The notes under the pieces: model-generated | Seen by the model: the letters and a program-made list of their open reading frames with translations, nothing else | Databases searched by the model: none | What the model was told of the DNA's origin: nothing | Program-made: the position numbers and the translations under genes | DNA from: Polytrichum commune | Taxonomy: Eukaryota; Streptophyta; Polytrichopsida; Polytrichales; Polytrichaceae | DNA: 64,000 nt | Direction: 5' to 3' | Assembly (NCBI GenBank): GCA_950295325.1 | Contig: OX485804.1 | Coordinates: forward strand, 51,214,001 to 51,278,000 | Part shown: one piece after another, positions 1 to 64,000 of the stretch | Numbering within the stretch: the stretch's first letter is position 1 | Layout of the letters: every line of letters begins with the position of its first letter

Positions 1-519
1 GAATGTTCTTGTAAGGAGCAGATTGAGATCACCGTTGTTATAAGTATTCTTGTAACCAGGGATTAGCGGTGAGTAACGTGCATGCTGTGCACACTGGCAG
101 TGATGTATGTCGAGCAGATAATAAAGTGCGTTGGTGAAATTGAGTGGAACGAGAATGCATACAGCTAGTTTGTGTTGATGTCAGTGTATGTTTCATAAGT
201 TCTATGTGAGGAACGTAAAGTGTATGAATGTGTCAGTGAAGATATACATTGTCAAGTTGATGTGATAGGAAGTGTAATTCCAATAGGTTATAGGCCCAGA
301 TCTACGCCTCTAGCAGTCTTGGACCATAGTTTCGGCAGCGGTTGTGTAGACTAGGTAATAGTTAAGTGTAGTTTTCCGCAGCAGTCCACTGAAGTTTCGG
401 CGGTAGTAAAGTATAGTTTCGGCAATATTGAACAGTATTTTCGGCAGCAGTAAGATGTGGTTTCAAAAGCGTGGTGGAGGGAGTAAATTAGAAACGCAGA
501 AGTGTGGTGAAACTGCTGA
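1..519 (+). other. Leader or LTR-side sequence of copia element 1
   Basis: No ORF of note. Between about 325 and 460 a short motif, GTTTCGGC followed by A/G-rich bases, recurs four times at irregular spacing (around 331, 394, 415 and 438). It lies directly upstream of the gag-like frame at 520, so it is probably the untranslated leader or LTR end of the element that follows. I could not place an LTR boundary or a primer-binding site. Confidence 0.3.
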
Positions 520-3050
520 GTGTCAGAAGTCATGTTGGAGTTTAAGGAGCTTTCTCACATTGAGAAGTTTGGGGGCTCGGGTTACAATGTCTGGAAGTTC
601 CAAATGAGTGCTGCACTACGTGGAGCAGAGTTGCAAGCCGTATTTGCAGAGTTCCAAATGACGGCACAGAAGTATCTTCAGAGGCCACAGCTGCCGAGTG
701 GTTAAAGCGAGACAGTAAAGCTCTACAGTAGACAGGGAGATTTTAGAGCATCCGATCAACTGCAAAACGTCTAAGTAGATCTGGGATAAAATTTCTCTCA
801 TCCATTCACGCGGAGCACCTCAAACGGTGCATCAACTCCAACTCCAATATTATTCTTTGACGGTACCTGAGCCAGGAGGACTTGCAGAGTTCATTGGAGA
901 AATTGAGCTCATCAACAGACAACTAAAGGATCTTGGTGGCCCAGGGTTTGGTGATAGTATAATCATGGCCATGCTTCTTGGCAGCCTTCCTCCACCGTAT
1001 GATCCTTTTATAACACCGTGGAAAAGTGCAGCACCTGCTTCACAGACTCTTGATTACTTGAACAACGACTGCTAGATGAAGAGCGCCAGATCCGAAAAAG
1101 ATCAAGAGAGCTTGTCGGTCTTGAAACGCATCCATTCTTTCCCACCAAGATACCGAAGTGGCCGTTTGAGCGGAGGCTCGGTAACAGTGGGAGTACTATC
1201 ACTCCGCGGCCGTTCTTATCACCAGAACAACGCCAACAGCGCGCTGCTGAAATTGGTGAAAGAAAGAAGCACACTAGGTGTGCTAGCTGTTCAGAATTCG
1301 GACATTGGAATTTAGAATGTCCTCGACCTCCAAGATTTTCCTCGCATGTATCACCAGGCGGTTCGTCTGTGAGTTCATCAGTTACCATGCTTCTCCCACG
1401 GCTAGTCCTCATATGTCTCCTTACTCAAGTCCGTATGGCAGTCCCCATGCTTCTCCAGGACGCAAGCCAAGGGCCTTTATGATGTTCCTTGCTAATTCTC
1501 CGTCATCACTGGACACTTGGTATGCGGACAGCGGTGCTTCTCCCCACATGACGCCTTACAGGGAGATTTTTCGTGCTTTCAGTCCAATTTCCGAAGGTCT
1601 TTGGCCTGTTCAAGCCGTGGCTGGCCAATCCAATTGGATATGTGGCATAGGTGTCATTGATATTCTCACGTTTAATCACGGGTATTGGGAGCCCAGAGTA
1701 CTTCACGATGTTTTATATGTGCCTCCCTTCCGCCATATAATCTTTCCTCCAGAGCTTTTGCAGATCAACGTGATATTGGGACCATTTATAATAAAACATG
1801 CTGTCACTTAATTCATCGTGGAGAGTTGGTGATGGAGGGCGTTCTTTCTCGCATGGTTTACAATCTTCATCTCAAGGTTTTGGAGGCCTCCAGCTCAAGC
1901 ATTATATCCTACTCATCCAGGTTTGAGTCCACTCCAAGGTGGCACTCAAACACTTGAGTTACGGCACAACCGGTTGTGTCACCTGGATCATCTCATGATT
2001 CTTCGCATGGATCGAGATAATACGGTTCTTGGTCTGAAGATCACATATCGTACTGTGCCTGAATTATGGGTTGGCGCGCTTTACTTCTGGTAAACTATAT
2101 CGGCGACATTTTCCTGTTCATACTGAGCGCAGTCGGGTTCCAGCTCCGGGCCTTAAATTTCATCGTGATCTCTGCGGTCCCATGCAAGTTCCCTCTCTTG
2201 GTGGTGTTCGCTACTATGTGGCCTTTAAGGATGATTAGTCGATCTTCCGGTTTGTTTTCTGCATAGCTCAGAAGTTCGAGGCCCTTCGATGTTTTAAGCA
2301 GGTTGTTACTACAGTACGCCGTGACCTTTCCACGGCTGTTGTTAAACTTCGCACAGATCGTGGTGAGGAATTCAAGAATCATCACTTGGTTGAATTTTGT
2401 ATTTCTGAAGGTATTCACCAAGAGTTCACTGCTCCTTATTGTCCCGAACAGAATGGAATGAGCGAGAGGGATAATCGCACAATTGTGGAGGCTGTTAGAT
2501 CTATGCTACATCTTATCGGCCTTCCTTTGCAGTTTTGGGCTGAAGCAACACATACGGCTGTGCATGTACTCAACCGCACCGGTACTCGACGTCATGATGC
2601 TCATATGCCCTTTCAAATGTGGACAGAGCATCAGAAGGTGTTCGGCTGCACTCCTTATGCCTACATTCCCAAATCTCTTCGCCAGAAGTTGGATGCAAAG
2701 AACCAACCCTGTTTTTTCCTTGGTTACTGTGAGAAGTCGAAGGCATATAGACTCTGGTCTAAATCTACCAAGAAGGTGGTGATTAGCCGTGATGTTGTGT
2801 TTGATGAACAACATGAATTTCGTTTACTGCGTCCACTTCCTATTCCTCCTTTTCCTTCAGTACCTTCGATCGGTGGCTACCTTGTTCCCTCCAATTTTTA
2901 CTCTGACCTCGACCATTGTCTCTATTACACCTCCCGTTCATTCTATTTGTTCGGAGTCTGCTTCAGTGTCTACCTCGATGCTTCGTTCCTCCGTTCCTCC
3001 TGTTATTCTTGTGCCCCCCTCTGATAATTCAAGAAGAAGAACAACTCCGG
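520..3050 (+). mobile_element. Ty1/copia retrotransposon remnant 1 (gag-protease-integrase)
   Basis: Broken copia polyprotein. In order: a gag start at 532 with the FGGSGYNVWKFQM-like signature of copia gag N-termini; a UBN2-like gag segment (827-1075); a CCHC zinc knuckle near 1277-1318 (CASCSEFGHWNLEC, spacing C-x2-C-x4-H-x4-C); an aspartic protease near 1515-1800 with the DSGAS active site; a decayed HHCC region near 1950-2010; and an integrase core to about 2815 with LRTDRGEEF (second Asp) and the PEQNGMSERDNRTIVE segment carrying the catalytic Glu. The frames are interrupted by stops (for example TAG near 2237) and frameshifts. Similarity ends soon after the integrase C-terminus; reverse transcriptase and RNase H are absent, so the element is 3' truncated. 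Non-functional. Confidence 0.9.
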
Positions 3051-3669
3051 TTTCCGAAGGAGGCCGGAGTTGGATGTGAAACTACTTCATCCCTTGCAGG
3101 GAGTAGATATTATATTTAATAACTAAGAACCATTAAAAGTAACCGGTACCGGTAGTAGATGCTCTAAAACATAGTGATATTAAAGGAGTAGGGTATTTTT
3201 GTTTGTTGGCTCTGTCTGTAGGACAGAGACTATGCATCAACTTCTTCGTTTCAAGAGCAAATTTCCTAACCACTTTGTGTTCACACTTGGACGTTACTTG
3301 TTCTTGTTATTTTTGGTTCACTTTATTTAATGTGGATGTTAATTATAGTTTATATATAAGTGCTCCCTAAAATACATTGAAATAAATCTAGTTAACTATA
3401 GTTATTTCGGTAGTTCTTGATTATTTATTTTAAAAATTTCGGGTGATAAATGAGTAGCTTCAATCCTTGACCCGTATTTGAGAAGAAGGTGCACAAAATC
3501 CAAGAAAGGTTTGGTATAGTGAACAGCCATGAATTGGCATGAGCAAAGTGGACAACTACAATTGTAATCTTTTTCATAATAAAGAACAGAGCCTCACGGT
3601 TCTACTGTTTTCTTGTTATATTTACATGTATATATACAGATTTATTTCTTTGTTAGTTTATTTATGTCG
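3051..3669. other. AT-rich intergenic stretch, no gene seen
   Basis: About 600 bases between the truncated copia element and the LINE remnant. No ORF worth reporting. A short perfect palindrome ACCGGTACCGGT lies near 3141-3152. I see no LTR or terminal repeat that would explain the copia truncation. Confidence 0.4.
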
Positions 3670-6600
3670 AGTTCCGGAGGTTTGTGATAGGTTGTCGATT
3701 TTCTAGTCTTCGCTTATGGACTAGTATACAATGTGCATATTGTGTAGCAATTATGCTTATTTGTTTAAATGTATTATTGATTTTTGTAATGAGGGATTTT
3801 GTTTTGTTTTCAAGTTTTTCATTGATGGGATATGTGTTGTGGCTCTTGCACCTACAGCGAGGACCATAAATGGTGCTATGTTCCATCCTCTTGATATGAT
3901 GTTATTGATGAGTGGTTGACATTTGGCAATTTTCCTAGTGAGGGTTTTTGTAGCAAATCTATCATTACAGGTGATAAATTCTATAATTTGTATAGTGAGT
4001 TCTAGTGTAGGGGCTTCTGGTGGGGGTTGGTTGTATGGGTGGCCTATGACACACATTATGTATGGCTTGAACTTCGCATTGCAGTGACATGTTTGGGTAC
4101 CACATGTGCACGGTAGTAGCCATGTTGGTATAGTGGTTTCTTGAGGTCTGTTATAGGTTCTTGCGTTCATAAGTGTGTAGTGTCTTGATATTTAAGTCAA
4201 TAAGATGAGTTTACGTAATTCCCATACAACTTTGTTGTGTCTTTGTATTATTAGTGCATGAATGTGTTGTTGTTTGCATTTAAGTAGTACATGTAGCCAT
4301 GTGTCCGCATGTGATGAGTTGCAAATAGGGCATATTTTTTATGGGTAGGCTTCTCTACTGAAGAATTGTTGCTTTCAGACATGACCCATATACTGTCCAA
4401 TTCAGAATTCTATTAGGCATATTTTTTGTTTATCCATGATGGTGGGGTTCATCCAAAAGTCATTTGATAATACTTGATCAATATCATCGTCCTTGAGCCA
4501 TTTATGTAGTTGGTGTGTTTGATTTGCTATAATTGCTAAGTTGTGTATGTTGTCATATTTAAGGATATATTTTCTAAGGTGTCTGGTGGGACCTTTGTCT
4601 AGTGTCTCTTGCATTGAGTGCCACCAATCTTTTTGGAAATAATATGGTGTAGGGTGGGCGTGTTCATATGGTGTTGCAGCATCTCTATGGTCTAATTCAC
4701 ATGTCCATTTGGCTAATGCGTCTGCCTATTCATTACCATTAATGTTAGCATGGGTTTTTATTTTGTGGAGTGTGGTGATTTGTGTGCAGGATATTAGTAT
4801 TTTAATAATTGTTTCTATAATATTTTTGTCTAGGTGGCTATTATGGAGAATGGAGTGTTAGATTTGGGTATTTGACAGGTTTAGGACATGGAGGCAGTCT
4901 ATGAATATATGAATTGGTTCATCACGGTATGTTGTGGTGAGGAGTTGAAGGGTGTGGTGTATGGCCATCATTCTCGCACATAGTATGTTTTGTAGTCATG
5001 GTAATCTTTCTGCGATTTTTAGGTTTTTGAAAAGGTTATATATACCATAGCCTTTTTTTCATGTTTCCAATGTCCACTAGTTGTTTTTTTAGGTGGTTTG
5101 AATGACCCATCTGTGTAGTAACAATGTTGTGGTGAATATTTAAGGGGTAGGCACCGTTCTGCGTTAATAATCAATGGGGTATCTAGGGTTTGAATGATCG
5201 GGGGGGGGGGGGGGGAGGGGAGTATGTTAGTTTAGCCCATTTTGTATAGCGGTTTACTAGAGTGTCTATTGGTGAGGGTGGTGCGGCTTGGTGGAACATA
5301 GTGCGTGGAGATTTATAAAGTGTTGGCGATATTGTTCATTTGTTGGGTATGTTTTTTTGATCCAATGGGTGTGTTTTTATGGTATATGCATAGTATATGG
5401 ATGGCACGGCTTTCTATTTTAGGTTCAATTCATAATTATGGTGGGATTGTTGGTTCTTTGCAGGTGATGATGTCAGCTTTGAAGTGTGTGATAACATGCA
5501 AGTCTACAAATGGTCTAGTGTGGGGGTTAAAGTTGTGGTTTCATTTTTGGTCCGATGTTACTAGTAGTGTAAGAGAGTCTCAGTCGTTTTTGGCTACAAC
5601 GTTTGCCCAATGGAGGGTTTGTTGAGCTTTGTTTTTTGTATGTGGGTGGACATATATATATTTATTAGTAGCCATAGTTGAAGAAGTTGGTTCATTATGC
5701 AAATTATTTGAAGGAATGGCAATACATCTGCAAGGATGGATATTTTAGACAAGTTACCTAGGAATGTGTGTTTGTTGTGGATAAATATATGTAATTCTCT
5801 TCTATAACCTCTATGAATCATTATTGGGCACATAATTCGTATGAAGTTGTAAATATTGTTGCAAAATAGTTTGCAGTGTGGAAAAAAAATTGTATATATT
5901 TTGTAAATTTAGTGACGGTAAGTTTGGTTTCTTGTATGATAATAGCTGTTGGGGGTGTTTGGGAATATGTAGCTAGGTCCTGGAGGCATGACATTGTTGT
6001 GTTAAGTGAAAAGGCATTCCAGGTCATGATGTATGATTCTTGGCTTATAAGTGTCGCTGGTCGTTTGTGACGGGGTATTTAGTGTCGGGGGAGTACAGTG
6101 TGTGTATTCTATTATAGGTTCATTACATTTTAGTGTTTTTACGAGGAGTTGTTTAGGTAGGTATGGGAACATTTTTGCATGTTTTAAATGCTTTGTGAAT
6201 CTAGGTTGCGATGTATATATATGATCGTATAATTTGTTGTGAATTGTATTGAAGGGGGTTATTATGTCATGGTATGTATTATTGAAATGTGTATATGAGT
6301 GTGGGGTTTCTGTGTGGCATATCGGTGGATTGGACAGCCTTGTCATTTTGTCCAATACTTGTAATGTCTAGTCAGGGACTAGTTGTTGTAGTAGGTGCAT
6401 GTTACATGTGTCGATGAAGGGGTTGTTTATTACAATCAACGTGTAGATGAATCTAAAAGGAGAATGATTACCATGTTGTTATATGTAGGTGTGGGAATGA
6501 GAGTTTTGTTTGTGTGTGCAAGAAATGTGGGCTTTGGAATAGTGGTTTGAAACTTGTGGCCATATGTTGGTATTTTGGCTGAAGTTTTATTATATCAGGT

Positions 6601-7300
6601 ATTGAAGTATGTTGTTTGTCATCTTTGGTGAGTGGCTCGGTATATTTGTAATAGGTTTCGCATTGGGCCAGGGTTGGCTTCAATATCTCCATATTTAGCA
6701 TAAAAAAATAGTTGGAAACAAAACATGTTTAATTGTTTTTGGTTGTGGGTTTTATTAGTGTATTTTTATTGCAGTTGGAGTTTGGTTTACTTTGGATGAG
6801 AAGAGACTTGGTATTGGTGGGGTGTGTCGTTCGTGTATATATGTGTATTATTGTTATATTTGATCATTTCGTTATATTTGGTCTTGTGGTATGTTAATAT
6901 TTTTCTAATATCGGTTTTTTTAGTAATGGTTATGATAATGAATACTTCTATTAAGGTGGTGGTATTTATAAACATCATTTTATTTTGTTTATAGGTTTTT
7001 TTAATTTACATTTTTTGGTGCGAGAGTATCGTGGTGCAAGTTCAGGTAAGTTTAACGCTATAAAGTTGTCTTTATCGATATCGAGCATATCCATGGATTC
7101 AAGGGTTGTTATTATTTTGCTAAGGGTTTATCTTAGGGTGGTCATTTTATTTTTGAGGATTTTGGTTGGTTTGTCTGTTCTATATGTGGCAAAGTTCTTG
7201 ATTTGCCTTGTAAGGCATATTTCCATTGTTTGTATTTTGTTACAAATAATTGTCATCTCTTTGCCAACAACTTCCTCTATTATTATTATTTTTTAAATTG
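3670..7300 (-). mobile_element. LINE (non-LTR retrotransposon) remnant with endonuclease and RNase H
   Basis: Read on the minus strand. An AP-endonuclease N-terminus lies at 6027-5821 (WNAFSLNT then IIIQETKL, the usual start and catalytic-Glu segment of LINE endonucleases), continuing in decayed frames to about 5300. An RNase H domain runs from about 5125 (YYTDGSF, first catalytic Asp) to about 4690 (GNE, stop, ADALAKW). A C-terminal segment continues at 4614-4402 and, in pieces, to about 3670. Upstream, 7300-6030 holds short fragments that may be ORF1. Only about 200 bases separate endonuclease and RNase H homology, so the reverse transcriptase core is missing; the gap coincides with a poly-G run. 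Many in-frame stops make this a fossil. The RNase H assignment is firm from motifs; ORF1 is a guess. Confidence 0.75.
5200..5220. repeat. Poly-G tract
   Basis: Sixteen G in a row, one A, then four G, at the point where the reverse transcriptase domain of the LINE should be. Could mark a deletion junction or an assembly-sensitive homopolymer. Confidence 0.9.
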
Positions 7301-7972
7301 AGATTGTTGGATGGGATGTTTCCTATTGCTTCCATTGTGTTGGCTAAAGTCATGTTAATGTCATTAAAACCTAGCCTTGTAAGTTCGTCGACCAAGGGTT
7401 TGGATATACCATCCACATTCTTAATGTGGAAGACAAATTTAACAAATTTATTTTATATTTTATAAATTTTTATAGACCGCAACATTCAAACATTGAATAT
7501 TTCATACATTTGTGAGTTTGCCTTAGATACCAGTTTTTAAATAAATATTTAATACCATTATTTCTCCCATGCATTTTCAAATTTTTATTTTGAGGGTTTT
7601 TCTTCGTTTCAAGGGCATATTTGATGGATTTGTCATAGATTATCACATTGTTTTGTTCCTTAACTTTGATGAAATGATTATACCAAGAAATGAAGTATTG
7701 GACAAAATCACCAAGAATTTGGATGAGATGAAAATTTTACTTGGTGAAGAAATTAGTGACCCAATAGCTATAATGTACACGCACGGAGATAAATAATCTT
7801 ACTTCTATATCCATATTAGAAAAACTCAAGAAATAATTCTTTCCATTATGGCTTGAATTTATGGCAAATCCATAGTAGAACCTTTTCAATTTTATATCTG
7901 AGGGTATTTGGATGTGATGGAATTTTTATTTTCCTATGTCATTCTTATTTGGCCATATTTTTGTGGCACATA
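7301..7972. other. AT-rich intergenic stretch
   Basis: No gene recognised. The 75-residue frame at 7569-7796 has no recognisable domain. This sequence is the left flank of the TIR element that follows. Confidence 0.3.
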
Positions 7973-8918
7973 TACCGTACGTTAAGGGCAGCTTCGGCGC
8001 TCTCTTGCCGAATAATTATTAAAAGTGAAAAAATAGTGTTCGGCACCTAAAAATAGTATATTCATATTTTTGGCAATTTTCTCTTTTAATTTTTAAAATT
8101 CAGCTTAAATTCAATTTTCATTTTCTATTTAAGCTTATATCTTGTACATCTCCCTTGCATTGAATGACAAGTAAGATGTGAGTGAAGAGTAGAGAATGCT
8201 CTGTGCTTTATGCAAGTAGAGTGGAGTTGTGTTCAACAATGCATATGGGATATGTAAACTTTGAGGTGAAGCACCGAGTTAGACTTCATTTTTATAACTC
8301 GCATAACATTTGCATAGAGTCTTCAAATGACATAAAATTTGTTGGAGGTGAAAGATTACTTGATTTGTAAACATTTCTTAGACCAACAAAATTCCAAAAA
8401 AATTGATCTTCTATGCACAAATGAGCTCCGAAAAACTGTTATGAACGCATTTTAATTTTTTGATCTTCACACGGCTGCAATGTTTTGTCCATATCTTTTG
8501 CATAAAGACTTATTTTGACACAAAACTTATTGGAGGTGGAAGAAGGATTGATTTCTCAACTTTTGTTAGTTGGACAAAATTCTATAAAACTTCATCTTCT
8601 ATGCTCAATTGGACTCCAAAAATTTGTGTACAACACATTTGAAAAGCCTCACCTAGAGTCTTGCTACTTCTTAACCCATATTCTTTGTGGACTAATGTAA
8701 GTGAGCTTGATTACAAAAGGAGCACCTTCTCTCTTTCAATATTCACATATGCTTCCACTATAAGTAAAACTCTAGTGAGAAGTAAAAATTTCTTACTTTT
8801 CGGCAATTTTGAAAAATAATTAATTTTATATTCGGCAAAAAATGCCAATAATATTCCAAAATTTTCGGCGTCTATTTTTAGAATTATTTTGTGCCGAAGC
8901 TGCCCTTAACGTATGGTA
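7973..8918. mobile_element. Non-autonomous TIR DNA transposon (MITE-like, about 0.94 kb)
   Basis: Ends are inverted repeats of 24 bases with one mismatch: left CCGTACGTTAAGGGCAGCTT then CGGC, right its inverse with CCATACG. Each end is flanked by TA (7973-7974 and 8917-8918), fitting a TA target duplication and a body of 7975-8916; the TA could instead belong to the TIR. No transposase is encoded. The interior has two diverged direct copies of a roughly 200-base unit (about 8230-8440 and 8460-8650), each with a CTTATTGGAGGTGGAAG-type core. TA duplication suggests a Tc1/mariner-like superfamily, unproven. Confidence 0.8.
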
Positions 8919-9236
8919 GATAAGATGGTACATAATCTTGTCATTCTAGAGCTTTCCTCTCATGCATTCTTATTTTCATAAGATCATTAATTTTTTGAAA
9001 AGTTACCTCATCAAGATCTTTGTTTTCATTCAAGACATTCACAACTTTGAATCCAAACCATAGAAGAATGTTTTTCTTTGTGAGTTATTCTAATTTTTAG
9101 TTTATCTACTATGGAAAGGTATGCATTGTTAGACATTTATTTTTTGGTTTGTCTAGTTTCAATGTCTTTAACACCATCAAAAGACGTATAAGTGAGTCCA
9201 AATTTCGTGAGTGAACCATTTTGCATAGAAAAGACA

Positions 9237-12200
9237 TTTGCCATACCTCCGGAACGTTCGGGACTGAGACCACCCACCTCCTTTTTGTACCCTTAACGCA
9301 TCTCTCAATGTCGTCATTGCAGAAAAAGAAGTCTTGAGGGTCCAATCTCTTCTTCCGATAGTTATCCATGAGGCCTGAGTAGGTAGGTGCAGCGGTGCTC
9401 TTCCCGTCTTGTACAATCCGAGCGACGCACTTCTTCTTGGTGATTGCTTGTAGAGCAAAGCAAGCCTTCGCAGATGTCTTAGGCAGCCGTGCGATGTGCC
9501 ACTGGGCAGGGTTGCATAATGTCTCCTCAATCGCGGTGACGTGGTGCCGATCCACCCGCTGTGGAGCGTCGTGTGTTGGAAATTGCGGTTGGTTTTCATC
9601 TGCAGTTGTGGGAGAATATGGAGTTGTGGGAGAATCTGGAGTTGTCACAGGAGGTGGAGAATCGTTCAGTCGGGCAGATCTGGTTTGGACGCGTGGTCGG
9701 GATATACTGATCTTGGCCTGTGAGATTCACGTTCGTCACCGAAAGCAGTATCCGGTTTACGCTTCAGAGAAACAAATACCTCTTCCCCTTCGAGGTGGGG
9801 AGTCCTGGTGCACCACTCGTCACCGCCAGGCATCTTCAAGATGGCTTCATGCAGCGGTTTCGAGATTCATGTTTTTACGGCAGACCTCTGAGCACGCCTC
9901 AACTTCAATTCCTCCTTCGACGGTCCAGTTCCAGGGTTCTCTCCCTTTAGGAATTGGGAATATGCTGAGCACTGCATGAAAGCACGCACGAAGTCATCGA
10001 TTGTTGCCACATAAAGGTCACTGCCCCGATCGCCAGATTGTTGCTTCCACTTATTGTGGATAGATTCAGCAAGGTTACAGGATGGCATTTCCGCTAGTTC
10101 AGCTTCACTTAGATCCTGCAATGCCTATACAGTTCGAATTAGAATAATGGCGGAATCAATGTAGTTGAAGCATAAAGTGGGAACTATATAGGAAATATAG
10201 AGGGAAGCATACACTTACCAACTCCATAAATCCACCCCATTGGCGGTAACGGAAATGCCAGAAGGCCAGCCAGAGCTCCAGTCGAGGTAGACCTTGTTCA
10301 GTTGCTGCCCCGGATGACATCCACCATGCCCGAATTGCCAAATACTTTGTCTCGGCCTCCGCCATCGATTTTGCATTCTTGTATTGCTAGCATAGTATTC
10401 GATGCTGATGTTGCAGGTCTTGACGGATATCGGCCTTGGTATGTTTCTCCAAGGACTGCGTCCAATGGAAAAGACAAGTCCTCTCTCTATCCACCATCTT
10501 CTCAGACACATCTTCACTTCCGTAAATGATTCGAACAGCATTCCAGTTGGCTTGGGCACTGTCGGCCATGAAACCTTTAAAATTGACTTTGTCCACTCCA
10601 TGTTGAGCCATGAGAGCGTTCAGGTTCTTCCATACGACTGACTGGGCTGCAACATCTTCAGACTGCATGTCGCATACTGCGATGGTCATGACACGGCAAT
10701 ATGTGGAATCGTACACATGGCAAGCCATTATCATTCACGACCTGACACGTTTGACATGGTCAAACATTATCCAGGAGTTCTCCAAGTCACCACCGGGTTG
10801 CATTCGTTTGACAAGGTCGACTCCGCTGTCCGGTCCAACTTCAGACATCTTGAAGACAAAGACCTTGTCCATGTCCGCTCCTTGCCCTGGAAACCTATTC
10901 TGTTGCACGAACCTCCAATTGCTAGCACCGCGTAACTTGGTAATACTGTCCATGACTCCAAAGCGACGCATAGTCCTGAACATGGTGACTGCGTTACGAA
11001 TGTTGGGCGAGGTGAGGTGCTTACACCGATCGAAAATAACTTGCAGCTCGTCCAGCTCCAAGATCTTTTGTGGGTCACCTTCTTTAGCAAGGAGGAGTGG
11101 GCCCAGTACTTCCTTTGCAGTTTCAAGCACAATAGCGGAGCGAGTGGCTGATGGGGTGCGTTCGACTTGATCCCCAATCAAGGTGTTTGTCAAATCGATG
11201 AAGTCCCGATGATCACCTGACTTGACGGGATGGTCGTGAGATCCCAAGTGCACACAAGCCCTCGTCATGTGAGGTGTCGTGGTAACATAGTAGATCTTGG
11301 CAGTGCAAACAACAACACAAGTGGGAGGGACGTTACATGATTTGCAAACAACGGTCGAACCAGTTGGAGGCTTGGAACCCACTTCAAACAATTTCTCAAA
11401 TAATCCTTCCCACTCTGTTTCATTCACTTTGGAAATCCTATGGTCTCGCTGAAGATACTCACAGGCAGGATTGTCGCAACGGAGGTGGCCCAAACAAGAA
11501 GATGCACGAAACAAAAGCTTCAGATCATTTTGAATATTGGATGTAATTGTGCGAGTCCAAGCATGGCCATCGTACCTTCTATCCATTCCACGAAGCAGCT
11601 TGGCCTTTGTATTATGGCCATGGTCACCTAAAGGTGGAAACTCGAAGATAACGTCCCCATCGTAACGAGGAGGAAGGTAATCAACCTGCTGGAGTCTGAT
11701 CGCATCAAAGTTAATTCGAGATAACACACTTTTGGACCGCTTACGAGCTCCAAGGCGCATCAATGAATGAATGATACTGACAAGAGGACTTGCCACAACC
11801 TTGGCCTGACCAGGATTAGGAGACGGACTAACAGGAGGAGTTGTTTCCTTGCAAACTACTTATGGAGACAACGAAGCTTGGACTCTGCTCGCTGATTTTA
11901 AGAATTCAACATCGCCGTCGGAATCATCACTCAACTCATAAATTGTATTTAGACCGGGCTCAATTTTGACCTTAGACAGCACCGGTCTCTCAATGCTAAT
12001 AGTGGAAGACTCCTTGGGTGTTAGAAGTTCAGTGGAACACTCAAACATAGACTCGGAGAATCCATATACACGATATTTTCCAGGCTTCAACAACCAGAAC
12101 GTACCGACGTCATTATCTACTCTAGTCTGACGAACTGCATGTGAAACTAGACCGGTATGATCGTCAAAAACTTCTTCTTCGACAAAGATAGTGACCTCAC

Positions 12201-12309
12201 GATATTGAAACCTCAAACTCAATGTTGCACAAGTGACTATAGCATGACCGTCTTCACCTAATGGAAAGAGGACCGGAACAGAATGAGGTTCAGCATGAAG
12301 CAGGGCCAT
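9237..12309 (-). pseudogene. MULE-like transposase pseudogene, element 1 copy (N-terminus and catalytic core, C-terminus lost)
   Basis: Read on minus from about 12309. Exon 1 begins with an unrecognised segment (12309-11870), then a region with cysteine pairs (SCLGHLRCDNPACEYL, CKSC), a TRACVHLGSHDHPVKSGDHR block near 11250, and a DDE-like core: MACHVYDSTYCRVM (10734 onward), FMADSAQANWN and LFHWTQSLEKH. An intron at 10116-10218 (GT-AG on minus) leads to AEMPSCNLAESIHNKW. Similarity to the element 2 copy is strong and continues through CNDDIERCVKG, then stops near 9240, so the SWIM zinc finger is missing. Damage: in-frame TAA (11860), TGA where the other copy has Trp (10735), TAG where the other copy has Lys (10387), and frameshifts around 9650-10030. 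Family call rests on D-D spacing, the SWIM module in the sister copy and a 10-bp target duplication in element 2. Confidence 0.7.
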
Positions 12310-12768
12310 AGTATACCACAGAACTCTGAACAAAACAAGTACTGTGAACATTGAAATGGCATGAATATATAAGAGGGAACAAATTACTGTGCAAACTGGT
12401 AATTTATGTACCAGCAAGCAGAATTTCAGAAGATAATAGAGAGACATGGAGAGTAAGCTGAAAAACGGCTGAAAAACCATTTTTGGATGCAAGTCCCAGA
12501 TAGGTAAGAAACCGATATCTATTTCAAATATAATATTCCAATATAAATAGAACAAAAGAGGTGGGCGTATCATATACACTCACAAGGTGTTATGTTTACA
12601 TGTTTTCAAATAGTAGAAACCAATAACAGACATACATTCTAAACATTGTTGGTTATAATATATATTGGCAAATAAGGCCATAAGAATGACGGCTGCCACG
12701 AATAATGTGGAGAGCATGATAGTAGCTCTGCAATAATAAATCCCAAACAATAGAATGCTACATTGTGA

Positions 12769-13197
12769 TTAACGACAAAGACGCTTATGGGGCCCTTTGC
12801 CATTTTTGTCACCGTCATGTTTATGACAATGGTCAATCCCTAAACTATGAACTGCAGAGCATCCTGCGCAACCGAGTTTCTGTCGTTTGGGAAGTGGGAA
12901 ACTCCTTAATACAGATCTAGAGTACGTGCCCGGTTTAATAACCCCTGCTCTAGAATATGCATGAGTCTGTAAAGTAGACAAGTCCTCTATCAGCGTTGCA
13001 ACATCCGCTTGCAAGGATGGAGTCCATGCATGTGGACTCTGAACCACGACCGCCAGAGTAACTGAGGAGTCAGGTGGGTTGTCAATCTTCATGTTGTTGA
13101 CAACTGCGAAACCATCAATGGACAACGTGGTGTGAACTTGAGATGTACTAGGAGAACCTAAAGGAGCAGGGTTTGGGAGACTTGAGTCAGTACCCAT
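12769..13197 (-). CDS. Small ORF (142 aa) with Cys/His-rich tail, divergent from the ParB-methyltransferase gene
   Basis: Not recognised. It starts at 13197 (MGTDSSLPNPAP), the first ATG downstream of a TATA-like TATATAATAC on minus at about 13247-13258. The C-terminal 40 residues are rich in Cys, His and Lys (LGCAGCSAVHSLGIDHCHKH), which could be a zinc-binding tail. It sits between the transposase and the divergent promoter and may be a first exon of the transposase gene or a separate accessory protein; I see no clear donor linking it to the exon that opens near 12330. No counterpart is seen in element 2, where the equivalent position is replaced by satellite DNA. Confidence 0.45.
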   Translation of the reverse strand: MGTDSSLPNPAPLGSPSTSQVHTTLSIDGFAVVNNMKIDNPPDSSVTLAVVVQSPHAWTPSLQADVATLIEDLSTLQTHAYSRAGVIKPGTYSRSVLRSFPLPKRQKLGCAGCSAVHSLGIDHCHKHDGDKNGKGPHKRLCR

Positions 13198-13637
13198 TGG
13201 AGAAGAATATGATGAGATGACATGAAGGAATGGGTACAAGCAATCGGGTATTATATACACCTAGGGTAGACACCAATGCGCGAATATTTGATAACATGTT
13301 AGATCAATTAATAGTCAATGTTTATTTACGTAAATGCTGGACACCCTATTTCATGTAGGAAAAGAATGTACTACAATAATAGTCAATACTTTATCAACCA
13401 CCAAATATGTGACATGGCAGGATTCTATTATGTAGAATAGGTTTTAGTGCCGCCAATTGTAGTGTATTAATGTTGTGTGGATTAACAGTGGAATAAATCA
13501 AGGAAATGCAGATTAATTATCTAAATCCAATGTGAACACAATTATCCAAAATGTGAACATAATGATGGAGAATAGATGTTAATTATGACAGAGTTGACAA
13601 TGATATATAAGATTTGTTTGCTTCAATATTATTAGAG
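13198..13637. promoter_or_regulatory. Putative bidirectional promoter of element 1
   Basis: Only 440 bases separate the two divergent start codons. On plus, GATATATAAG at about 13601-13610 is a good TATA box some 28 bases before the ATG at 13638. On minus, TATATAATACCC lies about 55 bases before the ATG at 13197. The interval is AT-rich with no long ORF. The layout implies co-expression of transposase-side and methyltransferase-side genes; this is inference from spacing and TATA boxes only. Confidence 0.5.
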
Positions 13638-14559
13638 ATGAACACTAGGTCGAGAACGAGAGCAGATCGAGAGATTAGGAGGACTATTGAAAAACAGAGG
13701 CGTATTGAGAGAATGCAAAGGTTAGAATCAAGAGGGAGCTTAGGAACGCCGTACAACTTGCGGACAACAATGGGTAGACGAGGGGTTAATTCTTCTAGGG
13801 GCACAGGTAGAGGTTCCAAAGGGGAAAAAAACGTTTGATGTTTCAGAGGTAGCTCCAGTAGTATTATTTCCTGTATCGGAGGAAGACAACGAAGTTGACA
13901 AAGGGGGCAGTGAGGTGATGTTTATCTGCAATCATAATGAAATTTTTATATGTGCAATCATAATGTTAAGTTCTATCACGGATAGTTGGAACAGATGAGA
14001 CTCTCTAAATTCCCTTGTTGTGTGGGCAATGGTATCGGCTCCTTTATGTTGTGTTTTATGTTTGGTGGGGGATTGTGAATTGGGTTTGGTTTGGGTATCT
14101 GGAACAGGGAATGACGCAGACACAGGTTCAACCTGAGGCAACCTCCAGTGCCTCAACATCAGATCAAAGTGAGGAGCAGGTTTGTAAAGATTGTAATCAA
14201 TTGGTGACTTGAATGGTTTTGGGTTTAGGGTAAGGGGTCTTTCAAATGCTAACACTGTATAAGGCCAAATTCATAGCTAATGAGCACCGGACATATACAC
14301 TTAACAGATCCTTGGCGAATTCGATCAAGGCGCTGATAAAGGTGATCTTCGCGAAGCAAGAATGGACAATGAAGAACAGCAATTCGGGGAAGAGGTACGT
14401 TGTCCCACACAAAAACACCCTGAATTTTATTTTTTTGCATAGTGTTCGGAGATCCAAGATTGTGAACTGAAATAAGGTAGACACCTATACCTGCCGAGGG
14501 AGACATTTCTGGTGAGGGGGAGGGTTGACGGTTGAGGGTGAAGGTGAGGGTTTTGTGTC

Positions 14560-16440
14560 GTTCTTGGAGTTCTTGAAATCTGATGTGAGGTCTAGATATG
14601 GACGTATTAAGGTCAAACTGATGTGAGGTTAGATATGTGGGTTACAAGTGTTAGGTTTTCTAAGGTTAGTTAGCTATGTTGGGTATTAGGGTAATCTGAT
14701 GTAAGCGTAGAAATTTTGAAATTCCAGGGCCGAGTTTCAGTGTCTCGGTGCCGAGACACAATTTCTGGTTTTCAAACTGTAAACCCTACAATCATATTTA
14801 ATATGGAAATCTAGATTTACTTTGTATAAGGGTACTCTGATATGAGACTACACATGTGTGTTTGCAGTGAAATCTGATGTGAGGTCTAGATATGCTAGTA
14901 TTAAGGTCAAACTGATGTGAGGTTAGATATGTGGGTTACAAGTGCAATCTGATGTGAGGTCTAGATATGCTAGTATTAAGGTCAAACCGATGTGAGGTTA
15001 GTTTGCAATTGTGGGTACAAGGCTAATCTGATTTTAGCTTAGAAAATTCTGAAATTCCAGGGCCGAGTTTGAGTGTCTCGGTCACGAGACACATTTTCTG
15101 GTATTCAAACTATAAACCCTACAATGATATTTGATATGGAAATCTAGATTTACTTTGTATAAGGGTACTTTGATATGAGACTACACACGTGTGTTTGAAG
15201 TGAAATCTGATGTGAGGTCTAGATATGCTAGTATTAAGGTCAAACTGATGTGAGGTTAGATATGTGGGTTACAAGTGCAATCTGATATGAGGTTAGTTTG
15301 GACTTGTGGGTATACGAGTAATGTGATTTAATTTTCGAAAATTCTGAAATTCCAGGGCCGAGTTTGAGTGTCTCGGTGCCGAGACACAATTTTTGGTATT
15401 CAAACTGTAAACCCTACAATGATATTTGATATGGAAATCTAGATTTATTTGGTATAAGGGTACTCTGATTTGACACCAACCATGTGTGTTTGAAGTGCAA
15501 TCTAATGTTAGGTCTAGATATGCAAGTATTAAGGTCAAATTGATGTGAGGTTAGATATGTGGGTTACAAGTGCAATCTGATATGAGGTTAGTTTGGACTT
15601 GTGGGTATAAGGGTGATCTGATGTAAGCTTAGAAAATTTTCAAATTCCAACGCCGAGTTTGAGTGTCTCGGTCCCGAGACACATTTTCTGGTATTCAAAC
15701 TGTAAACCCTACAATGATATTTGATATGGAAATCTAGATTTATTTGGTATAAGGGTACTCTGATTTGACACCAAACATGTGTGTTTGAAGTGCAATCTAA
15801 TGTTAGGTCTAGATATGCTAGTTTTAAGGTCAAACTGATGTGAGGTTAGATATGTGGGTTACAAGTGCAATCTGATATGAGGTTACTTTGGACTTGTGGG
15901 TATACGGGTAATGTGATTTAATTTTCAAAATTTTTGAAATTCCAGGGCCAAATTTGAGTGTCTCGGTCCCGAGACACATTTTCTGGTTTTCAAACTCTAC
16001 TACCTACAATCATAGTAGATATTGATATCTAGATATGCTTGTTATAAGTGTACTCTGATATGATGTTAGAAATGTTTGTTAGAAGTGTAATCTGATCTAA
16101 GGTTTGATATCTGTAAGGATAGGTAGGTTTGAAATTGAATTTTAGAGTTGATTTCTAGTTTCTCGGTCCCGAGAGACTATTTCAGACTATCAAACTCTTC
16201 CACCTCACTATGACTTTAGGGGCTATAAGTGTAATATGATATAAGTGTAACCTAATATGAGTGTAATCTTATATAAGTGTAACCTGATATAAGTGTAATT
16301 TGATATATTGTAAATTTGCAATGTGAGCTAAGAGGGTGATCCGATGTAAGGATCACTATTTCATGAGTTGAATATTTGTGCCTAGTACTAGTGTCTCGGT
16401 CCCGAGACATGTCTTTTGATGGTCAAACAATATCACATAC
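14560..16440. repeat. Tandem repeat array in intron 4, about 290-bp units with inverted-repeat core
   Basis: Units are built from short modules (TGATGTGAGGTTAGATATGT, GATATGCTAGTATTAAGGTC, GGTATAAGGGTACTCTGATA). Each carries GTGTCTCGG-NN-CCGAGACAC, a 9-base inverted repeat with a 2-base spacer, usually followed by ATTTTCTGGT and TTCAAACT. Copies of the palindrome sit near 14741, 15073, 15369, 15663, 15959, 16161 (shortened) and 16391. At 16200-16310 the array degenerates to roughly 20-base TATAAGTGTAATYTGA units. The array fills most of intron 4 (14395-16505). Confidence 0.9.
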
Positions 16441-18499
16441 ACTTATAACTGATGGCAGCTGAGGTCATGTTCTCTCCTTGATTAACTAGTACATATATTT
16501 TGCAGGTAGAGAACAACGCAATGGAGGATGTTCCTGCTCTTTCTCTGTTTTCTCTAGACTATTCTGAAGAGGGTCAGGATGAGGATGAAGAGGGGCTTGG
16601 AGATAGAGATCCATATGAAGGGGATGAAGATGATATCAGGACCCGACATAAACTTAATTCTGTTGCCACGATTTCTCGACTGAGAGTCCAACCCCTGAGT
16701 TCCTCAAGGTTCCCTATTCCCTTGTGCAGAATGTTGGCCATGCCTATGGTGAGGCCAACTCTCCCAAGTGATCTTGTTAAATTGGAGCAGGAGTTTGTGC
16801 ATGGGTATAGAGAGGGTGCCTCGGTATTTTATGTGACAATAACAAATGAAGAAGGACAAACACATGAGGTTACTGAGGCTGATAAGGCATCGTGGGGTCC
16901 TATTTGGAGTGCCAAAAATGAACAATTCAACTCCTTTCTTCTGTCCGTTCCAGAGTTAGTCGGTTTTACGAATTTGATGTTCTTTGTTTGTGACGGGAAC
17001 CATAGGCGGCAGGCTTGGTTGAACCATATTGAACGACTTCACAAAACAGAAGAGTCCTGGCATTTTTTGGTGGATAGCATCCTCCTTGACACCAAGGAAA
17101 AAATTGGTATTGTTATGCAAGTTATGCATAATATCAACAAGTAAGTTTTCTAAGTCCATTTTTTGAGGTTTTCATCTATGTACATATATTATGTTGTTCT
17201 TGTCTTTAATATATGATTGTTACTTGTAGACATACAGAAGACTCTCACGTGAAGACAAACACAGTTCACACTCTATTTAGGGTGCAGAAGTATGGACTTA
17301 TGCCGCTCGAACAGTACCAAGACATTTTGACTCCCTCTGACATTAAAAGGTGCAAGAAATCTCAAACTTCAAAGAAGACATGGTATTCATTAAATCTACA
17401 TGTATTCACGAGCTTCATCTTCCAGGTATGATGTGATGTTGATGCTTGATGATGTGATTACTCTTATATCTAATACCTTTCGACATTTGGTACTTATAAT
17501 TGATGTTTGAATGTTTTTGTTTCTTTATGTGCTTTCATAACACCTTTTGTCGCAGTTGTTTGATTACAAACTAACTATGGTAATCCCTTTCCAGCACGAA
17601 CTAGCACTTGCTGCAGATAAAGGCGTTCGTCAACTTCTTGAGCAAACGGATGGAGAGGTGTCTGCTGTTGAAAAAGCAGCCGCCATGAAGGTCGCTGCTT
17701 CAAAGAAAGCCGAGGCACTTCATAAGAAAATGTCAAAACTAGTTTGTGTGGCAAACCCAGACTTGACAGATGGATGGCTTCGGGAGGTATGTCCACTACT
17801 TTAAAACCCATTCTACATTTTTCAAGTAATTCATTAATCTCCATGATCTTAATATATTGCTCTATGGGTCACAGATTGCGCGTCACTATACTCTTAACTC
17901 AATTGCACCCGAGCTCAACTTAGAGAAATTGCAGTTGATCGCTACTGCAAAAGCATCACCCGCTTGTAAAATCAAATGGTTGGAATATTTCAATTCCTCT
18001 TCATCAACACGTGAGGCTCGCAAACTGCCAACCAAGCCCACCAATGAGGACAAATTGCAGGCATTCCTAGCCAAGGCATGTTTTTGGGAAGGAGTGAGTA
18101 CATAATCCCCTATGTACCCTTTAGTTCGGTGTTACTTGATTTGATCCCTTACATTAATTGGTCTTTCTTTTGGTTTCACGGTTATTTCAATATATGAATC
18201 GATGTTGCTCAAATTCTTGTTCATATTCACTCTCTGTATATACAGATATCCGATCAGGCTTCCATTATATTTGAAGACACTTTGCGCCAAGACAGACTTG
18301 CTATCAACTTTGCACTACCCAGCGAGCCCTTGACCAATTGGTTGCATACATCGAGGACTGTAGAATGAAATTATGGGACAACGCGTTTCCCACATTCTTC
18401 CGAGGGCAGGAGGCCTTTAACAAAACTCACGAATTTGAGGGATTTAACGGGACAAACTTGATTGTCCGAAGAGTTATCTTTCGGTGAGTTCTCTCCTTT

Positions 18500-20000
18500 C
18501 ATACTACAGTTCTATATGTGTGTTATAAGTGTACTCTCATATGATGTTAGTATGCACTTTGAGGTATTAGGGTAATCTGATATGAGGTTAGAAATTTGTG
18601 TTATATGTGAAATCTGGTGTGTGCTCTACATTTGGTTGTATTAAGGGTTATATGTGAAATCTGATATGAGATTATATATGGTTGATATAAGTTTAATCTC
18701 ATATAAGGTTAGTTAGCAATGTTTGATATCTACAGGTACTTCTTATAAGTGTACTCTGATATGAGGCTAGATATGTGTGTTATAAGTGCATTCTGATGTG
18801 ATTTCTAGATATGCTTGTATTAAGGTCAATCCGATATGAGGTTAGATTTGTGTGTTATAAGTTTAATATGATGTGAGGGTAATCTGATATAAGCTTAGTT
18901 AGTGATATCTGATATAAGCTTAGTTAGTGACATTAGTTAGGGCCTAGTTTCATATAAGCCTAGAAATCTCTGAAATTCCAGGGCCTGGTTTGAGTGTCTC
19001 GGTCCCGAGACACATTTTCTGGTCTTCAAACTCTAAACCCTACAATGATATTTGATATTGAAATCTAGATTTACTTGGTATAAGGGTACTCTGATATGAG
19101 GGTAGAGATGTGTGTTTGCAGTGAAATATGATGTGATGTCTAGATATTCAAGTAGTAAGGTCAAACTGATGTGAGGTTAGATATGTGGGTTACAAGTGCA
19201 ATCTGATATGAGGTTAGTTTGCAATTGTGGGTATAAGGGTAATCTGATTTAAGCTTAGACATTTCTGATTTTCCAGGGCCGAGTTTGAGTCTCTCGGTCC
19301 CGAGACACATTTTCTGGTATTCAAACTCTACTACCTATAATCATAGTAGATATGTGTGTTATAAGTGCATTCTGATGTGATTTCTAGATATGCTTGTATT
19401 AAGGTCAATCCGATATGAGGTTAGATTTGTGTGTTATAAGTGTAATATGATGTGAGGGTAATCTGATATAAGCTTAGTTAGTGACATCTGATATAAGCTT
19501 AGTTAGGGTAGTCTGGTTTAAGCTTGGTTAGTGCAATATGAGATTAGCTTAGGTAATGAAATCTGATACAATCTTAGTTAGGGGAGTCTGATATAACCTT
19601 AGTTAGGGTAACCTGATATAAGCTTAGTTAGGGCCTAGTTTCATATAAGCCTAGAAATCTCTGAAATTCCAGGGCCTAGTTTGAGTGTCTCGGTCCCGAG
19701 ACACATTTTCTGGTATTCAAACTCTACTCCCTACAAACATGGTTGCTATTGATATCTACCTATACTTGGTATAAGTGTACTCTGATATGAGGCTAGATAT
19801 GTGTGTTATAAGTGCATTTTGATGTGATTTCTAGATATGCTTGTATTAAGGTCAATCCGATATGAGGTTAGATTTGTGTGTTATAAGTGTAATATGATGC
19901 GAGGGTAATCTGATATAAGCTTAGTTAGTGTTATATGATATAAGCTTAGTTAGTGACATCTGATTTGGCATAGTGTTTTGGTTTTTAATATGGCAGCTAT
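18500..20000. repeat. Same repeat family in intron 9
   Basis: Intron 18484-20044 is filled with the same modules. Inverted-repeat cores lie near 18993, 19291 (one arm CTCTCGG) and 19685. Additional TAAGCTTAGTTAGTGAC short repeats occur at 18890-18940 and 19450-19640. The exons on both sides are free of the repeat. Confidence 0.88.
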
Positions 20001-21124
20001 GTCAATTGCAAGGTATTTAATGATGAGCTGTGTCTTTCCCGCAGGTATTTCAAGTACGAGCTCCTTGCAAAAGGAACAATAACAAAAGAAGATCTCCCTA
20101 TATTCCTCTCAGCATGGCTTGACAGGTCTAACTCCACGTGCATGTTCTCAGCAAATCAACAGCGTACATGGTCAACCTCACATCTCACTGGAGGTGGTTG
20201 GTACCTTGACTGTGCTCCTAGTTTCACTCCTTCCTTTGAAACTGAACTTAGGAAGTCAAGGGAGGCAGTTGGAGAATCTGGTGTTGAGATGATTGACTTA
20301 CAGGGCATAGAAGACGAGCATGAGAGGGCAAAGGCCCTATCCCGACGTCTAGAAGAGGATAGGAAGAAGGCGCTTAGAGTAAAGGAAGCAGAGGAGAAAG
20401 CCGCACAGAAAGAGATGGAAAAACTTCAAAAATCATTGGAGAAGACTACCATGAAGGGGAAAAAGAAGATGAACCCCCATTCTGAGCTAGAAGGTAAGAG
20501 TCCCGTTGCTCCAAGCTATGAATCTGGTTCTCATGCTCCAACATTTTCTAGAGGAACAAAACGCGATTCCTCCTATGAGCAGTTGAGTCAAATTCCTATT
20601 TTGACATCGGGGGAGGAGCTCGATATCCATATTCAAGAACTCATTCTCAACGCCTCAATGGAGGACGTTCTTGGCGGTGACACGGAGGAATTCACCCCTT
20701 CCTACAACGAGTTGAAAAGATTCATGCTCAAGGTACTGCTCTTCCTTAATTTTGTCATAACATGTTTGCATTTAAATTTATGCATTTCAATGTGGTCCAC
20801 ATTGAACATTCAGTAGGTACTACTTTTCATATTTCAGTAATCGGCCATAATTTTTTTCGGGACCGAATCATGGATCTGACGAGTAAGGCTGGTAGGGTAG
20901 AGTTTATGCGGGACCCAAACACCATGTGGAGTGCGAGCTGAGCCCTCAATGGACTCGGCAATTTGTTTTGTGCTTGCAATCGGCCATTTGTTTTGTTGTA
21001 CCATTTTGTTTGTGGAAATTAGGAATTGAAATATGAATGGTGAGGTGTCATGTTAATTTTTGAACTTTTTTAGTCGGAACACTGTTTAAGTGAAATCCCC
21101 GCCCTCTCTGAATTCTACCTTCTC

Positions 21125-22040
21125 TAAAATATGATGTGAGGTCTAGATATGCAAGTATTAAGGTCAAACTGATGTGAGGTTAGATATGTGGGTTACAAGT
21201 GCAATCTGATATGAGGTTAGTTTGCAATTTTGGGTATTGGGGTAATATGAGGCAAGTTTAGAAATTTCTGATTTTCCAGGGCCGAGTTTGAGTGTCTCGG
21301 TCCCGAGACACATTTTCTGGTATTCAAACTGTAAACCCTACAATGATATTTGATATTGAAATCTAGATTTACTTGGTATAAGGGTACTCTGATATGAGAC
21401 TACACATGTGTGTTTGAAGTGAAATCTGATGTGAGGTCTAGATATGCTAGTATTAAGGTCAAACTGATGTGAGGTTAGTTTGCAATTGTGGGTATAAGGG
21501 TAATCTGATTTAAGCTTAGACATTTCTGATTTTCCAAGGCCGAGTTTGAGTGTCTCGGTCCCGAGACACATTTTCTGGTATTCAAACTCTACTTCCTACA
21601 ATCATAGTAGATATTGATATCTAGATATGCTTGTTATAAGTGTACTCTGATATGATGTTAGAAATGTTTGTTAGAAGTGTAATCTGATCTAAGGTTAGAT
21701 ATATGTGTTGTAAGGTCTATCTGAACTGGGGTTGAATATGGGTGATATTACTGTAATCTGATGGGAGATTAGATATCTGGGCTATATCTGTTATCTGATA
21801 TCGGGTTAGATATGTGTGTGATATGAGGTTAGATATGTGTGTTATAAGTACAATCTGATGTGAGGTTATATTCGCATGTTATAAGGTCAATCTGATATGA
21901 GGTTGAATATGGGTGTCATAAAGGTACTTTGATCTGTGGTTAGATATGTGGGTAACAAGTGTAACCTGATAAGAGGTTAGATTTGTGTATTATATAAGGT
22001 TAGTAATGAGTATAGATATGTTTGATATAAGGGCTAGAAC
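21125..22040. repeat. Same repeat family in intron 10
   Basis: Inverted-repeat cores near 21292 and 21549, then diverged TGATATGAGGTTAGATATGT modules to about 22040, just before the methyltransferase exons. The first 390 bases of the intron (20733-21124) are unrelated single-copy sequence. Confidence 0.88.
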
Positions 22041-23588
22041 TAGGCAATGTACAAAGCAAGGAGGATTATTTTAACACCAAACCTGGTTGTCCTTTGATTG
22101 TGCAGCACTCAAAAGACAAAACCCGGCACTACAAGGGTTCTCCGGATGACCATCCCTGTTTGGACTTGATTCTTGCAGATATACCGGAAGGTCTTCCTGT
22201 TCCTGGCATATCAAACCCACCGTCGTCCATTCCCGCTTGGAATCAAGAATCGAAAGAGTGGTTACAACCACTCTTTGACTTTGCCGACGAACATCTGCAC
22301 GACGACGGGGCAATTATTTTGTTTCACCCTTTTCGCATGAGTACGAAGTCCAATATACTTGGATATTGCAAATCGTATGGTTTTGCAATTCGGAAAGAGT
22401 GGTGGGGAATGAACCGCCTTCATCTTACATCTCCAATAAATCCAGCATCAACTGTAAGATAAAGCTTATGTCTTCTTTCTGATCACCGCATTCAGTTTCA
22501 ATTTCATCCTTGAGGTAGTTCTGAGTGTAGACCCACCTAACTATTATACTCACGCAGTTCTGTTGTTCACTTTGTAAAGTAATATTGATCTTTATGTCTG
22601 GTACATTATAGACCATGAGGTTCAATATTTCATTGGCGGTCAGGAGCGTGCCGGGGTCACCTGCATCGAAGTTTTCATTTCGCCATGTCCCTGAATTGGA
22701 TCCTTATGGGGTGGATGTTGCACGGGATGATATTCTCCAGAACTTGGTCTCTCGTGAGGACCAGCTAACTAATGGATCCACACCATGGCGAGGGCCTCGT
22801 GAAAAGTCCGTGCTTCTAATGCAAATGTTAATTGAAGCATGTAGCTCCCCATGGGATATTATTCTAGACTGCACGGCAGCGACCGATATGTCTTTGTAAT
22901 CTTGCATTTCAGTTGGTTAATTGTTAATATTGTTTTGTTCTACAAAATTCATAGTGGTTTTTGTACTAAGTTTTTCCAACTTCTTTATTTGCAGGATCTT
23001 CCATTCATGCATGCCGCAATGTGCACCGTCACATTGCGGCATTAGAGGCTGATGTAGATATTTTTGAGGCCGTACTTGCTCCATTGATTATCTCTAGAGC
23101 AGCCTCTGAAGTCACTCTTGAAGACCGTGTCACAAGTGTAGAGGATCCTGAGGGTGAAGATATTCCCGTTGAGAGGATTGTGAAGAGATCTCGGTTTACT
23201 AAGTGAGTATGGTCCACAAATTCTCTTACCAGTGTTATGTTTTTTGCTGTCATTTCTTCTAAAGTTGAGTTATGAACATGGTACCATTGGCATTTGCAGA
23301 TGCGATAAATTGAGCTATCCTATTCACCGGCCTTTTTTTTGTGACCCTAAATTCTATCCCAGCCCTCCAAAGTCTTGGCAACTTCCTACATATGCAAATG
23401 TTATTGCTAATCAACTAGCTGGAGGTTCTTATCAGACTTTTTCATCTAAATATCATCCGGGAAGAGTTTTAGAGTTTTTGGATATAGAAGCTTTAGAATC
23501 AGATGGTCAGGCCTCCTCTGATGCATATATTAGTGATTCTAGAATGTCTTCATCATCACGTGATCACAGTGATTCGGATCTGATGTAA

Positions 23589-25179
23589 TAGCTTCATGTG
23601 AATGTCTGTGTACTATCTAATATACCGGTTTTTCTTCCGTTGGTTTTTCAGTTTGTGCACTCATTCCGCATGAAATTCATTGTATTTGTATTACTTTCGG
23701 AATTTATGGGATTGCATATATAAAATTGCAGATTTAGATTAACTTTTGACTTCGTGTTTTCTGATATTGTTCACTTAATTCCATAATCGGCCTATTAGTT
23801 CATACCCTTCTCTTTGAAATTTAAGGGTTTCCACTATTATTCTATTATCGTTTTCATATATTTTTTCAATGCTTGCTTACGATTTTAGGCGAATGTTGGG
23901 TTGAATAATTCACCATCAACCTCACCATTAATGTCACCTCATGAAATTTGGCATTCAAGTGTCTTGACTAATATCTCGGCATTAGTATGTTCCACAATGA
24001 TATGAAGTGCACACCTATATTACACAATGGTCTACAAGTTGACTAAAGTGTACACCAACGACACTTGACATTGGTATGCTCAAGAATATCTTCCCCTTGC
24101 ATACTTCAACGCGGTCTAACAAACTTTTAGTACATATAGATCCATCTCTAGTTAATTCTACTAGAATAATTCAAGGTCTTTGATCTTGATTAAGGTGTTA
24201 ATTGGGTTTAGACCAATCATTCACATGTTCTACATGATAATTAGTTTCTTTGCTCTCCCCTTTAGTAGGTGTTAGGAAACTTTAATCCCAACCAAGGATC
24301 AAACATTATGGCAATACTATGAGTTGAAGGTGACAAAAAGTTTATTGTTTAATATCGCTTAGGTTTTTAATTATTAAGACATAATTTACTTTAGACTCAT
24401 GATCATAGATATACTCCAAATGAGGTTAGAATATGCAATTTTAATGTCAAAAACTTCCAAGTTCACATAGAATTGTGGTCATTGGATTGGATCATAATTT
24501 TCCCATTTGGCTAGCGACTGAGAACCAAGAAAATTTTTATTTCATGTTTCAAAATTGAAGTTGAGATGCAAAGGTTATAATAAGTCAAAGTGAAGAATTT
24601 AATTTTTTTAAATGATGACTCGAGACCTCCTAGTTGTGTTGAGTGTTAAACCAAGAAGGCTTGTGCTTAAAATATGGACATCATCCTAGGTTTTATGTTC
24701 AACACAATTGCTCTTCTTAAATAACCACCTATATTTGAGTGGTATATAGTAAGGTGTTGTTGTTAGAGGAACATGTTGTAAACACTTCCAACATTTTCAG
24801 TTTCTTTAATATTTTCTTTAAGTTTCTTTCAACATTTTAAGTTTATGCTCATATATATATATACACACACATACAAACGGATGGGTCTTCATGGGCATTA
24901 CGTGTGAGGCCTGCAGCATTGGGGTTTGGAGATTCCCTCACCACAATAGATGGAATCTTACTTGCTAAATTGCTAGAGGTTGTCATGAAATTGTCGTGGT
25001 CAGGTAATATCCTGAACCTCCAAGAAGGTGCAAGCAAATACTATATAGGTTCCTCCACCACGGTTATAGGTTCTTTTTGTCAATAAATTTGTCAATAAAT
25101 ATTTCAAAAGTTAGCTCTACACCACGGCCATAGGGCATGTTTCACCTGACAAAATTTCAATATTCTAGAAAACTTACCA
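23589..25179. other. 3' subterminal region of element 1, non-coding
   Basis: No gene recognised between the methyltransferase stop codon and the right terminal repeat. AT-rich, with an (AT)n(AC)n microsatellite at 24851-24872. In element 2 the corresponding interval is only about 0.3 kb, so extra DNA has been inserted here or element 2 is shortened. Confidence 0.4.
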
Positions 25180-25213
25180 CTCACCGCTCACCGCTCGCAA
25201 AATAGCTTTTCCC
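25180..25213. repeat. Right terminal inverted repeat of element 1
   Basis: Contains ACTCACCGCTCACCGCTCGC followed by AAAATAGC and seven outer bases. Read inward on minus it gives GCTATTTTGCGAGCGGTGAGCGGTGAG, shared with the left end of element 2 (27256-27312) and, with a few C/T differences, its right end (42478-42517). The seven outer bases (GGGAAAA inward) fit the pattern GAGCGAC/GAGGAAT of the element 2 ends. The 10 bases after it, CTACCCGGCC, are the expected target duplication, but no second copy was found in the window. Confidence 0.7.
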
Positions 25214-25222
25214 CTACCCGGC

Positions 25223-26299
25223 CTAGCCCCAGTCCCTGAATCGCTCGAAACCAACCTCTGCTCAACCAGCTGCTGGCGACCGAGGTTTGCAGTTGGTGCA
25301 ACTAAGATTTGCCTTCTTGCTGATTCCTCCTCCCGTTACACCAAGATTCAGGCCAGATCTTCACATTAGCTCTGTGCCGAACGCCCTGCCCTCACATTCT
25401 GATTTTGAATCCTCCCCTACGCATTGCAGTAGTTTTTCGGTGATTTTTTTCTGGGCCATTTCTGATCGGAATCCAAGTCCAATTCACCCTTAGCCCTGAG
25501 TTCATTGCACATTCACTTAATCCCAATCCTACCCTCACCTCCGCGCATGCTCCCATCAACCTCCACCGTAGTAGAGAATGTCGTCTCCTTTCGCCTCCCC
25601 CCTCTGTAATCGCTGAACTTCGGTGAAGACAACATGTTGCCCAAGCTACAGCCTCTCCCCGAATGCATGGCCCTTCACCCACATTCGCCTACATCTAATT
25701 AACTGCTCCTGGCACTGATTAGCTGCGTCGTCGGTTCTTGTTCTTCAAAGTATTGTCCGCCCATACCAGCCACCTCCAACGAACAACTGAGAGAGACAGA
25801 CAGAGTGAGAGCCCCAGGTCAAAACAGGGTGCCCCCTGTTCGGAGTTCCGCATCTCCAGGGTCCATCTTATCCCTGTGCTAATGGCCTCCTCCTTAATTG
25901 CAACTGAACTGGGCTTAAAACGAACACCCCACACATCTAACCCAACTCTCATTGACCTAAGACTAACATAACTTGCCCTAGTCTTAATTCAAATCCCCAT
26001 CCAACCACGCTTGACTCATTAAACTAAATAAAATTCCAAACTACAACATGCCCAGCCGTTAATCCACATTTACTGTCAATTTTGCATGACTGAGGAATCC
26101 TTGGGACTGAATTCTAAGTGTAATTTTCATTCAACCCTTAAGCCTAGCACAGTAACAATTTTAACTTAAGCCTAATTGAAAATCAAATGTTTAAGCTTTT
26201 CTTTTCTTTTCAACATTGAATATATAAGTGACCTCAAGATGGAGGCCCAATAGTGTTTTAACGTTAATGACATATGTGGGCACTACTTTTAGGCTCACA
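25223..26299 (-). mobile_element. LTR-like sequence on minus (TGTGAGCC family)
   Basis: Read on minus it begins at 26299 with TGTGAGCCTAAAAGTAGTGC then CCACAT, closely matching the starts of the sequences at 47007 and 51334 (TGTGAGCCCAAAA...GCCCACA). It interrupts the integrase C-terminus of copia element 2 at about 26294. The body is C-rich on plus with no ORF. Its far end is not visible; element 1 may have inserted into it at 25213/25214. LTR identity is inferred from the shared terminal sequence. Confidence 0.5.
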
Positions 26300-27255
26300 C
26301 TCTAGGACTAAGTTAGATCCTCGCTCCGAAAGATGCATTCTACTTAGCTTTGATGAAGCAGCCAGGGCCTACAGGTGTTACCGACCCTCCACAAGAAATT
26401 TTTTTTGTTTCCAGGGATATCGTCATAGACGAGGACAAATTCTCCACTCCGACACAGACACCGGAGCCTCAACCCACTCCCACACCAGACAATATACCCG
26501 CCCCAACCCGGACAGAAGAATCCCAGGCCCTTCTCGGTCTACAGCCACAATACCTGCCTCCTGACCCACCGATTAACCCACCAAGTCCCTCCCACGTACC
26601 TATTCCCCTCCCCGACTTCCAGCAAGTCACCTCACCGACTGCTACCGTTTCTGACTCTGCTCCACCTATCCCCGAGCAAGTTGCTTCCCCGACTTCCTCC
26701 CCAATTTCGATCAACAATCCACCTCGGCGCTCTGACCGAATTCGACGTTTCCCACGACACCTCTATGATTTCGCCGCTCATGTTGAGCTTGACCCTTCTG
26801 ACTCTGCTCTTGACATGCAATCTGAACACCTTACTTTCCAAGAGGTTCATACTCACCCTCACTGGAAGGCTGCCATGCAAGAAGAAATAGATTCTATACA
26901 CAGCAACAACACTTGGACCTCAGTTGACCTTCCCCCTAACAAGAAAGCTATCTCTTCTCATTGGGTTTACAAGGTGAAGACAGGTAGCAACGGCAGTCTC
27001 CCCCGATACAAAGCTAGATTAGTCGCTCGAGGTTTTGAACAGAAGGATGGCATTGATTTTCTTGACACCTTTGCACCTGTGGTTCGCTGGGAAACTATCC
27101 GAATCCTTGTTGCTATCGCTATCCACCTCAATTGGCCTATCCATCACCTTGACGTCCTCACTGCATTTTTGAATGGCATTTTAAAGGAGGATGTTTACAT
27201 GCACCTGCCCCTAGGCTTCATCCAGCAAGGAGCCGAACATCTGGTGTGCAAACTC
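26294..27255 (+). mobile_element. Ty1/copia retrotransposon 2, 5' half (integrase end to reverse transcriptase)
   Basis: Starts within the integrase C-terminus (HSRTKLDPRSERC, then the ARAYRCY block) and runs in an open frame at 26350-27270 through a Pro-rich linker to the reverse transcriptase start: WKAAMQEEIDSI, SHWVYKVKTG, YKARLVARGFEQK, DTFAPVVRWETIR and HHLDVLTAFLNG (first catalytic Asp). Homology stops after VCKL at 27255, exactly where element 2 is inserted; the frame resumes at 42518. Upstream gag, protease and most of integrase are missing because of the minus-strand LTR-like sequence. Confidence 0.9.
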
Positions 27256-27312
27256 GAGCGACGCTATTTTGCGAGCAGTGAGCAGTAAGCGGTGAGCGGT
27301 GAGCGATAAGTT
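27256..27312. repeat. Left terminal inverted repeat of element 2
   Basis: After GAGCGAC come GCTATTTTGCGAGC and five tandem variants of a 7-mer (AGTGAGC, AGTAAGC, GGTGAGC, GGTGAGC, GATAAG). The 7-base periodicity is shared by the other ends of this family; the copy number of the 7-mer varies between ends. Confidence 0.88.
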
Positions 27313-27964
27313 TTTCTTTTTTTAGTTAAAATAATAGTTTAATGTGCAGGGTATATTAAAAAAATCATTGTTTTGCAAATATATTTCCAATTATAGTAAA
27401 TTTTGGGACCTATACCCGTGGAAAATTCCTCCACAATGATCGTTGCAAAGTTGTTTTTGGGATGTTTTTAGGGTTTAGGGAGTCGAAATCAATATTGACA
27501 AACATTGTGGAGTATTTCTATGCAGCAAAACTAAATTACATTGGCATCTTTTGAGATCCGTGAGATTGAAGATGAATTCAAGGAAAGTGGAGATATCAGA
27601 CACCTAAGGTTTCTAGACTATCAAAAAGAAAATTAAATGAAGCTTCGAGGTCAACAAAAACGTTGATACATCAAATACCTCGAAGTGGCCCTTTTAATCT
27701 CACTAGTTCATGATTAAAACAGAGGCTGCATACATACGTTTCTCTGAGAAGACAATGAACTCAACATCTCTATACAAGATTTTGTATAATGAAGGAAACA
27801 GTAATTGATGAGTATTAAAACTAAACCATTCAAATTCAATACTGTAGCGCCTTTAAAGAGTGACGGTATAAAAATACTGCACTTGGTAGTGGCCCTTTCC
27901 GTCTCACTACCTCAATTTCATTGATGTGATTGAAATGAAATTACAAGAGTACTTCATCCAAAGC
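27313..27964. other. Left subterminal region of element 2
   Basis: Non-coding. Contains two diverged direct copies of a motif with GTGGCCCTTT then TCTCACTA (about 27675 and 27887), roughly 210 bases apart, a possible transposase subterminal site. Confidence 0.35.
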
Positions 27965-30893
27965 CTAAGAGGTTGTCTGGGTCAACAATCCACTCTGAAG
28001 GATTTGCTTGACCTCATTAAAGCTAAAACTAGCAGCATGAATAAAAGTATCAGAATCAGGATCAAGTCCACAAATTATCGTAAACACATAGTATAGGTGC
28101 TTACAATTGGCCCACTGACCGCGCTTTCCAAGTGCCTTGGTTGCCATTTCCTTGAAATTGTGACAAGTGCACGCCGGAAGTTGAGAAATAGTCAAGTGGT
28201 ACTGGTGGATATTGGGAGGAGAACCAGAATCCAAGGTAACAATACAGCCAAGAGCTGGGGCAGGCACCATGCTAATGTTGCGAATGCAAGCTTTTAACGT
28301 GAGAGTAGAGACGCAGTTGTTGGCGTGACGTGTGGAAGGGGCCTTACTCATGCGACGGATATTCTTCCCGGACCTGCGCTTGGGGAACTCATCCGGAGAT
28401 GCCGGAGTAACATACGAAGTCAAGTCCACGTGGGAGAGGTTGTCTCGGAACAATCGTCTTGGAGAGATTTCTTGTCGTTGAGGAAGGCGAAATCCAGCAG
28501 TCTCCAATTGGAGGATCTCCTTGCGGGTAAGGTTTGTCCCCATCTTGACAGGCCAAGTCTCAGGGACTTCAGGCCTTGATATAACCCACTTCCTGGGAGT
28601 TCCTTTAACACACCTTTCAATATCATCGTTACAAAAGAAGAATTGCAAGAGTTCTTGCTTATTCTTTCGGTAATTGGTCATCATCCCGGTGTACGTTGGC
28701 GCAGCGGTACTCTTCCTGTCTTGAACAATACGGGCCACACACTTCTTCTTTGTCATCGCTTGTATAGCAAAGCAAGCCTTTGCAGACGTCTTAGGAAGAC
28801 GTGCGATGTGCCACTTACTTTCGTCACAAGCTGATTCTTGAACTGCTGTAACATGCTGCAAAGGAGCAAGTGGGGTGACATCACTTACTCGAGTCTTGCC
28901 GTTCGATTGCTGCGGCGCAATTGGAGTTGCAAACGTTTCAGGAGATTCTGAATCAGCGGTTGGTGAGGCCGTTTGAGAGTTTTTGATGGAAGACCGCGTT
29001 TGCACTCGGGGACGAGAGATGGAGATCTTGTCAGGTCGGTGAGAGTCAAGTTCCGAACCTGGAGGAAGGTCAGCCTTCCGTTTCAACGATAGGAAGACTT
29101 CTTCACCTTCTAAGTGTGGCGTTCTAGTGAAAACTCTTGTGCTCCGGGCATTCTAGTCATTGCTTCGTGAAGGGACTTGGTGTTGCTGGTAATCTCCGAA
29201 GAACGTTGTGCGGCACGTAACTTCAGCTCTTCCTTGGACGGGCCAGTACCAGCACGATCTCCTTTTAAGTACTGGTAGTACGAGACACATTGCATAAATG
29301 CGCGCACGTAGTCATCAACTGTTGCAACGTATGGATCCTTACCACGGTGGCCGGATTGTTGGAGCCACTTATTGTGCACGGTCTTGGCCAAATTGCAGGA
29401 AGGCATTTCAGCCAACTCAACTTCGTTCAAGTCCTATGGAGAAGGAGTTTAGAAAGAATCGATTAGGAAACATGTAGGAGACGATTGACGATTGCTTTAT
29501 CAATGGATGGGTAGACGTTCAATGAGCGAAGAACTTACCAATTGCATGAAGCCACCCCATTGGCAGTAGCGGAAATGCCAAAAAGCAAGCCAGGAGTCGG
29601 GATATGGCATCCTCAGATGCGGCACCGGATGAAAGCCACCACGCGCGAATGGCAAGGTAGCGCATTTCAGCTTCAGAAATGGTCTTGGCGTTCTTGTATT
29701 GCTTGCAAAGCAATCGGTGCTGATCTTGAAGGTCGAGTCTAATGTAGGCCTTTGTGTGCTTCTCGAGGGACTGAGTCCAGTGAAAGAGGCACGTTCTCTC
29801 CTTGTTTTCCATGGGCATAGATGCATCTCCGTTTCCGTAGACAATACGGATAGCATTCCAATTGGCTTGAGCGCTATCTGCCATAAACCCTTTGAAGTTT
29901 GGTTGAGAAACGTTGTGGCGAGCCATAATAGCGTTGAGGTTTTTCTAAACCACAATTTGAGCAGCGGTATCCTCGGACTGCATGTCACAGACGGCAATGG
30001 TCATTACTCGACAAAACGTGGCATCATAAACATGGCACGCCATTGTAGTCCAACTTTGCACACGCTTAACATGGTCAAACATGAGCCAAGCGTTTTCGAG
30101 GTCTCCACCGGCTTGCATCCGTTTCACGAGGTCGACTCCACTACCCGGTCCTACCTCAAACATTTGGAACACAAAGACCTTGTCAGTTTCCGCTCCTTGG
30201 CCTGGAAACTTGTTCTCCTGGACATAAGGCCAGTTGCTTGACCCACGAAGTTTGGTGATGCTATCCATAACCCCAAATCTACGGATGTATTTGAAACCCG
30301 ATACAGTATTACGGATGCTAGGCGAAGTAAGGTGCTTACAACGATCAAACAAAGGCAGGAGGTCATCTACAGAGAGGAATTTTGGTTGTGAACCCTCAGG
30401 CGCTAGGAGCATGTCTCCAACTAAGTCTTTGCTAGCTTCCAAAACTAAAGCGGAGTTGGTAGCTGTAGGAGTGCTTTGAATTTGTTCACTCAGGAAGCTG
30501 GTAGTATGCTCAATGGAGTTGCGATAATCACCAGTTTTGACCGGACGGGCATGGATTCCGAAGTGAATACAAGCCCGAGTCATAGATTCTGATCCAACTA
30601 CATAATAAATCCTAGCCAGACACAAGGCAACACAATTCGGCGAAACCTTACAAATGGAACAAACGATGGTTGAATCCTTGGGAGGCACGGTACCACACTC
30701 AAAGGGCAAAGATGAGTTGCCCTCCCACTCCGTTTCATTAATAGGTGTGGTGTGGTGTGCTCGAGTAAGGAACTCACAGTCAACATTATCGCACCGTAAA
30801 TGACCTAAACAGGAAGAGGTACAAAAAGTGAGACCAAAATCGTTAGAGATGTTGGACGTGATAGTTCGGGTCTAGGCATGGCCATCGATAGTA
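27965..30893 (-). pseudogene. MULE-like transposase pseudogene, element 2 copy (core and SWIM domain, N-terminus lost)
   Basis: Minus strand. Homology begins at about 30893 (HA-stop-TRTITSN, Trp codon turned to TAG) and includes SCLGHLRCDN, TRACIHFG, HVYDATFCRVM, FMADSAQANWN and FHWTQSLEKH. An intron at 29434-29538 sits exactly where the sister copy has one. Then AEMPSCNLAKTVHNKW and, in the last frame (29086-27965), KTSAKACFAIQAM, CNDDIERCVKG, and a SWIM zinc finger near 28085-28175 (CTCHNF ... CKHLYYVF, pattern C-x-C-xn-C-x-H). Stop codon at 27965. Lesions: TAG for Trp near 29945 and 30868, and a one-base frameshift near 29130. The N-terminal part present in element 1 is cut at 30893, where satellite-side DNA begins. 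Confidence 0.72.
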
Positions 30894-30949
30894 GGGCGGG
30901 CAGGTGCTAGTGAGAGGGTTAGGCAAGCGGTAACCCTAGAACATATCTA

Positions 30950-31129
30950 GCAGCACCCTAAACATTTCCAAGCTTTTGAGAGGGTGCGCAAGCTGTGGCA
31001 GATGAATCCTGCGCCGACAGCCATGGACACCAGGGAGGTCACAGCGGGCAATCAAAGAGGTAGTACATCGAGACAGCTTGGAGAGTCGTCGTCGACGGAG
31101 GTGCGCAACCTCGAGGGCGACATCGTAGG
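30950..31129 (+). pseudogene. Exon-like fragment of unknown origin
   Basis: An open plus frame reading VRKLWQMNPAPTAMDT then a Ser/Arg-rich stretch and VRNLEGDIV, ending at a good donor (GTAG|GTGAGC at about 31130). It differs in composition from the transposase and lies at its truncation point, so it looks like a captured host exon whose downstream intron is the satellite array. Not recognised; short. Confidence 0.3.
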
Positions 31130-31179
31130 TGAGCCTTGAATCCTGAAACCCTAATAAAACTTTGCGGGTTTCTTCATGC

Positions 31180-34100
31180 TTCTAGCCTTCAGAAAACTTG
31201 TGCTCGTGCCTGTGGGTTGCAATCAAATTGCTTGTGGGTTGCTCTCTGTGGGTTGCAATCAGATTGCTTCTAGGTCACTCTTAATGTGCTTTCAGGTCGC
31301 TCTTATTGTGCTCTCAGGTTGCTTAGATCTCTCTTAAGGTGCTCCCAGGTCGCTCTTAAGGTGCTCTCATGTTGCTTAGATTTCTCTTAATGTGCTATCA
31401 GGTCGCTCTTCATGTGCTCTCAGGTCGCTTAGATTTCAAAAGTTGAAATTTTCATTCGGTGCCTGAGGCACCCCGCCGGTGCCGGCTAGGGGCTCCGGGC
31501 TGGACCCTAAGGGATCCTGGTTGCTCCCAGGTGGTTCTTAAGGTGCTCTCAGGTGGCTTAGATTTCTCTTAAGGTGCTCCCAGGTCGCTCTTAATGTGCT
31601 CTCAGGTTGCTTAGATTTCTCTTAAGGTGCTCCCAGGTCGCTCTTAATGTGCTCTCAGGTTGCTTAGATTTCTCTTAAGGTGCTCTCAGGTATCTCTTAA
31701 TGTGCTCTCAGGTTGCTTAGATTTCTCTTAAGGTGCTCTCAGGTTGCTTAGATTTAAAAGTTGGAATTTTCATTGGGTGCCTGAGGCACCCTGCCAGTGC
31801 CGGCTAGGGGCTCTTGGCTGGACCCTGAGGGATCCTGGTTGCTCCCAGGTGGCTCTTAAGGTGCTCTCAGGTTGCTTAGATTTAAAAGTTGGAATTTTCA
31901 TTGGGTGCCTGAGGCACCCCGCCGGTGCCGGCTAGGGGCTCTTGGCTGGACCCTGAGGGATCCTGGTTGCTCCCAGGTGGCTCTTAAGGTGCTCTCAGGT
32001 GGCTTAGATTTCTCTTAAGGTGGTCTCAGGTCGCTCTTATTGTGCTCTCAGGTTGCTTAGATTTCTCTTAAGGTGCTCCCAGGTCGCTCTTAATGTGCTC
32101 TCAGGTTGCTGAGATTTCTCTTAAGGTGCTCTCAGGTATCTCTTAATGTGCTCTCAGGTTGCTTAGATTTCTCTTAAGATGCTCTCAGGTTGCTTAGATT
32201 TAAAAGTTGGAATTTTCATTGGGTGCCTGAGGCACCCCGCCGGTGCCGGCTAGGGGCTCTTCGCTGCTCCCAGGTGGCACTGCCAAGTTTCAAACAGGCA
32301 TAACTTCCTCATTACTTGCTTGAATGAGGCAAGTGAGGAGTCCATCGGCATCTACATGAAGCGTAGATGAAGATGCAGTGGTTGGTTGTTATGATCAGAC
32401 ATCATACAAGGAAGTTATGATGCTCTGAAGCTGCTAGGGGGTTCTAGGCCCAGCAGCTAAGGGAAAATGTCTACTTGGCCCCAACTCTTGGTGGAGAGAA
32501 TTGAAAATTGGCAAGATTGTCAAGGGGGGCTAGCAAGGGTTGCGACATCTCAGGTTGCTTAGATTTAAAAGTTGGAATTTTCATTGGGTGCCTGAGGCAC
32601 CCCGCCGGTGCCGGCTAGGGGCTCTTGGCTGGACCCTGAGGGATCATGGTTGCTCCCAGGTGGCTCTTAAGGTGCTCTCAGGTTGCTTAGATTTAAAAGT
32701 TGGAATTTTCATTGGGTGCTGGCTAGGGGCTCTTGGCTGGACCCTGAGGGATCCTGGTTGCTCCCAGGTGGCTCTTAAGGTGCTCTCAGGTTGCTTAGAT
32801 TTAAAAGTTGGAATTTTCATTGGGTGCCTGAGGCACCCCGCCGGTGCCGGCTAGGGGCTATTGGCTGGACCCTGAGGGATCCTGGTTGCTCCCAGGTGGC
32901 TCTTAAGGTGCTCTCAGGTTGCTTAGATTTAAAAGTTGGAATTTTCATTGGGTGCCTGAGGCACCCTGCCGGTGCCGGCTAGGGGCTCTTGGCTGGACCC
33001 TGAGGGATCCTGGTTGCTCCTAGGTGGCTTTTAAGGTGCTCTCAGGTTGCTTAGATTTCTCTTAAGGTGCTCTCAGGTTGCTTAGATTTAAAAGTTGGAA
33101 TTTTCATTGGGTGCCGGCTAGGGGCTATTGGCTGGACCCTGAGGGATCTTGGTTGCTCCCAGGTGGCTCTTAAGGTGCTCTCAGGTTGCTTAGATTTAAA
33201 AGTTGGAATTTTCATTGGGTGCCTGAGGCACCCCGCCGGTGCCGGCTAGGGGCTCTTCGCTGCTCCCAGGTGGCACTGCCAAGTTTCAAACAGGCATAAC
33301 TTCCTCATTACTTGCTTGAATGAGGCAAGTGAGGAGTCCATCGGCATCTACATGAAGCGTAGATGAAGATGCAGTGGTTGGTTGTTATGATCAGACATCA
33401 TACAAGGAAGTTATGATGCTCTGAAGCTGCTAGGGGGTTCTAGGCCCAGCAGCTAAGGGAAAATGTCTACTTGGCCCCAACTCTTGGTGGAGAGAATTGA
33501 AAATTGGCAAGATTGTCAAGGGGGGCTAGCAAGGGTTGCGACATCTCAGGTTGCTTAGATTTAAAAGTTGGAATTTTCATTGGGTGCCTGAGGCACCCCG
33601 CCGGTGCCGGCTAGGGGCTCTTGGCTGGACCCTGAGGGATCATGGTTGCTCCCAGGTGGCTCTTAAGGTGCTCTCAGGTTGCTTAGATTTAAAAGTTGGA
33701 ATTTTCATTGGGTGCCTGAGGCACCCCGCCGGTGCCGGCTAGGGGCTCTTGGCTGGACCCTGAGGGATCCTGGTTGCTCCCAGGTGGCTCTTAAGGTGCT
33801 CTCAGGTGGCTTAGATTTCTCTTAAGGTGGTCTCAGGTCGCTCTTATTGTGCTCTCAGGTTGCTTAGATTTCTCTTAAGGTGCTCCCAGGTCGCTCTTAA
33901 TGTGCTCTCAGGTTGCTGAGATTTCTCTTAAGGTGCTCTCAGGTATCTCTTAATGTGCTCTCAGGTTGCTTAGATTTCTCTTAAGATGCTCTCAGGTTGC
34001 TTAGATTTAAAAGTTGGAATTTTCATTGGGTGCCTGAGGCACCCCGCCGGTGCCGGCTAGGGGCTCTTCGCTGCTCCCAGGTGGCACTGCCAAGTTTCAA

Positions 34101-37100
34101 ACAGGCATAACTTCCTCATTACTTGCTTGAATGAGGCAAGTGAGGAGTCCATCGGCATCTACATGAAGCGTAGATGAAGATGCAGTGGTTGGTTGTTATG
34201 ATCAGACATCATACAAGGAAGTTATGATGCTCTGAAGCTGCTAGGGGGTTCTAGGCCCAGCAGCTAAGGGAAAATGTCTACTTGGCCCCAACTCTTGGTG
34301 GAGAGAATTGAAAATTGGCAAGATTGTCAAGGGGGGCTAGCAAGGGTTGCGACATCTCAGGTTGCTTAGATTTAAAAGTTGGAATTTTCATTGGGTGCCT
34401 GAGGCACCCCGCCGGTGCCGGCTAGGGGCTCTTGGCTGGACCCTGAGGGATCATGGTTGCTCCCAGGTGGCTCTTAAGGTGCTCTCAGGTTGCTTAGATT
34501 TAAAAGTTGGAATTTTCATTGGGTGCTGGCTAGGGGCTCTTGGCTGGACCCTGAGGGATCCTGGTTGCTCCCAGGTGGCTCTTAAGGTGCTCTCAGGTTG
34601 CTTAGATTTAAAAGTTGGAATTTTCATTGGGTGCCTGAGGCACCCCGCCGGTGCCGGCTAGGGGCTATTGGCTGGACCCTGAGGGATCCTGGTTGCTCCC
34701 AGGTGGCTCTTAAGGTGCTCTCAGGTTGCTTAGATTTAAAAGTTGGAATTTTCATTGGGTGCCTGAGGCACCCTGCCGGTGCCGGCTAGGGGCTCTTGGC
34801 TGGACCCTGAGGGATCCTGGTTGCTCCTAGGTGGCTTTTAAGGTGCTCTCAGGTTGCTTAGATTTCTCTTAAGGTGCTCTCAGGTTGCTTAGATTTAAAA
34901 GTTGGAATTTTCATTGGGTGCCGGCTAGGGGCTATTGGCTGGACCCTGAGGGATCTTGGTTGCTCCCAGGTGGCTCTTAAGGTGCTCTCAGGTTGCTTAG
35001 ATTTAAAAGTTGGAATTTTCATTGGGTGCCTGAGGCACCCCGCCGGTGCCGGCTAGGGGCTCTTCGCTGCTCCCAGGTGGCACTGCCAAGTTTCAAACAG
35101 GCATAACTTCCTCATTACTTGCTTGAATGAGGCAAGTGAGGAGTCCATCGGCATCTACATGAAGCGTAGATGAAGATGCAGTGGTTGGTTGTTATGATCA
35201 GACATCATACAAGGAAGTTATGATGCTCTGAAGCTGCTAGGGGGTTCTAGGCCCAGCAGCTAAGGGAAAATGTCTACTTGGCCCCAACTCTTGGTGGAGA
35301 GAATTGAAAATTGGCAAGATTGTCAAGGGGGGCTAGCAAGGGTTGCGACATCTCAGGTTGCTTAGATTTAAAAGTTGGAATTTTCATTGGGTGCCTGAGG
35401 CACCCCGCCGGTGCCGGCTAGGGGCTCTTGGCTGGACCCTGAGGGATCATGGTTGCTCCCAGGTGGCTCTTAAGGTGCTCTCAGGTTGCTTAGATTTAAA
35501 AGTTGGAATTTTCATTGGGTGCTGGCTAGGGGCTCTTGGCTGGACCCTGAGGGATCCTGGTTGCTCCCAGGTGGCTCTTAAGGTGCTCTCAGGTTGCTTA
35601 GATTTAAAAGTTGGAATTTTCATTGGGTGCCTGAGGCACCCCGCCGGTGCCGGCTAGGGGCTATTGGCTGGACCCTGAGGGATCCTGGTTGCTCCCAGGT
35701 GGCTCTTAAGGTGCTCTCAGGTTGCTTAGATTTAAAAGTTGGAATTTTCATTGGGTGCCTGAGGCACCCTGCCGGTGCCGGCTAGGGGCTCTTGGCTGGA
35801 CCCTGAGGGATCCTGGTTGCTCCTAGGTGGCTTTTAAGGTGCTCTCAGGTTGCTTAGATTTCTCTTAAGGTGCTCTCAGGTTGCTTAGATTTAAAAGTTG
35901 GAATTTTCATTGGGTGCCGGCTAGGGGCTATTGGCTGGACCCTGAGGGATCTTGGTTGCTCCCAGGTGGCTCTTAAGGTGCTCTCAGGTTGCTTAGATTT
36001 AAAAGTTGGAATTTTCATTGGGTGCCTGAGGCACCCCGCCGGTGCCGGCTAGGGGCTCTTCGCTGCTCCCAGGTGGCACTGCCAAGTTTCAAACAGGCAT
36101 AACTTCCTCATTACTTGCTTGAATGAGGCAAGTGAGGAGTCCATCGGCATCTACATGAAGCGTAGATGAAGATGCAGTGGTTGGTTGTTATGATCAGACA
36201 TCATACAAGGAAGTTATGATGCTCTGAAGCTGCTAGGGGGTTCTAGGCCCAGCAGCTAAGGGAAAATGTCTACTTGGCCCCAACTCTTGGTGGAGAGAAT
36301 TGAAAATTGGCAAGATTGTCAAGGGGGGCTAGCAAGGGTTGCGACATCTCAGGTTGCTTAGATTTAAAAGTTGGAATTTTCATTGGGTGCCTGAGGCACC
36401 CCGCCGGTGCCGGCTAGGGGCTCTTGGCTGGACCCTGAGGGATCATGGTTGCTCCCAGGTGGCTCTTAAGGTGCTCTCAGGTTGCTTAGATTTAAAAGTT
36501 GGAATTTTCATTGGGTGCTGGCTAGGGGCTCTTGGCTGGACCCTGAGGGATCCTGGTTGCTCCCAGGTGGCTCTTAAGGTGCTCTCAGGTTGCTTAGATT
36601 TAAAAGTTGGAATTTTCATTGGGTGCCTGAGGCACCCCGCCGGTGCCGGCTAGGGGCTATTGGCTGGACCCTGAGGGATCCTGGTTGCTCCCAGGTGGCT
36701 CTTAAGGTGCTCTCAGGTTGCTTAGATTTAAAAGTTGGAATTTTCATTGGGTGCCTGAGGCACCCTGCCGGTGCCGGCTAGGGGCTCTTGGCTGGACCCT
36801 GAGGGATCCTGGTTGCTCCTAGGTGGCTTTTAAGGTGCTCTCAGGTTGCTTAGATTTCTCTTAAGGTGCTCTCAGGTTGCTTAGATTTAAAAGTTGGAAT
36901 TTTCATTGGGTGCCGGCTAGGGGCTATTGGCTGGACCCTGAGGGATCTTGGTTGCTCCCAGGTGGCTCTTAAGGTGCTCTCAGGTTGCTTAGATTTAAAA
37001 GTTGGAATTTTCATTGGGTGCCTGAGGCACCCCGCCGGTGCTGGCTAGGGGCTATTGGCTGGACCCTGAGGGATCTTGGTTGCTCCCAGGTGGCTCTTAA

Positions 37101-37990
37101 GGTGCTCTCAGGTTGCTTAGATTTAAAAGTTGGAATTTTCATTGGGTGCCTGAGGCACCCTGCCGGTGCCGGCTAGGGGCTCTTGGCTGGACCCTGAGGG
37201 ATCCTGGTTGCTCCCAGGTGGCTTTTAAGGTGCTCTCAGGTTGCTTAGATTTAAAAGTTGGAATTTTCATTGGGTGCGTGAGGCACCCCGCCGGTGCCGG
37301 CTAGGGGCTATTGGCTGGACCCTGAGGGATCCTGGTTGCTCCCAGGTGGCTCTTATGGTGCTCTCAGGTGGCTTAGATTTCTCTTAAGGTGCTCTCAGGT
37401 ACCTCTTAATGTGCTCTTAGGTGGCTTAGATTTCTCTTAAGGTGCTCTCAGGTATCTCTTAATGTGCTCTCAGGTGGCTTAGATTTCTCTTAAGGTGCTC
37501 TCAGGTATCTCTTAATGTGCTCTCAGGTTGCTTAGATTTCTTTTGATGTGCTCTCAGGTTGCTTAGATTTCTCTTAATGTGCTCTCAGGTCGCTCTTCAT
37601 GTGCTCTCAGGTTGCTTAGATTTCTCTTAATGTGCTCTCAAGTCGCTCTTAATGTGCTTTAAGGTTGCTTAGATTTCTCTTAATGTGCTCTCAGGTCGCT
37701 CTTCATGTGCTTTAAGGTTGCTTAGATTTCTATTAATGTGCTCTCAGGTCGCTCTTCATGTGCTCTCAGGTTGCTTAGATTTCTCTTAAGGTGCTCTCAG
37801 GTCGCTCTTATTGTGCTCTCAGGTTGCTTAGATTTCTCTTAATGTGCTCTCAGGTCGCTCTTATTGTGCTCTCAGGTTGCTTAGTGCTAAAAGGTGGAAT
37901 TTTCATTGGATTGCTCTCAGGTTGCTCAAGTTGCTCTAAGGTTGCCTAGGTTGCTCTCTTGTTTCTCTCAGGTTGCTCGGTTGTTGCTCT
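31180..37990. repeat. Satellite array of element 2 (GCTCTCAGGTTGCTTAGATT family)
   Basis: Built from two short units: a roughly 40-base unit (TCTCTTAAGGTGCTCTCAGG then TTGCTTAGATT) and a roughly 128-base unit adding TAAAAGTTGGAATTTTCATT, GGGTGCCTGAGGCACC, GCCGGTGCCGGC and TGGACCCTGAGGGATCCTGG. The flanks (31200-31740 and 37380-37990) have mostly the short unit and are more diverged; the middle is homogenised. The plus-strand ORFs of 60-104 residues in this span are by-products of the repeat, not genes. Confidence 0.95.
32261..37055. repeat. 996-bp higher-order repeat, five copies (one 811-bp variant)
   Basis: Taking TCGCTGCTCCCAGGTGGCAC as the phase mark, copies begin at 32261, 33257, 34068, 35064 and 36060: spacings 996, 811, 996, 996. 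Each holds a 270-base unique segment (from GGCACTGCCAAGTTTCAAAC to GGTTGCGACAT) plus a run of 128-base units including one that lacks the GAGGCACCCC part. Copies look essentially identical by eye. The 811-bp copy has its second part replaced by sequence matching 31927-32260. Confidence 0.93.
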
Positions 37991-38028
37991 TAAGTTGCTT
38001 GTAGCTTTCAGGTGCTGAGGGCTGAGGG

Positions 38029-38740
38029 CTCGGGGGGTGCACTGTACTAAACATGTACGAGTATACGTGAGTGCACAGGAGGGGTATTGATTTGGACCTT
38101 GCTGTATTACGTATACATATGGTATACATGTTATAATTTATAGTTACGTACATATATGGAAGGCCTTTAAAAATTATACAATAATTGTACTTGTATGGTA
38201 TTGTTATTATACTACATATCATAAGTTTTCATATTGGATGCGGAGGAAGTTTTGTAATCGTTAGGTGGAGTATAGGGATCCAATTGACTTGATGGACCGT
38301 CCATCAAACGTGGAGATTGGTTTATGTTGATATCAAAAAGGGGCTAACAACAAGTAGACATATGATCTTACTGATCATTTGATGGTAGACTTAGAGACAA
38401 TAATTGCATTGGCTACAATGACATATATTGGTGAATCAAATGTTTATGAGTTACATCCGGGAGATGAAAAACTTTTCAACGACTGTGCTGATGAAAGCTA
38501 GGATATTTTGTTATACATATTATAGGGGTTGATTATTGTTCAAAAGTATATTTGTATATGTTAATGACTATATATGAAAGGATGTTTTTTTGTGTATACA
38601 TATTGTCACTTGTATATTTATTGTTGCAATTGTATGTGTATTACTTCATTTCACAAAAAATAACTTGTATATAGGGGGTTTTTAGAGTATGCAGTGAACG
38701 CACGTGATTCTAGGTTTTAATGAAAGGTGCACCCCCCGAG
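38029..38740. mobile_element. Nested 712-bp TIR element
   Basis: Perfect 14-base inverted ends CTCGGGGGGTGCAC (38029-38042) and GTGCACCCCCCGAG (38727-38740). Both flanks read GCTGAGGGCTGAGGG (38014-38028 and 38741-38755); with an internal 8-base repeat, the duplication may be 8 bp (GCTGAGGG, hAT-like) or longer. The interior is AT-rich and non-coding. It lies in the right edge of the satellite array. Confidence 0.75.
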
Positions 38741-38755
38741 GCTGAGGGCTGAGGG

Positions 38756-39175
38756 TTGTGGGCTTAGGGTTGTGGGTTGCTCTCAGCTATCATGAGAGAC
38801 CGTATTCTTGAAATTCTCGAGAAACATGTTAGCCAATTTCTTAATAAATGTTTACATTCTTCTCACATGAGTTGAAGGTGGCATTGTGTTGAATGTGTTT
38901 CAGTTGAAGCGAGTATTATGAGTCCAGGAGATGGTGGAGATGGTGGGGAAGGTGCATTCCACATTGCTTTCAGATTTGGGATTTATTTATTCATTCCAAT
39001 TTCATGTGGTTTGGTGTTGCATTCCAATTTTGTGAATGAACCTTGTCGATTATGAGGTGCGTAAATTGTTAGGGGTCATTCACCATGTAATCAAATGCTT
39101 ATCTTCTTCTGATATTTTAGAAATCGAGTTAATTTTGTTTGCACACAATTCTATTATGACTTCCAGTGACTGATA
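38756..39175. other. Spacer between satellite edge and ParB-like gene 2
   Basis: No clear gene. An exon-like segment near 38905-38960 (acceptor TTTCAG, then MSPGDGGDGGEGAF) could be a remnant of the disordered N-terminal exons seen in gene 1, but I cannot link it by phase. Confidence 0.25.
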
Positions 39176-42100
39176 TGGCATTGTGCACTTCCTCAGCTTC
39201 TTCGGGTGAGCCTGCCGGTACGTTCTGCGTTGGTCACCAGTCCAAACCTGGTTGTCCTCTGTTCATTTTGCAGTTTGCTATTAACTCATTAGTGGGATTT
39301 TCAAAATGAACATTCACCCACGTTTTTGGCTCACGTATTGCTTTCTTAACTGCTGATATACATGTCACATTGTAATCAATTAGTAAATGATTTATTGAAC
39401 GATTATCTTGAGGCAGAATTCTCATGCAATATCTGTTGAATTTGCCTTCATTTTCAGACAATCCAAGAGATGCTCGCTCGAAGCTCCATACCATGGTCTC
39501 TAATGAGATTCCCAACACCAAATCCAGGATTGAGGGACTTAGATTTCAACCGAGGAACAAGTCCAAGATCTTCATTCCTCTTTGTCGAATGGTTTGTCTT
39601 CCCGTGGTCCGTCCCTTCCTTAAGAATGATGTCCGGAAGTTGGCTTCGCATTTCCAGAAGAACGGTTACATGGAAAGTAATGGTGTTTTTTATGTTGCCC
39701 TGGAGGACAATGAAGGCAAAACTTCAGACGTTTCCGAAGAGATCATTTCCACTTGGAGTCAACATTGGGTGACAGTGAACAACGAATTTGAGGCCATGCT
39801 AGCCGCCGATCCAGTTCTCCAAGTCTTTTGTGGGAAGATGTTCCATGTTTGGGATGGCAACCACCGCATCCAAGCTTGGATGCCAATTATCAACAATGAC
39901 CACCTGGATGACATTTCTTGGCATTATACGGTCGAGAATATTATTCTCGTTGTGAATGGGGATGTTGTATCCATGCTCACTGCCTTACACGAGGTCAACT
40001 GGTATGTTCTCATTGCAATCACAGGCTCTCTTGATTCCATCTCGTTTTTTTCATGGTACCTCATCTCTAATTCCATCTTGATTTTCTGCCACCCAGGAGA
40101 AATGAAAATTCACATGTGGTTGCAAACCTTGTGCATCGGCTCTACCGCACTCAGAGTCTTGCCAAACAACCAGTGGAGTTCTTCAAGTCCTTGGTGTCTC
40201 AAGATGAAGTTCGAGCTGCGGAGACAAAACAAAAGAATCCTAAAACCAAGACTGGTTCACCCTTACAACTGCATCGCTCACCTCCATACTCTACCAGGTT
40301 CAATTATTTTGATAGTCTTCCTATGGTTTCATTTCCACTTTTCTCTTCCTCCACATTTATATGTTACATGCATTACTAATATCCTTATTCCTTGCTTTTC
40401 AAATGTGTCAGCAAGAAATTGGAGTGGTTGCAGCATCTGCAGAGCGGAAATTTTATGATCAATATCCAAACCCTGAGGACTAGACATCTCAACGCGTTGA
40501 TGACATCGTTGGCAAGGTGGTTACACGTGCCAAGGTGCATTTCAAAAGTGAGTTGAAGAAGATCTTACCAATTGCTGATCCTCAGAACACTCCTGCTTTT
40601 CTTGCTGAAGTAAAGACTCATTATGAGTCATGAGTGTCGTGATGACGGTGTTGAGATGAAGTTAGAAAAGTGGTGGATGTTGGCTGTGTCTGCCATGGAT
40701 CCTTCCATGAAGGTACTTTGGCTTGAGCGCTGGAATCAGCCTACAAGCCTTCGGGTGCAACTGAAATTTCCCAAGCAAGGTTTCAACGATGACGTCTTTT
40801 ATACTTGGCTGAATAAGGCAACATGGTGGGCTCAAGTATGTGATTCTCCACCTGCCCTCTTTGTTGAGTTATCAAAAATTGTTGTTGAACTTTCATCTTC
40901 ATTGCTAGTCCATTGCAAATTTGTTGTCTTCTGTGTTCATAACTCCTCTGTCTTACTATGCAGTTGGCAGTGGAAGCACAAAAACTTCTCAATGGTATCT
41001 TGCGTGATCAAAAGGCCACCATCAACTACCAACCTGATGGTCGGGATCCAATTCCCACCATTTTTTATTATATTGAGCAAATTCGCATTTTATTATGGGA
41101 CACAGCATTCTTCCGCGAATTCGCAGTGGAGAAAGGAGTGAACAAGAACAATACTATCGACAAGTAGTACTTGTTCAAGCCAGCATTACACCGTGTCCTG
41201 TACCGGTACTTCAAATATGTCCTCTTCCCCTCCAATGCTATCTCTAGATCCCCTCCCTTCGTTGTTAATTTCTTGGAGATAGATAGTGAGGATTTCATGC
41301 TCACTGAGGGGATCATGAAATCATGGGATTCTGTGCACTGGGAGCGATGTGGTTGGTATCTTGACTGCCCAGCTTCGAAGGCCCCTTCGTTTGACATCGC
41401 TCTTCGGGACTCTATCCAACCACCTTCCCTTCGAACTGGGACTCCCTCGGATACCGTCGACACTCCGCTTGAGGTGCTTGCCAGTCAACGGCCGGCCTCA
41501 AAATCCAAGAGGCAACCGAGGCAGAAGAAGGCTCCCGTTTCTTATCAGGTTCAGAGGGCCACTTCCCCGGTTGTGGCGCCGCCCCTCTTCTCTGCACTAG
41601 ATGTTGCACATGCTTTAAGTGCATCTAGACTTCCTGCATCACCTCCGAGTCCTTCAGTACTTCCAGCAGAGCCAATTACGAAGCGCCAGAAAGTTGATGT
41701 CTCGGAGTCCAGTACGGCCACCACGTTCTTATCTCCCCCTAAGCGTCATCCCATGAAGACGAAGGTTGTTGCATTGTCAAGCGCATATACTTTTCAGCAA
41801 CTTCTTGTGAATGATTCTTTTGTTCGAATTGTGGAGGAGAAGTTCCACCTCCAAATGCTTTGACTTTCTCTACTCCGGGCGACCTGATTGATGATGACGA
41901 GTCCATTCCAGATGCCCCTTTGCACGATATATGTGAATAAGTCCATGCCTTCGTTGGTTGACATTGTTTTCTATTTATCTCTTAATTGTAATCCATCATT
42001 TGTCCATCTCTAAATCTTGCTCTGAACATGGCAGTTTGACAAATCCAGGGAGACCGCTACGAACTTCACCTTCAACTTGGTACTTTCCGTCGCCGCCCCC

Positions 42101-42237
42101 AAGTCCTCGTGGCTTACCTGTATATGCTGAAGCCATGGCCTTGGCGTATGCCCATGGTAGCTCTGGGAATTCGACATCCTTCTTCACTCCTAAGAATCAT
42201 GTTGACCCTTGAGTTCTACGCTACTTTGATTTAGAAG
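39176..42237 (+). pseudogene. ParB-like gene 2, homologue of the element 1 gene without the methyltransferase core
   Basis: The ParB-like exon is 39458-40001 (PLCRMVCLPVVRPF, FHVWDGNHRIQAW at about 39845-39880), aligned with exon 5 of gene 1 and ending in a GT donor at the same point. Further matches: 40097-40297 (exon 6), about 40412-40620 (exon 7), 40625-40833 (exon 8), and 40964-41863, which fuses exons 9 and 10 with no intron (IEQIRILLWDTAF, YRYFKY, GWYLDC). The C-terminal SPPPSPRGLPVYAEAMA segment (about 42040-42215) matches exon 14. Between 41870 and 42040 there is no room for exons 11-13. Lesions: TAG at about 40480, TAG at 41165, a phase break between the second and third exons, and stops near 41863 and 42210. 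An upstream frame from 39176 has KPGCPLF, resembling KPGCPLI just before exon 11 of gene 1. Confidence 0.65.
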
Positions 42238-42477
42238 CAGTGTCGAGCTCTCTATGTAGCAGTGATTGAAGTAATGGCGACCTTCTTGATCATACAAAGT
42301 ATCTTGAGCTCCCAGGAATTGTCACGGATATAGGCCCCTTTAATAAAAATTGTGTTCTACAACTTTCAAGTTTTCAGTGAAAACCGCAGTCATAGAGCTC
42401 AAAAGTTTTCAAATTCTTGCTCTATTCCTGATTATAGGGCTTTATTTTCAATAAAAATTATCTAAAAACTGTAGAAA

Positions 42478-42517
42478 TTATCGCTCACTGCTCACTGCTC
42501 ACAGAATAGCATTCCTC
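42478..42517. repeat. Right terminal inverted repeat of element 2
   Basis: TTATCGCTCACTGCTCACTG, then CTCACAGAATAGC and ATTCCTC, directly followed by the second copy of the target 10-mer GTGCAAACTC. Three 7-mer repeats here against five at the left end. Confidence 0.88.
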
Positions 42518-43675
42518 GTGCAAACTCCACAAATCCCTTTACGGCCTTCGACAAAGTCCCCGCGCCTGGTATACCCGACTTCATAATGCCCTCCTTACCT
42601 GGCGACTTACCCAATCCCACTCTGACCCTAATCTGTACTTTACTCACGTGAAAAATGACACAATTGCTCTCCTTGTCTATGTCGACGACATCCTCATCAT
42701 AGGAAGCAACCTACTTCTAATCACACAACTCAAGCATCACCTCCACCGCACATTCCAGACCAATGACCTCGGCCCCATACAGAAATATCTCGGCGTCCAG
42801 TTCGACCGAGATGCCACAGGTCTCTGCATGCATCAGACCGACTATGCCCTTAGCATCCTACATCTCTTCAACATGCAACACTGCACCCCATCTCACACCC
42901 CTCTTCCAGAGGATCTCACATTGTCTAAAGAATCTACCACTCCCCCTGTCAACGCTACCATCTACAGGATGCTTGTCGGTAAGCTCCTATTTCTTACAAA
43001 AACCACACCCGACATCACTCATGCCGTAAGTGTTGTTAGTAAGTTTATGTAAAAAATCCTCAAGAAGCCCATTTACAAGCGGCCAAGCATGTCCTACGTT
43101 ACTTGCATCACTACCCTGATTTAGACATGTTCTTCAAACAAGGGGAGGAAAACCTTCTTCACGGGTACACCGACGCAGACTATGGCCAGGACATTGACGA
43201 TCGAATCTCAGTAGGGGCATACATATTCTTCTTTGGAAATTCTCCTGTTTCATGGAATTCCAAGAAACAATCTAGTACCTCTAGGTCCTCTTGTGAATCT
43301 GAGCACAGAGCTCTTGCTCAATGCTCGTGTGAAGCCATATGGATTAGAAGATTGTTGGAAGAACTTAAACTCCTGGACAACAAGCCTATCCATATCTTCT
43401 GCAACAATCAAAGTAGCATTAAACTCAGCTACAATCCAGTCTTTCATGAAAAATCCAAACACTTCGAGATCGATTATCATTTTACTCGTCAAAAGGTTGA
43501 AAACAACACTATCATAGTGGAGTTCATCCCCACTCAAGAGCAATCAGCTGACCTTCTCACTAAATCCCTCAGAAGAACCAAGTTTGAATATTGCAGAAGT
43601 AAACTTCATCTCCACAACGGTCTGACTCTATCATCAGACTCTCATCAAGTGTCGAGGGAAGTAGGTTCTCATTGA
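42518..43675 (+). mobile_element. Ty1/copia retrotransposon 2, 3' half (reverse transcriptase end and RNase H)
   Basis: Resumes with CKLHKSLYGLRQSPRAWY, then the catalytic LLVYVDDILIIG near 42672-42707, and NDLGPIQKYLGVQF. A one-base frameshift at about 43050 separates it from 43103-43675, which carries the copia RNase H: TDADYGQDIDDRISVG, SWNSKKQSSTSRSSCESEHRA (shown in part), and QSADLLTKSLRRTKF, ending at the pol stop 43673-43675. Once joined to 26294-27255 this was a largely intact pol until element 2 inserted. The frameshift and missing 5' half make it inactive. Confidence 0.92.
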
Positions 43676-44361
43676 ACTCTCCGAGGAAGAAGCACAATCC
43701 TCATCGAAACCTCTCCCCTCGTTCTGATTACAAACACTATCACCACAATTGCGAACAATCCCAGAACAATAGTATTTTGTCCACCTACAAGCACAGACAA
43801 AATCAACTGAGCCATCAGTTGAACTCCAGTCTCTGTCATCCTTTTCGCAACTGCTAGTCTTCGATCGAACCCACTCAGACCGCGAAGTGTAGTCTGCAAG
43901 TCGCTCCAAGAGCAACACCGAAATTGCCTTCAACTCATCCTCCACCCGCTCTCGCAATGAAGCACGGCGCTCACCATGATCCTAGAGGTATCGAATATAA
44001 CCTGGAGTGTCAACCCGAACTATCTCTAAAGCAGCCACTCTAAGGTCGTGGCTACGCTCTCCTTCCAAGCGCGGTTTACCCTCCTGAGCCTCCATAAAAG
44101 CGATACATTCACATTGCGATGGAGAAGGGGCCAGATTCGGGTGAGGACAATTTCATCACTCAGAGGGGGCAACAATTTTGCTGCCTCGACTGTTGTTCCT
44201 CGGACTCCCTCACTAGAAGATTGACCACTTCTGTTGAAAACCCTTCCCTCAATCGCATCTATCAACTGTGTGATACCCCGTTTCAGCATGACCAAGATCG
44301 TCCATATCAGCAACGACAACAATCGCACCCAAGTGATCTCTTTCAATTTCAAGTCCATCAC
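43640..44361 (-). pseudogene. F-box-like gene fragment in antisense between copia pol and 3' LTR
   Basis: On minus, 44230-44026 reads LPPLSDEIVLTRIWPLLH then LLWRLRRVNRAWKESV, an F-box-like start (L-P-L-D-E-I ... W-R-L-R-V-R-W). After a frameshift near 44030 it continues AALEIVRVDTPGYIRYL, a stop, then SLRERVEDELKAI and on to about 43640. The segment sits between the pol stop and the polypurine tract of copia element 2 and points the opposite way, as expected for a captured host gene. The F-box call rests on motif resemblance; frames are broken, so it is non-coding now. Confidence 0.45.
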
Positions 44362-44431
44362 TACTCAATTCACGACAAAGAACCTTAGTTGCTTGACACT
44401 TGTAAATTAGTTCAAGGTTGAGCCTTGTGTG

Positions 44432-44614
44432 CAAGAGGGGGTGTTGAAACCTTCTGCCCACAAGGTAGTTACCGTAGGTAGAATCATAATTACATTAGGG
44501 TTTGATAGGTAATTAGGTTTTAATCAAATTGTATTTATACCTGAGAGTTTCCTCTCTTCATCGAACAGTTCAGTTCCAAGGTAGTGACTTCTACCTTCGT
44601 TTCGACATGGTCAA
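44432..44614 (+). repeat. Polypurine tract and probable 3' LTR of copia element 2
   Basis: GCAAGAGGGGG at about 44431-44441 is a typical polypurine tract, followed at 44442 by TGTTGAAACC. A matching end TCAACA occurs at 44614, giving a short LTR of about 173 bp with TGTTGA...TCAACA termini and a TATTTATAC TATA-like box. The 5' LTR is not in the window, so the 3' boundary is unverified; an end near 44745 is possible. Confidence 0.5.
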
Positions 44615-44952
44615 CATAATGCTCACCTACGGTGAATTCTTCACATGCGTTCCCATTGTTGTAAAACATGGCATTGGAGTTCACATCAATCATTCGACTT
44701 TGTGGCCAAAAACTTTGAGTCAAAGTTGATCGGGTATCGACACCCACTGTATGCAATCCTTATACACGATTAATGGTTCATGTGTATCCCGAACAACCCT
44801 TACACACTCATTTTTAATATTCAATGAATTTTGATGCATTCTTAATGATTTCCAACCCATACCTTATAGGGTTGGGTGTGCAAGGCTTTGGCTCTCCATT
44901 TGGTAACATACATTTGCCATGTTTGTTTTGGTATAAACAAGTATTTCATCCT

Positions 44953-45764
44953 TTAGCCCCAATTTAGTGAAGTGCACAAAACTTTGATATGCATGGCTAG
45001 TGTACCGTCGTCACACGTATAGAAGCAAAAGTGTTGAGCTTTGGAATGGCCAACTAAGGGGTGAATTCTTTTAAGAATAAATGGTTTGATAAATGCCTTG
45101 AAATCGGATACATCTTCAATCAATTTTGAAATGATTGGTATAATATCCAAATCCATGTATATTTCAAAGAAGTGGAATTGTTGAAAATTCCTTTTTATGC
45201 AACTTCATACTCCAATGTCCAAATGAAGCATTGATGTTGTCATGTGTATGCCTGACCATCAAGAAACAAACAAACACCTCTTCGAGAATCCCTTTGCCTA
45301 TGAGCAATGACCAAAAATAGAATACATATCGACATTTATTGTCTTTTGTACAATTATCAAATTGCACGTGCAGAGTTGGTGGTAGTTGTTTACCAAGAAC
45401 AACCAAGAACAAGTCGTTGAGGGGATTTCACTAATGAAGTCAAATACACTGCATTCCCATCAAGTATTGCCTCATAAAGAGGTGTTGTTTTGTAACTCTC
45501 AAATAAAACATGAGATGGAGACATTGGTGGTTTTCCAAGATCTCATAAAAGCTTTGCAAAAGATTTCATTAAATGATTGGCATCACTAAGGTAGAACTTC
45601 AACCCATAATACATATACTTCACATTCACATGGCCATGTTCGATCATACATGGGGAAAAATGCATTAAGATGAGGAAAATGTATAAATCTCTATTAGTTG
45701 TACATACCAACAAATTTAAATTCTCTAATTGGCATATGGAAATGACCAACTTGCAAATGCACAT
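44953..45764 (-). pseudogene. DUF7869-like transposon-derived ORF remnant
   Basis: On minus, 45412-45164 reads LPPTLHVQFDNCTKDNK, CRYVFYFWSLL and FLMVRHTHDNINASFGHWS, which resembles the DUF7869 family of repeat-associated plant proteins (D-N-x3-K-N-R-Y-V, then V-G-H-T-H-D-I-D). It continues with 45156-44953 (PIISKLIEDVSDFKAFIKPF), and 45764-45543 may be the preceding part. Frames are split by shifts. The DUF name is recalled from family pattern, not checked. Confidence 0.5.
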
Positions 45765-47006
45765 CCATAATCATAAACAAATGCTAATACGTTGCAAATA
45801 TTATGAATATGTGATTGATATTGGAAGGTTAAAAAATCCATCCGTGACCTTGATTTTGCAAGCATACCAAGGGCAATATCACCATATTACTAATGAAGAT
45901 TTTTTTCATATTCCTTACTTCCAAATTGATTGCATGCTTTATTGATTGTTTACATTCAGGAATGAAAATCCAATCAATTTTTTATTTAATAAGTGACATA
46001 AACATATACATTGGATTTTAGACCTTGAAGTTCATGTGCAGTGAATGTTATTTTGGACAAGAAAACCTTCAAGAATGCCAAAAAAAAAATTTGTTTATTG
46101 AGTCAGCTGGGGTGGACAATGTTTTTTTGGTCAAACTCATAATTTTTTTACTTTTTTTATCAGGGCTTGTGGGGTCGAGGTCCTCGGCCCTTGCCATGTC
46201 TTCAACCCATATTATACACAAGGGGCATTGGATAAAAAATGGCTTAGAGGTTGGCTTTTGTAAAAATTATATCAAATTATACAAAAATAAAAAGACCAAA
46301 TTAAATAAATCGGGATGTAGAATAAATTGGGTTGCATTTTTTTTACAATTCCACAACGTATACAAAAAATTGAAATACATCTTTTTTAACCTTGTAGAGT
46401 GTCTAAAAGGAACGTTAGTAGTAGATGTCAGTATGGTATTCACAAATACTAGAGGGCCATCTGGAGGTCTCCCTATGTTGGAAAGAGTTGAAGCAATTAC
46501 AAGTGTAATACATTTCTTCTCCCTGCCTCGAACTCCACTGCATGAGCCTCTATGTTTTATCTTGCAATCCATGTATTTGTTTAAGACATCACAATCTTCT
46601 ACAGATAATGTGTAGACATCCTTATCTCTATTAATGACTATTGAAATAATGCATACAACACTCTTCAAGCTAGTGAAGTCGCATTCGGCTCCTTCATAAC
46701 CTCCATACGTGTATTCCAATCATGCAATGTGTTTGTAGTATTTCAGTTTCATATTGATGTTTTCATTATAAAGATAAATATTTTGGGCATAATCAACCTA
46801 GGCTCATTTTTCTCCAACAACCTTGACTATTTTTTGCACCCTTCCAATGTATCATACCAACTTTCCTTTACCCTCATCAAACAAGAGCCCTACATCATTA
46901 AACAATTCAACATGCTTTTGATCAATATCATACACATAAGCATATGGATATATATTCTTATATCTAACATGCCTCAATTTGTCCAAGGGCAATTTTCCAA
47001 GGGAGT
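45765..47006. other. AT-rich region with unassigned ORFs
   Basis: The longest frame is 46719-46267 on minus (150 residues), which contains SVEDCDVLNKYMDCKIKH and SNIGRPPDGPLVFVNTIL. I do not recognise it; it may belong to the same mobile-element remnant as the DUF7869-like piece because strand and spacing agree. No other gene seen. Confidence 0.25.
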
Positions 47007-48512
47007 TGTGAGCCCAAAAGTTGAGCCCACAATTGTTGTTAAACTCTTCAAGTCATTAGAACTTAGACTTTTATTTTTCATCAAGCTTATTAAAATATAA
47101 AAAGAGTGGTGTTAGTTGGATGCATTATTTAAAAGTTGGGCTTAGATGGTAGTGTTTGGGTTGACTGGTATTCAGGGGGATTACTTTGAAGTTGTTAATG
47201 ATAATGCTTAGGCTTAGGATCATCAAATTCAAGCTTTAAGTCCTCAAGTTGGGTTCGGCTAGTTGAAATGGGACCAGTAGGTGTCCATTTAGGGGTGGAG
47301 GGCACTGCACCCTAGTTTTATCCGGGGCCTAGGACCCCGAACAGTTAGGAGGGCAGCAGTTTGGAGGTGCGGCTCTCTCCTCATCACTGTGAACAGACCA
47401 GGGGGTTGGCGAGGCGGAGCTTCGCCCAAAAATCTCGAACGGGGAGGGTTCGGGGATTGATGCGGACTGCTGGAAAATGGCCAGGGGGTAAGTAGCAAGG
47501 AGGCGAGCTTGATCAAGTTGAGGACTTGCCCTCATAACCTTTGAAGGATAGACAAGGTGGTGGGTCGTCAAAAACAGGGGATGAGAGCGGAAGGTGGTAT
47601 CCGGGAAGGAAGGGCTGCATTCTGCCGAAGTGGGTCAAGTAGTAAAGGGGGGGTAGAGCAAGAACGCTCAGCAATGAGCTGGGATTGCGGTGAAACAATG
47701 TGAGCGGGGAGGTGAATTTGGGATGACAACCAGCAGGATTTCGAACTGGCTGCGGGTTACATGGCCATTCAGAGAGGTGCGGATGGTTGAGAATTCGGAC
47801 AGACGAGCCTACAGGCATAAATTCAGGCGTGGGAATAATCTGGGCACTACAGGATCGGAGGACAAATGATAAAGCAAGGAGGGATGGTCCAGGAGACGGC
47901 CAGATCCGAATTCACAAGCAAAGGGCTGGCTGATTTGCGGGGTTTAGGCAGAGCAGCCAGATCCAGAAGAAGAAGGAGGAAGATTGTTGGTCTGCTGCAG
48001 CTGACTAGGAGCCGGACACCAAAATCGTGAATGGATACAGGCCGAGGCGGTGATACCACATAAATCATAGAGTGAGGCTGGCTGAATTGTGAATTTCAGG
48101 CAAGGTAGTAGGTAGTTAGTTGAATTATTAAGGGACTAGTGCAAGTAGTGAGTAAGTTAATGAATTACCTAGGCAGTTACGAGTAAAGAATTAGATTAGG
48201 TGTTAGGCGTGTCTAGTTAATTAGTTGAGGGAGGGCTTGGATTCACAAGTTAGTGCAAAGTGTGCACTTGGCATTGTGGTAGACATTATCGAATGGGTGA
48301 AGGGGTTGTGTGCGTGGAATAGACACGAGGTGCGAAGTATTCTTAAATATTGAGTATCATGTGTTCCATAATAAAGAGTTGGTCATTTCCCAATAAGTGG
48401 AGTAAGGGGGACTAAGGGTGCTTCATAATGGGAGGAACAAAGGAAAGGCATGTGAGCTCTAAACCCCCATCCGGACTATGACGCAATTAAGGGTGGAGGT
48501 TTAGGGCTGACA
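47007..48512 (+). mobile_element. LTR-like sequence (TGTGAGCC family), about 1.5 kb
   Basis: Starts TGTGAGCCCAAAAGTTGAGC after a purine-rich CCAAGGGAG and ends near GGTTTAGGGCTGACA, so it has TG...CA ends. Beginning and end both match the sequence at 51334-53511 (shared AAAAAGAGTG early; CCGGACTA-GACGC-TTAAGGGTGG late). G-rich middle, no coding potential. Solo LTR or one side of a larger element. Confidence 0.5.
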
Positions 48513-51333
48513 GGAGTGTATGTGCATCTCATAAATTAACATCATCTTTAATACTTGATCTTTATCGGTACTTTAATTGTAAATGAGTGTTTTAAGATAA
48601 TTTTTTGAGCCCACACTTGATATTGTACCATCTACATCATCAACATGTACTTTGCTCAAAAAGTACTTTGCTCAACATGTACCAATGTTGATTGCAAAAT
48701 TATTGTGGCTTCTCTAAGAGGTCCATTATCAAGAACATAATTGTTAAATCTCTCCATACAATTTTCATATGCACTGTAAACTAATAATTCACGACTAAAT
48801 AAAGGGGGGCAAAGATCAATCAAATTTTATGATGTTTGGAGTACTTCCTTCATGGAGTTTTTTCAACCCTATTTTGCGCCATGACAATATCCTCATGCCA
48901 AGCCTTCTTAAGATTTTTATCAATTATTGAGGCATAATCACACAAATTAGCACTTGTCACTTAGGCATTTGATAATCATCATATATTACTTCTCTTTTGG
49001 GATTGAGTAAATAATACTCCATCATCAGAATATTTGCTTAGTTCTACCAATGTAAAAACATCTTTCTATAGTTTCTCCGACAAAAAAATGTATGTTTGTT
49101 CTTCACTTGTTGTCAAAGGAGGAAAAAAAATCCTCACAACAATCTGAACCAATGATACCTAACGGGCATGACAAATAAGGACAATTATTTCTCATTATTC
49201 TAACATGATATGAAACATAAGGTTAATGTTATAATGAAATTTTTATCTTTTCCAAATTTTTATCATTATCTAATGGCCACAAATTTTATTATGTCCATTT
49301 CAAAGTTTCAATTGTTGATAAAATCTCTAGAATGATTCAAAAAGGTTTTCTTATTATGTATCTATGAGATAGACCATGTGATTGTGAAATTTGTTACTAT
49401 TTCCAACTTTCAAAATGCACACTTGATCTCATCGAGGTGCCATGTCAATGTATGTTGTTGTGTACAAGTGCTTTAGAAAATTATGCATTGCTTAAAGTGC
49501 ATTCCACGTGTAATAACCTCCTTGGGGCTTTCATAACATTTGATCTCCTATGCCTTGGAGCAAAGCTAAGACATAAGCACCAGCAAGAGCAAGGAGCTTA
49601 TGTTTGTGGATTTTATCTATATTTGGGCATTCCTTCTTTTTATAGGGTACCCAAGAAACCCTTACTAATTTACAAGCAATCCATCAAAATTGAGGATTTT
49701 TAACAAGTTTCTCATAAATCATTACTAAAAATTGCAACTTTATTTGCCTCTCTAGAATGTAAATAAAATTTAATATCATTATAAATGTCATTGAATCACC
49801 TATTGGGGGTGAAGGGCATTCTATATTGGCCATACAACACCACATGGATGTACAAAATAAAAATAATATATATATATATATATATATATATTGATAGTGT
49901 TGACTTACACATAAGGGATGGTATTAAAGTTATTCATACGTTTCTCAAAGAGGGACGAAATTATGGGTTTTATCCTTCTTTGAATAAACTTTGTATTAAG
50001 AACTCGCTAGCTCATCATGTTTCAAAGCCTATTTGAAAGTTAAGCGCAAATTTTGGGACCTCCTCTTCCCACCTCTCAAACTTTGAGAGAATTTAGAATT
50101 TATAAAAAGGTAGGCGCACGCAAAGGCTAACACTTAGTATGACTTATGGGAACCACGTGCAGCGAGACTATAAATGTTTGGGGGGAGGGTAATTATCTTG
50201 CTTGCAAGCTATTAAATGACCCATTTAATTATGTGACTTTCTAATTGTGTATATTTTGTAGTACCTTTCAATCACTTTAAAAGGTTGGGGTTCTTCATTT
50301 TCATGTATCATATGTTTATTATAAATCAACAAGTGGTTGGTCAGAAGATTGCTATACCCTATGATTATCCTTCACATGTTGCCAATTCTAGTTGTTTATT
50401 CGACCGAGGCCAAACTTTGGCTCATTTCAAAAACCATCTCCAAACAAAGAGCCAGTAATTCATTGCAATGTAATTTAGCCTCGTAGCAATTTCATAAAGT
50501 TGTAATGCAAAACATACACACACAAAAATGTTACACACTTAGAAACAACAAGAAATGCAAATCACAAAAGCATAAACCAATGACATCTCCAAACATAGTG
50601 ATGGAAATCCTACTACATTTTTTTCATGTGAAAATATTACCATCACAAGCATAAAAATCATCAAAAAAGAATATGTGCCAACAACGAACTGCTAAGAGGA
50701 ATAGAATTTGTAGTTACCAACAAAACAAGGCAAAAAAATGTTTGTTCATAAACACAAAGTTTAAAGAAGCAATTATCTATTGCTAAAATGATGTCTTTAT
50801 TAAAGTGCTTGCAAAGTCTACTCCTAATCCGTAAATAACATCTTTAACAGGTGAAGGACCTCTTTCCAACAAAGGTGTTGACTACAATGCAACTGAACTG
50901 TACAAACTAGTCACACAGAATTAGTAGCATATACTATGAAAGCAAGCACAAAAATTGAATACAATATACATCAATATACTATTAAGGATTTACAAGTAAT
51001 ACTTCTACAAACCATTTGCTATTCCAATGTCACCCACACACAAGGGTTTATCTCATGTCCATCACAACAACACACCATGGATGAAACCACGAGGCCAACC
51101 ATCAACTTGTCCACCAAAATTGCAAGCTCACCCTCGACGAGTTTTTACATTGCAGGATCCAAACACAATCTGGTAACAATTCATTAAGAACCCATGAAGA
51201 ACTTAAAAAAAATCCAAGGCGATGTCAAACTCATCTCGATAAAAACAACCAACTTTGTCTTATTGGTTTTGTTGTTGACAATCGGCAACAAACTCATCCA
51301 AGGTTTGCAACATTTTTTCTCTCAAGAGTATAT
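48513..51333. other. Non-coding stretch between two LTR-like sequences
   Basis: 2.8 kb, AT-rich, no retroviral domains seen. Holds a TA microsatellite at 49866-49891 and an unrecognised 88-residue frame (49437-49703). Sequence just before 51334 (AACTCATCCAAGG...) is similar to that before 47007 (CAATTTGTCCAAGG...), so the two LTR-like units may have neighbours in common. It could be the interior of a non-autonomous LTR element, but I see no primer-binding site. Confidence 0.3.
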
Positions 51334-53511
51334 TGTGAGCCCAAAATGGTGCCCACATGTGGTGATTAACTCTTCGAAACCAATTTTAGTTTGACTTTGA
51401 TGTGTTATGACACAAAACATAAAAAGAGTGAAGTGTGGTTTGGATTTAAGTTTAGGCTTTAGAATGTGTTGTGTGATTATTTCAAGGTTGAATTCAATAA
51501 GAGGATGCCTTGATTATGTGAGTAAAGGGTAAGGTGAGGCAAGGTGAGCTCCGCGGGTTAAATGCCCACTTTTGGATCCACCTTGGTAGTTTAGGAAGAA
51601 GGAAGCTTGGTGGAAGGGGATTAGTCCCTACTTTGAAGGTGAAGGTTAAGGGATTGTGATTGGAGGTGCTAATCCTCTCACCCTATCCTCACCTCTCTCT
51701 CCCTCTCTCCCTCTCTCCCTCTTTGCTACTTAAGGTGGTTTCTCTCTCATTTTCCTCTCTCTCCATCAAGCGCTCTCAAGGGAGCAAGCTCTTAAGAGCT
51801 TGAGCCACGTGTGTGGGTTATTAGTTTTTAGTGAAGTTAATTAGTTAAACTCTCCCTCTCAATGCCTCCCAAGTGAGTGAGCTCTTAGAGTTTAAGGTTG
51901 CACGTGTCGATTAGTTAGTAGTTAGTGGAATTAGTGTGTTAGATTAGTTCATTAGGAGCAAAGAAAAGGAAAGAGTAAGAGAAACTTAGAAAACATTTGG
52001 TTAGTGATTGAAGGGGGTTGTATTAAGGTGCAACTAGTAGGTGGGTTACCCATTCGGGTATTGGAGGTAGCTGGGATTACTGTTTACCTTAGGCAGCTGA
52101 AGGCCGTGGCCAACTGCAGCTGGGAATTACTAGTATTTAGGCAGCTGAGGCCGTGGCCAACTGTAGCTGGGATTACTATCTACCTTAGGCAGCTGAAGGC
52201 CGTGGCCAACTGCAGCTGGTATTACTGTTTACCTTAGGCAGCTGAGGGCCTTGGCCGACTACAGTTGGGAATTACTAGTATTTAGGCAGCTGAGGCTGTG
52301 GCCAACTGCAGCTGGGATTACTGTTTACCTTAGGCAGCTGAAAGCCGTGGCCAACTGCAGCTGGGATTACTGTTTACCTTAGGCAGCTGAGGGCCTTGGC
52401 CGACTGTAGCTGGGATTACTGTCTACCTTAGGCAGATGAGGCCGTGGCCAACTGCAGCTGGGATTACTGTCTACCTTAGGCAGCTGAGGCCGTGGCCAAC
52501 TGTAGCTGGGATTACTGTCTACCTTAGGCAGCTGAAGGCCGTGGCCCACTGCAGCTGGGATTACTGTTTACCTTAGGCAGCTGAGGGCCTTGGCCGACTG
52601 TAGCTGGGATTACTGTCTACCTTAGGCAGCTGAGGCCGTGGCCAACTGTAGCTGGGATTACTGTCTACCTTAGGCAGCTGAAGGCCGTGGCCAACTGCAG
52701 CTGAGATTACTGTTTACCTTAGGCAGCTGAGGGCCTTGGCCGACTGCAGCTGGGATTACTGTCTACCTTAGGCAGCTGAGGCCGTGGCCAACTGTAGCTG
52801 GGATTACTGTCTACCTTAGGCAGCTGAAGGCCGTGGCCAACTGCAGTTGGGATTACTGTTTACCTTAGGCAGCTGAGGGCCTTGGCCGACTACAGCTGGG
52901 ATTACTGTTTACCTTAGGCAGTTGAGGGCCTTGGCCGACTGCAGCTGGGATTAATGTTTACCTTGGCGGCTGAGGCCGTGGCCAACTGCAGCTGCGAGGC
53001 TTAGCAACAAACCACCATTAGGATATCTAGGGGTTAGCTAGGCTACACCCAATTAGTGGGTGTTAGCACATAAAAAACTAGATTACATTAGACCATTTTA
53101 GGAGTGGCTAAGTAGTTAGACCCATTATGCTAGGTTGTGCTACGTGTGGGTTTGTATGAGTGTGTTTAGCCGTTGAGTAAAGTGTTTTTCAACACTTGAA
53201 GCTCCCGGTCAAAATAACTCACTTGCATTATTAATGGAGAATGTGGAAGACTCTTGCAATGACAAGAAAAAAGAAGTGAAGGTTAAACGAGCGAGGGGAA
53301 TGTCCTTAAGGGCATGTGTGGCTAAAGCCGCGGGGTGGACTCTTGAGAGGGCCAACTCTAGCACAAGCCAAGAGGCTAACATTAATAAAGCACATTGAGT
53401 GGAAACAATATGTGTTCTTTTGGACATGGTTCAAGGTTGTAAGAGATACATGTGATTCTCAAAGCCATCACCCGGACTAGGACGCTTAAGGGTGGTGGAT
53501 TTGGCCTCACA
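51334..53511 (+). mobile_element. LTR-like sequence (TGTGAGCC family) carrying a minisatellite, about 2.2 kb
   Basis: Starts TGTGAGCCCAAAATGGTGCC and ends near GGATTTGGCCTCACA. It shares ends and several internal blocks with 47007-48512 but is longer because of the 49-bp minisatellite at 52064-53000. A pyrimidine-rich CTCTCTCCCTCTCTCCCTCT run at about 51700-51725 may be a leader element. No coding capacity. Confidence 0.5.
52064..53000. repeat. 49-bp minisatellite, about 19 units
   Basis: Unit: GCTGGGATTACTGTTTACCT, TAGGCAGCTGAAGGCCGTGG, CCAACTGCA. Units vary by a few substitutions (GTGGCC/TTGGCC, AACT/GACT, GTTTACC/GTCTACC) and by one base in GAAGGCC/GAGGCC, giving 47-49 bases. It is rich in CAGCTG and in the inverted repeat GGCCGTGGCC. 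Confidence 0.93.
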
Positions 53512-55480
53512 TATATACATCAGTCGAAGAATTAAAATTAAAGCTAAGAGTTGTTATGATAGTGTCTATGTCTACCCAAATGAAATCAGTGTGAAATGAA
53601 TACGTAATACTCTCTTAATGCACACCACTTATCTCATAAAGAAAAATCTCCCCCATGATATGAATCAAAATCCATCTTGACATTGAAGAGAATTTACAAA
53701 TATCATGTTGGTAGGCTTGGGCATAAGGAATGTAGAGGACTGCAAATCAATCTCACCATTCGCATACACCAAACTCTCATAATGCAAACCAACACTCTCA
53801 TAATGCAAAGTCTCCTCCACACCTAAACCCTATACTTGCCACCCAACACATTCTTCAACCATTTTTCATCCATTATGGGTAGGACAAGGGAGTGTATACA
53901 CTATACCCCTTTTACAATGTTTTATACAATGATGTCTTAGAAATAATATGAACCTAATTTCGTGGAATTTATAACAACAAGTATTATTTTGAAGTCAAGT
54001 CACATATTGTTTGGGGCATGTTTTATTTTGAAATCGATTCAATTTTTTTGATACCATCAATAAAAAAATATTATCTTTGGCCACACATAATTTATATTTC
54101 TCAGGGAGTGTTGGCCCTATGTGCACACGGGACCCGTTGTCCTACATCTCGGATCAGCCTATGCAAGGCTAGCTTGGCCCACCTATCCTAGTAGGACAAA
54201 CTAGAAAGCTAGTTTTTAACAACCCGACACCACCCCTTGCGGATGATAATTAAGCATTAAGAAAACTTAGGTGTCTTTGTGTTAAATTTCATAAACTCAT
54301 GGTTTGGGACTAAAACCATGGGTTCATCCACTTTAATGTACATATAACTCTATTATTCCTCCTAGTTTTGTAGAATTAAATCAAGTATTATGAACTTTGG
54401 GGAGAGGTAATTGTACCCAAAGACTCTCCCTAAGGGTTCGTATGTGAGGGCTTTATTTCATTCAAGTATATGGTGTACCTTGTACAACTGAAGGTTGATA
54501 CATGCTCTAATGAAGCGATAATGTCAACCTCCATCACCCAAGATAATGGAGCCCAACTTCATATGAGCCCGGGAGAGGGTTAGTGTTAGTATTGGTTTTT
54601 GGGACCAATTGTCGTCTCCTTTCTAATGTGTAGTCTTGACACATGCCCGTCCCATACAAAAGGCCAACTTTCCCCTGCACATGGGGATCTAGATGAGCAT
54701 ATTAACCTTGTCATGACCAATATTATCACCAAGATAACAATGGATTAGATCATCTTTGATGACTATGTCAATACAAAGCGATTTGGGAGCATATATACAA
54801 GAGATGCCTCTTCTTTTCAACCACTTATATTGGCATATATAGTTGAGACATTAAAACGGTGTATGTATACACAAAATCATTATGTAGTCTATGGGTTGTA
54901 CATATACTAATCATTTCAGTCATGAGATTTTATATAAAGGGTGAGAAGGGGGGGGGGACCATGTATTCACCTCCAACATAATGAAGGGCCCATGCAATAC
55001 CTAGGCACTACCTTCATTTATGGGAAGGACTAACACATGGGCACTATATATGCCACACTATATATACACTATATAATTTAGTTTCCACGCGGGATCAAAG
55101 AGGTCTCAATCAATGTAGGATCGACACATGACAAACCATGCTAGATTTTTTGTCAAGATAGAATGCCCTCCATAGTGTAAACCTATGATGAGACCCTATA
55201 GAGTAGAGAGAGAAATCACTTCAGTCCTTGACCAATGCTTAGGTACATATGAATTGGTTGAATTAAAAAAAGTAATTGTTTGAAGTTCAAGACCCCAGAA
55301 AGATTGCCAATCATTTTAGAGGAATCCATAGAATATATCTAAAAGTAATAAAGAAAACCTGAAAGATCACAACATGTAACTGGTTTGACTTGGAAACACT
55401 AAGATTTAGACCGATTATGCCCAAAAACCTTCCCGGACACTGCTCCACCTAGTTCTTCATTAGATTGCCTTAAAGAGTTA
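53512..55480. other. Intergenic stretch, nothing recognised
   Basis: AT-rich single-copy-looking DNA with no supported ORF, terminal repeat or RNA gene. A poly-G run (10 bases) lies near 54948-54957. Confidence 0.4.
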
Positions 55481-55489
55481 AAATAAACC

Positions 55490-58400
55490 AATACCTGGAC
55501 ACCTTGACAATACTAGGCTAGGTTTTGAAATGATCACATGGAAGGATAAGTTCATCTGCTCATTAAACTCTCATCCATTCATATAGATGCATTCATTCGA
55601 GGACTAAGTTCCGGTCTTAAAAAAAGGAATGCAATCAAGAGCTTTGCTCCGGGGTTAAGCGGATAAATGAAGACTTGGCATTGAACTTGCCCATGGCAGT
55701 GAACACCATTTAACTTAATACTTCATTAGGGTCCCCAGTTGTGGAGTTAAATAACAAAAGAAAAGAAGTTGAAATAAGATGACTTTGACACCTTTGGGAT
55801 CCTAGGTTGGGCTAGTGTGCTTGAATGTATAGTTAGAGTTGAGTTCATCCACTCCTATGGGTGCATTCAATAAGGTCGCGGGCATAAAAAGAATCGATGA
55901 AATTGAGACCTCTATTATGGGACAAAGCCAATGAATTGAGATTCGACATTGAACATGCCCATGCACTAGGGTAAGTGAGGTTCTCTTGGAGATTCGAAAG
56001 AAAAATAAAAAGACCAAAAAAACCCAATGATATGAACACATCGAGGAGACTAGATTGGGACTTGAAATGAAAGCATGAAGAGAGAAGTGCATCCACTCAC
56101 ATGGACACATTCATTCATGGCCTAGACGAGCAATGAAATCGAGAGCTTTGTTTTAGGGCTGAGCCAATTAATGAAGATATGACTTTGAAGTTGTCCATAT
56201 TGATATGGTAGCAAATGCCAAGTATTAACCTTGTTGCATATTTGTATATTTTAGAAGGCTTACATATCAAATAGAAACACAATTTTGATGCAAAGAGAGT
56301 GATTGTAATAGGCTTGAGAGTAAGTTTGAGAGTATCACTTTGAGGCATCAGCGTAAATGAGCCATATGCATAAGGGAGAGGTATTGTTTTTCTCTAGTAT
56401 GTATGTTAAGAATATCTAATGAGAAATTTGAAGTAAATGTAGGTGTACAAAAGGGGACCCTAAGGATTAGAATTTTTTTTTGACAATAGATGTGTAATAA
56501 TCATCCAATCCACCTAGGCTTAAGTTCATACAAATGACATGTGTTTTAGGGTCACATTATTATGAGCAGATCTCATGGTTGGAAAAATGCTCATTGGCTT
56601 TCTCATTAGAAAGTGAAAGTGGATTATATAAACTAAATGCCTATTAATTTCATGATTTATATTTTAAGTTTGTAGTGAAGGCATTTATCACCTTAAATTA
56701 GAAAGCAAAGTATAAACACATGAGTCCATTTTATAGCCTATTTTAAGTACATATACATTCGTTATTCTCTATATATTTATCGTATACAAGGAACTTTATT
56801 TCATAATCACCCACGCACATCATTTAGGTTTTCAATGAAGAATCTACCCCTAGAGGCGATGATGTTTCAATGCTTCATAGTTGTGAAGGTGGTAGTATAG
56901 TGTCACTAAGCTACGCATTCTATAGTCATTTTATTCATCAAGGTGGCATTTCATCAAGAGCTTGATTGGTGTATCATGAGCATAAGTTGCCATGATTACC
57001 CCCCCCCCCACACACACACAACAAGATTCATGAAATCAAAAAATGAAGACACCAACTTACATTGGCATTGTCTTGAGAGGATGTTTCTTATCAATTCTCT
57101 TCCTTACAAGAGTTATTCTCTTAAAATCAAATAAAAACTCATGAGTTTCATAGGCGAATCCATACTTGCATACTTGCCTCCTTTGCCATGTTAGGACCTA
57201 TAATCAAACAAACATGCAAAAAAGTTCCTCCTCTTCTAAGCCTTGTCGGAGTTTGGTATGAAGTTTGATTGTATTTTTTGGGGAACATGTGAATTGAACT
57301 TGAAATTTATTGGGAGCCACGATGTTGATGGGATTGCCATGTCTATATATAGAACATATGTTGGAACCAACGAGTTTTTGGCCAACACACCAATGACAAT
57401 ATGCACCTACAAACATTGGATGGTTGCTCCCCATCCTTTTTGCGGATGGCCCTAATATATAATACACGTGTATAGATTGAATATTTGTATTCTTAATAAA
57501 CAACTTTTTTGCACTTTGCTTTATTATTAGGGTCCTTTGTAAATTTGGAGAAAGAAAAGAAATAGAAAAAGAAATTGATGACATGGACACCTTGAGGAGA
57601 CTACTAGGTTGGGCCTTGAAATGAAAGCATGTAAAGACAGGTTAGAGCATGGCCACCATGCCATCCCACTTAGGGCATGCTTAGGTTAGTGACCATGAAC
57701 TATGACCACCACTTTTTATGGTTGAAGAATGAGTGGTGATCCCACTCCGCTTCACACAAGGTCACCAAACTAAGATTAACCATGTTAGAAAATGGATGAG
57801 AGAGTGATATGGACTCTTACATGTTCATAAATGGGTAATGTATGGTGGTCACTTGATTTTTTTCCCGTGAGCCAGCCATGAGGAAAAAAAACACCTAGTC
57901 ATAGTAGCATTTATGTTCAGTCCTAATATTTTCCGCCAAATTTTTAAAGAATGTCCGGTGTAAATTCTTCAATACAAACACCACGTACCATGTTAAGCCC
58001 ACTTTACGCTGAATCCCATCATTGAGATTTTAAAAAAATGATGTGGATTTCTATTGTTTGTTGCTGCGGACCGCCAACCATGACCACAAAAATCCTCTAT
58101 CATCTTTTCTCACGGTTGTTGGTCACACTTGTAAAACGGCCCTAATCGTTTGTATTCCCAAAAAACAACTATTTTAATCTTCAATTTGTTTCTTCATTGG
58201 GGTCCTTCAAGTAGATTTAGAGAAAGAAAATAAAACGAACAACATGGACATCTTGAGGAGACTACCTACACACTTAGGGTCACTTCATACGAGCCAAGAC
58301 CATGAGAATGTGAGAGCCCAAAAGAAAGTGTTCAAAGGCTATCCCAAGACGCCTCCAAAGTCATGTAGTGTCGTCAAGGACCCTCAAGTGTAGTATGAAG

Positions 58401-58920
58401 TCATACATGACCGGGCCCTCAACCAAATACTATTTCAATGAATTTATATTCATGCGGGCCCTCACACATGTAAAACATAATAAATCTTATGGTTGTGAGC
58501 ATTCGGAGTGCCACAAGAGGTGGTTTTTGAGAATAGTCCAAGTGACCATGAACCATGATCCATTCGATGCCATGTAGGAATCCATGTAGACTTCACATCC
58601 ATCTTGCATTCACATACTCCATTGGTCCCTCAAGCATAGTGTGAAGTAGCGAACTTGGACCGGCTCTGCCTTTTCCACCAATGAGAGTGCTTGAAGTGTA
58701 ATGGTCACGGGCTCTCAGTCTAATGTGTGAAGTGACCCTTAGGTTGGGCCTTGAAAAGAAACCATGGAGAGTAGGTGCGCTACACCACCTTATGCCACGT
58801 ACCCCTAGTTGTTAGTAGAATTGGGAAAAGAATAAAAAGAAACCAATGACATGGACATCTTGAGCGGCGACTAGGTTGGGCCTTGATATGAAAGCATGGA
58901 GAAGTAGCCGGGGCGGTGTG
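55490..58920. repeat. Degenerate module repeated upstream of PRP19
   Basis: A motif of the form GACACCTTGAGGAGACTA, GGTTGGGCCTTGAAATGAAA, GCATGGAGAG occurs in diverged copies near 55497, 55787, 56035, 57583, 58250, 58742 and 58850, often followed by GTGCATCCACTC and ATGGACACATTCATTC-like sequence. Spacing is irregular (0.1-1.5 kb). A C-run then CA microsatellite lies at 56999-57021. No coding function seen; the minus-strand ORFs here are chance frames within the repeats. Confidence 0.55.
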
Positions 58921-58929
58921 AACAGAGAC

Positions 58930-59134
58930 ATATGGAAGCCCGTCGAGGGGAGAGGGAACGTGGAGAGTTGAGGAAACCCTAGAACTCTCTCTCTTTGCCC
59001 TTCGCCATAGCCAGGCAAACTCGACTCGACCCGGCTTGCGTCGCTCGTTCGCTCGCTCGGAGGGACAGGGCCAGGAGCTCCCGTGCTGCGATCTTTCGAA
59101 GCCTCGGAGCTGTGGAGTTCCACCATTCAGCATC
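58930..59134 (+). promoter_or_regulatory. Probable promoter-proximal / 5' UTR region of PRP19
   Basis: Local GC rise immediately before the PRP19 start, with AACTCTCTCTCTTTGCCC at about 58982 (a CT-rich leader motif common in plant 5' UTRs). The last copy of the upstream repeat module ends at about 58915. No clear TATA box. Transcription start not determined. Confidence 0.35.
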
Positions 59135-62100
59135 ATGTTTTGTGCCTGTAAGTTACGCAACAAATGCCGCTCCTTCCCGCTCCCCCTGTGCGTTTTTCAA
59201 ACTAAATGCAAAGGGTTAGGATTAGGGAATCGAGATTGACGCACCCTGAGCTCAGAGTTAGGATTAAGAACTCGAGAGAGCTTCTGTGCATTAGTTTGTA
59301 TCATGTAGAGACAATGAGGAGAAGGAGAGAAGGGAATCATCGGCAGATAGTATTTATTGTTTGCATTGTCTTGACTATGATTGTGAGGAACACTACGGAG
59401 GTTCGGAATGGTTCTGAAGTGAGGTTGAAATCTGGTTGCAGTATCAGGTGTGACACCTGAAGATCCTGTGGTGTCACGCAAGTCTGGCTCGCTGTTTGAA
59501 CGGAGGCTGATTCTCAAGCACCTTGCGGTAATATTTCTGTATTTGTAATATCTCTGTGACCTCTTTCTAAGTGTTTCTCCTGCAAATAATTAATAGGTAT
59601 TGGCTTTTTATTTTTTTGAAACCATAATCAGCTAATTAGAGGCCTGTACATGCGTACAGGATAATGGAACCGATCCTGTTACTGGAGAGGTCCTGTCTCT
59701 GGAGGACCTTATTGCAGTCAAGACTAACAAGGTATATTCCTCAGGGACCTGCAATTGGAAATATGAAGCATGTATTTATGTATGTAGCTTATTATAAATA
59801 GTCATGTTTGGGTATTGCCTTCATGAATGTTTTCCTCCTCATTCACGCCCTTATAAATTACATTCACAATTTTGATGAGCTGGTGGTTTATGACTGGCAG
59901 GCTGTTAAGCCCAGACCCTTGCAAGCAGCAAGCATCCCTGGCATGCTTGGCCTCTTCCAGAATGTAAGAATGGCTGTGTATCCTCTCTATGAGATGAGTT
60001 TTTGTTCTGGAGATTAGATTCGAGCAGCTGATGAAGTTGTCAAATTGTAATTTTCGGCCTTGGTAGTTGAAGCTTAGCTTCTGATGTGGGTGAACAGATG
60101 GATTGAATTGTGCTTTGCTGGTTTTTGCTTTGGGGAGCTGCTGTATACGAGTATAACATTAATCTCCTGACTTGAAATATCAACTAATGTTATAATGCTG
60201 TAAACAGGAATGGGACGCAGTTGTTTTATCCAACTATGCATTGGAGCAGCAACTGCATACTGCTCGCCAAGAACTAAGTCATGCTCTCTATCAGGTTTCA
60301 TCCAATACCTGTTAATCAATCTATGACTCAACTTGAAGGGATCATGTAGAGTGGTTGTCTCAGATTCTAAGTCTCATTAAATTTATCACTACACATTATG
60401 TTGTAGTGAGCGCATGGAATTTCAATCTCTTTTGATGTTTGTGGGAAAAATAATATCTCCTCAGTTTCTTGGCCATCACAGTCTAGAAAGGGCAGTGAAT
60501 GATTTAGTGGTTCTGGAAACCTTATGAATTGCAGCATGATGCTGCTTGTCGAGTGATTGCACGCTTGAGGATAGAGAGGGATGAGGCTCGGGATCTGCTT
60601 TTGAAAGCAGAGAGACAAGTTCCTTCTACTATTTCTGCTCCTGCTCCTGCTGCTCCTACAGTTACTAGCAATGGCAAGCGAGGTGAGCTCAACAAGTTTG
60701 TCTACCTGCTATTGTTTGACTTTGTCCTTGAGGTCTATTATTTCTCATATCAGGGGAAAGGCTCTGAACTGCCTGATGTTGCCACCAATGACCCTGTTGT
60801 GCCAGATGTACTTTGGTTTTGCCAGTCTTATGGAAATTGACACTGTAGCCTGGATGTTGTGAAGCATTCTTGCGGCCTTCTCTTCACATTGTTTCCAGTA
60901 GTTTCCATTCTTGTTTTATATCTCTACATATAAACATTGTGCTCAGCCGACTTCTTGAGGTTAACTTCCTTAAGAATTTTGTTCACTGCGTATTTGTCAA
61001 TTATCTTCATAGGTCTTGATACCTGGTAAGGTTGAGATACAGTCTACTCCAAGAACTTGTGGAGTATGTTTCTACATCTTGCAAGTTTTGTTTTGTTGCA
61101 ATCAGTGGTCGTGGAGGGTGGAGACCTAATAGTGAACTGGCCTGTACAGCCCCCGAGAATGAATCTGAATCTGAGGTGCCTGGAAAGAAACCAAGGCAAG
61201 GAATCACATCCGAGATCATCAAAGAGCTTACTGATTGCAATATTCGACTCTCTGGACAGCGAAAGAAGCGACAGGTTTGACCTTAGAAACTCTTAGATAT
61301 ATTTCTAAATAGTATGTCTGGTTTTGTCACTTGGATGTCAAGAACCTTCTGAGAAGGGAGCAGAGGGTTGGTTATTGTATGTCATCCAATTCAGCTTGTT
61401 GCAGTCTTGTGACTGAGAAGGAATTGGTTCTTGTGTGCAGATATCAACGACACTGGCCAGTACGGAATCTTTGGAAACATATACACAATTGTCCAGTCAT
61501 CCATTGCATTCTAGCTCAAAACCAGGAATTCTTTCGATAGACATTCATCAATCCAAAGTATTCACCTTTCCCCTTCTTAAGTGCATTGTTTTTTATTTAT
61601 TACAATATGCACTATACTATTGTCTCCATGTTTGGGGTGTATGGATGTCAATATTAACCTAATCTGTGTACTGCATTTTCAGGATCTTATATTGTCAGGA
61701 GGTGTTGATGCTACAGCAACAGTGTTTAATAGAAGTTCTGGGGAGCTTTTGGCAACTCTTTCTGGTCATACCAAACGGGTAAGGGTGTTCATATGGGGCT
61801 CTTTGCTTCTTCTGTTGTCATGGCTGGCAACATTGCAGTGGACATTTTATGTATGTATTGAATCTCGATTGAAGTGGGAAATGTTGATCTATGTGGAGGT
61901 TCTGCTAAGTGGTCAAATATGTATGCATACATCATTTCATGAAGCCTCAGCTGATGTATATAACTGCCAGTTTGTTGGACCTGAAGAAGGTGATTTGGGG
62001 ACTTACATCTGGTTTCATTTATTATGGGTTGATATCTTTGCAGGTCACTAGTGTGAAGTTTGTAGCACGAGATGAATTTGTTTTAACCGGTTCCATGGAC

Positions 62101-63992
62101 AAGGTTTGTTTCAAATCTCTTTTGCTTATTCAATGTCACACTAAAGAGTTCTGATTGCACCATTGTTGGAATAAGGTCTGTATATAATGCTTCTAGCACA
62201 GTTAGTAACTAACAAATGTGATGTTGGATCCGTAGACTGTGCGAATTTGGCAAGGGAAGGATGATGGGAGCTATGACTGCAAGCATATACTGAAGGATCA
62301 CACTGCTGAGGTATTTTCCAGTTTGTTTGGCGATGAGTGGGGTGGACCAAGTTTCTATTGAAGTGTTGCAGCTTATTCAAGTGTATCTGGCACCTCAGCA
62401 AATTGGACAGAACCTGATTCTATTTTGGACCTCTGTTGCAGGTCAGGGCGGTAACTGTACATGCCACACAAAATTACTTCGTGACAGCGTCATCTGACAA
62501 GACATGGAGCTTCTATGATCTGTCTTCTGGACTTTGTCTGGCGCAGGTATAACTATCTCTGGGTTCTAATGGCTTTAGAGTCTGGTAGTATATTACAAGA
62601 TGCTTTTGACATCCAAGACTGGAAGGAGCTGTTCTCATTCTTGCCTTCTGTGGTTGGTATGGAATTGTATTTTGTTTCTGTTATTGTTGGGTGCAGTGAG
62701 TTTGCCTGTGGACAAATTATCACCTCAATTGAAGTCTTCTCGCAGATTATTAACTTGTTCTGGGTGTTGAATATTTGCCTTTGTACCAGGTTAGCGAGCC
62801 TACTGTGCAGGAAGGATTCACATCAGCTTCTTTCCATCCCGACGGTCTTATCCTTGGTACTGGAACTGCAGAGTCTCTGGTCCGAATTTGGGATGTGAAA
62901 TCTCAGGTTTGTTCCTTATCCAACTTTTTCTGTAGAGACACTAAGATGCATTCAATATTTTTTTACTGTATAATGCTTGTGTTATATGTGAGGCTTGATA
63001 ATTCAACATCTACTGATTCCATCTCTTGTGGTTGTAGGCCAATGTTGCCAAGTTTGAAGGGCACACAGGACCTGTTACTGATATTTCTTTCTCAGAGAAT
63101 GGTTATTTTCTGGCTGTAAGTTTCGTATTCATAAACCTACAAATGGATTCCTCAGTGTCGAGTCAAGGTTATATGGTGGAGGCATGAATATGCCTGCTAT
63201 AATGACTGAGCTGTCGATTGCATTGTGTGACAAATAACATATACCCTTGAGAGGGGTTCTTAAATGTGTGTGCACTATTGGATTCACTTATCTGCATTTG
63301 CATATGTTTCTCTGAAAGTCCCTCATTCAGTTCATATACTCTGGATGCCTTTGTACAGACGGCTGCACAAGATGGAGTGAAGTTGTGGGATCTACGGAAA
63401 CTTAAGAACTTCCGTTCATTTGCTCCATATGACAATAACACCCCAACAAATACAGGTTTGACTTATTAATTGTCTATTTATTTTTATATAATTGTGACAA
63501 AGTTCTCAATTCTTTCAGTTGGGAAGGGAAAACTACAAATGCAAACGTCCAACTCCAGGAGACTAGATTGATCTGAGAAGTATTCATGAGTGTGTTTTCA
63601 TTCTGTGTCTGAATCATGTGATTTGTTGTTACACGCATGAAGTAACACCTCCAAGCAGTCAGTGGAAGATTCTTATGGATCTGTTTGTTTGCAGTGGAAT
63701 TTGATTACAGTGGTAGCTACTTAGCCGTTGGTGGCTCTGATATAAGGTACACTTCTACCCCTGTTTTGTAATAGCTGCATATGTCTATGTATATTCTATT
63801 TGTTTAATTGACTACTTGTGGATTCACTAACAAATCATGTTATTTCAGGACTCCATTGAAGTCATTTTCTTGTTTAAGATACAAGTAGAAAGTTTTTTCA
63901 ACTTGGCTTGGGTTCATGCAGGTTGTATCAAGTAGCAAGTGTGAAGCAGGAGTGGAATACCATCAAAGTTTTTCCGGATTTGTCAGGCACAG
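59135..63992 (+). CDS. PRP19: Pre-mRNA-processing factor 19 (U-box E3 ligase, WD40), 5' part
   Basis: Spliceosome-associated ubiquitin ligase and scaffold of the NineTeen/MOS4-associated complex, nuclear. Exons: 59135-59147, 59442-59527, 59660-59731, 59901-59963, 60208-60294, 60535-60682, 61150-61274, 61441-61557, 61683-61778, 62044-62103, 62236-62310, 62442-62546, 62790-62906, 63038-63115, 63359-63455, 63695-63746, 63922-63992; all GT-AG, phases consistent, frame open. N-terminal U-box ([28 protein letters not shown]), the conserved [20 protein letters not shown], the tetramerising coiled coil ([25 protein letters not shown], shown here only in part), then WD40 blades ([45 protein letters not shown]). 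The frame leaves the window after DLSGTG, so the last blades are missing. The first exon is only 13 bases. The MNC start usual in plants is MFC here. The only clearly functional gene in the window. Confidence 0.93.
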
Positions 63993-64000
63993 GTGATCCA

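Follow-up and report, generated by a model that had tools for sequence, protein, structure and literature searches.

A moss transposon gene joining a DGNHR domain to a methyltransferase-derived domain, with element-specific palindrome arrays

We analysed a stretch of 64,000 nucleotides of contig OX485804.1 of the moss Polytrichum commune (the window; positions are counted from its first letter). An intron-rich gene lies on the forward strand at 16506-23588 (copy A) and joins a domain carrying a DGNHR motif to a domain derived from a beta-class amino-methyltransferase, the latter recognised by Pfam, PHROGs, PDB and profile matches. All the motifs read in a first-pass annotation of this DNA, namely CDGNHRR, LILADIPEG, DDGAIILF, a REKS block and a motif I region, were located in the sequence. 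Confirmed exons begin at 16506 (Table 1); exon 1 of that annotation, which placed exons 1-4 at 13638 to ~14400, is an open reading frame with no counterpart elsewhere in the window. The gene of copy A is broken by a frameshift within the exon at 18246-18483. A full-length search with the joined protein (1,089 aa) scored 7997 candidates, none of which reached E ≤ 0.001, and Rfam returned no match. A bacterial contaminant was rejected on the grounds of the introns, the transposon context and the moss relatives, of which those named occur in Ceratodon purpureus.

Table 1. Genes, exons, arrays and element ends located in the window
Feature	Position	Strand	Remarks
Transposase gene, copy A	9241-11859	-	Three pieces (9241-9809, 10390-10734, 10738-11859); oriented away from the ParB-MTase gene
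Array A, 12 sites of palindrome GTGTCTCGGTCCCGAGACAC	14740-21569	.	In and just before the confirmed exons of copy A
Exon with ParB-like domain, copy A	16506-17140	+	Open frame, AG/GT splice sites; CDGNHRR, DGNHR at 16992-17006
Next exon, copy A	17230-17425	+	Frame and splice sites; copy B counterpart 40095-40247, 29% over 51 aa
Middle exons, copy A	17595-17786, 17875-18093	+	Frames, splice sites; copy B counterpart 40653-40829, 36% over 59 aa
Middle exon, copy A	18246-18483	+	Internal frameshift, pseudogene mark
Large exon, copy A	20045-20732	+	GWYLDC motif, charged tail; copy B counterpart 41207-41413, 35% over 71 aa
Methyltransferase-derived domain, part 1, copy A	22106-22453	+	LILADIPEG, DIPEG at 22178-22192 (motif IV position), then DDGAIILFHPF
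Methyltransferase-derived domain, part 2, copy A	22612-22885	+	REKSVLLMQMLIEA...DIILDCTAAT; REKS..LM..LI pattern; end without GT donor
Methyltransferase-derived domain, part 3, copy A	22995-23202	+	SSIHACRNVHRHIAALEADVDIF, remainder of motif I region
C-terminal exon to stop codon, copy A	23300-23588	+	Weak copy B counterpart 42051-42242, E 0.002
Terminal inverted repeat, right end of element A	25164-25213	-	5 mismatches in 24 against left end of element B
Element B, TIR transposon, 15,262 bp	27256-42517	.	Within copia reverse transcriptase
Transposase gene, copy B, three ORFs	27968-30871	-	One or more in-frame stops, among them 29945-29947
Array B, 24 sites of palindrome GGGTGCCTGAGGCACCC	31458-37160	.	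Between the two divergent genes of element B
ParB-like exon (WDGNHR), copy B	39463-39999	+	63/162 residues identical to copy A, 39%, E 4e-40
Large exon and C-terminal remnant, copy B	41168-42242	+	Counterparts of large and C-terminal exons of copy A

A diverged second copy of the ParB-like gene (copy B) was found at 39463-42242, inside a second element (element B) and divergent from its transposase gene, and this gene order is common to elements A and B. The two copies differ at the three codon positions by 0.50, 0.34 and 0.68, as expected of coding sequence. The ParB-like exon shows 39% identity between the elements, against 62% over 273 aa for the transposases. No counterpart of the methyltransferase exons of copy A was found in copy B between or around the exons at 41168-42242, and both window copies carry disabling changes. 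The second copy with its exact element ends had been missed at first pass, as had the palindrome arrays and the family-wide absence of the motif IV aromatic described below.

Element B is flanked by a 10-bp target duplication, GTGCAAACTC, at 27246-27255 and 42518-42527, which occurs nowhere else on the forward strand of the window, and its inverted ends are identical at 29 of 35 positions (counted by eye). It interrupts the RVT_2 domain of a copia element, the halves of which match profile positions 1-119 and 113-242. A retrotransposon was rejected as carrier of the gene, the copia element being the insertion target. A search for a target duplication of element A found none that matched. The copy A transposase has an in-frame stop at 10735-10737 and is truncated at the other end near 9241, where the matches to the other copy B open reading frame end. 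A SWIM-like CxC..CxH pattern was read by eye in the copy B transposase. MULEs are characterised by target duplications of 8-11 bp and by terminal inverted repeats, and element B has both an inverted pair of ends and a duplication of 10 bp. The two copy B transposase pieces scanned matched no Pfam family at E ≤ 10; a firm MULE classification was therefore rejected, and 'MULE-like' refers to the duplication length and the ends. In this sense carriage by a MULE-like transposon, as first proposed, was borne out by the ends, the target duplication and the divergent transposase of this TIR family.

A search with the alignment of the ParB-like exon gave 728 database proteins at E ≤ 0.01, and D-G-N-H-R was present in 121 of 122 aligned rows (the best 120 of the 728 relatives and the two window exons). 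This is the conserved arginine motif expected of a ParB/sulfiredoxin pocket, in which its R would be the pocket arginine. Profile tests were carried out with 35 of the 122 rows (alignment A2). The first-pass annotation had proposed a comparison with ParBc, and this family was absent among the six Pfam families matched by the 35 members; DUF1015 was matched by three of them (best 0.061). The commonest weak match was to PHROG 1033, 'ParB-like partition protein' (12 of 35 members, best E 0.082). A PDB search with the profile gave no match, and its hhalign comparison with 80 bacterial ParB sequences gave Prob 0.4 compared to 0.2 for control pairs, in a test limited by the shallowness of the moss alignment (Neff 2.0). 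The best tblastn matches of the exon had E values of 4 in phages and 2 in plasmids, and viral contigs searched with the ParB-like alignment and with bacterial ParB yielded no relatives. The ParB label is thus a weak one, suggested by the motif and the weak matches. Of the ParB-methyltransferase fusion claimed earlier, the union of DGNHR and methyltransferase-derived domains in one gene stands, while the ParB fold found no backing in Pfam, PDB or hhalign. The domain could instead have a different fold with a similar motif, making the gene a transposon methyltransferase with a targeting domain, a reading compatible with any of the functions considered below. The want of a significant ParB profile match favours it, but we think it rather unlikely given the near-invariant D-G-N-H-R, the frequency of the PHROG ParB-like match and the equal two-domain architecture described in algae, as far as the accessible text shows (PMC12477816).

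The joined methyltransferase exons found 77 database proteins at E ≤ 0.01. Pfam N6_N4_Mtase was matched at E 0.058 with exon 22612-22885 alone and at 1.4e-4 with the neighbouring exons joined, and this latter match, like that to PHROG 3008 (E 1.3e-5), spans the C-terminal third. Pfam scores of 22.4 and 25.2 bits for the domain fall short of the curated threshold of 26.7. The C-terminal part (residues 91-163) of a Ceratodon purpureus relative, P0152, matched PDB 5HFJ/5HEK at 9e-7, and hhalign of the domain against five bacterial and phage methyltransferases (six neighbourhoods were fetched, and L002 was left out) gave Prob 95.2 and E 2.6e-8. Four of 21 matching plasmid records span at least 80% of the domain, at 23% identity and E 2e-3 to 3e-2. 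The relatives P0123, P0190 and P0173 had no Pfam match at E ≤ 1, a PDB search with the profile of the fragmentary methyltransferase alignment found no methyltransferase and only chance matches at E ≥ 0.77, and viral contigs searched with that alignment held no relatives. Taken together, the Pfam, PHROG, PDB and hhalign matches uphold the earlier assignment to beta-class amino-methyltransferases, the suggested N6_N4_Mtase comparison having given a match, albeit below the cut-off.

In beta-class amino-methyltransferases motif IV precedes motif I, and alignment with the bacterial and phage enzymes showed this order in copy A. The catalytic motif IV of amino-methyltransferases is (D/N/S)PP(Y/F/W), whereas the moss family has D-x-P-E-G in the column occupied by DLPY(G)/DPPY in the bacterial and phage proteins. 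Among the 55 of 78 alignment rows with a residue at this position, D and P were each present in 53, E in 50 and G in 51, and an aromatic residue in none. Motif I is unusual as well, reading DCTAATG compared to DPFAGSG, DNCMGSG or DTFGGSG in bacterial and phage rows, and its region retains the D and the E. In copy A the reading DCTAAT-G-SS crosses a splice junction without a GT donor; however, this junction is supported, because P0152 encodes DCTAATGPSIHACRNVDRHIVALEADADIF across motif I without a break, and its DCTAATGPSIHACRN matches the junction to exon 22995-23202. The protein could bind its own element and write N6-methyladenine or N4-methylcytosine there, as is proposed for algal ParB-methyltransferase transposon proteins in the accessible text of PMC12477816. 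The domain is recognisable along its length and strongly constrained in the family, but active self-modification appears unlikely with the motif IV aromatic missing in all 55 rows, most of them with E, and with so unusual a motif I. Since this aromatic is absent across the family, annotation of such a domain as a methylase is no guarantee that the protein deposits 6mA or 4mC.

Each of the two elements has its own, element-specific palindrome. The sites of array A lie at 14742-16408 (seven), 18996-19702 (three) and 21294-21567 (two); the last five are in two introns, and the first seven are upstream of the exon at 16506 and would be intronic only if exons 1-4 are real. Nine sites are exact, two have one mismatch and one has two, compared to 0.06 sites expected from shuffles. 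The palindrome is the most conserved stretch of the array A repeat, with conservation of 0.977 in the arms and 0.879 in the near flank for 12 copies, and 0.989 and 0.935 for 10 copies. The smaller set leaves out the sites at 16160 and 16393, which were found through the palindrome and are therefore biased toward conservation, and its contrast is small; moving the window by 3-5 columns gives 0.975 compared to 0.98. Array B consists of tandem repeats with 24 exact cores, TGCCTGAGGCA, of which 23 have arms of 8 or more; its copies are nearly identical, so that conservation is uninformative there. Among 2000 shuffles of a single unit, a palindrome of this kind arose 15 times for A and 39 times for B; assuming independence, the chance of both is ~0.0075 x 0.02, a figure to be read with the palindromes having been noticed first and tested afterwards.

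The palindromes may be used by the transposase or have arisen as a side effect of repeat growth. The ParB-like protein might act as a transposition cofactor that helps the transposase to find, pair or transport element DNA, with the palindromes as assembly sites and the methyltransferase-like part structural. The divergent gene pair, the placement of arrays within or next to the genes, and the failure to find methyltransferase exons in copy B despite its two ends and exact target duplication are consistent with such a role. We nevertheless regard it as quite unlikely, as assembly sites would be expected near the element ends, from which the arrays are distant, and as the methyltransferase loss in B, whose transposase has a stop, may postdate insertion. 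That the gene is a captured passenger, amplified with the element to no effect and accompanied by chance satellite features, would suit the disabling changes in both copies but is very improbable, given the conserved motifs kept by 728 and 77 relatives, the coding-like divergence of the copies and the long palindromes in both units.

The first-pass annotation knew of no description of this combination, but one exists for a brown algal transposon: Sola1-1 of Ectocarpus (Sola1-1_Ec32) carries a gene for a 1,104-aa ParB-like and N4/N6 methyltransferase protein opposite the transposase strand, and similar ParB-methyltransferase genes are said to be reported in green and red algae (PMC12477816, accessible text). 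Like the algal proteins, that of copy A (1,089 aa) combines the two domains in a single gene product, and its gene runs on the strand opposite the transposase of a large DNA transposon; this likeness is one of described architecture and not of compared sequences. In contrast to the Sola1 carrier, the moss carrier, which resides in a land plant, has TIRs and a 10-bp target duplication, and the altered motif IV and the palindromes belong to the moss elements, neither being mentioned for the algal system in the accessible text of PMC12477816. What is apparently new is the land plant host, the MULE-like carrier, the D-x-P-E-G form of motif IV and the element-specific palindrome arrays.

VANDAL transposons are Mutator-like. 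In Arabidopsis they encode VANC, a protein shown to be anti-silencing; each element's own short motif is multiplied as tandem repeats, both within the introns of VANC and ahead of the transposase, which is far better conserved than VANC (PMC5735166, PMC10398659, accessible text). The two moss elements likewise combine a transposase with a faster-evolving second protein and an element-specific tandem-repeat motif in non-coding parts. The proteins themselves differ, since VANC has DUF1985/DUF287, and its motif YAGTATTAY, unlike the moss repeats, is not described as a palindrome in the accessible text (PMC5735166, PMC10398659). DUF1985 was absent from the Pfam matches at E ≤ 10 of eight pieces of the copy A gene.

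We tentatively favour, with confidence somewhat short of even, a self-binding accessory protein with a VANC-like anti-silencing role and a methylase fold whose chemistry has changed or been lost. Through its ParB-like domain, the protein would bind the palindromes carried by its own element, nucleate on the many sites, perhaps as ParB does on parS, and coat or mark the element. Protein and palindrome would diverge together between elements, so that each element acts on its own kind, although with two elements compared such co-divergence amounts to two points. The most likely benefit would be sequence-specific protection from host silencing, which is demonstrated for VANC and inferred for the moss protein. 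The methylase fold may keep cofactor binding, as its motif I region still has the D and the E, and amino-methylation chemistry is probably altered or lost. The position of the arrays in non-coding parts and the faster divergence of the second protein, both paralleled in the VANC system, would argue for the VANC-like role. Against it stand a ParB fold that Pfam, PDB and profile comparison do not support, the lack of detected methyltransferase exons in copy B, the broken state of both window copies, and the seven of 12 array A sites that precede the first confirmed exon.

A more specific form of the VANC-like reading, possible but doubtful, is a co-evolving parS-like system in which the ParB-like, methylase-fold protein shields or re-marks its element from its own palindromes, as a second invention of VANC-type anti-silencing. 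Anti-silencing would then have arisen independently from bacterial partition and modification parts. If the favoured reading is true, plant transposons recruited bacterial partition and modification modules for use on themselves; the arrays would supply candidate binding sites, and the role of transposon-borne ParB-methyltransferase proteins would become testable at the bench.

Related proteins are known from other systems, described here from the accessible parts of the papers. Bacterial ParB-methylase fusions such as Bacillus cereus Bce_0392, and phage ParB/Srx domains, have the same two domain types, with a conserved arginine in the ParB/Srx pocket (PMC5512222); in contrast to these bacterial and phage proteins, the moss domain could not be matched to canonical ParB at profile level. 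Two eukaryotic enzymes that make 4mC, N4CMT of bdelloids and one of Marchantia, are likewise amino-methyltransferases that a eukaryote captured from bacteria, the former with a chromodomain and the latter with no added domain; the accessible text does not present them as transposon genes and does not name ParB (PMC8885841). The DNMTs that retrotransposons of dinoflagellates and charophytes have captured are, like the moss protein, transposon-borne DNA methyltransferases, but of the C5-cytosine class and in retrotransposons (PMC5890265).

Re-reading of the sequence at 13638-23588, annotated in the first pass as a single gene, yielded one protein from ten exons at 16506-23588 on the + strand (copy A, in element A), while the exons proposed upstream of 16506 were unconfirmed. 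AG acceptors were present at all ten exons and GT donors at 8 of the 9 internal junctions, and the joined query, counted from the first ATG of exon 16506, comprised 1,089 residues. The motifs noticed previously (DGNHR, LILADIPEG, DGAIILF, REKS..L and the motif I region) were all recovered in these exons. The reading frame shifts within exon 18246-18483 and the GT donor is absent at the junction after DCTAAT; copy A in the window is therefore a pseudogene. In P0152, a Ceratodon purpureus relative of the joined methyltransferase (MTase) exons, DCTAATGPSIHACRN runs uninterrupted across the motif I region of the family alignment, which supports the exon junction in copy A. Long palindromes were also seen within the MTase coding exons, at 22253-22276 and 23011-23042 (AAAGAGTGGTTACAACCACTCTTT; the second with arms of 13).

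Exons of the ParB-like and MTase gene in its two copies (window positions)
Feature	Position	Strand	Remarks
Copy A, ParB-like exon	16506-17140	+	contains CDGNHRRQAW
Copy A, MTase exon, motif IV part	22106-22453	+	contains DLILADIPEG and DDGAIILFHPF
Copy A, MTase exons, motif I region	22612-22885 and 22995-23202	+	REKS..LM..LI, DCTAAT, SSIHACRN...ALEAD
Copy B, ParB-like exon	39463-39999		39% identity to copy A over 162 residues
Copy B, large exon	41168-41860		counterpart of copy A exon

The C-terminal third of the joined exons matched PHROG 3008 DNA methyltransferase (E = 1.3e-5) and the Pfam profile N6_N4_Mtase, the latter with an E value of 1.4e-4 but a score (22.4 bits) under the profile's 26.7-bit cut-off. 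Residues 91-163 of P0152, which begins after motif IV, matched PDB entries 5HFJ and 5HEK at 9e-7; these we take to be M1.HpyAVI, although the table label is DpnA. Comparison by hhalign with five bacterial and phage MTases gave a Prob of 95.2 (E = 2.6e-8), with DIPE aligned on DLPY, as against a Prob of 0.2 for controls that paired one domain type with the other. In four of the 21 matching plasmid records the alignment spanned 80% or more of the query, with 23% identity and E values of 2e-3 to 3e-2. A PDB search with a profile of the fragmentary family MTase alignment returned no MTase, and three of the four MTase-exon relatives scanned against Pfam were without a match.

Motif IV is usually (D/N/S)PP(Y/F/W). 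Among 55 family rows, we found D in 53, P in 53, E in 50 and G in 51; the second position mostly held I, M, L or Q, and the fourth was aromatic in none of the 55. Since D-x-P-E-G is present in nearly all of these rows, motif IV is altered across the family and not in the broken copy A alone. This suggests a methylase fold that may have been repurposed, with loss of its original chemistry. The rival account, self-methylation by the ParB-MTase protein, would accord with the methyltransferase matches and has to be set against the altered motif.

A search with an alignment of the ParB-like exons of copy A and the diverged copy B retrieved 728 proteins at E<=0.01, on contigs of several sources, with identity to the copy A exon of up to 97% among the 120 matches listed. 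D-G-N-H-R was present in 121 of 122 aligned rows (the best 120 of the 728, and the two window exons). Statistical support for the ParB-like domain proposed earlier was weak: Pfam ParBc was not matched by any of 35 members scanned, the domain profile found nothing in the PDB, and hhalign against 80 bacterial ParB sequences gave a Prob of 0.4 (controls 0.2) with a shallow moss alignment (Neff 2.0). PHROG 1033, a ParB-like partition protein, was weakly matched by 12 of the 35 members (best E 0.082) and DUF1015 by three (best 0.061), and searches of plasmids and phages with the exon yielded only matches at E 2 and above. The motif, together with published algal transposon genes carrying ParB-like and MTase domains (PMC12477816), makes the ParB label plausible by analogy. 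These genes also show that the combination had been described, contrary to the first-pass annotation.

The joined MTase exons matched 77 proteins, two of them from the moss Ceratodon purpureus (P0123 and P0152), and the ParB-MTase family is probably present in mosses. The host of the window is, on these grounds, probably a moss too. P0195, a diverged relative of the MTase exons (MDIPEGLPVPSV...), lies on a contig of 635,247 bp; it possibly represents another lineage carrying the family. We found no land-plant description of such a gene in the open-licence literature, consulted mostly as titles and the starts of abstracts. As far as this coverage of the gene itself reaches, the moss family, its altered motif IV and the arrays appear new.

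Copy B is held in element B (27256-42517; 15,262 bp), and retains a C-terminal remnant (E = 0.002) with no counterpart of the MTase exons at E<=0.01. Element B is flanked by a 10-bp duplication, GTGCAAACTC, found on the window's + strand only at those two places, and its ends are imperfect inverted repeats with GTGAGC-type 7-mers. It interrupts a copia reverse transcriptase, the flanking ORFs matching RVT_2 profile positions 1-119 and 113-242. Element A has a right end of the same type at 25213; towards the left it is truncated near 9241, and no target duplication was found for it. A divergent transposase gene lies on the - strand in both copies (62% identity), each interrupted by an in-frame stop (10735-10737; 29945-29947) where its counterpart encodes W. 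No Pfam model matched the transposase pieces scanned, so that the carrier is called MULE-like from its ends and the size of the duplication. With a transposase gene in both elements, a role for the ParB-MTase protein as a transposition cofactor is a further rival.

Element A contains an array of 12 sites of the palindrome GTGTCTCGGTCCCGAGACAC, allowing at most two mismatches in a 16-base pattern (0.06 expected), and none was found outside this element. Seven of the 12 precede exon 16506, and are intronic only if exons 1-4 are real; two confirmed introns hold three and two sites. Within the repeat, conservation peaks at the palindrome (arms 0.977 vs near flanks 0.879 in 12 copies; 0.989 vs 0.935 in 10 copies, with a small lead over neighbouring windows, 0.98 vs 0.975). 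Two diverged sites kept 16 and 17 of 18 arm bases and 46 and 48 of 116 flanking bases, values biased because these sites were located via the palindrome. In element B, the stretch separating the transposase gene from the ParB-like gene holds array B, in which another palindrome, GGGTGCCTGAGGCACCC, recurs at 24 sites; its repeats are too alike for conservation to be assessed. When one repeat unit was dinucleotide-shuffled, palindromes of such length arose 15 times in 2000 for A and 39 times in 2000 for B, a post hoc test since the palindromes were spotted before statistics were applied. We propose that the ParB-like protein may bind the palindromes of its own element and, when bound, would protect the element from silencing. 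A much less likely rival is a passive passenger gene, with the palindromes as chance features of the repeats.

A minisatellite at 52069-52994 (49-bp unit, ~19 copies) differs from both palindrome repeats. Left of element A (region 4001-8643), GC skew is strong (0.33-0.39 at 4001-8000), and a 154-bp direct repeat occurs at 8302/8490. ORFs at 61581-63116 may be fragments of a WD40-repeat protein, for example PRP19.
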